Source: Lycium barbarum (lineage: Eukaryota; Streptophyta; Magnoliopsida; Solanales; Solanaceae). From it: DNA of 64,000 nucleotides. The notes below the pieces were generated by a model. That model searched no databases. It was not told where the DNA came from and saw only the letters and a list, made by a program, of their open reading frames with translations. The translations under genes were made by a program, and so were the position numbers. The stretch is taken from positions 49,080,938-49,144,937 of the forward strand of contig NC_083337.1 of assembly GCF_019175385.1 (NCBI RefSeq), given 5' to 3'. Of this stretch, positions 1 through 64,000 are shown in pieces; the first letter of the stretch is position 1; every line of letters starts with the position of its first letter.

Positions 1-71
1 TTAGCCGGGGGTGGGACCCGCTACAAAAATTTTCCGAAAATTTGCGAAGACCCCGATTTGCTCTAAAATTA

Positions 72-215
72 CGTGACAAAGGTCGTGCGGGGCGATCGAC
101 GAAATTATATCTGCCCTAACGCGTCGAAATGCATGAAAGTTTCGGAGTTAAGCGTGCTCAGGCCAGAGCAATTCTGGGATGGGTGACCCCCTGGGAAGTA
201 ATGCAAAGTTTTGCA
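72..215 (+). other. 5S rRNA-derived module in element B
   Basis: Positions about 96-215 align collinearly with plant 5S rRNA. The best blocks are TTAAGCGTGCT (internal A box) near 149 and GGATGGGTGACCCCCTGGGA (C box) near 176, with TTTTGCAC near 210 matching the 5S 3' end. A preceding motif, GTGACAAAGG then GTGCGGGGC (72-92), is also kept in elements C and D. It is not a functional 5S gene: the 5' half is degenerate and there is no flanking 5S spacer. Confidence 0.8.
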
Positions 216-540
216 CAAGTGTAGGTATGACTGATATAAATGAAAGTTTGGGGTAATCTAAAGGAAAAGAGAATGTATGAAGTAATTAGTGCCTTTACAA
301 ACACCACACAGTCCGATGTGGTACCACTCGGAAAATTTAGCGAATCTGGATAACAGTCAGCGACGACCCGAATGTTGTCAGGGGATAGAAAACGCCCAAT
401 TACATCGTAAGTTAGTCTGGTATGACGATAGTTGTTAAAGGAAAAAGAGTATGGATAGTAGGGTAAGAGAAAGATAAGTAAAGCGAGTAAGCAGAATCTT
501 TGAAAGAGTCGATAAGCGACACCCAAGACGATTTGTATGA

Positions 541-930
541 TTGACTCCGAATACGTTTCTGTCTGACATATCTCTGTACGATTAACTCCGATTACGAATC
601 TGTCTGACACACCTCTGTATTTCTGACTCCGGACATAAATCCGTCTGGTGTGCCTCTGTACGTCTAATTGTGATCACGCATCTGTCTGATACATCTCCGC
701 ATGTCTGATTCTAAGTGCGACTCTGTATGATACATTTCTGTAAGCCTGATTCCGATTTCGAAATCCGTCCGATACCTATTTATACATCTGACTCTGATCT
801 CAGATCTGTCTGACATACTTCCGTATCTCTTCTTTTGATTATGAATCCACCCGCCAGAGTTTAGCATGTCTGCTTCCGATTACGAATCCGTCCGATATGC
901 CTCAACGCGTCCGGTTCCAGTCCTGAATCT
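541..930 (+). repeat. Divergent 41-bp tandem repeat in element B
   Basis: About nine units with starts near 541, 582, 623, 664, 705, 746, 788, 830, 870 and 910, so a period of 40-42 bp. The shared core is CTGACTCCGATTACGAATC followed by TGTCTGACA. Units are strongly diverged, so the array is old. Confidence 0.75.
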
Positions 931-1226
931 GTTGGTAAGAAGTGTCTGGTATGAAGTGGGATTATATTGATGCGGTAGGGATCTCAGGAGTGTAACAAGG
1001 AATAGTATGGACTATGACGTCTGGAAAGCGTTCGTCTGTTACAAGAATATAGCTTATGGTTCGACAATTACGTGGGGTACGAGAAAATATATTACGAAGG
1101 CATTTGAATCAGTGATGTGAAAAATTACCCCATGATGTTGGTAAAGAAGCCATGTCGGAAAGTCAGTAAAGGACGACTATAAAGGGAACCCTCCCGAAGT
1201 AGTATGACGCCCCATAAGGTCAATTT

Positions 1227-1263
1227 AACATTCGAGGACGAATGTTTTTAAAGGGGGGGAGGA
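1227..1263 (+). promoter_or_regulatory. Pre-PPT hairpin and polypurine tract of element B
   Basis: AACATTCG and CGAATGTT form a perfect inverted repeat around AGGA (1227-1246). The polypurine tract AAGGGGGGGAGGA (1251-1263) follows and would prime plus-strand DNA synthesis. It abuts the LTR start at 1264. Confidence 0.85.
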
Positions 1264-4200
1264 TGTTACATCCGACATTTTCGCTTATTCAAAAAAATTC
1301 AAGATAAATTGACTTGTGATGAATAAGGCCACAATTGGACCTTACTTGGTATGCATGTGTAGGTTATGAATTCAATGGGGTGGAATTACGAAAGGTGGCC
1401 AAGGGCAAAATTGGAATTTTGGAAACTTGTTCCATGAATTACCATATGTAACCAACCATTTTGGGCTCAAAAAAAAAAATAAGTGAAGTGAAGCCCAATT
1501 TTAAGAGGCCCATTCGGCCAAGACCAACCCAAGGCCCATGGAATTAATTAATTTCCATGTGCTAAATATATATCATCCATATCCTTAAGAACATTCAAGA
1601 AAAAAATCAAAGAGAAAGAGTAGAGAGCAAGAGAGAGCATTTCGGGTTTGGAGAGAAAAAAAGAAAGAAAAGAAAGAAATTTTTTTTGGAGCCAATCCTT
1701 TGGTTTAAAAAGTTCATCTCTTGAGAGATTATTGCTAAGCACAAGATTCTCTACAAGTTGATATAAAGATTGTGGCAAGAAAACAATTTCATCTTCCAAG
1801 TGTAGAACTTGAAGAAAGGTAAGGATTTCATGCTTTTGTTGTGTTAAAAATGATGTATGTATGTTGTAGTATGTGTGAATGAATGAAAAATATGGAAATT
1901 TGGTGTGTTGGAATTTGGGGTGTGTGGCCGAAATGCATATATGTATATTGCATGTCTATGGTGACTTGAAACTATGTTGAAATCTAGTTGTAGTGTGGTA
2001 GGAATTGTATTAGAAATGAAAGTTGAATGAATTAAGGAAAGTTGAGAATTTTGAGGTGTGGCCGTGTGGTGTGTGTTGGTGTTGGAAGGTGAATTGAATC
2101 TTGTTAGCATGTTAATTGTGTTGTTATGGAAGATTGGTTATTAAGTTGTTGAAAGTTAGGAAGGGATTGGAAAAGTAGTGACTTGATGGAAAGTTGAATG
2201 TTTGTGAATTTTATGAATATCTTATGAATATTATGTGAACATGTTATGGATTCCTCCGATGTGTGTCGTAATGATTTTGATGGATAATGGATATGAAAAT
2301 AATAAGTTTTGGTTGGAAATGTAAGCTTGAAACGAAAGATGATTCGTCGTGTCGAAAGGTGGCTAATAATGCCATAGCGTATGATTTAGTGTTTATTGAT
2401 GTTTGTTGTTGTTTGGATGTCTCCTCTGGGTTGTTGTGTTGCTAAATTGAGCCGAGCTAAGTCTCGGGGATGTCGTATATACAGAGGAAATGCTGCCAAA
2501 ATTTCGGTAGGCAATTATGTGTAAAGTTAGAGTATTGAAAGAATGGAACTAACCAAATGGTAAACTTGACCATTTCCAGATTTTGGACGAAATTTGGATT
2601 GACGCCAAGCGAGCATAAGGCGCCATCAAGGTATGTGAAGCACTTCTCTACGTTCCTAGGCATGTTCTGGATGTGTTAGGTTCGGCCGCGAGCCTTAAGT
2701 CCGACTCCGTTCCCTGGAATTCGAGACGGAAAACCGCTCCAATTCCTTCAATTCAATTGAACCTATTTTCTTACAAATTGCCCTTAAAGTGAGATTTTGC
2801 ACAAAATTTCCCCAAACGGAGTCGGAACACTTCCGATTGAGTATGGATGACCTCATAAGGTCAACTATCAATAATTTACGTATGTATCCTCGGGTTGGTC
2901 CGAGGTGGGCCCACAAGGCCCGATACTTCCGGTACGATTTTAAAATACATCTGTTTTGGTCCGATTTTCTCCAAAAACTTCTGAACTATTATTTTATGTA
3001 TATTATGGCTATTTTTGTGTAATTTATACATTATGATCTCTGAACATCTGAGAATCCCATTCTGGTAATAATCTGTCGTGCCTTCCCAACTAGGATATAG
3101 GCGCGTGCTATGCATACTATCTGGATATTCTGATTTTGGCTCGCCGTTTGGCACCCTTCAGTTTGATTGAGTCTGTATGTTGAGTCTGTAGGTAGGTGGT
3201 TTCTCATTTATCGGTTCGTGTCTATCTCAATGCATTCTTTCACTGCGACCCGGGCCAGGTTCTGTTATCGTGCATATTTCTCTGCATTGTTCACCGCGTC
3301 CCTCGGCGTACGGGCCGGGATCTGTATGTCTGTATGATCTGTGTATGGGGATGGCGGCCAGGATGGCATATGATCTGATTTGATTCTGTCTGTCCACCGC
3401 GTCCCGTACTAAGAGGGCCGGGTTCTGTTACCGCGCCCCCAGACAGGGCCGGGATCTGTATGAATATATGCGTGTGCCATCTGTATTTATAAAGCACACG
3501 TCTCTGTATGATTTTGTATGACTCTGTGCTACTCTGCATGCATAATTCTGTCCGACATACTACTGTCTGTCCGTCTGTGGTACGACTATTTCTGTATGTC
3601 CGTATGGCTTCTGCTTCTGTATGTCTGTATGAATTCAGATTCTGCTCGTCTGTCCGCATTATGATTCCGTCTGTCTGCCCGAACTATAATTCTGTTCATT
3701 TGTGTGTGACACGATTCTGTGTGTCTGTCTGGATCATAACTCTGTCCGTCAGTTTGATTTATGATTCTGCCCGTTATATTTCTGTGACTCTAGTTCGGAC
3801 TATGTTTATATCTGTTACGTTTTTGCTCTACATACTCGGTACATTTTCCGTACTGACCCCCGTTCTTCGGGGGCTGCGCTACATGCCCGCAGCTACAGAC
3901 GCACCAGGTGATACGCCGCCCGCGTAGGTTTCCGACTTTGCTTTTTGAAGAGCTCCTTTGACTTGGAGCATATCTTTTGGTATATATCTTCTGTCTTCTG
4001 TGTACTCCGTATGTTTGTATATTCTGGGTACGGCGGGGCCCTGTCCCGTCATATGACTCTGTATGTCTGTAGAGGCCTGTAGATAGATGTGTGGGTTACG
4101 GGTTTCGTCTGTATGTTAGCCTTATCGGCTTACTTGTAAATATCTGTATGTTCAGGTATATATGTATATATACGTATGTTACGCGCGTGCCGTACTTGTA

Positions 4201-4332
4201 TCGGCCTACTTCTGTACTTCTGTTTTGAAACACAAAAAAAAAAAATCTGTATGGTTCGAATTCGATCAGGTAGGTACGTATGGGTACCCAGTTAGGGTAC
4301 CAGTCGCGGCCCACGGGGTTTGGGTCGTGACA
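1264..4332 (+). repeat. 3' LTR of element B (3069 bp)
   Basis: The LTR begins TGTTACATCC directly after the PPT and ends GGGTCGTGACA. A TATATA-like box lies near 1566. A purine-rich stretch from about 1600 to the splice-donor-like AAAG|GTAAGG (GT at 1819-1820) contains no ATG. A 51-nt mini-exon candidate at 2580-2630 is bounded by CATTTCCAG and GTATGTGAAG. Degenerate repeats with GGCCGGGATCTGTATG occupy about 3230-3480, and TCTGTCTGTC-like repeats about 3500-3790. The conserved twin hairpin is at 3838-3873 (GTAC/GTAC, then CCCCC/GGGGG). The short ORFs inside have no coding character. Confidence 0.85.
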
Positions 4333-5172
4333 CATATACCACACGGCCATATGCTTATTTTTCCACATCAACTAAATTCATCCAACTTTCAATTCCCATA
4401 TGCATTTCATCACAATTACAACTAGAATATAACATAAATTCAACACAACTTGGCTATACAACATATATATACACACGGCTACAAGCCATATACCAAACCC
4501 ACATTGCAAACTTCCATTTTTCCATACAATCAACACATTTCTATATACAACAACACAATCAAAACTTCATAACACAATAAAAAGGTAGAAATTCTTACCT
4601 TTTCTTCAAGTCTTCTTCACTTGAACTTGTGTTCACTTTGAGGAATCTAATGCTTCCCACTCCAAACCAACTATACCAAGATGCAAAGGAACCTTGACTT
4701 AGTAGGAAAACAACAAGAATTGAATTTTTAGAACAATATTTATGGTGGCTATTTTTGCACCTCAAACCCGAAATGGTCTTCTTTCTCTCCTTCTATTTTC
4801 TTTGTTGTTCTTATCTCTAATTTCTTAAGTCTTCTATGGTATATGTAGTTGAAGTGCTTGGTCACATGACCAAGCACATGACCAACTAAAATTGGGCTTG
4901 GATCATGGCCTAATGTGGCCGGCCATACACCCCTTTTTGGGCCTCACTTACAATTCAATTTTTGAGCCCAATAACTTATGGATCGTATTTTATAATTCCC
5001 GAAACTAATTTCCAAAATTCCAAAATTACCCTTAACCTTGTCCCACACTTTCATGACTCTATTCTTTCATGCATAACTCCTACGTTCAACAAAATATCAA
5101 ATTTGACCTCGTATCTCAAGAATCCATTATTTATCGAATTTTTCCAAACGTGTGAAAACACGGGATATAACA
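4333..5172 (-). repeat. Reverse LTR fragment of the array family
   Basis: Read on the minus strand from 5172 it starts TGTTATATCCCG and continues as the array LTRs do (TTTTCACACGTTTGGAAAAA). It keeps the GGCCGGCCACAT block, the A-rich leader and the donor-like AAAAGGTAAGAAT near 4595. It stops at 4332, where LTR B intervenes. Its start sits inside the 5' LTR of element C. I infer that a minus-strand array-family element inserted into C and was then itself hit by B. Confidence 0.75.
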
Positions 5173-7838
5173 GTTATTGTTATGAATGATATGTGGAAAA
5201 TGGAAGTTGAATGACTTTGGAGAGATTGTAGATGTGCATGCATGTTGTGGCCGTGAGTTGTGGTATGTATATGTGGCCGTTTATACATGATGTATGGCCG
5301 TGTATATTGGTGAGTTGTGAAAGAATAATGAGCAAGTTATATTTAATGTTTTAGTTGTTGTGTTGTAGATTTTATATTGCAAATAAAGGCTTGATAAGTT
5401 TGGTGAAGTATTGATAATTGGAAGATTATGTATATTGAAAGACAATGTTCTTGCATGGATAGCATGTAATGGTATTAGTATGATGTTGTTGGAATTCCCG
5501 GATTGTGATTGATGAGAAATTTGGCTATGTTGAATGTTGAGGATGGTATATTTACAGAGGAAGTGCTGCCGAAATTTCGGTAGCCAAGTGTTTCCTTAAG
5601 ATCCTAACTCCAAGTATCCTAATAAGAGTTTTGGTAAACATGACCAATTTGCAGATTTTGACGAGATTGCAACGTGAATTCGCAATATCAAAAGTAGCGG
5701 AAAGAGGTATGTAAGGCTTCACCCTTCCTTCTATGGCATGTCTTAGCTATAATAAGTTGGGTACGAGCCTCGGGGACAACTCTATTCCCCGGAATCCGCA
5801 CCTAAAGTTTTCTCCTTTTTGTTCAATAGAATTGAACTAGAAAGTGCAAAATGATGGAAAGACCTCCTAAACCCCTAGAACTTGCACAAATGGGACCCGA
5901 TTACCGTAGAATCCTCACAAGTAACGCTATGACGTGTAATATATGCAAATAGTATACGCTACCTCATCCGGCCCGTGGTGGGCCCATTACCCTCGGATTT
6001 TCCTTATAGTCTTGTTGGACTTACTAGAAGTTGAATCTAAGGGAATCCTTTGATCCCGATTTCGTTACCAAATGATAAGTACTATAACTACTCTAACGAG
6101 GAGACTTCCATGATGATAATGATAACAATGATGCTAGACGAGAGGATATGCCTACGATAAGTACTACCGGAACGATTCTATGACTAGGATTCCCTAGCTA
6201 AGTATTCTATGTGAATATGAAAGTAATAAACTAATTTTCGAATCTTATTTATATTCCTTAGCTATGACATTATTTTCTAAGGATTTCAAAGCCTATGAAC
6301 TGACATCTATGATGCCCCGATTTCATTCTACGTTTACTTTAATATTATTCTCCGTTGATAGTCTCACCATAAAATACTCGTCCCTTCAAGGTGAGACGAA
6401 GCGATCACGAATATTCCATAGTGTAATCGGAGGTCACCGACCTTACGCCACTCCGATGGCTACATGATTTTTCTTTGGGCTCCCTTGCATGTTTATATGA
6501 TATATGTGTATAAAACATGTATATGTATATAAGATATGAATATGTATATAAAACATGTATATGTGTATAAGATACGTATATGTCTATAAGATATGTAAAT
6601 GTATATAAGACATGTATATGTATACAAGCTATGTATATGAATATAAAGACATGTATATGTATGTAAGAGATGTATATGACCCTGGGATGGGGGGAAGGGA
6701 TATATGGGGGAATGGGAAGGGAAACATGTTTCATTGCCACCTGATCAGCTGGCTTATCATCCCGGACGCGGGGTTCCCGGACGCGGGATATATGGGTGAG
6801 CCGGTGTATATCGGCGCTATGTGGGTGAGCCGACATTGTTCAGCGCAATGATATGACCTACCATGTCATGACCAGACATGCTATGATAAGATATGCTATG
6901 ACAAGCTATGCTATGACCTGATATGCTATGACATGACATGCTATGACAAGCTATGCTATGATATGATACGCTATGCTATGATATGATACGCTATGACACG
7001 CTATGCTATGACACGATACGCTATGACATGCTATGCTATGATATGATGTACTATGATATGATATACTACGGCCTGACATACTATGACACGAAACACTATG
7101 ACACGATATGCTACGACATGAAAAGATAAGATATGATACGACATGATACGATATGATAAGACATGACATGATATAAGTTCTATTTTCTATGTCCACGAAA
7201 AAGAATATTTCAAAAAGGGAAAGACAAGCCTACATGATAGCCGGCCTAAAAGGGGCCTTCTCGCGTACAGGTTACTTTCTTGCCTCATTATATGCCCTAT
7301 GACTCCATGATATTATTAATTATACTCTATGTTACTGCTTGTGTTATCTTCCATGCCTTACATACTCGGTACACTATTCGTACTGACGTCCGTTCTTGCG
7401 GACGTAGCGTTTCATGCCGCGCAGGTCAGCATACAGGTGGATTTGATCCCTAGAAGCTCTACCAGCCGTACTTGACAGCGCTCCAGTTGTTCCGGAGCCT
7501 CACTCCTGCGGTACTATTTTGTGTATGTATATTCGGGAACGGCAGCACCCGGTCCTTTCTATGTATAAGTGTACTATGTCTAGAGGCTCGTAGATAGATA
7601 TGCCCAGTCAGTCAAGTACAGTTAGATATATGGTGTTTTAGAATGTTAATGTTGTTGTATAAAGTGATAACGAAGTTTACTAGTCTATGTTCATAATGAC
7701 GCTGCTAATGTTATTGTTCAAAAAAAAATATATGGCGCTATTCATACGGTTTGCTAAGAGGTAGAGGTAAAACGATAGACAAGGGGTGCTCGGTACAAGT
7801 ATCGGGTACTCATCACGGCCCCTAGTCGAGTCGTGACA
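5173..7838 (+). repeat. 5' LTR of element C, 5'-truncated
   Basis: Collinear with 10635-13311 of the 3' LTR. A mini-exon candidate lies at 5655-5706 (52 nt, acceptor AATTTGCAG, donor GTATGTAAGG, no ATG). An AT-rich minisatellite (TGTATATGTATATAAGA-like) spans about 6490-6675 and a 5/15-bp repeat 6845-7175. The twin hairpin is at 7368-7407; its second stem is ACGTCCG/CGGACGT. The LTR ends GAGTCGTGACA just before the primer site. Confidence 0.85.
6845..7175 (+). repeat. CTATGATATGATACG tandem repeat (C 5' LTR)
   Basis: Pentamer-based repeat (TATGA, TACGA, CATGA variants) that falls into 15-bp higher-order units. Because 15 is a multiple of 3, it keeps several frames open and creates spurious ORFs on both strands. 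The 3' LTR counterpart is at about 12306-12645. Confidence 0.85.
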
Positions 7839-7842
7839 GAAG

Positions 7843-7854
7843 TGGTATCAGAGC
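7843..7854 (+). promoter_or_regulatory. Primer-binding site of element C (initiator tRNA-Met)
   Basis: TGGTATCAGAGC, four bases after the 5' LTR end, is complementary to the 3' end of plant initiator tRNA-Met. Confidence 0.95.
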
Positions 7855-7898
7855 GGTTCGGTCCTAGGGGTTTGTCTACGAGCCGTGTCCAGTAGAGT

Positions 7899-7938
7899 CT
7901 TGTTTATGGGTGTGTAGCGCGCCACGCTTATAAACAGG
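7899..7938 (+). other. PBS-proximal RNA hairpin of element C
   Basis: CTTGTTTAT pairs with ATAAACAGG across an inner GTG/CAC extension, about 45 nt after the primer site. The same hairpin occurs in the array (19650-19689), D (55267-55228, minus) and E (60141-60180), with paired changes in the stem. It could serve in dimerisation or packaging; that role is inferred from position. Confidence 0.6.
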
Positions 7939-8057
7939 AGGCTACAGGGCATTTAGGAAATATGACCTTCTTTGTTTCCTATGATCGTGCGATAGAGCTA
8001 TGCTATCAGGTTTCCATATTCCTTTCCTAATCCTATGCTATGGTTTCAGTATTGTCG

Positions 8058-8462
8058 ATGAAGAGATCAGCTTCAGATGATGGGGGCACCAGTAAGGTCC
8101 CTAGAGTATCTCCAGAGCCGAGTAGGGGGAGCCTCGGCTATTCGATTGAGTCAGACCCGTCAGAGGACCTAGCCACAACTCCTCCAGATTTTCTGACTCC
8201 CAGAGCGGAGGATCCCGCGGAGGACAGCTATGATACGGATCCGTCGGAGGACCCAGCGACAATTCCTCCAGAGATTCTGACCCCTAGGGCAGGGGACTCC
8301 ACAGACAGTGGCTACGATACAGATCCCTCAGAGGATTCGACGATGACTCCCCCAGAGCTTCTTACCTCCTGGGAGGAGGATAGTCATAGCATAGACCCGT
8401 CAGAGCACTCTTCTGGGACGACGGATGAGGAGGATTCCTGGGTACGCCAGTTACCCCCGTGA
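8058..8462 (+). CDS. Acidic DPSED-repeat protein of non-autonomous element C
   Basis: I do not recognise this protein. The open frame begins at 8040, but I place the start at the ATG at 8058. A splice-acceptor-like TGGTTTCAG ends at 8049, and a second family (E, 60293) starts with the same MKR motif. The frame then encodes 134 residues rich in Asp, Glu, Ser and Pro. From D39 (numbered from 8040) it repeats a 28-residue unit containing DPSED, TPPE and LTPR at residues 39, 67 and 95, with a shorter fourth copy at 119. No signal peptide, membrane segment, zinc knuckle or catalytic motif is visible. It sits where gag would be. It may act on RNA or chromatin, but nothing in the sequence shows that. 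The stop TGA is at 8460. Confidence 0.55.
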   Translation: MKRSASDDGGTSKVPRVSPEPSRGSLGYSIESDPSEDLATTPPDFLTPRAEDPAEDSYDTDPSEDPATIPPEILTPRAGDSTDSGYDTDPSEDSTMTPPELLTSWEEDSHSIDPSEHSSGTTDEEDSWVRQLPP

Positions 8463-8668
8463 TGGAGGACCGTGCCAGTCCGGCCACCTCGGAGAGTGCT
8501 ACGGATTTCTCCTGTCCCTTGTTCCGGCCATCAGAGAACCAGGAATCACCGCTATTCTCTTCGGATTCGGACGCGAGAGATGACGAGGGTCGCGCGAGCG
8601 ATGAGCAGACAGACGAGAATGAAGAACATACTTCACATGGTAGCTCCCCGGGCCAGGCTCGAGATTGA
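8459..8668 (+). CDS. Possible second small acidic ORF of element C
   Basis: This 69-codon frame starts ATGATGGAG with an ATGA overlap of the upstream stop. It is again rich in Asp, Glu and Ser. The original upstream frame also stays open after its TGA, to 8753, and there it is Arg-rich and basic. Three readings are possible: a separate ORF, a frameshifted continuation, or a recent nonsense mutation in one longer protein. I cannot decide from one copy. Confidence 0.3.
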   Translation: MMEDRASPATSESATDFSCPLFRPSENQESPLFSSDSDARDDEGRASDEQTDENEEHTSHGSSPGQARD

Positions 8669-8993
8669 TCGGCTACAGGTATATGAGATTTTATTTAAAA
8701 CTTTCTATGTATACGTTACCTCTGCAGGAATACTAATTAATAACGGCAGGTAGAAATTCAAAAAGGGGTCAAAGGTTTAGCGGTTATAAGTAATGGCGAC
8801 TGAGATGTCCCCGCCACCAGTGTGAATTTAGAAACCCCGGTAAAAGATAGTTCTATGTACGGATAGGAGTAAATAGCGAAGATTTAAGCAGAGGCAATAT
8901 GGTAGTTGTATGGTTAAGAAAGTAAATATAGGAGCGGGACCCACCGTGAGGACGTTTTGGGAGCTGTTAGAACCCCGACTTACTTTAAATAAT

Positions 8994-9135
8994 GTGACAA
9001 AGGCCGTGCGGGGCAGTCAGTAAAATTACACCAGCGTTCGCGTATTAAAATGCACCAGAGTTTCAAGGTTAAGCGTGCTCAGGTGGGAGCAATTTCATGC
9101 TGGGTGACCCCCCTGGGAAATATGCCAAATTTTTA
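8994..9135 (+). other. 5S rRNA-derived module in element C
   Basis: GTGACAAAGG and CGTGCGGGGC are followed by about 110 nt collinear with plant 5S rRNA. They include TACACCAGCG (5S: CATACCAGCA), GGTTAAGCGTGCT (A box) and TGGGTGACCCCCCTGGGA (C box). The module lies downstream of the acidic ORF and about 750 bp before the polypurine tract. Confidence 0.8.
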
Positions 9136-9850
9136 TAAAGTGTGGGAACAAGAGATGAGCATGAATTTAGGCAGTCTAAAGTAAATCGAAGCGTGTAAAA
9201 GTGGTTAGAAACCCTATAGAAGTCGTGTAAGCCAAGGTGGGCTAGACTAGCAGAATGGAAAGAGGGACATAATGGAGTTTTGAGGTTAAAGGAAGTTCAA
9301 TTAGCTTCTGGGAGCAACATAGTGGTGGAAATGTATATGAGTACATGACATCTTATCTGTGACCATAGAACCCTAACAACCAGTGTCGCGATGCACGGAA
9401 CATGTTAGTTGAATGAAACTCAAAGGACGCGACGAAGGAAAAAGGTATGGATGTCACAGGGCAAGACCGATGCCGAACCCGTGTTAGTTAGGGCTAGAGA
9501 AACCCTGGTACGGTGATGTGCGGGAACACGTCTAGTGAGGGGATGGATGCGGCAGACTATACGGAGAAGGAATTACAACTGTAAGGATCGCAAGAGGCGA
9601 CGATCATTTAAAGGGCAGAGGCGTGCGTAGACCCCTTAATAAAGGGGGGAAGAGCATGTTAGACCTAAAATGAGCTATGATGATTCAAGGACTAATAAGG
9701 GGGACTTACTAACGCAGGGCCAATGTTCGGAGCTAACTCCATTGGCCTACGACATAAAGGCAAGTTCCTAAAATGAAGATGCTAAGCGACATGTGAGATA
9801 TCTATGAAGGGCCCTCCCCGGAGCATTATAAGATTTCATGGGGCCAGTTT

Positions 9851-9886
9851 AACATTCGTGGACGAATGTTCCAAAAGGGGGGAGGA
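9851..9886 (+). promoter_or_regulatory. Pre-PPT hairpin and polypurine tract of element C
   Basis: AACATTCG/CGAATGTT inverted repeat at 9851-9870 (loop TGGA), then the tract AAAAGGGGGGAGGA directly before the 3' LTR. Confidence 0.85.
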
Positions 9887-12800
9887 TGTTATATCCCGCA
9901 TTTCTGTACAATCGGATAATTCAAAACAATCGCGGGAAGACAGTAACCAAGGCCATATTTTTACTTTGCTTGGCATATAAGTTGTTATGAAAATTTTGAA
10001 GTGGAATTAATGAGAAAGGTTAAGGGCATAAAGGGAAGTTGCAATATGACTCGTGGGAAATATGGAGAAAGGCGAAGGGTAAATTTGGAAGTTGGAAAAA
10101 TGTTTCATGAATCACAAGAACTAGCCCAAAAATAAGTGGGCTTGAATTTTTAAAGAAATGGACAAGGCCCAACCGGCCATAGGGCATGGGCTAGGCCCAT
10201 GATTAATTAATTCATGGGAATTAAATAGATGACTAAGTCATCTTTTTGCTACCATTCTCTAGAAATTTCAAGACAAGCAAGAACAAGAGAGAGAGGAGAA
10301 AAACATCAAGGCCATTCGGCCATAGAGAAAATTCCCAAGAAAAATTTGCAAAATTTCTCCAAAAATCATTTCCTACTAAGTAAAGAGTCCCTAACAAGGT
10401 GGAGTAGTCATTGGAACAAGAAAACACAAGTTCTTGAAGTTACAATTTTGGCTAAGTTGGAGGATCAAAGAAGAAGGTGAGAATTCATCTCCTTTAGATG
10501 TTATGAATATTTATATGTGTTGTAGTGTGCAAAAATGGATGAAATTCGTGAAGGAAAGGAATATAGAGGGTGGCCGTTTATGTATATATATGTGTGTAGG
10601 AAGTGTGTTTTAATTATCTTGTCTAGTGTTAGTTGTTATTGTTATGAATGATATGTGGAAAATGGAAGTTGAATGACTTTGGAGAGATTGTAGATGTGCA
10701 TGCATGTTGTGGCCGTTAGTTGTGGTATGTATATGTGGCCGTGTATACATGATGTATGGCCGTGTATATTGGTGAGTTGTGGAAGAATAATGAGCAAGTT
10801 ATATTTAATGTTTTAGTTGTTGTGTTGTAGATTTTATATTGCAAATAAAGGCTTGATAAGTTTGGTGAAGTATTGATAATTGGAAGATTATGTATATTGA
10901 AAGACAATGTTCTTGCATGGATAGCATGTAATGGTATTAGTATGATGTTGTTGGAATTCCCGGATTGTGATTGATGAGAAATTTGGCTATGTTGAATGTT
11001 GAGGATGGTATATTTACAGAGGAAGTGCTGCCAAAATTTCGGTAGCCAAGTGTTTCCTTAAGATCCTAACTCCAAGTATCCTAATAAGAGTTTTGGTAAA
11101 CATGACCAATTTGCAGATTTTGACGAGATTGCAACGTGAATTCGGAATATCAAAAGGAGCGGAAAGAGGTATGTAAGGCTTCACCCTTCCTTCTATGGCA
11201 TGTCTTAGCTATAATAAGTTGGGTACGAGCCTCGGGGACAACTCTATTCCCCGGAATCCGCACCTAAAGTTTTCTCCTTTTTGTTCAATAGAATTGAACT
11301 AGAAAGTGCAAAATGATGGAAAGACCTCCTAAACCCCTAGAACTTGCACAAATGGGACCCGATTACCGTAGAACCCTCACAAGTAACGCTATGACGTGTA
11401 ATATATGCAAATAGTATACGCTACCTCATCCGGCCCGAGGTGGGCCCATTACCCTCGGATTTTCTTTATAGTCTTGTTGGACTTACTAGAAGTTGAATCC
11501 AAGGGAATCCTTTGATCCCGATTTCGTTACCAAATGATAAGTACTATAACTACTCTAACGAGGAGACTTCCATGATGATAATGATAACAATGATGCTAGA
11601 CGAGAGGATATGCCTACGATAAGTACTACCGGAACGATTCTATGACTAGGATTCCCTAGCTAAGTATTCTATGTGAATATGAAAGTAATAAACTAATTTT
11701 CGAATCTTATTTATATTCCTTAGCTATGACATTATTTTCTAAGGATTTCAAAGCCTATGAACTGACATCTATGATGCCCCGATTTCATTCTACGTTTACT
11801 TTAATATTATTCTCCGTTGATAGTCTCACCAGAAAATACTCATCCCTTCAAGGTGAGACGAAGCGATCACGAGTATTCCATAGTGTAATCGGAGGTCACC
11901 GACCTTACGCCACTCCGATGGCTACATGATTTTTCTTTGGGCTCCTTTGCATGCTTATATGATATATGTATATAAAACATGTATATGTATATAAGATATT
12001 AATATGTATATAAAACATGTATATGTGTATAAGATACGTATATGTCTATAAGATATGTAAATGTATATAAGACATGTATATGTATACAAGCTATGTATAT
12101 GAATATAAAGACATGTATATGTATATAAGAGATGTCTATGACCCTGGGATGGGGGGAAGGGATATATGGGGGAATGGGAAGGGAAACATGTTTCATTGCC
12201 ACCTGATCAGCTGGCTTATCATCCCGGACGCGGGGTGCCCGGACGCGGGATATATGGCTGAGCCGGTGTATATCGGCACTATGTGGGTGAGCCGATATTG
12301 TTCGGCGCTATGATATGACCTACCATGTCATGACCAGACATGCTATGATAAGATATGTTATGACAAGCTATGCTATGACCTGATATGCTATGACATGACA
12401 TGCTATGACAAGCTATGCTATGATATGATACTCTATGATATGCTATGCTATGATATGATACGCTATGACACGCTATGCTATGACACGATACGCTATGACA
12501 TGCTATGCTATGATATGATGTACTATGATATGATATACTATGGCCTGACATACTATGACACGAAACACTATGACACGATATGCTACGACATGACAAGATA
12601 AGATATGATACGACATGATACGATATGATAAGACATGACATGATATAAGTTCTATTTTCTATGTCCACGAAAAAGAATGTTTCAAAAAGGGAAAGACAAG
12701 CCTACATGATAGCCGGCCTAAAAGGGGCCTTCTCGCGTACAGGTTACTTTCTTGCCTCATTATATGCCCTATGACTCCATGATATTATTAATTATACTCT

Positions 12801-13311
12801 ATGTTACTGCTTGTGTTATCTTCCATGCCTTCCAAACTCGGTACACTATTCGTACCGACGTCCCTTCTTGCGGACGTTGCGTTTCATGCCGCGCAGGTCA
12901 GCAGACAGGTGGATTTTATCCCTAGAAGCTCTACCAGCCGTACTTGACAGCGCTCCAGTTGTTCCGGAGCCTCACTCCTGCGTTACTATTTTGTGTATGT
13001 ATATTCGGGAACGGCAGCACCCGGCCCTTTCTATGTATAAGTGTACTATGTCTAGAGGCTCGTAGACAGATATGCCCAGTCAGTCAAGTACAGTTAGATA
13101 TATGGTGTTTTAGCATGTTAATGTTGTTGTATAAAGTGATAACGAAGTTTACTAGTCTATGTTCATAATGACGCTGCTAATGTTATTGTTCAAAAAAACA
13201 AAATATGGCGCTGTTCATACGGTTTGCTAAGAGGTAGAGGTAAAACGATAGACAAGGGGTGCTCGGTACAAGTATCGGGTACTCGTCACGGCCCCTAGTC
13301 GGGTCGTGACA
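9887..13311 (+). repeat. 3' LTR of element C (3425 bp, full length)
   Basis: Starts TGTTATATCCCGC and ends GGGTCGTGACA. After a TATA-like region near 10220 the leader is ATG-free from 10232 to the donor AAGAAG|GTGAG (GT at 10477-10478). The mini-exon candidate is 11117-11168. Minisatellites lie at about 11945-12138 and 12306-12645. The twin hairpin is at 12840-12876, where GGTAC pairs with GTACC and ACGTCC with GGACGT. The 129-codon minus ORF at 12279-12668 is a product of the 15-bp repeat. Confidence 0.9.
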
Positions 13312-13543
13312 CCATGTTTTCTATATCTTTTGTTAGCCACGTCGGCCTTGTACTTATGGTGTGGCCTAGATGCCTATGATATGTTAAATGATGATGGTCG
13401 TCTAATGGGATCAATATGATTAACGATAATAAAATCACGAATTGACTTATGGTTCACCTAGATGTTATGTTATGTACGATAAGGGGGTGCTCGGGTGGGG
13501 TAGCACCGGGTGCTCGTCGCGGCCCCCTAGCCGGGTCGTGACA
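13312..13543 (+). repeat. 3' end of an older plus-strand LTR (J)
   Basis: Ends GCCGGGTCGTGACA at 13543, like the other plus LTR ends, and resembles the last part of LTR C. It lacks a following primer site. Element C appears to have inserted into it. Confidence 0.55.
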
Positions 13544-13711
13544 GTAAGCCTTGCCTTCTCTTGGCAAACTTTCTTCCCCTATATCGAACATCTTTGAAAT
13601 CTTAATTAGGGTCATCAAATATCATTCCTTACTTACCGAAATATCGTATACTCCATGCTCTTCGTTAGTCTATTCACTGTGCATCAACGAAAAATTTTCC
13701 AAGGTGTAACA
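13544..13711 (-). repeat. Fragment of an H-family LTR start (minus)
   Basis: Closely similar to 49205-49374, the start of LTR H. Both contain TTGAAATCTTAATTAGGGTC and end in GGTGTAACA, the reverse complement of an LTR start. Confidence 0.6.
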
Positions 13712-13944
13712 TTTTTAATACACTTCATATACTCATTGTCATGATTATGTGACATAGCACTAGTCCCTAGCCCCTTTTGGTACACCCAAAATATTATTTC
13801 CAATTACCATCGTTCCACTTTCCAGTCTTAAATAATTTCGGGATATCATCCTAACCACCTATAAGCTTGGGGTAACCTCATTTTCCCTTACTTATGAGTT
13901 TTAACTTGCAGGCTTTCCAATGCATGAAAACACGGGATGTAACA
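13712..13944 (-). repeat. Fragment of another minus-strand LTR start
   Basis: Ends AAACACGGGATGTAACA, the reverse complement of TGTTACATCCCGTGTTT, which is the start signature of the LTRs in this window. The rest is unassigned AT-rich sequence. Confidence 0.45.
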
Positions 13945-14683
13945 TCTTCTCATTAATAGAGATATTTCAAAGTCATAAATCGATTGAGAAACCATGTTCA
14001 AATCATTAATAAATTTCAATTCAAAGAATCCCATTCTTAGGGAAAAGCACATTAAAGATCAAGGCTTTAGAAAACAAGCTCAATCATCCCTTATAGGGGA
14101 AAAATAATTTGAAGTTTATCACTTTTTAAAACTCGGTTCATCCATCCAATTATAGGGAAATCACATACACGATCATATAATATAGTATGTTATACAAATA
14201 TAGGTTTGATGCGGGCTTGACCTTATATGTGCATGAATCCCTATCAAAATTCATCGTTCATCATCGAAAAGTATATTCAAAGAGACATTCTTTAAAAGAA
14301 GGTTTTTAAAAATAGACATACCTCAATTCCCACTAAAAGCACTGCCAAACAGATTTTCCCATGTTCAACAATCGTTCCACAATCTCTTTTGATGATAAAG
14401 GTTAGAACTTTAAGCTAATCCTATGAATTCCCACCCTTTTAGAAAACAAGCGCTTTTAAGCCAAAATTCATTTTCTAGATATCATATGATTCACCCATGG
14501 ATTCTCACTCAATTCAAATGACATACAAATCCAAAACTAACCCATAATGATACTTGAATCAAGAAAGCTTACCTCATGAGGAATTCCCAACAATTCTTCT
14601 CTCCAACCATTCTTGAATCAAATTCTCACAATAAACGGAATGGATGATGATTCTAGCATTAATCGTTGTTAAATTGACGTAAT
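13945..14683. other. Unassigned AT-rich sequence
   Basis: No coding region, LTR boundary or tandem repeat is visible here. A CTTACCTCATGAGG stretch near 14570 resembles the reversed splice-donor region of the LTRs, so this may be an old minus-strand LTR of a family not otherwise present. Confidence 0.3.
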
Positions 14684-14893
14684 TGTCAGGACCCAACTAT
14701 GGGACATAACAGGTACCCGGAGCCTCTAACTGGAGTATTGAAATCATAAGGACGGGGAAGGACCCCGCCATGCCCCAAATATGTACACAAAAGAATATAC
14801 TAGTAAGCGGCAACTCCAGAGTAGTGAAGTGCTCCTGGAAATATGTTGAGTAAGCTCCTAAGCGTCTGTGCAGTCTCCCTGTCTACCTGTGGG
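14684..14893 (-). repeat. LTR G, distal part (continues at 44281)
   Basis: Begins TGTCAGGACCCA, the reversed LTR end. It joins seamlessly to 44281 once the array is removed: CTACCT-GTGGG-CATGAACACAGCG matches the same place in LTR H (CCACCT-GCGGG-CATGACGCAGCG, near 47210-47229). The intact LTR G would be about 2365 bp. Confidence 0.8.
14889..14893. repeat. Target-site duplication of the array, left copy (GTGGG)
   Basis: GTGGG directly before the LTR start at 14894. The matching copy is at 44276-44280 directly after the last LTR. Confidence 0.9.
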
Positions 14894-15236
14894 TGTTATA
14901 TCCCGCGTTTTCACACGTTTGGAAAAACTTTAATTATATTGGATTCTTGAGATATAAGGTCAAATTTGATATTTTGTTGAATTTAGGAGTTATGCATGAA
15001 AGAATAGAGTCATGAAAGTGTGGGACGAGGCTAAGGACAATTTTGGAATTTTGGAAATTAGTTCCGGGAATTTCAAAAGGTGATCTATAAGTCTTTGGGC
15101 CCAAAATAAATGAAGAAAATTTGGGCCCAACACTAAGGGGTGGCCGGCCACATAGTGGCCCAAACCCATGGTTAGTTAATTATTTTTCCATGTGCTAAAT
15201 ACTTGGAAGAAGGCATTATTTATAGAACTTTCAAGA
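14894..15236 (+). repeat. LTR0, truncated first LTR of the array
   Basis: Matches the first ~343 bp of LTR1-4, up to TTTATAGAACTTTCAAGA, then switches abruptly to integrase sequence at 15239. It carries private changes (CCCGCG instead of CCCGTG, one extra C near 15167), consistent with being the original 5' LTR. Confidence 0.9.
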
Positions 15237-15238
15237 AG

Positions 15239-16453
15239 GCCCAATGTCCCAATTGTCAACAGGTCAACATTGAACATCAGAAACCGGGTGGACTATTGCA
15301 GGAAATGGAAATTCCGACATGTAAGTGGGAGATCATTAATATGGACTTCATTACAGGTTTGCCTTGCACTCCACGGAAGTATGATTCCATCTGGGTTATT
15401 GTTGATAGGCTGACAAAATCAGCCCATTTTCTCCCCGTCAGAACTACTTATTCCGCCGAGGATTATGCCAGGCTTTATATTAAAGAAATAGTGAAGCTTC
15501 ATGGAGTTCCTATATCTATTATCACTGACAGAGGTGCTCAGTTCACAGCGAACTTCTGGAGATCTTTTCAGGAAGGATTAGGGACTCAGCTGAGCCTGAG
15601 CACAGCTTTCCATCCTCAGAGCGACGGACAGGCCGAGCGCACTATCCAGACACTTGAAGATATGTTGCGGGCCTGTGTTATTGATTTCAGGGGTAGCTGG
15701 GAGGATCACTTGCCATTAATTGAATTTGCTTACAACAACAGTTACCATTCCAGCATCCAGATGGCTCCGTACGAGGCCTTATATGGCAGGAAATGTAGGT
15801 CACCTATCGGCTGGTTTGATATTGGCGAGACAGAATTAATCGGCCCAGATATGATCTAGCAGGCCGTTGATAAGGTGAAACTTATCAGGGAGCGACTATT
15901 GGCAGCCCAGAGTCGACAGAAATCATACGCTGATAAACGGCGGCGTCCTTTGGAATTCCAGGTTGGTGATTGGGTATTTCTGAAGGTATCGCCTATGAAA
16001 GGCGTAATGCGGTTCGGCGGAAAGTGTAATCTTAGTCCGCGTTATATTGGGCCTTATCTGATTGTGCGGAAAATTGGAAAGGTCGCCTATGAGTTAGATT
16101 TGCCATCTGATTTGGAAGCGGTACATCCGGTGTTCCATGTCTCTATGCTCTGTAAATGCATCGGTGACCCTTCCAGAATATTCCCTGGGGATGATATTCA
16201 GGTGACGGAGCAACTATCGTACGAGGAGCAGCCCGTATCTATTTTGGATCGTCAGGTAAGGAGGCTCCGGAATAAAGATGTAGCCTCTGTTAAGGTACTA
16301 TGGCGGAACAATAATAGGGAGGAAATGACATGGGAAGCCGAAGAGGAAATGAAGGAAAAATATCCTTATCTGTTCCCTATGCCCACAGGTAATCCTGAAC
16401 CCTTACTTAATTCTGTTTCAATAATGAATGTGCGTCATTTGTGCTGTCTATAA
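15239..16453 (+). pseudogene. INT0: integrase and chromodomain remnant fused to LTR0
   Basis: The copy starts at the CPNC zinc-binding motif of the integrase. LTR-derived codons precede it, so a chimeric frame opens at 15203. The DD35E core is complete in this part ([22 protein letters not shown]). An in-frame TAG at 15857-15859 replaces the Gln codon of the other copies. After it the C-terminal integrase domain ([13 protein letters not shown]) and chromodomain ([16 protein letters not shown]) run to the stop at 16451. Gag, protease, RT, RNase H and primer site are deleted. It shares ancestral-looking variants with INT3. Confidence 0.9.
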
Positions 16454-16498
16454 ACCTGAACTCCCCCAAAGTATTTTCCAACCTATAAGATTAATTTT

Positions 16499-16533
16499 AC
16501 ATTCGAGGACGAATGTTCTAAAGGGGGGGAGGA
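16499..16533 (+). promoter_or_regulatory. Pre-PPT hairpin and polypurine tract before LTR1
   Basis: ACATTCGAGGACGAATGT (16499-16516) then AAAGGGGGGGAGGA. The same pair occurs at 24726-24760, 32956-32990 and 41183-41216; the last tract is shorter by two G. Confidence 0.9.
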
Positions 16534-16879
16534 TGTTATATCCCGTGTTTTCACACGTTTGGAAAAACTTTAATTATATTGGATTCTTGAGATATAAGGT
16601 CAAATTTGATATTTTGTTGAATTTAGGAGTTATGCATGAAAGAATAGAGTCATGAAAGTGTGGGACGAGGCTAAGGGCAATTTTGGAATTTTGGAAATTA
16701 GTTCCGGGAATTTCAAAAGGTGATCTATAAGTCTTTGGGCCCAAAATAAATGAAGAAAATTTGGGCCCAACACTAAGGGGTGGCCGGCCACATAGTGGCC
16801 CAAACCATGGTTAGTTAATTATTTTTCCATGTGCTAAATACTTGGAAGAAGGCATTATTTATAGAACTTTCAAGAGAAT

Positions 16880-17107
16880 AGATAAGAAGCAAGAAAACAA
16901 AGCAAAACAAGAAAGAAAAAAAGAGGAGAGGGTTCGGGTTTGGCCATAGGAATTTGACCATCAAAAATCTTGTTCAAAATTTTTTTCTCTTGTTGAATTC
17001 TTACTAATTCAAGGTCCCTTCTCAACTTGGTGTAGTTGGTTTGGAAGGAAGAAGTCTTGTTTCTTCAAGTTGACCCTATATTGAAGTGAAGAAGATTGAG
17101 TAAAAAG
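16880..17107 (+). other. Predicted leader exon 1 (ATG-free)
   Basis: Purine-rich, begins about 25 bp after the TATA-like box, and has no ATG over some 228 nt although the flanking LTR is ATG-rich. It ends at a strong donor, AAAAAG|GTAAGAAT. The exact transcription start is a guess. Confidence 0.5.
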
Positions 17108-18011
17108 GTAAGAATTTATCCCTTATTATAGTGTTATGAAGTATTGTTTGTGTTGTAGTATGTAGAAATGAGTTGATTGTATGGAAAAATGGAAGTTTGC
17201 GAAGTGGGTATGGAATATAGAATGTGGCCGTGTGTGTGTGTTAATGTGTAAGTGAAATGAGTTGAAATTTATGTTGTATTCTAGTTGTGTGTATGATGGA
17301 ATTCATATGGAGAATGAGAGTTGAATAAATTTGGTTGAAAATGAAATATAGGGGTTTGGCCGTGTGGTATGGTGTTGGTAGGATGCTAATGAATTAATTT
17401 TGTTTAATGTGTTAGTTGTGTTATTGTGATGCTTGCAATGAAAATGAAGTTAGAATGATATAAGTTTGTATTGAATTAGAATGTAGAAACTTATGTCGTT
17501 CTAGTATGACTTTCCGACATTAAGGAAATGAAGTTGTTTGGTTGTTAATTGTGATGATCATTGATGAATTTGGAAGTTGGAAACATGTTATGAAGTTGTA
17601 TGCCAAAGATTTGATGTTTTGCATAAGTTATGACTTTGACGGAAAGTTGTGTATTATGTATATCGAGTGTATAACTTGAGGAAAACGATATGAAATGTTT
17701 CTAGAACTATATGGTGATGATCTTGATTGTTGATGAATGTGAAATTATTGATATTAGTTGAAAGTTGGGTTGAAATGAAGGTTATGTCAACTTGTTTGAA
17801 AGATGACTAGTTGAAGGATATTTGTGTTTTTAATGTTCGTTGTTGATATTGATGTTGTCGTTTCGGTTGTTGTTGATGATTTCTAGCCGAGTTGAATTCT
17901 CGGGGTGCTATATGTATAGGGGAAGTGTGCCTAAATTTCGGTAGACAAATATGCATTAAGTTGAAACTTTGGTATTCATAACTCACAATTGGTAAACTTG
18001 ACCAATTACAG

Positions 18012-18062
18012 ATTCTTGACGAAACGGGAGGTGAGTTTGGAAAGGCGTAAAGAGCTTGAAAG
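18012..18062 (+). other. Predicted 51-nt leader mini-exon (LTR1)
   Basis: Acceptor GACCAATTACAG ends at 18011 and donor GAAAG|GTATGTAAAGC starts at 18063. There is no ATG inside. Copies sit at 26239-26289, 34469-34519 and 42695-42745. Equivalent segments of 47-53 nt occur in LTRs B, C, D, E, G and H. Confidence 0.6.
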
Positions 18063-19596
18063 GTATGTAAAGCAACCCCAATTCTTCCCTTGGCATGCCC
18101 TTAGTGTGTTAGGGTCGGATCCGGGCCTCGAAAGACTTCTTGGCCCTCGGAATCCGCAAGAGAAATTCTCCGTTTTTCCTTCAGTAGAATTGAACCATTT
18201 TGGTATGCTTTTCTTGAAATTATGCAATTTTGTTCTAAATTACATGGAAGGTCACAGAATATTTGTAGAACCTTTTTAGGTGACTCCATAAGCTTGGAGG
18301 GCATAATTTGAGCCCGCCGCCTTGTTTGTCCCGAGGCGGGCCCACTATTCCCGGTTTTGCCCTTAATGTACTAAAGCTTTCCTTTTAAGCGATTTTTGAA
18401 AGAAACGTTTGACTACCCTTTTTAATTTACCAAACGAATATTGTTTTAAATATCCTATTAAGTCTTGTAAATTATTTTCACACCCGGAACGACTTCAGGA
18501 AGGTTATACTTCTGTAATTTATTATGATATCCGAAATGCATCTATTATGATCCCGTCCAACTCCATTGGATTTGTTTGGCTTTGATACGTTTCACCGAGT
18601 CTTTGAAAACATTTATGATATTTTTAAATTGCATTAGTCTCTCACTACCCCATTCGTGGATGCCCCAATGTTTCCCACACTGAGCCCGAGCCAGGATATG
18701 TTGTCAAGCGTGATCCTTTGCATTGTTCGCCGTGCCTCGATGTGAGAGGGCAGGTATACGCGTACATGGGTTTGTGCAGTATGCTGTGCCATGTACGCTT
18801 GTTCTGATATGATTTGCTATGGCCATCTGATATGATATATTATGTGACGGGGTTATGCCCCATTCTGATTCTTCTGTGTTGTGGCACCAGCACCGGGAGG
18901 GTGGCCACGTTCTATCTACCGAGTCCCTTGGCAGGGGCCGAATTTGATATGACATATGTTTCTGTACACACTCTGCATGTTTTGAAATTATGTATCTGAT
19001 ACTTTGGATTTTTCTGTTTATTTTCTGTATGTCCTGCACCAGTTATGATTTTGTCTCCGTACTTCAGGCTTTACATATTCAGTACATATTTCGTACTGAC
19101 CCCCTTTCTTCGGGGGCTGCGTTTTCATGCCGCGCAGGTACCGACGACAGGTTTGCTGATCCGTCCGCTTAGGATCTTATTCTGCCATTTGGAGTGCTCT
19201 CTTATTCAGAGCCATCTTTTGGTATAGTCTGTCACTTCTACATATGTATATTCTCGTTCATGGGTGCGGCGGGGCCCTGTCCCGTCATATTATTTTGTCG
19301 GTCTTTTTAGAGGTCTGTGGACATGTTTGTGGGTTGGGATCTTTCTGTACAGCTGTGTGTATATGTTGTGTTTGGGCGATCCCATTCGCCGCGGCGGCCG
19401 GTCCGCACTTATGTAAATGTTGCTTTGTTGGCCCTGTGTGGCCTTTGTTGGTATTTTCTGCGTGCAGGGTATATGGGATAGTCCGTAAAACAAAGGAAAC
19501 TCTGCCAAAATTTTTTTGGAAATTATATACTAGAATGTGTTTGAGTGCCCAGATCGGGCACTAGTCACGGCCTACGGGGTTGGGTCGTGACAAAAG

Positions 19597-19608
19597 TGGT
19601 ATCAGAGC
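19597..19608 (+). promoter_or_regulatory. Primer-binding site, unit 1 (initiator tRNA-Met)
   Basis: TGGTATCAGAGC, four bases after LTR1. The same site is at 27826-27837 and 36054-36065 in units 2 and 3. Confidence 0.95.
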
Positions 19609-19649
19609 GGTTCGTCCTCGGAATGTCTACAGACCGCGTCTAGTAGAGT

Positions 19650-19689
19650 CTTGTTTATCGGTGTGTTGTGCACCACACCTATAAACAGG
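19650..19689 (+). other. PBS-proximal RNA hairpin, unit 1
   Basis: CTTGTTTAT pairs with ATAAACAGG and GGTGTG with CACACC around a loop TTGTGCAC, about 15 pairs with one mismatch and one wobble. It lies inside predicted intron 2, so it would be present only in unspliced RNA. Confidence 0.6.
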
Positions 19690-19795
19690 AGGCTACAGGG
19701 CATTTAGGATACTACCCTTCTTTCTGTCTTAGATCGTGCGATAGACCTGTGTTATCAGGATGATTCCTCCCTAACGAATTGTTACATTTGCAGTT

Positions 19796-20092
19796 ATGCC
19801 TCCAAAAAAGGCAACAGCGGCCCAAAAGGCCAAGGCAGCAGCTGTGGGAGAGACTAGTCGGGCCCAGAGGGTTACCAGGGCCCATGCACATATTGCTCCT
19901 GATATTTTGCCCCCGGCAGAGGGCTCTTCCACACCGCCACACGTAGAGGAGATTGGAGCAGCAGCAGCTGCAGGTCGAGGGGCGGCTCCACCGCCAGCTC
20001 CCGAGATTCCAGTATCAGTCCATGAGAGAGGCAGTCCAGCTATTGACCAGACTTGTGGCAGGACAGGTTCAGGGGCACGGACTGGGAGGTGA
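19796..20092 (+). CDS. gag: Gag N-terminal segment, unit 1
   Basis: The 98-codon frame starts [15 protein letters not shown], the usual basic opening of Gag in this lineage. It starts three bases after a splice-acceptor-like ACATTTGCAG (ends 19793). It continues as an Ala/Pro-rich linker and then leaves the coding frame near 20000-20040; the conserved Gag helices continue in the frame of 19953. The same offset exists in all three units, so it predates the array expansion. Programmed shifting so early in gag would be unusual; an inherited indel is the simpler reading. Confidence 0.75.
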
Positions 20093-23000
20093 CCGGGCTT
20101 ACAGGCGTGACAGTTCGAGAGCCCGTGAGTTATTGACTTGTGGTCCTCCAGAGTTCTTCGGGACTAAGCCCGAGGAGGATCCTGAGGAGTTTATCAGGAA
20201 GATGCGGCGCACTTTACAGCTGATTAATGCTTCCGAGACAGAGTCAGTTGCGTTGGCCTCGTACCGGTTGTATGATGTGGCGGCTAATTGGTACAAGTCA
20301 TGGGAGTTATCTAGGGGTGACGGCGCTCCCCCAGCAGTTTGGGATGATTTTTCTCAGGCTTTTCTTAGTCATTTTCTGCCTCCGGAGTTACGGCGGGCCA
20401 AGGCTGACAGATTCTTATTGCTGAGACAGAGGGGTCGCAGTGTTCGAGAGTACAGTATGGAGTTCGACTCATTGGCCCGATACGCACCTGTTGTGGTAGC
20501 TACTATGGCTGACAGGATGCACAGGTACATTATGGGGCTGGACCGTTATTTTGTCGACAACTGTTTGGTATTGGCTGCTCAGCCCGGCATGGATATTGCC
20601 CGGATTCAGGCCCACGCCCAGGGCATGGAGGACCGGCATAGGGAGCGTCAGCCTGATAGGAGCCAGGATCGGAGACAGCCCAAGAGGGCCAGATCATCTG
20701 GGTATTCTGGAGATTTTCGGGGCAGACAGCCTCAGCAGCCGCAGCAGCCTAGCAGACATCTATCCAAGCCGGCACAGAGCGCACCTCCACAGCCTACAGG
20801 TCGCAGATTTGATAGCCCAGGGTATTCAGGAGCAGGTCCGAGCTCCAGGGCTTCAGGTTCGCGGACAGACAGGGGTTCTGGTCAGACGAGGCCACCTAGG
20901 CCTCAGTGTTCTTATTGTGGCAGATACTATCCTGGGGAGTGCTACAGAGCCACCGGTGCATGTTTTTCTTGTGGCCGTCAGGGCTATTCCGTGAGAGATT
21001 TCCCGTATAAGGGTAGTTCGGGTGGTGCAGCGCAGCTTACCGGATTAGCCGCCGGGTCTTCATCTTCATCAGTGGCTATGCGCCCTACGGGGCCAGGTAC
21101 TTCAGCACCAACGGGTCGCGGCAGAGGCCGTGGTGGATCTTCTGGTACTAGCGGTCCTTCGAACCGCATTTATGCTTTGTCCAGCCGCCAGGACCAGGAG
21201 GCATCGCCTAATGTCGTTACAGGTATATTATTGGTCTTCTCTCGGTCTGTGTATGCATTAATTGATCCAGGTTCGACTTTGTCATATATTTCGCCTCTTG
21301 TTGCTGGAAAAATTGGTATAACGTCTGAACCTATAGAGCCGTTTGAGGTATCCACACCGATTGGGGACTTTATTGTAGCAAAACAGGTATATAAAAATTG
21401 TTCTGTAATTGTATGTGGCCGTGACACTAAGGCAGATCTGGTGGAGTTAGATATGATCGAGTTCGATGTTATTATGGGAATGGACTGGCTAGCCTCCTGT
21501 TATGCTAATGTTGACTGCCAAAATAAGGTAGTTCGTTTCCAGTTTCCTGGGGAGCCAGTTATAGAATGGGCCGGTAATACAGCATCGCCGAAAGGTAAGT
21601 TTATTTTATACCTTAAGGCGAAGAAAATGACCAGAAAGGGTTATTTTTATCATCTGGTTCGGGTACAAGACTTGACAGCAGAAACGCTGACTCTTCAGTC
21701 AGTTCCCGTAGTTAATGAATTTCCGGATGTATTCCTAGATGAGCTTCCAGGCCTTCCTCCGGAGCGGGAGATAGATTTTACTATTGATTTGCTTCCAGAT
21801 ACTCAGCCGATATCTATTCCCCCGTACAGAATGGCACCGGCAGAATTGAAAGAACTGAAAGAGCAGTTGAAGGATCTGTTAGAAAAAGGCTTTATCAGGC
21901 CCAGTACTTCGCCTTGGGGAGCCCCGGTATTATTTGTGCGTAAGAAAGACGGGTCGCTGCGTATGTGTATTGATTATCGGCAGCTGAATAAGGTAAGTAT
22001 AAAGAATAAATACCCCCTCCCCAGAATTGATGACTTGTTTGATCAGTTGCAGGGCGCCAGATATTTTTCGAAGATAGATCTTCGGTCAAGCTATCATCAG
22101 GTACGGGTACGAGAGGCTGATATTCCTAAGACAACATTCCGGACCAGATATGGGCATTATGAATTCAGAGTTATGTCTTTTGGGCTGACTAATGCTCCTG
22201 CGGTATTCATGGATTTAATGAACCGGGTATTCAGGCCGTTCTTAGACATGTTCATAATTGTATTTATCGATGATATCCTGGTTTATTCTCGGTCCGAGGC
22301 AGAGCACGCAGATCATCTGAGAGCGGTACTTGGGGTACTTCGGCATCGGAAATTATATGCAAAATTTTCTAAATGTGAATTCTGGCTAGCTTCAGTGGCA
22401 TTCCTGGGGCATATTATTGCAGCTGATGGTGTCCGGGTGGATACACAGAAGATTGAGGCCGTGAAAAATTGGCCCAGACCCACGATGCCCACAGAGGTAC
22501 GTAGTTTCCTGGGGTTAGCAGGCTATTACAGGAGATTTGTGGAAAAGTTTGCTTCAATTTCAGCGCCTTTGACAAGGCTAACTCAGAAGGGAGCCAAGTT
22601 CCAGTGGACTTATGTTTGTGAACGAAGCTTCCAGTTGCTGAAAGAGAAGCTGACTACAGCCCCAGTTCTGACTCTTCCAGAGGGACCCGATGGATATGTT
22701 ATTTATTGTGACGCTTCTGGCGTGGGATTGGGCTGTGTATTGATGCAGCACGGCAGAGTTATAGCTTATGCTTCTCGGCAATTGAAAAAGCATGAAAAGA
22801 ATTATCCTACTCACGATCTGGAGCTTGCAGCGGTGATCCATGCCCTGAAGATATGGAGACATTATTTATATGGCGTTCATGTTGATATCTATACAGATCA
22901 TAAGAGTCTCCAGTATATTTTCAAGCAGAAAGAGCTTAATTTGCGGCAGCGAAGGTGGCTGGAGCTCCTGAAGGACTATGATGTGGATATTCTGTATCAT

Positions 23001-24680
23001 CCGGGAAAGGCTAATGTTGTGGCAGATGCGCTTAGCCGGAAATCTATGGGTAGCTTGGCAGATTTACAGCCAGACAGGAGAGAGATAGTGCATGACATTC
23101 ATCAGTTGGCTAATCTTGGGGTTCGTCTGGCCGAATCTAGAGGTACACGGATTTCTGTCCGAGGGGTTTCTGAATCATCTATTAAGGAAGATATCAAGCG
23201 GCATCAATATGAAGATCCTGTTTTGGCACGATACAGAGACACAGCCTATGATAAGGAGAAGACTCCGTTCGAGTTCACTCCGGACGGGACTTTATTATTC
23301 AGGGGCAGGTTGTGTGTACCTGATATTGCAGGCCTTCGGCAGCAGGTTATGAGCGAGGCACATTATGCTCGCTATTCGGCCCATCCTGGGTCTACGAAGA
23401 TGTACCATGATCTTAGATGCCTATACAGGTGGGATGGCATGAAACGGGATATCGCAGAGTTCGTCGCCCAGTGTCCCAATTGTCAACAGGTCAAAATTGA
23501 ACATCAGAAACCGGGTGGACTATTGCAGGAAATGGAAATTCCGACGTGGAAGTGGGAGATCATTAATATGGACTTCATTACAGGTTTGCCTTGCACTCCA
23601 TGGAAGTATGATTCCATCTGGGTTATTGTTGATAGGCTGACAAAATCAGCCCATTTTCTCCCCGTCAGAACTACTTATTCCGCCGAGGATTATGCTAGGC
23701 TTTATATTAAAGAAATAGTGAAGCTTCATGGAGTTCCTATATCTATTATCACTGACAGAGGTGCTCAGTTCGCAGCGAACTTCTGGAGATCTTTTCAGGA
23801 AGGATTAGGGACTCAGCTGAGCTTGAGCACAGCTTTCCATCCTCAGAGCGACGGACAGGCCGAGCGCACTATCCAGACACTTGAAGATATGTTGCGGGCC
23901 TGTGTTATTGATTTCAGGGGTAGCTGGGAGGATCACTTGGCATTAATTGAATTTGCTTACAACAACAGTTACCGTTCCAGCATCCAGATGGCTCCGTACG
24001 AGGCCTTGTATGGCAGGAAATGTAGGTCACCTATCGGCTGGTTTGATATTGGCGAGACAGAATTAATCGGCCCAGATATGATCCAACAGGCCGTTGATAA
24101 GGTGAAACTTATCAGGGAGCGACTATTGGCAGCCCAGAGTCGACAGAAATCATACGCTGATAAACGGCGTCGTCCTTTGGAATTCCAGGTTGGTGATTGG
24201 GTATTTCTGAAGGTATCGCCTATGAAAGGCGTAATGCGGTTCGGCAGAAAGGGTAAGCTTAGTCCGCGTTATATTGGGCCTTATCTGAATGTGCGAAAAA
24301 TTGGAAAGGTCGCCTATGAGTTAGATTTGCCATCTGATTTGGAAGCGGTACATCCGGTGTTCCATGTCTCTATGCTCTGTAAATACATCGGTGACCCTTC
24401 CAGAATATTCCCTGCGGATGATATTCAGGTGACGGAGCAACTATCGTACGAGGAGCAGCCCGTATCTATTTCGGATCGTCAGGTAAGGAGGCTCCGGAAT
24501 AAAGATGTAGCCTCTGTTAAGGTACTATGGCGGAACAATAATAGGGAGGAAATGACATGGGAAGCCGAAGAGGAAATGAAGGAAAAATATCCTTATCTGT
24601 TCCCTATGCCCACAGGTAATCCTGAACCCTTACTTAATTCTGTTTCAATAATGAATGTGCGTCATTTGTGCTGTCTATAA
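19953..24680 (+). CDS. gag-pol: Gag-Pol polyprotein of unit 1 (Tekay-type chromovirus)
   Basis: This is the longest intact frame, 1575 codons from the first ATG of the frame. Residue numbers below count from that ATG; the true Gag start lies upstream in another frame. Order: capsid-like Gag about 60-185; zinc knuckle region 319-350; aspartic protease with DPGST at 438; reverse transcriptase about 620-800 with active-site FIDD at 771-774; RNase H from D920; integrase zinc finger H1137/H1144/C1174/C1177; DD35E triad D1207, D1268, E1304; C-terminal GDWVFLK domain; chromodomain about 1505-1552. Translation would give reverse transcription and integration functions, with the chromodomain targeting chromatin. 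Oddities: the second knuckle has Tyr at 345 and Phe at 350 instead of His and Cys, and the first has Tyr326 for His. The stop lies about 70 bp before the polypurine tract. Confidence 0.95.
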
Positions 24681-24760
24681 ACCTGAACTCCCCCAAAGTA
24701 TTTTCCAACCTATAAGATTAATTTTACATTCGAGGACGAATGTTCTAAAGGGGGGGAGGA

Positions 24761-27700
24761 TGTTATATCCCGTGTTTTCACACGTTTGGAAAAACTTTAA
24801 TTATATTGGATTCTTGAGATATAAGGTCAAATTTGATATTTTGTTGAATTTAGGAGTTATGCATGAAAGAATAGAGTCATGAAAGTGTGGGACGAGGCTA
24901 AGGGCAATTTTGGAATTTTGGAAATTAGTTCCGGGAATTTCAAAAGGTGATCTATAAGTCTTTGGGCCCAAAATAAATGAAGAAAATTTGGGCCCAACAC
25001 TAAGGGGTGGCCGGCCACATAGTGGCCCAAACCATGGTTAGTTAATTATTTTTCCATGTGCTAAATACTTGGAAGAAGGCATTATTTATAGAACTTTCAA
25101 GAGAATAGATAAGAAGCAAGAAAACAAAGCAAAACAAGAAAGAAAAAAAGAGGAGAGGGTTCGGGTTTGGCCATAGGAATTTGACCATCAAAAATCTTGT
25201 TCAAAATTTTTTTCTCTTGTTGAATTCTTACTAATTCAAGGTCCCTTCTCAACTTGGTGTAGTTGGTTTGGAAGGAAGAAGTCTTGTTTCTTCAAGTTGA
25301 CCCTATATTGAAGTGAAGAAGATTGAGTAAAAAGGTAAGAATTTATCCCTTATTATAGTGTTATGAAGTATTGTTTGTGTTGTAGTATGTAGAAATGAGT
25401 TGATTGTATGGAAAAATGGAAGTTTGCGAAGTGGGTATGGAATATAGAATGTGGCCGTGTGTGTGTGTTAATGTGTAAGTGAAATGAGTTGAAATTTATG
25501 TTGTATTCTAGTTGTGTGTATGATGGAATTCATATGGAGAATGAGAGTTGAATAAATTTGGTTGAAAATGAAATATAGGGGTTTGGCCGTGTGGTATGGT
25601 GTTGGTAGGATGCTAATGAATTAATTTTGTTTAATGTGTTAGTTGTGTTATTGTGATGCTTGCAATGAAAATGAAGTTAGAATGATATAAGTTTGTATTG
25701 AATTAGAATGTAGAAACTTATGTCGTTCTAGTATGACTTTCCGACATTAAGGAAATGAAGTTGTTTGGTTGTTAATTGTGATGATCATTGATGAATTTGG
25801 AAGTTGGAAACATGTTATGAAGTTGTATGCCAAAGATTTGATGTTTTGCATAAGTTATGACTTTGACGGAAAGTTGTATATTATGTATATCGAGTGTATA
25901 ACTTGAGGAAAACGATATGAAATGTTTCTAGAACTATATGGTGATGATCTTGATTGTTGATGAATGTGAAATTATTGATATTAGTTGAAAGTTGGGTTGA
26001 AATGAAGGTTATGTCAACTTGTTTGAAAGATGACTAGTTGAAGGATATTTGTGTTTTTAATGTTCGTTGTTGATATTGATGTTGTCGTTTGGGTTGTTGT
26101 TGATGATTTCTAGCCGAGTTGAATTCTCGGGGTGCTATATGTATAGGGGAAGTGTGCCTAAATTTCGGTAGACAAATATGCATTAAGTTGAAACTTTGGT
26201 ATTCATAACTCACAATTGGTAAACTTGACCAATTACAGATTCTTGACGAAACGGGAGGTGAGTTTGGAAAGGCGTAAAGAGCTTGAAAGGTATGTAAAGC
26301 AACCCCAATTCTTCCCTTGGCATGCCCTTAGTGTGTTAGGGTCGGATCCGGGCCTCGAAAGACTTCTTGGCCCTCGGAATCCGCAAGAGAAATTCTCCGT
26401 TTTTCCTTCAGTAGAATTGAACCATTTTGGTATGCTTTTCTTGAAATTATGCAATTTTGTTCTGAATTACTTGGAAGGTCACAGAATATTTGTAGAACCT
26501 TTTTAGGTGACTCCATAAGCTTGGAGGGCATAATTTGAGCCCGCCGCCTTGTTTGTCCCGAGGCGGGCCCACTATTCCCGGTTTTGCCCTTAATGTACTA
26601 AAGCTTTCCTTTTAAGCGATTTTTGAAAGAAACGTTTGACTACCCTTTTTAATTTACCAAACGAATATTGTTTTAAATATCCTATTAAGTCTTGTAAATT
26701 ATTTTCACACCCGGAACGACTTCAGGAAGGTTATACTTCTGTAATTTATTATGATATCCGAAATGCATCTATTATGATCCTGTCCAACTCCATTGGATTT
26801 GTTTGGCTTTGATACGCTTCACCGAGTCTTTGAAAACATTTATGAAAATTTTAAATTGCATTAGTCTCTCACTACTCCATTCGTGGATGCCCCAATGTTT
26901 CCCACACTGAGCCCGAGCCAGGATATGTTGTCAAGCGTGATCCTTTGCATTGTTCGTCCGTGCCTCGATGTGAGGGGGCAGGTATACGCGTACATGGGTT
27001 TGTGGAGTATGCTGTGCCATGTACGCTTGTTCTGATATGATTTGCTATGGCCATCTGATATGATATATTATGTGACGGGGTTATGCCCCATTCTGATTCT
27101 TCTGTGTTGTGGCACCAGCACCGGGAGGGTGGCCACGTTCTGTCTACCGAGTCCCTTGGCAGGGGCCGGATTTGATATGACATATGTTTCTGTACACACT
27201 CTGCATGTTTTGAAATTATGTATCTGATACTTTGGATTTTTCTGTTTATTTTCTGTATGTCCTGCACCAGTTATGATTTTGTCTCCGTACTTCAGGCTTT
27301 ACATATTCAGTACATATTTCGTACTGACCCCCTTTCTTCGGGGGCTGCGTTTTCATGCCGCGCAGGTACCGACGACAGGTTTGCTGATCCGTCCGCTTAG
27401 GATCTTATTCTGCCATTTGGAGTGCTCTCTTATTCAGAGCCATCTTTTGGTATAGTCTGTCACTTCTACATATGTATATTCTCGTTCATGGGTGCGGCGG
27501 GGCCCTGTCCCGTCATATTATTTTGTCTGTCTTTTTAGAGGTCTGTGGACATGTTTGTGGGTTGGGATCTTTCTGTACAGCTGTGTGTATATGTTGTGTT
27601 TGGGCGATCCCATTCGCCGCGGCGGCCGGTCCGCACTTATGTAAATAGTTGCTTTGTTGGCCCTGTGTGGCCTTTGTTGGTATTTTCTGCGTGCAGGGTA

Positions 27701-27821
27701 TATGGGATAGTCCGTAAAACAAAGGAAACTCTGCCAAAATTTTTCTGGAAATTATATACTAGAATGTGTTTGAGTGCCCAGATCGGGCACTAGTCACGGC
27801 CTACGGGGTTGGGTCGTGACA
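24761..27821 (+). repeat. LTR2 of the array (3061 bp)
   Basis: Nearly identical to LTR1; small indels include an extra TC near 26956 (GTTCGTCCGTGCC). Mini-exon 26239-26289, twin hairpin 27309-27345. Confidence 0.95.
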
Positions 27822-28024
27822 AAAGTGGTATCAGAGCGGTTCGTCCTCGGAATGTCTACAGACCGCGTCTAGTAGAGTCTTGTTTATCGGTGTGTTGTGC
27901 ACCACACCTATAAACAGGAGGCTACAGGGCATTTAGGATACTACCCTTCTTTCTATCTTAGATCGTGCGATAGAGCTGTGTTATCAGGATGATTCCTCCC
28001 TAACGAATTGTTACATTTGCAGTT

Positions 28025-31000
28025 ATGCCTCCAAAAAAGGCGACAGCGGCCCAAAAGGCCAAGGCAGCAGCTGTGGGAGAGACTAGTCGGGCCCAGAGGG
28101 TTACCAGGGCCCATGCACATATTGCTCCTGATATTTTGCCCCCGGCAGAGGGCTCTTCCACACCGCCACACGTAGAGGAGATTGGAGCAGCAGCAGCTGC
28201 AGGTCGAGGGGCGGCTCCACCGCCAGCTCCCGAGATTCCAGTATCAGTCCATGAGAGAGGCAGTCCAGCTATTGACCAGACTTGTGGCAGGACAGGTTCA
28301 GGGGCACGGACTGGGAGGTGACAGGGCTTACAGGCGTGACAGTTCGAGAGCCCGTGAGTTCTTGACTTGTGGTCCTCCAGAGTTCTTCGGGACTAAGCCC
28401 GAGGAGGATCCTGAGGAGTTTATCAGGAAGATGCGGCGCACTTTACAGCTGATTAATGCTTCCGAGACAGAGTCAGTTGCGTTGGCCTCGTACCGGTTGT
28501 ATGATGTGGCGGCTAATTGGTACAAGTCATGGGAGTTATCTAGGGGTGACGGCGCTCCCCCAGCAGTTTGGGATGATTTTTCTCAGGCTTTTCTTAGTCA
28601 TTTTCTGCCTCCGGAGTTACGGCGGGCCAAGGCTGACAGATTCTTATTGCTGAGACAGAGGGGTCGCAGTGTTCGAGAGTACAGTAGTGGAGTTCGACTC
28701 ATTGGCCCGATACGCACCTGTTGTGGTAGCTACTATGGCTGACAGGATGCACAGGTACATTATGGGGCTGGACCGTTATTTTGTCGACAACTGTTTGGTA
28801 TTGGCTGCTCAGCCCGGCATGGATATTGCCCGGATTCAGGCCCACGCCCAGGGCATGGAGGACCGGCATAGGGAGCGTCAGCCTGATAGGAGCCAGGATC
28901 GGAGACAGCCCAAGAGGGCCAGATCATCTGGGTATTCTGGAGATTTTCGGGGCAGACAGCCTCAGCAGCCGCAGCAGCCTAGCAGACATCTATCCCAGCC
29001 GGCACAGAGCGCACCTCCACAGCCTACAGGTCGCAGATTTGATAGCCCAGGGTATTCAGGAGCAGGTCCGAGCTCCAGGGCTTCAGGTTCGCGGACAGAC
29101 AGGGGTTCTGGTCAGACGAGGCCACCTAGGCCTCAGTGTTCTTATTGTGGCAGATACCATCCTGGGGAGTGCTACAGAGCCACCGGTGCATGTTTTTCTT
29201 GTGGCCGTCAGGGCTATTCCGTGAGAGATTTCCCGTATAAGGGTAGTTCGGGTGGTGCAGCGCAGCTTACCGGATTAGCCGCCGGGTCTTCATCTTCATC
29301 AGTGGCTATGCGCCCTACGGGGCCAGGTACTTCAGCACCAGCGGGTCGCGGCAGAGGCCGTGGTGGAGCTTCTGGTACTAGCGGTCCTTCGAACCGCATT
29401 TATGCTTTGTCCAGCCGCCAGGACCAGGAGGCAACGCCTAATGTCGTTACAGGTATATTATTGGTCTTCTCTCGGTCTGTGTATGCATTAATTGATCCAG
29501 GTTCGACTTTGTCATATATTTCGCCTCTTGTTGCTGGAAAAATTGGTATAACGTCTGAACCTATAGAGCCGTTTGAGGTAGCCACACCGATTGGGGACTT
29601 TATTGTAGCAAAACAGGTATATAAAAACTGTTCTGTAATTGTATGTGGCCGTGACACTAAGGCAGATCTGGTGGAGTTAGATATGATCGAGTTCGATGTT
29701 ATTATGGGAATGGACTGGCTAGCCTCCTGTTATGCTAATGTTGACTGCCAAAATAAGGTAGTTCGTTTCCAGTTTCCTGGGGAGCTAGTTATAGAATGGG
29801 CCGGTAATACAGCATCGCCGAAAGGTAAGTTTATTTTATACCTTAAGGCGAAGAAAATGACCAGAAAGGGTTATTTTTATCATCTGGTTCGGGTACAAGA
29901 CTTGACAGCAGAAACGCTGACTCTTCAGTCAGTTCCCGTGGTTAATGAATTTCCGGATGTATTCCTAGATGAGCTTCCAGGCCTTCCTCCGGAGCGGGAG
30001 ATAGATTTTACTATTGATTTGCTTCCAGATACTCAGCCGATATCTATTCCCCCGTACAGAATGGCACCGGCAGAATTGAAAGAACTGAAAGAGCAGTTGA
30101 AGGATCTGTTAGAAAAAGGCTTTATCAGGCCCAGTACTTCGCCTTGGGGAGCCCCGGTATTATTTGTGCGTAAGAAAGACGGGTCGCTGCGTATGTGTAT
30201 TGATTATCGGCAGCTGAATAAGGTAAGTATAAAGAATAAATACCCCCTCCCCAGAATTGATGACTTGTTTGATCAGTTGCAGGGCGCCAGATATTTTTCG
30301 AAGATAGATCTTCGGTCAGGCTATCATCAGGTACGGGTACGAGAGGCTGATATTCCTAAGACAGCATTCCGGACCAGATATGGGCATTATGAATTCAGAG
30401 TTATGTCTTTTGGGCTGACTAATGCTCCTGCGGTATTCATGGATTTAATGAACCGGGTATTCAGGCCGTTCTTAGACATGTTCGTAATTGTATTTATCGA
30501 TGATATCCTGGTTTATTCTCGGTCCGAGGCAGAGCACGCAGATCATCTGAGAGCGGTACTTGGGGTACTTCGGCATCGGAAATTATATGCAAAATTTTCT
30601 AAATGTGAATTCTGGCTAGCTTCAGTGGCATTCCTGGGGCATATTATTGCAGCTGATGGTGTCCGGGTGGATACACAGAAGATTGAGGCCGTGAAAAATT
30701 GGCCCAGACCCACGATGCCCACAGAGGTACGTAGTTTCCTGGGGTTAGCAGGCTATTACAGGAGATTTGTGGAAAAGTTTGCTTCGATTTCAGCGCCTTT
30801 GACAAGGCTAACTCAGAAGGGAGCCAAGTTCCAGTGGACTGATGTTTGTGAACGAAGCTTCCAGTTGCTGAAAGAGAAGCTGACTACAGCCCTAGTTCTG
30901 ACTCTTCCAGAGGGACCCGATGGATATGTTATTTATTGTGACGCTTCTGGCGTGGGATTGGGTTGTGTATTGATGCAGCACGGCAGAGTTATAGCTTATG

Positions 31001-32910
31001 CTTCTCGACAATTGAAAAAGCATGAAAAGAATTATCCTACTCACGATCTGGAGCTTGCAGCGGTGATCCATGCCCTGAAGATATGGAGACATTATTTATA
31101 TGGCGTTCATGTTGATATCTATACAGATCATAAGATTCTCCAGTATATTTTCAAGCAGAAAGAGCTTAATTTGCGGCAACGAAGGTGGCTGGAGCTCCTG
31201 AAGGACTATGATGTGGATATTCTGTATCATCCGGGAAAGGATAATGTTGTGGCAGATGCGCTTAGCCGGAAATCTATGGGTAGCTTGGCAGATTTACAGC
31301 CAGACAGGAGAGAGATAGTGCGTGACATTCATCAGTTGGCTAATCTTGGGGTTCGTCTGGCCGAATCTGGAGGTACACGGATTTCTGTCTGAGGGGTTTC
31401 TGAATCATCTATTAAGGAAGATATCAAGCGGCATCAATATGAAGATCCTGTTTTGGCACGATACAGAGACACAGCCTATGATAAGGAGAAGACTCCGTTC
31501 GAGTTCACTCCGGACGGGACTTTATTATTCAGGGGCAGGTTGTGTGTACCTGATATTGCAGGCCTTCGGCAGCAGGTTATGAGCGAGGCACATTATGCTC
31601 GCTATTCGGTCCATCCCGGGTCTACGAAGATGTACCATGATCTTAGATGCCTATACAGGTGGGATGGCATGAAACGGGATATCGCAGAGTTCGTCGCCCA
31701 GTGTCCCAATTGTCAACAGGTCAAAATTGAACATCAGAAACCGGGTGGACTATTGCAGGAAATGGAAATTCCGACGTGGAAGTGGGAGATCATTAATATG
31801 GACTTCATTACAGGTTTGCCTTGCACTCCATGGAAGTATGATTCCATCTGGGTTATTGTTGATAGGCTGACAAAATCAGCCCATTTCCTCCCCGTCAGAA
31901 CTACTTATTCCGCCGAGGATTATGCTAGGCTTTATATTAAAGAAATAGTGAAGCTTCATGGAGTTCCTATATCTATTATCACTGACAGAGGTGCTCAGTT
32001 CGCAGCGAACTTCTGGAGATCTTTTCAGGAAGGATTAGGGACTCAACTGAGCCTGAGCACAGCTTTCCATCCTCAGAGCGACGGACAGGCCGAGCGCACT
32101 ATCCAGACACTTGAAGATATGTTGCGGGCCTGTGTTATTGATTTCAGGGGTAGCTGGGAGGATCACTTGCCATTAATTGAATTTGCTTACAACAACAGTT
32201 ACCATTCCAGCATCCAGATGGGTCCGTACGAGGCCTTGTATGGCAGGAAATGTAGGTCACCTATCGGTTGGTTTGATATTGGCGAGACAGAATTAATCGG
32301 CCCAGATATGATCCAGCAGGCCGTTGATAAGGTGAAACTTATCAGGGAGCGACTATTCGCAGCCCAGAGTCGACAGAAATCATACGCTGATAAACGGCGT
32401 CGTCCTTTGGAATTCCAGGTTGGTGATTGGGTATTTCTGAAGGTATCGCCTATGAAAGGCGTAATGCGATTCGGCAGAAAGGGTAAGCTTAGTCCGCGTT
32501 ATATTGGGCCTTATCTGATTGTGCGAAAAATTGGAAAGGTCGCCTATGAGTTAGATTTGCCATCTGATTTGGAAGCGGTACATCCGGTGTTCCATGTCTC
32601 TATGCTTTGTAAATACATCGGTGACCCTTCCAGAATATTCCCTGCGGATGATATTCAGGTGACGGAGCAACTATCGTACGAGGAGCAGCCCGTATCTATT
32701 TTGGATCGTCAGGTAAGGAGGCTCCGGAATAAAGATGTAGCCTCTGTTAAGGTACTATGGCGGAACAATAATAGGGAGGAAATGACATGGGAAGCCGAAG
32801 AGGAAATGAAGGAAAAATATCCTTATCTGTTCCCTATGCCCACAGGTAATCCTGAACCCTTACTTAATTCTGTTTCAATAATGAATGTGCGTCATTTGTG
32901 CTGTCTATAA
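28025..32910 (+). pseudogene. gag-pol: Gag-Pol of unit 2, frameshifted and interrupted
   Basis: Gag starts at 28025 with the same early frame offset as unit 1; the main frame opens at 28182. One extra base near 28685 (ACAGTAGTGG against ACAGTATGG) shifts the frame inside the capsid region, after which the frame from 28669 runs to a TGA at 31390-31392 (CGA in the other units), at the end of RNase H. The last 485 codons, 31453-32910, hold an intact integrase and chromodomain. The first zinc knuckle keeps its His; the second is degenerate as in units 1 and 3. Confidence 0.92.
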
Positions 32911-32990
32911 ACCTGAACTCCCCCAAAGTATTTTCCAACCTATAAGATTAATTTTACATTCGAGGACGAATGTTCTAAAGGGGGGGAGGA

Positions 32991-35900
32991 TGTTATATCC
33001 CGTGTTTTCACACGTTTGGAAAAACATTAATTATATTGGATTCTTGACATATAAGGTCAAATTTGATATTTTGTTGAATTTAGGAGTTATGCATGAAAGA
33101 ATAGAGTCATGAAAGTGTGGGACGAGGCTAAGGGCAATTTTGGAATTTTGGAAATTAGTTCCGGGAATTTCAAAAGGTGATCTATAAGTCTTTGGGCCCA
33201 AAATAAATGAAGAAAATTTGGGCCCAACACTAAGGGGTGGCCGGCCACATAGTGGCCCAAACCATGGTTAGTTAATTATTTTTCCATGTGCTAAATACTT
33301 GGAAGAAGGCATTATTTATAGAACTTTCAAGAGAATAGATAAGAAGCAAGAAAACAAAGCAAAACAAGAAAGAAAAAAAGAGGAGAGGGTTCGGGTTTGG
33401 CCATAGGAATTTGACCATCAAAAATCTTGTTCAAAATTTTTTTCTCTTGTTGAATTCTTACTAATTCAAGGTCCCTTCTCAACTTGGTGTAGTTGGTTTG
33501 GAAGGAAGAAGTCTTGTTTCTTCAAGTTGACCCTATATTGAAGTGAAGAAGATTGAGTAAAAAGGTAAGAATTTATCCCTTATTATAGTGTTATGAAGTA
33601 TTGGTTGTGTTGTAGTATGTAGAAATGAGTTGATTGTATGGAAAAATGGAAGTTTGCGAAGTGGGTATGGAATATAGAATGTGGTCGTGTGTGTGTGTTA
33701 ATGTGTAAGTGAAATGAGTTGAAATTTATGTTGTATTCTAGTTGTGTGTATGATGGAATTCATATGGAGAATGAGAGTTGAATAAATTTGGTTGAAAATG
33801 AAATATAGGGGTTTGGCCGTGTGGTATGGTGTTGGTAGGATGCTAATGAATTAATTTTGTTTAATGTGTTAGTTGTGTTATTGTGATGCTTGCAATGAAA
33901 ATGAAGTTAGAATGATATAAGTTTGTATTGAATTAGAATGTAGAAACTTATGTCGTTCTAGTATGACTTTCCGACATTAAGGAAATGAAGTTGTTTGGTT
34001 GTTAATTGTGATGATCATTGATGAATTTGGAAGTTGGAAACATGTTATGAAGTTGTATGCCAAAGATTTGATGTTTTGCATAAGTTATGACTTTGACGGA
34101 AAGTTGTATATTATGTATATCGAGTGTATAACTTGAGGAAAACGATATGAAATGTTTCTAGAACTATATGGTGATGATCTTGATTGTTGATGAATGTGAA
34201 ATTATTGATATTAGTTGAAAGTTGGGTTGAAATGAAGGTTATGTCAACTTGTTTGAAAGATGACTAGTTGAAGGATATTTGTGTTTTTAATGTTCGTTGT
34301 TGATATTGATGTTGTCGTTTGGGTTGTTGTTGATGATTTCTAGCCGAGTTGAATTCTCGGGGTGCTATATGTATAGGGGAAGTGTGCCTAAATTTCGGTA
34401 GACAAATATGCATTAAGTTGAAACTTTGGTATTCATAACTCACAATTGGTAAACTTGACCAATTACAGATTCTTGACGAAACGGGAGGTGAGTTTGGAAA
34501 GGCGTAAAGAGCTTGAAAGGTATGTAAAGCAACCCCAATTCTTCCCTTGGCATGCCCTTAGTGTGTTAGGGTCGGATCCGGGCCTCGAAAGACTTCTTGG
34601 CCCTCGGAATCCGCAAGAGAAATTCTCCGTTTTTCCTTCAGTAGAATTGAACCATTTTGGTATGCTTTTTTTGAAATTATGCAATTTTGTTCTAAATTAC
34701 TTGGAAGGGCACAGAATATTTGTAGAACCTTTTTAGGTGACTCCATAAGCTTGGAGGGCATAATTTGAGCCCGCCGCCTTGTTTGTCCCGAGGCGGGCCC
34801 ACTATTCCCGGTTTTGCCCTTAATGTACTAAAGCTTTCCTTTTAAGCGATTTTTGAAAGAAACGTTTGACTACCCTTTTTAATTTACCAAACGAATATTG
34901 TTTTAAATATCCTATTAAGTCTTGTAAATTATTTTCACACCCGGAACGACTTCAGGAAGGTTATACTTCTGTAATTTATTATGATATCCGAAATGCATCT
35001 ATTATGATCCTGTCCAACTCCATTGGATTTGTTTGGCTTTGATACGCTTCACCGAGTCTTTGAAAACATTTATGATATTTTTAAATTGCATTAGTCTCTC
35101 ACTACTCCATTCGTGGATGCCCCAATGTTTCCCACACTGAGCCCGAGCCAGGATATGTTGTCAAGCGTGATCCTTTGCATTGTTCGCCGTGCCTCGATGT
35201 GAGGGGGCAGGTATACGCGTACATGGGTTTGTGGAGTATGCTGTGCCATGTACGCTTGTTCTGATATGATTTGCTATGGCCATCTGATATGATATATTAT
35301 GTGACGGGGTTATGCCCCATTCTGATTCTTCTGTGTTGTGGCACCAGCACCGGGAGGGTGGCCACGTTCTGTCTACCGAGTCCCTTGGCAGGGGCCGGAT
35401 TTGATATGACATATGTTTCTGTACACACTCTGCATGTTTTGAAATTATGTATCTGATACTTTGGATTTTTCTGTTTATTTTCTGTATGTCCTGCACCAGT
35501 TATGATTTTGTCTCCGTACTTCAGGCTTTACATATTCAGTACATATTTCGTACTGACCCCCTTTCTTCGGGGGCTGCGTTTTCATGCCGCGCAGGTACCG
35601 ACGACAGGTTTGCTGATCCGTCCGCTTAGGATCTTATTCTGCCATTTGGAGTGCTCTCTTATTCAGAGCCATCTTTTGGTATAGTCTGTCACTTCTACAT
35701 ATGTATATTCTCGTTCATGGGTGCGGCGGGGCCCTGTCCCGTCATATTATTTTGTCGGTCTCTTTAGAGGTCTGTGGACATGTTTGTGGGTTGGGATCTT
35801 TCTGTACAGCTGTGTGTATATGTTGTGTTTGGGCGATCCCATTCGCCGCGGCGGCCGGTCCGCACTTATGTAAATATTTCTTTGTTGGCCCTGTGTGGCC

Positions 35901-36049
35901 TTTGTTGGTATTTTCTGCGTGCAGGGTATATGGGATAGTCCGTAAAACAAAGGAAACTCTGCCAAAATTTTTCTGGAAATTATATACTAGAATTTGTTTG
36001 AGTGCCCAGATCGGGCACTAGTCACGGCCTACGGGGTTGGGTCGTGACA
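32991..36049 (+). repeat. LTR3 of the array (3059 bp)
   Basis: Nearly identical to LTR1 and LTR2. Mini-exon 34469-34519, twin hairpin 35538-35574. Confidence 0.95.
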
Positions 36050-36252
36050 AAAGTGGTATCAGAGCGGTTCGTCCTCGGAATGTCTACAGACCGCGTCTAG
36101 TAGAGTCTTGTTTATCGGTGTGTTGTGCACCACACCTATAAACAGGAGGCTACAGGGCATTTAGGATACTACCCTTCTTTCTATCTTAGATCGTGCGATA
36201 GAGCTGTGTTATCAGGATGATTCCTCCCTAACGAATTGTTACATTTGCAGTT

Positions 36253-39200
36253 ATGCCTCCAAAAAAGGCGACAGCGGCCCAAAAGGCCAAGGCAGCAGCT
36301 GTGGGAGAGACTAGTCGGGCCCAGAGGGTTACCAGGGCCCATGCACATATTGCTCCTGATATTTTGCCCCCGGCAGAGGGCTCTTCCACACCGCCACACG
36401 TAGAGGAGATTGGAGCAGCAGCAGCTGCAGGTCGAGGGGCGGCTCCACCGCCAGCTCCCGAGATTCCAGTATCAGTCCATGAGAGAGGCAGTCCAGCTAT
36501 TGACCAGACTTGTGGCAGGACAGGTTCAGGGGCACGGACTGGGAGGTGACCGGGCTTACAGGCGTGACAGTTCGAGAGCCCGTGAGTTCTTGACTTGTGG
36601 TCCTCCAGAGTTCTTCGGGACTAAGCCCGAGGAGGATCCTGAGGAGTTTATCAGGAAGATGCGGCGCACTTTATAGCTGATTAATGCTTCCGAGACAGAG
36701 TCAGTTGCGTTGGCCTCGTACCGGTTGTATGATGTGGCGGCTAATTGGTACAAGTCATGGGAGTTATCTAGGGGTGACGGCGCTCCCCCAGCAGTTTGGG
36801 ATGATTTTTCTCAGGCTTTTCTTAGTCATTTTCTGCCTCCGGAGTTACGGCGGGCCAAGGCTGACAGATTCTTATTGCTGAGACAAAGGGGTCGCAGTGT
36901 TCGAGAGTACAGTGTGGAGTTCGACTCATTGGCCCGATACGCACCTGTTGTGGTAGCTACTATGGCTGACAGGATGCACAGGTACATTATGGGGCTGGAC
37001 CGTTATTTTGTCGACAACTGTTTGGTATTGGCTGCTCAGCCCGGCATGGATATTGCCCGGATTCAGGCCCACGCCCAGGGCATGGAGGACCGGCATAGGG
37101 AGCGTCAGCCTGATAGGAGCCAGGATCGGAGACAGCCCAAGAGGGCCAGATCATCTGGGTATTCTGGAGATTTTCGGGGCAGACAGCCTCAGCAGCCGCA
37201 GCAGCCTAGCAGACATCTATCCCAGCCGGCACAGAGCGCACCTCCACAGCCTACAGGTCGCAGATTTGATAGCCCAGGGTATTCAGGAGCAGGTCCGAGC
37301 TCCAGGGCTTCAGGTTCGCGGACAGACAGGGGTTCTGGTCAGACGAGGCCACCTAGGCCTCAGTGTTCTTATTGTGGCAGATACCATCCTGGGGAGTGCT
37401 ACAGAGCCACCGGTGCATGTTTTTCTTGTGGCCGTCAGGGCTATTCCGTGAGAGATTTCCCGTATAAGGGTAGTTCGGGTGGTGCAGCGCAGCCTACCGG
37501 ATCAGCCGCCGGGTCTTCATCTTCATCAGTGGCTATACGCCCTACGGGGCCAGGTACTTCAGCACCAGCGGGTCGCGGCAGAGGCCGTGGTGGAGCTTCT
37601 GGTACTAGCGGTCCTTCGAACCGCATTTATGCTTTGTCTAGCCACCAGGACCAGGAAGCATCGCCTAATGTCGTTACAGGTACATTATTGGTCTTCTCTC
37701 GGTCTGTGTATGCATTAATTGATCCAGGTTCGACTTTGTCATATATTTCGCCTCTTGTTGCTGGAAAAATTGGTATAACGTCTGAACCTATAGAGCCGTT
37801 TGAGGTAGCCACACCGATTGGGGACTTTATTGTAGCAAAACAGGTATATAAAAACTGTTCTGTAATTGTATGTGGCCGTGACACTAAGGCAGATCTGGTG
37901 GAGTTAGACATGATCGAGTTCGATGTTATTATGGGAATGGACTGGCTAGCCTCCTGTTATGCTAATGTTGACTGCCAAAATAAGGTAGTTCGTTTCCAGT
38001 TTCCTGGGGAGCCAGTTATAGAATGGGCCGGTAATACAGCATCGCCGAAAGGTAAGTTTATTTTATACCTTAAGGCGAAGAAAATGACCAGAAAGGGTTA
38101 TTTTTATCATCTGGTTCGGGTACAAGACTTGACAGCAGAAACGCCGACTCTTCAGTCAGTTCCCGTGGTTAATGAATTTTCGGATGTATTCCCAGATGAG
38201 CTTCCAGGCCTTCCTCCGGAGCGGGAGATAGATTTTACTATTGATTTTCTTCCAGATACTCAGCTGATATCTATTCCCCCGTACAGAATGGCACCGGCAG
38301 AATTGAAAGAACTGAAAGAGCAGTTGAAGGATCTGTTAGAAAAAGGCTTTATCAGGCCCAGTACTTCGCCTTGGGGAGACCCGGTATTATTTGTGCGTAA
38401 GAAAGACGGGTCGCTGCGTATGTGTATTGATTATCGGCAGCTGAATAAGGTAAGTATAAAGAATAAATACCCCCTCCCCAGAATTGATGACTTGTTTGAT
38501 CAGTTGCAGGGCGCCAGATATTTTTCGAAGATAGATCTTCGGTCAGGCTATCATCAGGTACGGGTACGAGAGGCTGATATTCCTAAGACAGCATTCCGGA
38601 CCAGATATGGGCATTATGAATTCAGAGTTGTGTCTTTTGGGCTGACTAATGCTCCTGCGGTATTCATGGATTTAATGAACCGGGTATTCAGGCCATTCTT
38701 AGATATGTTCGTAATTGTATTTATCGATGATATCCTGGTTTATTCTCGGTCCGAGGCAGAGCACGCAGATCATCTGAGAGCGGTACTTGGGGTTCTTCGG
38801 CATCGAAAATTATATGCAAAATTTTCTAAATGTGAATTATGGCTAGCTTCAGTGGCATTCCTGGGGCATATTATTGCAGCTGATGGTGTCCGGGTGGATA
38901 CACAGAAGATTGAGGCCGTGAAAGATTGGCCCAGACCCACGATGCCCACAGAGGTACGTAGTTTCCTGGGGTTAGCAGGCTATTACAGGAGATTTGTGGA
39001 AAAGTTTGCTTCGATTTCAGCGCCTTTGACAAGGCTAACTCAGAAGGGAGCCAAGTTCCAGTGGGCTGATGTTTGTGAACGAAACTTCCAGTTGCTGAAA
39101 GAGAAGCTGACTACAGCCCCAGTTCTGACTCGTCCAGAGGGACCCGATGGATATGTTATTTATTGTGACGCTTCTGGCGTGGGATTGGGCTGTGTATTGA

Positions 39201-41137
39201 TGCAGCACGGCAGAGTTATAGCTTATGCTTCTCGGCAATTGAAAAAGCATGAAAAGAATTATCCTACTCACGATCTGGAGCTTGCAGCGGTGATCCATGC
39301 CCTGAAGATATGGAGACATTATTTATATGGCGTTCATGTTGATATCTATACAGATCATAAGAGTCTCCAGTATATTTTCAAGCAGAAAGAGCTTAATTTG
39401 CGGCAGCGAAGGTGGCAGGAGCTCCTGAAGGACTATGATGTGGATATTCTGTATCATCCGGGAAAGGCTAATGTTGTGGCAGATGCGCTTAGCTGGAAAT
39501 CTATGGGTAGCTTGGCAGATTTACAGCCAGACAGGAGAGAGATAGTGCGTGACATTCATCAGTTGGCTAATCTTGGGGTTCGTCTGGCCGAATCTGGAGG
39601 TACACGGATTTTTGTCCGAGGGGTTTCTGAATCATCTATTAAGGAAGATATCAAGCGGCATCAATATGAAGATCCTGTTTTGGCACGATACGGAGACACA
39701 GCCTATGATAAGGAGAAGACTCCGTTCGAGTTCACTCCGGACGGGACTTTATTATTCAGGGGCAGGTTGTGTGAACCTGATATTGCAGGCCTTCGGCAGC
39801 AGGTTATGAGCGAGGAACATTATGCTCGCTATTCGGTCGATCCTGGGTCTACGAAGATGTACCATGATCTTAGATGCCTATACTGGTAGGATGGCATGAA
39901 ACGGGATATCGCAGAGTTCGTCGCCCAGTGTCCCAATTGTCAACAGGTCAAAATTGAACATCAGAAACCGGGTGGACTATTGCAGGAAATGGAAATTCTG
40001 ACGTGGAAGTGGGAGATCATTAATATGGACTTCATTACAGGTTTGCCTCGCACTCCACGGAAGTATGATTCCATCTGGGTTATTGTTGATAGGCTGACAA
40101 AATCAGCCCATTTTCTCCCCGTCAGAACTACTTATTCCGCCGAGGATTATGCCAGGCTTTATATTAAAGAAATAGTGAAGCTTCATGGAGTTCCTATATC
40201 TATTATCACTGACAAAGGTGCTCAGTTCACAGCGAACTTCTGGAGATCTTTTCAGGAAGGATTTGTGACTCAGCTGAGCCTGAGCACAGCTTTCCATCCT
40301 CAGAGCGACGGACAGGCCGAGCGCACTATCCAGACACTTGAAGATATGTTGCGGGCCTGTGTTATTGATTTCAGGGGTAGCTGGGAGGATCACTTGCCAT
40401 TAATTGAATTTGCTTACAACAACAGTTACCATTCCAGCATCCAGATGGCTCCGTACGAGGCCTTGTATGGCAGGAAATGTAGGTCACCTATCGGCTGGTT
40501 TGATATTGGCGAGACAGAATTAATCGGCCCAGATATGATCCAGCAGGCCGTTGATAAGGTGAAACTTATCAGGGAGCGACTATTGGCAGCCTAGAGTCGA
40601 CAGAAATCATACGATGATAAACGGCGTCGTCCTTTGGAATTCCAGGTTGGTGATTGGGTATTTCTGAAGGTATCGCCTATGAAAGGCGTAATGCGGTTCG
40701 GCAGAAAGGGTAAGCTTAGTCCGCGTTATATTGGGCCTTATCTGATTGTGCGGAAAATTGGAAAGGTCGCCTATGAGTTAGATTTGCCATCTGATTTGGA
40801 AGTGGTACATCCGGTGTTCCATGTCTCTATGCTCTGTAAATGCATCGGTGACCCTTCCAGAATATTCCCTGTGGATGATATTCAGGTGACGGAGCAACTA
40901 TCGTACGAGGAGCAGCCCGTATCTATTTTGGATCGTCAGGTAAGGAGGCTCCGGAATAAAGATGTAGCCTCTGTTAAGGTACTATGGCAGAACAATAATA
41001 GGGAGGAAATGACATGGGAAGCCGAAGAGGAAATGAAGGAAAAATATCCTTATCTGTTCCCTATGCCCACAGGTAATCCTGAACCCTTACTTAATTCTGT
41101 TTCAATAATGAATGTGCGTCATTTGTGCTGTCTATAA
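36253..41137 (+). pseudogene. gag-pol: Gag-Pol of unit 3, three nonsense mutations
   Basis: Same early gag offset as the other units. Point stops are TAG at 36674-36676 (Gln codon in capsid), TAG at 39887-39889 (Trp codon just before the integrase CPNC motif) and TAG at 40592-40594 (Gln codon after the integrase core). Between them, 36710-39889 keeps protease, RT (FIDD) and RNase H open. The catalytic Asp in ITDKGAQF remains although the next residue changed from Arg to Lys. It is the most decayed full-length unit. Confidence 0.92.
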
Positions 41138-41216
41138 ACCTGAACTCCCCCAAAGTATTTTCCAACCTATAAGATTAATTTTACATTCGAGGACGAATGT
41201 TCTAAAGGGGGGAGGA

Positions 41217-44200
41217 TGTTATATCCCGTGTTTTCACACGTTTGGAAAAACTTTAATTATATTGGATTCTTGAGATATAAGGTCAAATTTGATATTTTGT
41301 TGAATTTAGGAGTTATGCATGAAAGAATAGAGTCATGAAAGTGTGGGACGAGGCTAAGGGCAATTTTGAAATTTTGGAAATTAGTTCCGGGAATTTCAAA
41401 AGGTGAACTATAAGTCTTTGGGCCCAAAATAAATGAAGAAAATTTGGGCCCAACACTAAGGGGTGGCCGGCCACATAGTGGCCCAAACCATGGTTAGTTA
41501 ATTATTTTTCCATGTGCTAAATACTTGGAAGAAGGCATTATTTATAGAACTTTCAAGAGAATAGATAAGAAGCAAGAAAACAAAGCAAAACAAGAAAGAA
41601 AAAAAGAGGAGAGGGTTCGGGTTTGGCCATAGGAATTTGACCATCAAAAATCTTGTTCAAATTATTTTTCTCTTGTTGAATTCTTACTAATTCAAGGTCC
41701 CTTCTCAACTTGGTGTAGTTGGTTTGGAAGGAAGAAGTCTTGTTTCTTCAAGTTGACCCTATATTGAAGTGAAGAAGATTGAGTAAAAAGGTAAGAATTT
41801 ATCCCTTATTATAGTGTTATGAAGTATTGTTTGTGTTGTAGTATGTAGAAATGAGTTGATTGTATGGAAAAATGGAAGTTTGCGATGTGGGTATGGAATA
41901 TAGAATGTGGCCGTGTGTGTGTGTTAATGTGTAAGTGAAATGAGTTGAAATTTATGTTGTATTCTAGTTGTGTGTATGATGGAATTCATATGGAGAATGA
42001 GAGTTGAATAAATTTGGTTGAAAATGAAATATAGGGGTTTGGCCGTGTGGTATGGTGTTGGTAGGATGCTAATGAATTAATTTTGTTTAATGTGTTAGTT
42101 GTGTTATTGTGATGCTTGCAATGAAAATGAAATTAGAATGATATAAGTTTGTATTGAATTAGAATGTAGAAACTTATGTCGTTTTAGTATGACTTTCCGA
42201 CATTAAGGAAATGAAGTTGTTTGGTTGTTAATTGTGATGATCATTGATGAATTTGGAAGTTGGAAACATGTTATGAAGTTGTATGCCAAAGATTTGATGT
42301 TTTGCATAAGTTATGACTTTGACGGAAAGTTGTATATTATGTATATCGAGTGTATAACTTGAGGAAAACGATATGAAATGTTTCTAGAACTATATGGTGA
42401 TGATCTTGATTGTTGATGAATGTGAAATTATTGATATTAGTTGAAAGTTGGGTTGAAATGAAGGTTATGTCAACTTGTTTGAAAGATGACTAGTTGAAGG
42501 ATATTTGTGTTTTTAATGTTCGTTGTTGATATTGATGTTGTCATTTGGGTTGTTGTTGATGATTTCTAGCCGAGTTGAATTCTCGGGGTGCTATATGTAT
42601 AGGGGAAGTGTGCCTAAATTTCGGTAGACAAATATGCATTAAGTTGAAACTTTGGTATTCATAACTCACAATTGGTAAACTTGACCAATTACAGATTCTT
42701 GACGAAACGGGAGGTGAGTTTGGAAAGGCGTAAAGAGCTTGAAAGGTATGTAAAGCAACCCCAATTCTTCCCTTGGCATGCCCTTAGTGTGTTAGGGTCG
42801 GATCCGGGCCTCAAAAGACTTCTTGGCCCTCGGAATCCGCAAGAGAAATTCTCCGTTTTTCCTTCAGTAGAATTGAACCATTTTCGTATGCTTTTCTTGA
42901 AATTATGCAATTTTGTTCTAAATTACTTGGAAGGTCACATAATATTTGTAGAACCTTTTTAGGTGACTCCATAAGCTTGGAGGGCATAATTTGAGCCCGC
43001 CGCCTTGTTTGTCCCGAGGCAGGCCCACTATTCCCGGTTTTGCCCTTAATGTACTAAAGCTTTCCTTTTAAGCGATTTTTGAAAGAAACGTTTGACTACC
43101 CTTTTTAATTTACCAAACGAATATTGTTTTAAATATCCTATTAAGTCTTGTAGATTATTTTGACACCCGGAACGACTTCAGGAAGGTTATACTTCTGTAA
43201 TTTATTATGATATCCGAAATGCATCTATTATGATCACGTCCAACTCCATTGGATTTGTTTGGCTTTGATACGCTTCACCGAGTCTTTGAAAACATTTATG
43301 ATATTTTTAAATTGCATTAGTCTCTCACTACTCCATTCGTGGATGCCCCAATGTTTCCCACACTGAGCCCGAGCCAGGATATGTTGTCAAGCGTGATCCT
43401 TTGCATTGTTCGCCGTGCCTCGATGTGAGGGGGCAGGTATACGCGTACATGGGTTTGTGGAGTATGCTGTGCCATGTACGCTTGTTCTGATATGATTTGC
43501 TATGGCCATCTGATATGATATATTATGTGACGGGGTTATGCCCCATTCTGATTTTTCTGTGTTGTGGCACCAGCGTCGGGAGGGTGGCCACGTTCTGTCT
43601 ACCGAGTCCCTTGGCAGGGGCCGGATTTGATATGACATATGTTTCTATACACACTCTGCATGTTTTGAAATTATGTATCTGATACTTTGGATTTTTCTGT
43701 TTATTTTCTGTATGTCCTGCACCAGTTATGATTTTGTCTCCGTACTTCAGGCTTTACATATTCAATACATATTTCGTACTGACCCCCTTTCTTCGGGGGC
43801 TGCGTTTTCATGCCGCGCAGGTACCGACGACAGGTTTGCTGATCCGTCCGCTTAGGATCTTATTCTGCCATTTGGAGTGCTCTCTTATTCAGAGCCATCT
43901 TTTGGTATAGTCTGTCACTTCTACATATGTATATTCTCGTTCATGGGTACGGCGGGGCCCTGTCCCGTTATATGATTTTGTCGGTCCTTTTAGAGGTCTG
44001 TGGACATGTTTGTGGGTTGGGATCTTTCTGTACAGCTGTGTGTATATGTTGTGTTTGGGCGATCCCATTCGCCGCGGCGGCCGGTCCGCACATATTTAAA
44101 TGTTGCTTTGTTGGCCCTGTGTGGCCTTTGTTGGTATTTTCTGCGTGCAGGGTATATGGGATAGTCCGTAAAACAAAGGAAACTCTGCCAAAAATTTTCT

Positions 44201-44275
44201 GGAAATTATATACTAGAATGTGCTTGAGTGCCCAGATCGGGCACTAGTCACGGCCTACGGGGTTGGGTCGTGACA
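41217..44275 (+). repeat. LTR4, last LTR of the array (3059 bp)
   Basis: Same bounds as the others but with more private substitutions, for example in the T-run near 41658 and AATAC for AGTAC in the first stem of the twin hairpin (43764-43801). Mini-exon 42695-42745. It is probably the original 3' LTR. Confidence 0.95.
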
Positions 44276-44280
44276 GTGGG
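44276..44280. repeat. Target-site duplication of the array, right copy (GTGGG)
   Basis: Directly follows the array end GTCGTGACA; identical to 14889-14893. Confidence 0.9.
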
Positions 44281-44452
44281 CATGAACACAGCGTCCATAA
44301 AAGGAAGGACGTCAGTACGAACAATGTACTGAGTATGTAAGGCATGAATAATAACATCATAAAGAAGTAAAGAAGCATGAGATAAGGAGATAACCTGTAC
44401 TGCTAGCCTCTGAAGGCGGACATCATGCATGTTAACTTTCTTTAACATCTTT

Positions 44453-44517
<65 letters not shown>

Positions 44518-46435
44518 ATCATTAATGCTGGGGAACGTACAGCCTGATCCATCGTACCATGTATCATATATTGTTGCGGAACGTGCAGCCCGATCCATTT
44601 GCCTATATACTCATTATACATCCATATATTTCCGCGGAACGAATGGCTCGATCCATTTGTCCATATATCTCGCGTCCGGGACGATATCATAATATGCCAA
44701 CTGATCAGGTGGTATTGCGTATATAATGCCTAGCCCTTCTTCCCATATCCCATGTATACGTACTCATATATCCATGTATATCATATACTATACATAGCAT
44801 GCATGAGAGCCCAAGTGAAAGCTATAACCCTATCGGAGTGACGTAAGGTCGGGAAGCTCCGATTACATTATAGAATAATCATCATCGCTATGTCTCACCT
44901 TGAAGGAACTAATATCATGAGGTGTGACTACAACAAAGGATAATATCAATGAAATCATAAAATGAGATTATCAAGCTCTTGACAACATTATTTCATAAGC
45001 TTCAGAATCTTTGGAAATAGAATCATCTTCATCATGCTTATCATAGATCATATCTAATCTCTAGCTCATAAGATGCTCTTAAGAATCTTTAACTTTAATC
45101 TTTTGGGATGCAAGAAGGTCATGGAAATGTAAAAAAGAAATCATAAAATAAGAGTCAAGCCTTTGAAAGAAGGGGACTAACCATACATACCTTTACCTCT
45201 TCTTAGCAACTAAGTGTTCTCCTTCCAAGCTCACAACTCTACATTCAAGAGAATTCGCATAACATTAGATCATTAGAAACATGCTTAAGTCTAGGCTAAA
45301 ACGACTAAGGCTAATGAAAATTGGGCAGCATTTCCTTTGTTTAGATAACTTTCTCCATATAATATAACAACTCCCAAACATCAATAGCGACACTCATAAC
45401 AACATAATCACTAGATTTCTCAAGTTAGATATTGTTCAATTCTCAAATTCACTTTCAAACCATCCATAACTATGAGTACAATACAACACCATATTCATTC
45501 TTCACATAATACTTCCTCAACGTTCCTAGCATCATTCATAACAAGATCATTCCCATTTCATACTAAGAATCATGACTCAAATTAACTTACTACTTAAAAT
45601 ACCCTCATTTCTATATTAAAGCTCTATGTTCATCCTTCTCTAATCCAAGTATTTCAACCACTCAATACTTTTGCTAACATGAAATAGTTGTCACCTTTGA
45701 TTATGTAGGAATAATCTTTGGATGAAGATACTCCACTTGGGAAAAACCCAGCTTCAAAACAAAAGGGATTCTTGACTCCCACAAACCCTAGTGAGCCTCT
45801 TTACACTTGATCCTCCTGATCCTTGCTAATTAATCCTTGATTCCTCTTAGATTAGTGTGGATATGATATGGGGAATGTTCTAGAGCTTTCAAGAGTTGTG
45901 GAGAGTGTGGGAAATGAATTAAATGGTCGTGGGTCATATATATATAGAAATAGAAAAATCTGGAAAAAGTGACCCGATTGAGTTATACGGACACTTATAC
46001 GGCTTGTATAAGTGACCGTATAATACTATCGCGGATCTGCCTTTGACCCTTACACAGACCGTATAAAGTTATACAGACAATATAAGTGGTCGTATAACTC
46101 CATTTTTTTTGAAATTATTCTCGTCGATTCGTTTGTTCTCCAATCCTTATGGAACCTTCTTAACACTAGTTTAATCCTTCATTAACCATCTAAGGAGCCT
46201 CATAACTTCTCCTTGAGACATTACTAAGTAATCCTTAGCTCGATAGTTCGAAACCTTCCCAAAACGCGACTTATACTTCACTTTATTCAATGAACTTTCT
46301 TCTATTGCCTCAAATATCTTTGGAATCTTAATTAGAATCGTTAAGTATCCCTTCTTACTTTTAGGGACTTCATGTACACCTTGACTTGCGTTAGTCTATT
46401 CACCGCACAACAACCCGAAACTCCGAGGTGTAACA
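44281..46435 (-). repeat. LTR G, main part (minus), disrupted by the array
   Basis: Minus strand from 46435: TGTTACACCTCGGAG. Mini-exon candidate 45191-45238 (48 nt). The twin hairpin at 44292-44332 has GTAC pairing and a CGTCC/GGACG second stem. A long TA microsatellite at about 44457-44515 and GCGGAACGTGCAGCCCGATC-like repeats at about 44530-44690 fill the usual minisatellite position. It is a 3' LTR, because a polypurine tract and pol follow at 46436. Confidence 0.85.
44457..44515. repeat. TA dinucleotide microsatellite
   Basis: About 29 uninterrupted TA units inside LTR G. The open frames over it are repeat artefacts. Confidence 0.95.
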
Positions 46436-46470
46436 CTCTCCCCCCTTAAGAACATTCGTCCTCGAATGTT
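46436..46470 (-). promoter_or_regulatory. Polypurine tract and pre-PPT hairpin of element G (minus)
   Basis: On the minus strand AACATTCGAGGACGAATGTT (46451-46470) precedes CTTAAGGGGGGAGAG and the LTR start at 46435. Confidence 0.85.
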
Positions 46471-46638
46471 AAGTTCTCAAAAAATTTACAAAAATTTTGC
46501 CAGAGTTTTCCCTGTAATATGGCTCTACCATACTGTCACAGCAACCCAAAATAACATCGCCTCACAGGGCTACAACAATAATGGCAAGAAAACATGGCCA
46601 CACACGACCAAAAGCATCAAAAGAAAGCATTACGTACC

Positions 46639-47125
46639 TTAGGACAATGATGTCTCATCTTGAATCTCTTCCGGGGGTGGAAATAAATGCGGATATCTGG
46701 ACTTCATATCCTCTTCCACTTCCCAAGTCATTTCCTCTCTGATATTGTTTCTCTACAAGACCTTATCTGAGGGTACCTCTTTGTTTCTGAATTTTCGCAC
46801 TTAACTATCTAGTATAGCAATGGGTGCTTCCTCATAAGCCAACTTCTCAGTAATTTGAACGTCATCCACCGACATGATTCTGGAAGGATCTCCAACACAT
46901 TTACGAAGCATCGACACATGAAAAACTAGACGGACTGATTCAAGTTCTGGAGGTAAATCTAGCTCATAAACTACTTGGCCTACCTTGTGCACAATCTTAT
47001 AGGGTCCAATATATCGAGAACTAAGCTTTCCCTTCTTATCGAATTTCATTAACCCTTTCATTGGCGATACCTTTAGGAATACCCAATCATTGGCTTGAAA
47101 TTTCAGGTTTCGTCGGTACGAAGAA
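46639..47125 (-). pseudogene. pol: Integrase C-terminus and chromodomain remnant of element G
   Basis: On the minus strand the sequence encodes [31 protein letters not shown] and HVSMLRKCVGDPSRI, clear homologues of the array integrase C-terminus. A stop at 46801-46803 falls at the chromodomain start. Chromodomain residues (EEMTWEVEEDMKSRYPHLF) continue beyond it, with a further stop, to a terminal TAA at 46639. The upstream part of pol is missing: LTR H abuts at 47126, and the frame reading on to 47235 is LTR sequence. Confidence 0.85.
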
Positions 47126-49374
47126 TGTAGCGCCCCATAAATATATACACAAACACATCTATGTAGTCCCTGAGTAATGTAGCTATGAATCAAGTCTGTC
47201 TCCTTGGCCACCTGCGGGCATGACGCAGCGTCCATAAATAAAAGGACGTCAGTACGAAGAATGTACTGAGTATGTAAAGCATGATCAATATCTATATAGA
47301 AGCATAATAAGCAACATGAGAAACATCATAAGATGGGAGATAGTAGAATCATCGTCATAAGCACTTACTTGATTTTCATAGGGACTTTCCATTTCTAATG
47401 CGAGGTTGTGTACATACATCCGTATTCGTATCCATACTCATATTCGTACTCACTTACATTTCGTATCCACAATCGTATTCACATGCCTATTCTTATTCAT
47501 ATTCGTATCATGTCCGTATTCATACTCATATCTATATCATATACATATCCATATTATGTACATATTCATATCATATACTTATTTATATCATATACACATT
47601 TATATCATATACATATTTATATCATATACATACCTGGCCAACCAAGGCTTCAAGGTTACACATACCTTGCCCTACCAAGGCTTCAGGCTTACACATACCT
47701 AGCCCTACCAAGGCTTCAGGGTTACATATACCTGGCCCTACCAAGGCTTCAGGGTTATCCATACCCAACTACAGTGGTGTGCGCGCGTAACATAAATATA
47801 TACATATTCTACTCGGCCTTATAAGCTCGGGGTTCCTTAGTAGTAGTATACATAGACACATATACATAATAGCTCATAAACATCTTTAGCATCGTTACTA
47901 TTATCATCGTCGTTACCATTATCGTCGTTCATTACATCTATCCTTATAGTATTACTCGTCATATGAAGAACTTAGTACAATCGTAACATATCGAGAATCA
48001 TAAGATTAGTAGCTGTTGAAGATAGAATCATTTGGAGGACATCATAGACTTATAGAAGATTTAGATGATTGGCCAAAGAACCATGCCTTATGAAAGAAAG
48101 GTTAGCCTTACATACCTTTCCGTTCCACTATTTTACCACTTGCACGTTCTCCTTCAACGCTCACGTTTCTACCTTCATTAAAGTTATACTATCATTAGAA
48201 ACCGATCGCTAGCATACACGACTAAAACTAGAGAAAATCGAACAGCATCTCTTTTATTTATACGACATTCCTCCATATCGTATATCAACTCCCAAACGTC
48301 AATAATACATTCACAATATCATAACAATAGCCTTTCTTCATCCACATTATCTATATTTCTCGATTCACTTCCAATCACCCATATCCATGGTCATAACACA
48401 CGACTACGTTCATTCACATACAATGTCTATCTCGTGTTATTTACATCATTTACAACATGATTACAATCATATCATATCACGAATCATTACTCAATCCAAA
48501 CTATTACTCAATGATGACACTATTCCCACATTAAAAACCCATTTTCTATATTCTTTTAGAATCCAAGTGTTTCAACTTTCAAATACCTTAAACAACATGT
48601 AAATACCATAAATCTTACCTTAGATGTTGTAGGAACAAGCTTTGGGTGGAAATACTTCACTTGAGCCAAAACCCTAGTTCATCTCCAATGAGATTTCTTG
48701 ACTTGGATGACCTTTAATGGGTTTCTTACACTTGATTCACTTAGTTTGATGTTGTTGATCACTAATATCTCTTGAATTCTTGTGGGAGAAATGTAGAGAG
48801 AAGGGGTGTGGAAGGAAATGAAATGAAATGAAATGAAATAAGACTTGATCCCTCATTTAATACACCAAATTCTGTCCCGACCAGTTCTACGGACCAACAT
48901 TCGGTCCATATAAATTATACTGACCATGTCTGGCTGTAGATTTGGTCCAGAGAGGGGTGACAATCTGAACTGATTGTACGGTCCAACATACGGTCCGTAT
49001 GTTTTATACGACCAGTATGTTTGGCTGTATAATCCCCAGTTTTTCGAGGTTCGTTTTCATCGACTCGTTTGATCTCCAATCCTTCTGGAACCTTCTTAGC
49101 AGTTGTTTATCACCTCATTAACAATCTAAGGGACATTATACCTCTTCTCCAAAGCATTATAAATCCTCGTTAACTCGTTGCTCGCAATTCCCTTTTGATA
49201 CCTATCGTATGTCTTGCCTTGTCTTGGCAAACTTTCTCCCCCTATCTCGAATATCTTTGAAATCTTAATTAGGGTCATCAAATGTCATTCCTTACTTATC
49301 GAAATACCGTATACTTCGTGCTCTTCGTTAGTCTATTCACTGGTCATCAACGGAAAATTTTTCGAGGTGTAACA
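47126..49374 (-). repeat. LTR H (2249 bp, minus), apparently solo
   Basis: Starts on the minus strand at 49374 (TGTTACACCTCGAAAAATTT) and ends at 47126 (GGGGCGCTACA). Mini-exon candidate 48116-48168 (53 nt), twin hairpin 47229-47269 (CGTCC/GGACG). No polypurine tract precedes it and no primer site follows, so it looks solo. Yet the flanks AAGAA (47121) and CTTGA (49375) do not match. Confidence 0.7.
47636..47770. repeat. Minisatellite in LTR H
   Basis: Three to four units of about 37 bp sharing CCTACCAAGGCTTCAGG. The flank 47420-47635 is a looser ATTCATATCATATACA-type repeat. The overlapping Tyr/Ile/His-rich ORFs at 47398-47824 are translations of these repeats. Confidence 0.8.
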
Positions 49375-49811
49375 CTTGATATTGATTGTGCTTAGTGTGA
49401 TGGCATGACGTACATATTGGGTGAAATTGGTTATTTTACAAACTCTCTTGAACTGAATTATAAGCTTTATTGACACTTGAGCCTTCGAATATAGATATCG
49501 ATATTTTGACACTCTTCAAGGTTTCGTATTTGATACTTTCGATATACTTGGTTACTTAATTTATTTTTATCTCATTGAGCTACCTACGACGGATAAGGGA
49601 ATTGGAGAATCTAATGGCTCCAAGACCAAATTTTATACACCACTAAGCTTTATGCTTAGCGATAGTTGTTTTCTATCGTAGGTAATGTACGGCAAGAGAT
49701 TTGAAGATGGCCATTTGGAGTAGACTTTTTGGGAGCCTTAGTGAAGATCACATTCGCATATGCATCTAGGTCTTGTAAAATTTTGGGGACTTGTACATGA
49801 TCCATATGTAA
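49375..49811. other. Unassigned sequence between LTR H and element D
   Basis: No LTR boundary, tandem repeat or recognisable coding region. Short ORFs at 49656-49844 (minus) and 49760-49957 (plus) cross the junction with LTR D and show no family motif. Confidence 0.3.
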
Positions 49812-52358
49812 CGGAAGTGGAGCTCGCCAATCCAGCTGAAGCATCTTCTAGCAATGTCCTTTACTCATCTGGTGTACCTGCGTGGCATGAAACGCAGCCC
49901 CCGATGAGAGGGGGTCAGTACGGAATATGTACTGAGCATGTAAGGCATGAAATGTAGTAAAGAGGATCATAGCTGAGACAGAGATTTACAAGAACAAACA
50001 TGACTTTAAAACATCAATACACTTGCCTTTTTGAATGAAAATCATGCATATCCGCATCATATATCATGTATACATATAACGTGTCCCGGCCCTCCAGTGA
50101 GGGACTCGGTGGATAAAATCATACATGTCTACATCATATATCATATATGCGTAACGTGTCCCGGCCCTCAAGTGAGGGACTCGGTGGATAAAATCATGTA
50201 TGTCAACATCATATATCTTATATGCATATAACGTGTCCCGGCCCTCTATTGCGAGTCTCGGTGAATAAAGTCATCATATGCCATCCTGGCCGCCATCCCC
50301 GTATCATCATATCATCATATACATATACATATAACGTGTCCCGGCCCGCAAGTGAGAGGGTCTCGGTGAACAATGCAGTGGAGTACGCACGAGAACGTAT
50401 CCTGGCCCGGGCTCAGTGAAGGACATATTGAGGCATCCACGAGCAGAGTACTGAGAAACTATATGCACATAAATCAAGACTCGATAGGTAGGAACGCAAA
50501 TCGACACCCGACGATCATAAGCACGTTTCAAGTCAATCCGGTTTAGTATGAGAAAGTTATGGACATTTTTACCACAGAACCTCTACGAACATTTCCAAAA
50601 CAATCCCAGACTGTATGCAAAAGTTAGAGACATTAATACTTACAGACCCTTTTAGGGACATGCACTCGTTATACTTTACTCGTTATTCAACCATACAGTA
50701 AGCTCAACTATACCGCACGTACTCATGTCAAGAAGTGAGTGAGAATCATAGACAAACTCTGAAACATATCAACTAGAGCTTCGGAAATCATAGATACGTA
50801 TCAACACCATATGAAGTAGCTTATAGAAATCAAGAATATTAGCCATCCTAGTGGCTCTAAGAATAGAAGTTTCTTGGAAATCATACATATACTTTGTCTG
50901 TTTGTTTCACAAGGATCATGCCAAAAGAAAGAAAGGGTAAGCCTTACATACCTGCTCCACGTCCTATTAGCTACGCTTAATTGTCCAAGCTCGCTATCGC
51001 CAGTCTACATTCAAGAGAATTGACATAATCATTAAACACATCGTCACACACTTGTCTTAGTCTTTCAAACAAATTCATTTATAATCTGCCGAAATTTCAG
51101 CAGCATTTCCCCTATAAATACAACCATCCCCGAGAATCTAACTCGGCCAAATCATCAACAACAAACCCGAGAATGCAACTCCGCCAATTTATCAACAATA
51201 ATTCAAGAATTCCACTCGGCCACATTATCAACAATAATCCGAAATCTTCCAAACATAATAAGGACAATAACAACACATTGCTTTCTTCAAAATTCATGAA
51301 CTACATCAACAATCTACACATTAACAACTTCATCAATCAATTAAAAATACATTCTAACGTTAGTAACTTCTTTTACATAATTCGACAACATTTTACTTAT
51401 ATTCAATTCAATCACAACAACCAACTTACAATCTTCCAAACTCAATAAAATCAACACATTTCTCACCTCCAAATCCATGCATTATATCTACAACCACACG
51501 TTGACTACTTTATCTTCACAAACACAAGAAACCATGCTAGTGTCATATTAATTTCTTCAATAATCCCACAATAGTCACAACTTCATTTCAAGTTATCAAA
51601 CCTTCATTTTCATCGTGGAATCCACAACAACAACAATCAAAGCACTAAATAAAATCAATTCATCATATCTACACAACACAACACATATACGGCCAAGCAC
51701 CAACCTACACGGCTACAACATAGCATCCACACTTTCATGAATTTCATCCATTTCTTCACTCTACAACATATACAAACCATCCATAACATATAAAAGAGGA
51801 TCAAACCTTACCTTTTCCACTTAGCTCTTCAACTTGGCTAGAGTTGTGCCTTGCAAGAATAAATGGTATTATTGCTCCAACAACCACTCCATGTTAATTA
51901 GGGCCTTCAAATTAGTTGGAATACTAGAAGAAAATAATTTTTCTTGATCAATTTCTATGGCTACAATTTTTGGTGCCATGGCCGAACACCCTCTTCTTCT
52001 TTTTCTTTCTTTTTTCTTCTCCAAGCTTCTTGAATTTGTGGTGAGAAATATGACTAATAAGTCATATAGATATGCCTACATAATTCATCCATGTGGGCCC
52101 AAGCCCATCCCACTTGGACGGCCACATGGCCCTTCAAGAACTTTCTTGAGTTCTTTGTGAAATTCCCGTTTTGCTCCTGGCCTTCCACAATATTACCATG
52201 AGCCACTTTGCGAATTTCCCTTTTTACCCTTAGCCTTTCTCAATATTTACATACTAATAAACAACCTGTATATTAAAATAATTTTGGAAAATAGTCTTGC
52301 CCTTAAATTACCACAACTTCCTTGAAATATCCGAATGTATGAAATACGGGATATAACA
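49812..52358 (-). repeat. 3' LTR of element D, 3'-truncated
   Basis: Collinear with 55662-58284. Mini-exon candidate 50952-51004 (53 nt, acceptor TTGAATGTAG, donor CAG|GTATGTAAGG). Twin hairpin 49896-49934 with CCCCC/GGGGG. The minisatellite at 50078-50270 has three units of 75-77 bp (ACGTGTCCCGGCCCTC core). Confidence 0.85.
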
Positions 52359-52394
52359 TCCTCCCCCCCTTTAGAACATTCGTCCTCAAATGTT
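52359..52394 (-). promoter_or_regulatory. Polypurine tract and pre-PPT hairpin of element D (minus)
   Basis: Minus strand: AACATTTGAGGACGAATGTT (52394-52375), then TCTAAAGGGGGGGAGGA, then the LTR. One base of the stem differs from the other families and leaves a G-T wobble. Confidence 0.85.
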
Positions 52395-54629
52395 CGACTG
52401 ATCTTATGGGTTGTTGTAATACTTCGGGAGGGTCCCTTTTATAGTTATCCTTTTCTTCACGCCCATTCCTTATCTTTTACCCTATTTTCTTTATAATCGA
52501 ACTCCTCAGTCTTTATATGAGTCCTCATTCTGTGTCATGGGTTTTCTAATCCGCTGCGCCAACTCATTATCCTTGTCCTTACCAGATCATCTCTCCTCTG
52601 TTATTGTTTCGTCATCACACCTTAACAGAAGCAATGTCTCTGGCGCGCAATCTTCACTTGACGATCCAATATGGCCACAGGCTGTTCCTTGCCCTCATAT
52701 TCCTCGACACAAGTATACTTTTCTTCGATTTCTTTGTATTGGCACTCGTTTCGTCCATCGTTATTCTTTGTTGACTCTCCGGTGTGGATTCTTTACAAAC
52801 ATAATCGAGCATCGCTTCACGTCGATGATTCATATAATTTCATAGCGTATATTCTCAAGTTCCATATAATTAATGGTCCATGAACTATTTCTAGTATTCG
52901 GTGGACTCTTTTATTTCATTCGTAGGTGCGGCGTTCTTTCTTTCTTTCAAAACTTCCCAGACTACCAATTGTTGATACTTTTGTTTAATAGTCGTTGTCA
53001 TCTGAAATATCCTTTGAATCTTATCCTCCTTTACGTTCATGTCGGCCTCACGGTACACTCATTGTCAATTCATGTTTACTTCTCTCATGTATCCTCTTGA
53101 TATGCCGATATATTTTGAGCTCTGGCCCCGAGCTAATAAGTTTTCCTCCTCTGGAGCCTGAAAGCGTTGCGATTCCTTTAGAGTCTGATATAATATGTTC
53201 TCCCCCCCCCCCCCCTTTTAAGGGGCTCCTTATACGCCAACAGTCCTTCTGTGAAGTCTTCGTTTATACCTTACTCCTCATCTTTCTTTCCATCTCTATG
53301 CATAACATATTGAAAACTTCTTATCATAAGTCTTCCTTTCATTTTCTGTCGATATCATCATTCTTTTCAACATTTCCATATCTTTCCATCCACTATTAGT
53401 CCTTTCACTCATTTAGCTCACTTACTCGTAATTTCTCTTAACTACGTGTTTGCGTTGCAGTTGTGCGTCCATATTTTTCGAGCGTTCCGCTACTTTTGCC
53501 CTTAGCACAGAATCCTTACAGTTTACACCCTCTCTATCCTCGCTCCTTGAACTTTTAACCATATTTATGATGTTATGGCCGAACGACCTCCTATGTACGT
53601 TCCTTGCATTTCATTCCATTTCCTCTAAGATCAAATCTTTCAGGCCTCACATGAATTCTCATTCCATACCATTAACTTCCCAATCAACAGTGTCGACTCA
53701 TCATCCTTAACCCTTCTTGGGTTTTCTTCCTCCTCGAGCACTTTTCTTCTCTTGTTATTTGTGGCATCGGCTCTGAGGTTCATGGAATTTTTACTTTAAA
53801 CGCGCATCCGTTCTATTCTTGAGTCATTCTTTTGGAAAGCTCCCCCATGTCCGAGGCATCCGTGTTAATCTTACCCTACGCTTATCTCTTTATATACCTC
53901 TCACCTTAACATCATTGCAAGGCTTAAGCATTCTTCCTCTTACTTCACATCCCCTGTCCTAGTAACTAATCCTTTAGCCCCACTTATTGAAATTGGTTCT
54001 CGAACCTCACACATTCCTCTTTTGTTCCATATTACCACACTTTATCCTTTTCATATGCCTACTTTGAGTTCTTACCCAAATAGTCTCGTGCTTTGCTGGT
54101 AGTTTCTCTCGGGAGCTTCACTCACTGAGTTTTCTTGCCTTTCACCTTCTTCCGACACTTTGATCTCTTTATTTTCCATCTACTCACTCACTTTCTTTTC
54201 CAAATGTCATTGTATTAGAACTTTCCAATCTTAACCTGTAGTGAAAATAATAGCAGCTTATCTTATAACACTTGCACCATTTATTTTTGTTGTCACTTGA
54301 GCTTCGGTACCCTTACTCAATTGGTGCCTTCCATACCGTAGTACCAGTCGCTGGGACACACATCACATGCCCACCAATACATTCGCATGTGGGATATCAT
54401 ATGCATTCATATATATATAATTACTATCAACTAGCCCACAAAATACTTCTAAACGCTATTCAAGTCTATCTTAATTCCACAGTTGTGATGCACTTTCTAT
54501 CTCTCCACCAGTCTAGTCTGCCTCGTCCTACGCGTCCTCTTATGGTCTCCAACCATCCCTTATACTGTAGTTTCCCTTAGGCTACTCTAACTTCTCATTT
54601 GTCTCTCATGCCTACATTTATGGAACTTT

Positions 54630-54795
54630 TAGTACACTTCCCGGGGGGGGGGGGGGGTCACCCATCCTAAAATTTCTCCCACCTTAGCACGCTTAACCTC
54701 GAAACTTCAATGGAATCCAGTGCCTTAATGCTGATATAATCGCGTCCACTTCCCCGCATGACCTTTATTACATGATCTGGAGAAAGTCGAAGTCT
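54630..54795 (-). other. 5S rRNA-derived module in element D (best preserved)
   Basis: Minus strand from about 54750 to 54660 aligns along nearly the whole of plant 5S rRNA. Matches include ATTATATCAGCATTAAGGCA (5S: ATCATACCAGCACTAATGCA), CTGGATTCCAT, GAGGTTAAGCGTGCT and TTAGGATGGGTGACC. The C-box CC run is expanded to 15 C (15 G on the plus strand, 54643-54657), after which GGGAAGT resumes the 5S. The upstream GGTCATGCGGGG motif is as in B and C. The 66-codon minus ORF across it is incidental. Confidence 0.85.
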
Positions 54796-55227
54796 TACAG
54801 ATTCCGAGACATTCTCGTAACACGTCCTTCCCTTAACAATTACTATTTTACCCTTTTTAATTTCCAATGTTCACCTTCCACCTGTGCGTATGACTACTTC
54901 CTGTTAGGCCTACCTAGTTAAATGACCTGATTTTGAAAAATTCTGACCGGGTCTCTTTTGGAATCCTTACTATTCAAAATCTGCACACAGCAAATACCAA
55001 CAATGCCTCACGGGGCATACAATCATACAGCATATTCCGGCTACCCAGAGCTTCCAATTCCAGATGACAGAACAAATATATCAAGACTTCTATAACATTC
55101 CATATCATCCTTTACCTTCTCCGTCGTATGTAAGGCTTATATAAGGAATCTCATTTCCTATGACTTGGCTCTATCGCACGATCTAAGACAGAAAGAAGGT
55201 CAACAATCCCTAGATGCCCTGCAGCCT

Positions 55228-55267
55228 CCTGTTTATAAATGTGGCCGGCTTCACACCCATAAACAGG
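55228..55267 (-). other. PBS-proximal RNA hairpin of element D
   Basis: CCTGTTTAT pairs perfectly with ATAAACAGG. The second base pair is C-G here, a T-G wobble in the array and C, and T-A in E. Confidence 0.6.
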
Positions 55268-55310
55268 ACTCTACTGGACACGACTTTGCAGACAACCCCT
55301 AGAACAACCT

Positions 55311-55322
55311 GCTCTGATACCA
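55311..55322 (-). promoter_or_regulatory. Primer-binding site of element D (minus)
   Basis: TGGTATCAGAGC on the minus strand, three bases after the 5' LTR end. Confidence 0.95.
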
Positions 55323-55325
55323 CTT

Positions 55326-58284
55326 TGTCACACCCTAACCTCACTAGGGTGTGATGGGCACCCGACCCCATATTCGGAGCCGAGCGAACCCGCTGACTCT
55401 TATTACATACATAATCCCTTTGGACACTTAAATCAAATAAGAATGAAATACATAGTAAAGCTTTCAGAATCTTTCTTTTCATCGTACTCAATTCAAATAA
55501 AATCTATCATCATATGAAACTTGTAACATGAAACTTAATAACATATCGGCTGGTGGAGCCGCGTACAATACCGACATTCTATACCCACGACTCTGTCTAC
55601 AAAGTCTCTAACATTAATCAGAAATAATAACATATGTACTCTGACTCGGCAACACTCCGAAAGGAAGTGGAGCTCGCCAATCCAGCTGAAGCATCTTCTA
55701 GCAATGTCCTTTACTCATCTGGTGTACCTGCGTGGCATGAAACACAGCCCCCGAAGAAAGAGAGTCAGTACGGAATATGTACTGAGCATGTAAGGCATGA
55801 AATGTAGTAAAGAGGATCATAGCTGAGACAGAGATTTACCAGAACAAACATGACTTTAAAACATCAATACACTTTCCTTTTTGAATGAAAATCATGCATA
55901 TCCGCATCATATATCATGTATACATATAATGTGTCCCGGCCCTCCAGTGAGGGACTCGGTGGATAAAATCATACATGTCTACATCATATATCATATATGC
56001 ATAACGTGTCCTGGCCCTCAAGTGAGGGACTCGGTGGATAAAATCATGCATGTCAACATCATATATCTTATATGCATATAACGTGTCCCGGCCCTCAAGT
56101 GAGGGACTCGGTGGATAAAATCATGCATGTCAACATCATATATCTTATATGCATATAACGTGTCCCGGCCCTCTATTGCGGGTCTCGGTGAATGAAGTCA
56201 TCATATGCCATCCTGGCCGCCATCCCCGTATCATCATATCATCATATACATATACATATAACGTGTCCCGGCCCGCAAATGAGAGGGACTCGGTGAACAA
56301 TGCAGTGGAGTACGCACGAGAACGTATCCTGGCCCGGGCTCAGTGAAGGACATATTGAGGCATCCACAAGCAGAGTAGTGAGAAACTATATGCACATAAA
56401 TAAAGATTCGATAGGTAGGAACGCAAATCGACACTCGAGGATCATAAGCACGTTTCAAGTCAATCCGGTTTAGTATGAGAGTTATGGACATTTTTACCAC
56501 AGAACCTCTACGAACATTTCCAAAACAATCCCAGACTGTATGCAAAAGTTAGAGACATTAAAACTTACAGAACCCTTTTAGGGACATGAACGCTTTATAC
56601 TTTACTCGTTATTCAACCATACAGTAAGCTCAACTATACCGCACGTACTTATGTCAAGAAGTGAGTGAGAATCATAGACAAACTCTGAAACATATCAACT
56701 AGAGCTTCGGAAATCATAAATACGTATCAACACCATATGAAGTAGCTTATAGAAATCAATAATATTAGCCATCCTAGTGGCTCTAAGAATAGAAGTTTCT
56801 TCGAAATCATACATATACTTTGTCTGTTTGTTTCACAAGGATCATGCCAAAAGAAAGAAAGGGTAAGCCTTACATACCTGCTCCGCGTCCTATTAGCTAT
56901 GCTTAATTGTCCAAGCTCGCTATCGCCAGTCTACATTCAAGAGAATTGACATAATCATTAAACACATCGTCACACACTTGTCTTAGTCTTTCAAACAAAT
57001 TCATTTATAATCTGCCGAACTTTCGGCAGCATTTCCCCGGTAAATACAACCATCCCCGAGAAGCTAACTCGGCCAAATCATCAACAACAAACCCGAGAAT
57101 GCAACTCCGCCAATTTATCAACAATAATTCAAGAATTCCACTCGGCCACATTATCAATAATAATCCGAAATCTTCCAAACATAATAAGGACAATAACAAC
57201 ACATTGCTTTCTTCCAAATTCATGAACTACATCAACAATCTACACATTAACAACTTCATCAATCAATTCAAAATACATTCTAACGTTAGTAACTTCTGTT
57301 ACATAATTCGACAACATTTTACTTATATTCAATTCAATCACAACAACCAACTTACAATATTCCAAACACAATAAAATCAACACATTTCTCACCTCCAAAT
57401 CCATGCATTATATCTACAACCACACGTTGACAACTTTATCTTCACAAACACAAGAAACCATGCTAGTGTCATATTAATTTCTTCAATAATCCCACAATAG
57501 TCACAACTTCATTTCAAGTTATCAAACCTTCATTTTCATCGTGGAATCCACAACAACAACAATCAAAGCACTAAATAAAATCAATTCATCATATCTACAC
57601 AACACAACACATATACGGCCAAGCACCAACCTACACGGCTACAACATAGCATCCACACTTTCATGAATTTCATACATTTCTTCACTCTACAACATATACA
57701 AACCATCCATAACATATAAAAGAGGATCAAACCTTACCTTTTCCACCTAGCTTTTCAACTTGGCTAGAGTTGTGCCTTGCAAGAATGAATGGTTTTATTG
57801 CTCCAACAACCACTCCATGTTAATTGGGGCCTTCAAATTAGTTGGAATACTAGAAGAAAATAATTTTTCTTGATCAATTTCTATGGCTTCAATTTTTTGT
57901 GCCATGGCCGAACACCCTCTTCTTCTTTTTCTTTCCTTTTTCTTCTCCAAGCTTCTTGAATTTGTGATGAGAAATATGACTAATAAGTCATTTAGATATG
58001 CCTACATAATTCATCCATGTGGGCCCAAGCCCACCCCACTTGGACGGCCACATGGCCCTTCAAGAACTTTCTTGAGTTCTTTGTGAAATTCCCGTTTTGC
58101 CCCTAGCCTTCCACAATATTACCATGAGCCACTTTGCGAATTTCCCTTTTTACCCGTAGCCTTTCTCAATATTTCCATACTAATAAACAACTTGTATATT
58201 AAAATAATTTTTGAAAATAGTCTTGCCCTTAAATTTCCACAACTTCCTTGAAATATCCGAATGTACGAAATACGGGATATAACA
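55326..58284 (-). repeat. 5' LTR of element D (2959 bp)
   Basis: Minus strand TGTTATATCCCGTATTTC at 58284 to ending GGGTGTGACA at 55326. Mini-exon candidate 56878-56930 (53 nt, no ATG). Donor for the first intron near 57736. Twin hairpin 55746-55784. The minisatellite has four units starting at about 55931, 56006, 56083 and 56160, one more than the 3' LTR. Confidence 0.9.
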
Positions 58285-60083
58285 CCTATATACACCACAA
58301 AGTAAGGATTTTTCATAATTTTAAAGTGACGGAGTATTAATCGAGGTCCAAGAAACGTATAGTCGCGATTATAGTTTTGTTTTGTATTGGAGTTGACTTG
58401 GATTCAAGTAAACACTGAAGATTTTGATATTCTAGATAAAGTAAGGTACGATCTCTTTTTATTAATATTGATTTAGGAATATTTATGAGAATAAGAGTTA
58501 TAATTATTACGTTGGTATTGTTGGCGTATGGATTGAGGTTTGAAGAACGTTTTGGATGAAATTGTGCATATTTATCTTGTAGAATCTTGATGATATTGTT
58601 GTTGATGTTGGTATGGTTGTTGTTGTTGTTGGTTGTTGGATTGTAATTTCGAGGAAGGCATATAAACAGGGGAGATGCTGCCCGAATTTCGACAGATTCT
58701 AAACATAATTAAATTTAAGGCTTAAGACGAGCCTATGATATTGAACCTGATAATAGTATGAATGGCTTATATGTAGACTTGTGGGCTCGGACGGATAAAC
58801 GTTGAGTGGCCAAGGAGACCGAAAGGTATGTTAAGGCTAGTCCCTTTCTTTCTAAAGGCATGATCCTTTTGCTATCAACCTTTGTGTCATACCCATAATA
58901 TCCTTGGTTCCACAAATGCTAGAAGTCCACGAATTACATGATCCTTATGATGTTATTGAGCTTCTAAAGGCATGATTCTTTTCCTACCAACCCATGCATG
59001 AATTCCATAAAAATCCTCATTTCCAAGAATGTTAGAGATTCATGACTCTTAAAGTTTGTATGATGCTAAAGATGAATAGTTTTTTTATGATTACGAGGGA
59101 TTTATTTATCTAAGATCAAAGGCATACGGATTTCATGTTATTATTAGATGATTTTATTCATAGAGATTTCCAAGTACATGAGCTTTATATTATTATGAGA
59201 TGATTGAGCTTTCTTTACAATATCGTAATTATCTTCATTGTTGGTAATCTCATCTTATGAACCTTTATATTATTATGTATTTTCTCATACCGAGACGCGA
59301 TATAGTCGGCCGGCATGGCACGTAGATGTGCACACCACTGCAGTGGGCACGTTATGATATCTCCTCGAACGCGGGCTAATGATCATAACATTGAGCCTTA
59401 ATTGCCGGGCATGATACTATATATATAACACCGACCCTTAATGGCCGGGTATGGTACTATATATATGTATAAAAATGTTTTTTTTTCAAAAGTTAAGCAT
59501 GCATGACATTCGCCTCAAGAGGCATCCAAACGTACAGGTTATCTCTCTCTTATTTCATGTTACGTTTCATATCTGTATTATGTAGTTATCCATGCCTTAC
59601 ATACTCAGTACATTATTCGTACTGACGTCTTTTCTTATGGACGCTGTGTTCATGCCCGCAGGTTTAGGTAGTCAGGCGAGCAGCCCAGCGCAGTAGGATC
59701 TTCCCTCAGCCGCAGTCAATGCGCTCCACTTGGTTCAAAGCTGCAGTCTATTTTGGTATGATATTTTGATTTGTACATATGGGTATGACGAAACCTTGTC
59801 CGTCCTTCCTACAGTTTATACTCCATAGAGGTCTATAGACATTTGTATGTAGTTAGGAAGTTATGTAGCCTTGCCGGCTCTATGATACTCGTGATGTTGT
59901 AGCGGCCTTGTTGGTTCGCATATGTACATATATGTTGGAATATTAGATATTTTTATGTTGGGCCCTTTCTGCGTGTAGGTATTTTTTTTATGTTATGGTA
60001 TCTAATGTTTAAGGTAACTGTTAAGTCAGGTGGTTCCCGGCCTACGGGTCGGAACCCGTCATGCCCTTCGTTGGGGTGTGACA
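58285..60083 (+). repeat. LTR of element E, 5' part missing
   Basis: Plus-strand LTR interior and end, TTGGGGTGTGACA at 60083. Mini-exon candidate 58777-58825 (49 nt; acceptor TTATATGTAG, donor GAAAG|GTATGTTAAG). Twin hairpin 59605-59644 (AGTAC/GTACT; CGTCT/GGACG). Element D inserted upstream of 58285. Confidence 0.8.
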
Positions 60084-60086
60084 AAT

Positions 60087-60098
60087 TGGTGTCAAAGC
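60087..60098 (+). promoter_or_regulatory. Decayed primer-binding site of element E
   Basis: TGGTGTCAAAGC, two changes from the site in the other elements, three bases after the LTR end. The hairpin at 60141-60180 follows (CTTGTTTAT/ATAAATAAG). Confidence 0.8.
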
Positions 60099-60292
60099 TG
60101 TTCCATCCAAGGGTTTTCTACAGACCGTGTCCAGTAGAGTCTTGTTTATGGGTGTGAAGCGCGCCACACTTATAAATAAGAGGCTGCGGGGCATTTAGGA
60201 ATGATCGACCTTCCTTCTCATCTTAGATCGTGCGATAGAGCCAAAGTTTAGGAAAGATCGTTTCTGACTCTCTTTTGTACAGATTGATTCAG

Positions 60293-60362
60293 ATGAAGAG
60301 GATGATTTCAGAAGATAGGGGTGCAAGGAAGGCCCCCAAGGTAGATTCCAGACCAGCATTAC
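60293..60362 (+). pseudogene. Truncated MKR-type ORF of element E
   Basis: The first 23 codons, MKRMISEDRGARKAPKVDSR and on, match the start of the C ORF (MKRSASDDGGTSKVPRV) at most charged positions. They follow a pyrimidine-rich acceptor CTCTTTTGTACAG ending at 60282. A minus-strand D-family LTR interrupts the frame at 60363. The remainder would lie beyond the window. That two diverged families share this start is the main reason to treat the ORF as real. Confidence 0.6.
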
Positions 60363-62492
60363 TGTCACACCCTAATCTCACTAGGGTGTGATGGGCACCC
60401 GGCCCCGTATTTGAAGCCGAGCGAACCCGCTGACTCTTATTACGTACATAATCTCTTTGGACTTTTAAATCACATAAGAATGAAATACATAGTAAAGGCT
60501 TTCAGAAACTTTCTTTTCATCATGCTCAAATCAGGTAGAATCTGTAATCATAATGAATCAGTAACTTAATACATAAAGACACATCGGCTGGCAGAGCTGC
60601 TTATAAGACTGACATCCTATACCCACGACTCTGTCTGCAAAGTCTCTAACATCAATCAGAAATCATAACATATATACTCTGACTCGGCAACACTCTGAAA
60701 GGAAGTGGAGCTCGCCAATCCAGCTGAGGCATCTTCTAGCAATGTCCGTTACTCATCTGGGTGTACCTGTGTGGCATGAAACGCAGCCCCCGAAGAAAAT
60801 GGGTCAGTACGGAATATGTACTGAGCATGTAAGGCATGGAATACAGAAAACAGAACAATAATCGAAACAAGCAGTACAAAAGGTAAGTACATTAGCCAGA
60901 ATACTAGAGTGCTTATCTTCCAAACGTAAATCATGTATACCGATGTCATATGATAGAAAAGTACAAAAAATAAGTAGATCATCCAGAGTGCCACAATGCT
61001 TACTTTCCAAACACAGACCATGCATGCTTAGTGCTGCGAAACGTGCAGCCTGATCCATATATATATACTATATATATAGTATATATATATACTATTTATA
61101 TATATAGTGCAGCCCGATCCATTTATATATTATATTGCTGCGGAACGTGCAGCCCGATCCATATACATATATTATATTACTGCGGAACGTGCAGCCCGAT
61201 CCATATACATATATTATATTGCTGCGGAACGTGCAGTCCGATCCATTTATCCATATATCCCGCATCCGGGACGATATCATATTATACCAACTGATCAAGT
61301 GGCTATGCGTCTATAGCGCCTCACCTTTCCCTTACCCCATATACATATACATATACATATATCATATAGTAGCATGCAGGAGAGCCCAAAGAATGTTATG
61401 TCTCTATCGGAGTGACGTAAGGTCGGTAACCTCCGAATACTTTATGGAAGACTCAATGGACAAGTATACTTACCGACACCTGAAGGCTCAGAAACGAGTT
61501 TCGGGTCAATCCGACTTATTCTAAGAAAGTTATGAGCGTTTGAAGTACAGAACCTTCTACGAACGTTTCAGAAGCCATTTTTGGAAAATCAAAGCAATAA
61601 TCATATCAAGTACCCTTCGGATATCGTTATGGATCAAATCAAATAGAGCTTTTGGAACCATATGTACGTATCAAAATACATCAAAGACTTAATGGAATAA
61701 TCGAACGTGCTAGCATTTGAAAATCAAAACTTTAGTCATATAAATTATCTTTCGAATGCCATTCGGAAACATATCAAATAGAACTTCGGACATCATGGAT
61801 ACGCATCAATACCATATGAAATAGCTTATGGAAGTCAAGAATATTAGCCATCCTAGTGGCTCTAAAAATAGGAATTTCTTTGAAATCATACATATACGTT
61901 GTCGGTTCGTTTCACAAAGATCATGCCAAAAGAAGAAAGGGTAAGCCTTACATACCTGTTCCACGTCCAGTTAGCTACGCTTATTCGTCCAAACTTGTTA
62001 GTCTACATTCAAGAGAATTGACATAATCATTAGACTCATCGACATATACTTGTCTTAGTCTTTCAAATGAATTCGTTTATAATCTGCTGAAATTTCGGCA
62101 GCATTTCCCCTGTAAATACACCATCCCCGAGAATCTAACTCGGCCAATTTTATCAACAGCAATCCGACAATCATACTAACAACTTCAACAATCAATCCCA
62201 AAATATATTCTAACATCGTTCAAGAACTTTCAAACAATTCACATAATGTTCAAACAACCCAACCAACATACCACTTCACCCGAAACCTTCCAAATTCAAC
62301 AAGAACAATAACAACACATTTCATCTCTTCCAAGTTCACGAACTATATAAAGAATCTACACATTAACAACTTCATCAACTAATCCAAAATACATTCTAAC
62401 GTTAGTAACTTCTTTTACATAATCCAATGACATTTTTCTTATATTCAATACAATCACAACAACCCAACTTACAACCTTCCAAACACATGTCT
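60363..62492 (-). repeat. Second D-family LTR (minus), interrupted
   Basis: Begins TGTCACACCCTAATCTCACT, matching 55326 onward. Twin hairpin 60785-60824, mini-exon candidate 61956-62002 (47 nt). Its minisatellite position holds GCGGAACGTGCAGCCCGATC repeats at 61030-61260, unlike the ACGTGTCCCGG repeats of element D. It is cut at 62492 by the plus-strand LTR that follows. Confidence 0.8.
61030..61260. repeat. GCGGAACGTGCAGCCCGATC tandem repeat
   Basis: Four to five units of about 46 bp with TA-rich spacers. Related units occur in LTR G at 44530-44690. Local ORFs are repeat translations. Confidence 0.8.
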
Positions 62493-64000
62493 TGTTATAG
62501 CCCGTACTTTGTACGTTCGGATATTTCGAGGTAGTCGTGGTACGTTGAAGGCAAGACCATTTTCCAAAACTATTTTAGTGTGCAAGTTGTTTGTGAAATA
62601 TTATTTATGAATACTATTGGTATGGAAATATTGAGAAAGGCTAAGGGTAAAAAGAGAAATTCCCAAGATGGCTCATGGAAATAATGAGGAAGGCTGAGGG
62701 CAAATTTGGAATTAGGAAAATAATTTTCATGAATTACAAAAAAAAAAGAAAAAAGAGATGGGCTTGAAATAAAATGGCCATGTGGCCGTCCAAGTTATAG
62801 TGGGCCTTGGCCCATATGGAAGTTTAAAATAAATGGCCCAAAAGATGATAAGTATATCATCTTATTCATCTTCAACATTTGGGAAGATTCAAGAAGCTTA
62901 GAGAAAAAGAAAGAAAAAGAAAGAAGAGGAGCTAGGTTCGGCCATGGCAAGAAAATTTAGTGCCATGGAAATTCATCAAGAAAAATTGTTTTCTCCTAGT
63001 GTTCCAAGCAATTGGAAGGTCCTTATTAACATGAAGGAGTTGTTGGAGCAATTAAATCATTCATTTGTGAAAAACATGCCCCTAGCCGAGTAAAGAGATA
63101 AGGGGAAAAAGGTATGTGTTCAACCTTCTCTTACATGTTTTATGGACGATTTGTGAGTATTGTAGAAGGTAGAAACAGATGAAATTCATGAAACATGAAT
63201 ATGGTGGTTGTGGCCGAATATAGAGTAATGTTGTATAGATATGATGAGTTGATTTTATTTAGTATTTTGATTGTTGTTGTTGAGGACTCCATAATAAAAA
63301 TGAAGATTTGATGGCTTGAAATGAAGTTGTAATTATTGTGGGAGTGTTGAAGAAATTAATTTGACATTATTATAGTTTCTTGTCATTATAGGAATGAAGT
63401 TGTTAATGCATAGACTATTATTATAGTTCATGAATTTGGAAAGAAAGAATGTGTATGTAGTAAATATACTTCATGAATATTGGAAATGAGACATGTGTTG
63501 GAAGATTGTAAGTTGGGTTGTTGTAATTGAATTTGAAAGAAGGAAGTGTGTTGTTATGGTTCTTGTTGCTTTTGGAAGGTTTCGGGTGAAATGGCATATT
63601 GGCTAGATTGTTTTGAATATTGCATGACTTGTGTGAAGTATTATTGAATTGAGTTGTAAGGTCTTGGGCAAGTATTTGAATGTGTAAGCATTGATGTTGG
63701 CTTGATTTCATCTGATTGAATTGAGTATAAATGAAGTGCCGTTGAATTGTGTGGTAAGAGTTGTTAATGTTAGAATGTATTTCGAAATAATTTTTGAAGT
63801 TGATAGTATGATTGTTGGCATTATTGTTGATGATTTGGCCGAGTTAAATTCTCGGATTGTTGATTGATAAATTGGCCGAGTTAGATTCTCGGGGATGGTG
63901 TATTTACAGGGGAAATGCTGCCAAAATTTCGGTAGAATATAAGTGAACTCATTTGGAATACTAAGACAAGTATATGTCGATGAGTCTAATGATTATGTAA
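62493..64000 (+). repeat. LTR F, D-family, 5' portion (continues past the window)
   Basis: Starts TGTTATAGCCCGTACTTTG. The leader from about 62870 ends at a donor AAAAAG|GTATGTG (GT at 63112-63113). The end of the window (GATTCTCGGGGATGGTGTAT, then TTTCGGTAG) corresponds to the sequence just upstream of the mini-exon in D. It is inserted into the LTR at 60363-62492. Confidence 0.75.

Follow-up and report, generated by a model that had tools for sequence, protein, structure and literature searches.

It has long been asked how a single retroelement RNA can be used as messenger and also as genome. In retroviruses, the genome is the unspliced RNA, which carries packaging and dimer signals, and spliced RNA is a messenger; the splice donor of foamy viruses and HTLV-1 lies in R. 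According to the accessible part of PMC12786077, introns are generally absent from plant LTR elements, apart from such exceptions as Ogre (Ty3/gypsy) and EVADE (Copia), whose spliceosomal introns interrupt or separate coding regions (PMC12786077, PMC6317226). The barley Copia elements BARE1 and BARE2 translate one RNA pool and copy another, produce a spliced RNA and have non-autonomous relatives; splicing of an intron at the end of gag gives a Gag-only RNA, and the pools differ by promoter and capping (PMC3735527, in the part available).

We analysed a window of 64,000 nucleotides of Lycium barbarum DNA, in which LTR retrotransposons have non-autonomous relatives, as BARE does, and would also resemble it in their two RNA pools and spliced RNA. 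Unlike in BARE, Ogre and EVADE, the introns predicted here fall within leader and LTR sequence, the primer site being inside one of them. We consider it highly probable that the leader has three predicted exons, that exactly intron 1 is missing from at least 18 LTR copies that have been inherited, and that genome RNA likely becomes gag-pol messenger when intron 2, which includes the primer site and a dimer-like hairpin, is removed. In gypsy order, the elements encode gag, protease, RT, RNase H and integrase, a putative chromodomain (PF00385) at the end of integrase scores E 2.3e-4 and 21.4 bits, below the Pfam cut-off of 25.1, and no env was seen in these elements. They are likely chromoviruses (Ty3/gypsy), of the clade that we take to be Tekay (Tekay/Del). 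Our search of open-licence literature turned up no description of introns in the leader or LTR of Tekay elements, which is no proof of absence. Against our reading, Tekay elements are missing from the expressed set in sunflower (PMC7730604).

In other sequence collections, tblastn found no relative among viral contigs, where 70 pattern matches were discounted as about the chance number for 15 specified bases (an estimate), and no match was found among phages and plasmids. Four loci (L071-L074) were found in bacterial assemblies and are probably contamination, at least partly. They were left out because only L073 extends upstream of gag, with a different leader whose start codon lies about 60 nt after the primer site.

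The earlier note, made from the window alone, had listed ten LTR segments of 47-53 nt, bounded by CAG or TAG and a GTATGT donor and free of ATG. All ten are present where it placed them, on the sense strand of their elements and with these flanks (Table 1), and none contains a sense-strand ATG. Acceptors just before the first coding ATG, also claimed there, were recovered in A (19793/19796), C and E. Within the window, gag-pol is found in A only, the frame of C being 134 codons without Pfam match and that of E short; splice sites are kept in B, C, D and E though pol is missing. Predicted exon 2 stands out above chance: when candidate exons of 40-60 nt were scored with splice-site weights, it came top in 8 of 10 LTRs, and in A1 and H it took second place. 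On the antisense strand, the segment 56878-56930 does contain an ATG.

Table 1. Positions in the window of the LTRs, predicted leader exons and introns, and associated signals.
Feature	Position	Strand	Basis or remark
A LTR, first of four in array	16534..19592	+	
Other A array LTRs	24761-27821, 32991-36049, 41217-44275		
TATA-like box, predicted start ~16886	16856..16863	+	motif
A predicted leader exon 1, 5' end estimated	16886..17107	+	0 ATG in 222 nt
A predicted intron 1, within LTR	17108..18011	+	exactly missing in L123
A distal conserved acceptor AG	17918..17919	+	equivalent AG in genome copies
A predicted exon 2	18012..18062	+	CAG/TAG and GTATGT bounds; candidate-exon ranking
Exon-2 ends in A array copies	26290, 34520, 42746		directly 5' of GTATGT
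A predicted intron 2 (LTR end, primer site, hairpin)	18063..19793	+	GTATGT donor, gag acceptor
A primer binding site TGGTATCAGAGC	19597..19608	+	
A post-primer hairpin	19649..19690	+	palindrome GTGCAC in loop
A predicted exon 3 start	19794..19798	+	gag ATG at 19796
B predicted exon 1	1595..1818	+	
B predicted exon 2	2580..2630	+	
J predicted exon 1 (5' LTR piece)	4599..4822	-	
C1 predicted exon 2	5655..5706	+	acceptor end 8049, ATG 8058
C2 predicted exon 1	10253..10476	+	
C2 predicted exon 2	11117..11168	+	
G predicted exon 2	45191..45238	-	
H predicted exon 2	48116..48168	-	donor 1 at 48618
D1 predicted exon 2	50952..51004	-	donor 1 at 51811
D2 predicted exon 2	56878..56930	-	donor 1 at 57737
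E predicted exon 2	58777..58825	+	acceptor end 60282, ATG 60293
Df predicted exon 2	61956..62002	-	
I predicted exon 1	62880..63111	+	4 ATG inside

We examined conservation of these sites in 40 genome loci chosen by primer site alone, and recovered the exon-2 region in 34. Splice dinucleotides, whose lack of conservation in a large LTR alignment the earlier note had named as counter-evidence, are conserved: the GTATGT of donor 2 is intact in 35/35 rows (34 loci; mean column identity 0.70) and better conserved than any other motif of its region, while donor 1 reads GT in 23/24 loci. The donor-1 profile search gave no match in 10/34 loci, 5 of which had no strong donor by scan either. The AG of the exon-2 acceptor is intact in 27/31 aligned copies, and a YAG stands 1-2 nt 5' of the gag ATG in all 24 recognised gag starts (background 89/4558). 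The GT...AG ends of both predicted introns are thus kept across diverged copies. TATA-like boxes lie at -230 to -277 relative to donor 1 in 14/24 loci. About 100 nt upstream of exon 2, a second conserved acceptor (AG in 28/31 copies, preceded by T in 16 and C in 12) is stronger than the exon-2 acceptor and competes with it.

Exon 2 was not recovered in six loci. The LTR ends of L086 and L090 are of a different type; L083, L089 and L105 resemble the window LTRs just close to the LTR end or in dispersed fragments; and L116 keeps a donor-1-like site, its similarity to H stopping at intron 1. In L110, counted within the 34, the LTR end next to the primer site is of a different type and the exon-2 match lies 3.3 kb upstream, so that this match probably belongs to a neighbouring LTR.

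The composition of the leader changes at the same sites. As the earlier note had it, A, B and C have no ATG in an exon 1 of 222-224 nt, counted from estimated start sites, and J provides a fourth such piece; the leaders of D, H and I contain two, one and four ATG respectively. The total in A, B, C and J, 0 vs a dinucleotide-shuffle mean of 9.0, was reached in 0/4000 shuffles, the single-family P being 0.02-0.13. For exon 2, the total over 8 window copies is 0 vs a mean of 5.1 (P 0.0005). The comparison was extended to 22 genome loci, where exon 1, intron 1, exon 2 and intron 2 contain respectively 0.48, 4.70, 0.09 and 3.25 ATG per 100 nt, and 25.1, 38.4, 22.6 and 35.4% T. Depletion of ATG in both predicted exons therefore extends to many LTRs, with steps in ATG density and T content at both donors. 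Exon 1 is strictly without ATG in only 12/22 loci, the other 10 having at least one, and exon 2 contains ATG in 3/31 aligned copies. Intron 1 is T-richer than both exons in 22/22 loci; plant introns are described as more U-rich than exons (PMC3735527, in the part available). A conserved mini-ORF in the intron-1 block (MLPKFR or MLPKFL, then stop) was considered but set aside, since 8/28 copies begin with GTG and not ATG.

LTR copies without intron 1 are the most direct trace of splicing. Two patterns for the predicted exon1|exon2 junction match 1 and 23 places in the genome, and reversed controls 0. Of the 21 junction copies read, 18 fit the exon-1 profile up to the donor and, directly after it, the exon-2 profile starting at the acceptor, the break being ambiguous by 2 nt because AG is common to both break points. 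The unspliced acceptor pattern matches 18,694 places vs 23 for the junction, the two patterns being unequal. Such exact copies imply that intron 1 was spliced and that the resulting RNA was reverse transcribed; from established retroelement replication, this RNA lacked intron 1 and had the primer site. Together with the gag acceptor and an ATG depletion that ends at the donors, they support the three-exon transcript proposed earlier. What the sequences themselves show is that diverged copies have kept donor 1, exon 2, donor 2 and an acceptor next to gag, and that some LTRs carry the exact junction.

It could be argued that these LTRs are chance deletions, or descendants of one founder, with little bearing on regular splicing. 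The AG at both break points and several near-identical groups go in this direction, and the junction copies may trace back to a small number of losses. This reading is nevertheless very unlikely: the junction was predicted before the search, a decoy shifted by 10 nt matched only 2 off-target places, and the copies form 13 clusters at 95% identity and 8 at 80%. Beyond its junction, L123 is 89.3% identical to the intron-bearing L101, and less than 80% identical to every other junction copy over 500 nt. The exact copies, the ATG and T-content steps and the acceptor abutting gag also make it barely conceivable that the conserved blocks are DNA elements in LTRs that are not spliced, with transcription starting downstream near the primer site, even if a strongly conserved LTR block does lie downstream, at 19069-19150.

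More serious is the proposal that intron 1 alone is spliced, as an ordinary leader intron, and that shunting, leaky scanning or reinitiation allows gag to be translated from RNA in which primer site and hairpin are retained, with no partition of RNA. All genomic traces indeed come from intron 1: two patterns for the exon2|gag junction gave 0 matches in the genome, which is not proof but the expectation if loss of intron 2 destroys the primer site. Shunting is also known from plant pararetroviruses, whose ATG-rich leader carries a Met-tRNA primer site (PMC5902531, in the part available). Yet this proposal leaves aside the exceptional conservation of donor 2, the YAG at every recognised gag start and the jump in ATG density right after donor 2, and the short upstream ORF that ends just before the hairpin in A is absent from C, D2 and E. 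We regard it as unlikely, and rank ribosome shunting low.

The primer site and hairpin fall inside predicted intron 2. Of 31 hairpins found after the primer site, 28 have a palindromic loop (98.4% of cells paired), and those of the window belong to four families with three different 6-nt palindromes. By its position near the primer site and its palindrome, this stem-loop resembles the dimer initiation hairpin of retroviruses; dimer-loop palindromes of HIV-1 include GCGCGC and GUGCAC (PMC5874298, in the part available).

From the DNA alone we infer both the splicing of intron 2 and the partition into genome and messenger RNA. Transcription would start near the TATA-like box about 250 nt 5' of donor 1, and removal of both introns would place an ATG-poor leader directly before the gag ATG. 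This fully spliced RNA would be the messenger, and RNA retaining intron 2 the genome; most element copies would have been made from RNA that retained intron 1 as well. Since RNA from which intron 1 alone had been removed was reverse transcribed, intron 2 rather than intron 1 is the likely gate of RNA fate. We favour, with more reserve than for the three-exon leader, a splice-gated switch in an abundant plant lineage: RNA would be gag-pol messenger with the primer-site and hairpin intron out and genome with it in, LTR intron 1 would occasionally be lost via reverse transcription and the loss inherited in both LTRs, so that the genome would record the frequency of slippage of spliced RNA into particles, and the two competing exon-2 acceptors, one adding an upstream ATG, would tune messenger output.

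For this abundant lineage, a predicted answer to the question of the dual RNA would then be legible in DNA, and LTRs without intron 1 form a natural parallel to the engineered intron reporters with which retrotransposition has been demonstrated. Strong donors within thousands of LTR copies also bear on gene annotation, as they could drive chimeric host transcripts.

Retroviral Gag is translated from unspliced RNA, unlike gag-pol here, which is predicted to require removal of the primer-site intron. CaMV and RTBV share the ATG-rich leader, the Met-tRNA primer site and the leader splice donors, but there translation by shunting takes place on the unspliced RNA, and splicing is used for distal frames (PMC5902531, in the part available). 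In Cer1, a Ty3/gypsy element of C. elegans, spliced and unspliced RNAs differ in fate, as is predicted here (PMC10309623); its spliced RNA codes for an export protein and not for gag-pol.

The predicted transcript has three exons: intron 1 lies inside the LTR, and intron 2 comprises the LTR end, the primer site and a hairpin, upstream of gag. Under this model, an exact junction of exons 1 and 2 is expected. The junction pattern of the A family (A is the tandem element of the window) was found at one place in the genome with at most 3 mismatches, and its reversed control had no genome match. In this LTR, L123, the match to A runs from the LTR start to 17107 and resumes at 18012, an AG being common to both break points, so that precisely the predicted intron 1 is missing. 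Its element retains the primer site and the gag start, and is later interrupted by another insertion. A broader junction pattern gave 23 places, against 0 for its reversed control; a decoy whose join was displaced by 10 nt gave 2, both one identical off-target string. We read 21 copies, L123 and 20 of the 23. In 18 of them, a match to the exon-1 profile ends at the junction or at most 4 nt from it, and a match to the exon-2 profile begins at the acceptor. L142 has no exon-2 profile match and no GTATGT; L143 and L144 have no exon-1 profile match, but carry GTATGT at +51.

At an identity threshold of 95% the 21 copies fall into 13 clusters, at 80% into 8. Of the 23 places, sixteen lie in seven groups with two or three members on one strand, 3.7-5.7 kb apart. 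The copies compared inside six of the groups are 96.7-100% identical over 1 kb, which would be expected where the loss is carried by both LTRs of one element or by tandem units. L123 shares 89.3% identity beyond the junction with the intron-bearing locus L101, and less than 80% over 500 nt with every other junction copy. Intron 1 has thus likely been lost independently at least twice. The unspliced acceptor pattern occurs at 18,694 places, a ratio to 23 that is only a guide because the two patterns differ in breadth.

All ten internal LTR segments proposed in the window are present, measure 47-53 nt and contain no ATG on the sense strand. In an eight-copy window alignment of exon 2 (mean column identity 59%), the longest invariant run, AGGTATGT, lies at donor 2, and the acceptor AG before exon 2 is invariant. 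Donor 1 (AAGGTAAG-like) is alignable in A, B, C, J, D and I; H has a counterpart and G has GTGACA at this position. Scored with splice-site weights, donor 2 ranked 1-4 among 115-265 GT sites per LTR and the exon-2 acceptor 3-31 among 76-198 AG sites; among candidate exons of 40-60 nt, predicted exon 2 took first place in all but two of the 10 LTRs, A1 (first LTR of A) and H, where it was second.

An independent sample consisted of the first 40 primer-site places in the genome, with a 16-base pattern as sole criterion. The exon-2 region, searched with the window profile, was present in 34, and thirty rows formed 12 clusters at 75% identity. The proposed conservation of splice dinucleotides held in this larger alignment (mean column identity 0.70): GTATGT at donor 2 was intact in 35/35 covering rows from the 34 loci and the exon-2 acceptor AG in 27/31, and donor 1 had GT in 23/24 loci (GTAAG in 19/24). 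Ten of the 34 loci gave no donor-1 profile match; a plain scan found a strong upstream donor in five of them. An ATG was found within exon 2 in 3/31 aligned copies.

ATG and T contents were tallied in the 22 sampled loci having all sites, exon 1 being set at 220 nt. We counted 23 ATG per 4840 nt in exon 1 (T 25.1%), 856 per 18224 nt in intron 1 (38.4%), 1 per 1170 nt in exon 2 (22.6%) and 1145 per 35215 nt in intron 2 (35.4%). The expected ATG depletion is found in both exons; exon 2 is free of ATG in 21/22 loci and exon 1 in 12/22. Binned at 25 nt, the ATG density (per 100 nt) rose across donor 1 from 0.33 to 4.0 and then 7.3-8.7; across donor 2 it went from 0.0 to 4.2 and then 6.1. Depletion starts about 225 nt upstream of donor 1, with one bin within it at 1.17; 14/24 loci have TATA-like boxes between -230 and -277 relative to donor 1.

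At the other end of intron 2, gag starts were called solely by protein motif (MPPKK-like) in 24 of the 40 loci. As anticipated for an acceptor at the first coding ATG, YAG ends 1 or 2 nt upstream in 24/24 (exactly 2 nt in 22), against 89 of 4558 background ATGs with YAG at gag-like spacing. An earlier, less clean count by longest open frame gave any AG within 15 nt in 19/24 and a score of at least 5 in 14 (background 296/4553); in the five lacking such an AG, the called start precedes the MPPKK methionine by a few codons, which places the AG inside their first codons. Two patterns for the exon 2-gag junction had 0 genome matches. RNA without the primer site should escape copying, hence no such copies are expected, and their absence is no proof of intron-2 splicing. 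The case for predicted intron 2 comes from its two conserved ends and the ATG and T steps.

We checked 19 AG columns of the exon-2 alignment. A value of 0.85 was reached by three of them, namely the end of exon 2, the proximal acceptor (preceded by T in 15, C in 12) and a distal AG 98 columns further 5', present in 28/31 (T 16, C 12). Mean site score is 7.0 for the distal and 5.1 for the proximal acceptor, and an ATG lies between them in 29/30 loci. The distal AG may be an alternative 3' splice site yielding a poorly translated leader. The distal intron-1 block was kept in 0/21 junction copies.

Directly 3' of the primer site, within predicted intron 2, a stem carries an 8-nt loop with a self-complementary hexamer (GTGCAC, GCGCGC twice and GCCGGC in four window families). 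The hairpin was found in 31/40 sampled loci, the palindrome in 28 of these 31 (27 GTGCAC). Pairing holds in 98.4% of cells on 19 distinct rows, versus 42-65% when slid; covariation is modest, because two-sided changes are few (2 pairs; reached by 30/500 shuffles). The HIV-1 dimer site uses GCGCGC and GUGCAC (PMC5874298), and a dimer role may be proposed here.

Features of the window, with remarks
Feature	Position	Remark
Tandem array A	16534-44275	four LTRs, three internal regions; 8.2-kb units, ~99% identical
Donor 1, A	17107/17108	
Donor 1 counterpart, H	48618	
Distal acceptor, A	17918-17919	
Block after distal acceptor, intron 1	17918-17946	near-invariant, palindrome-like RTGCTGCC.AAATTTC..TAG; equivalents in L085-L122
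Donor 2, A	18062/18063	
Conserved stretch	19069-19150	most conserved LTR stretch downstream of exon 2 (A, B, E alignment); palindromic and hairpin-like pieces; perhaps a role in 3' end formation
gag ATG, A	19796	
A LTR piece	14894-15239	reaches from the LTR start to near where transcription is predicted to begin (A coordinate 16875); fused directly to array pol end
Acidic frame, C	8058-8459	starts MKR(S/T)ASD; common to L093 and L112; elements without detected pol
15-bp tandem repeats, C LTRs	6780-7219; 12242-12691	
GTATGT-type donors, H LTR	47633-47731 (minus)	several more strong ones, downstream of exon 2

Many LTR elements fill the window (G000:C1:49080938-49144937; genome 1.67 Gb). A encodes gag, protease, RT, RNase H, integrase and SH3_Tf2-1 domains, with a weak chromodomain match; it is probably a Tekay/Del chromovirus. 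All three gag starts of the array meet a stop after ~98 codons, at an identical place, and pol is in another frame. In tblastn, the A open frame matched G at the pol end only and had no match in B, C, D or E, which therefore look non-autonomous. The C copy of the acidic frame had no Pfam match. Retrotransposon RT stretches within published bacterial assemblies (L071-L074) are probably plant contamination.

Transcription would begin in the LTR start region. The exact genomic copies show that intron 1 was removed from past RNA. From the junction LTRs, and from what is established on how retroelements replicate, it follows that RNA lacking intron 1 but bearing the primer site was reverse transcribed. 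The gag-pol messenger would arise by removal of intron 2, which is strongly supported. Unspliced RNA would be the usual genome, since intron-bearing copies are in large excess; partial splicing would fit the weak proximal acceptor. In the open-licence literature searched, we found no description of leader and LTR introns in a chromovirus, nor of LTRs that lost an intron. Among the compared systems, splicing or separate RNA pools occur in BARE (PMC3735527), Ogre and EVADE (PMC12786077, PMC6317226), sunflower elements (PMC7730604), pararetroviruses (PMC5902531) and Cer1 (PMC10309623).
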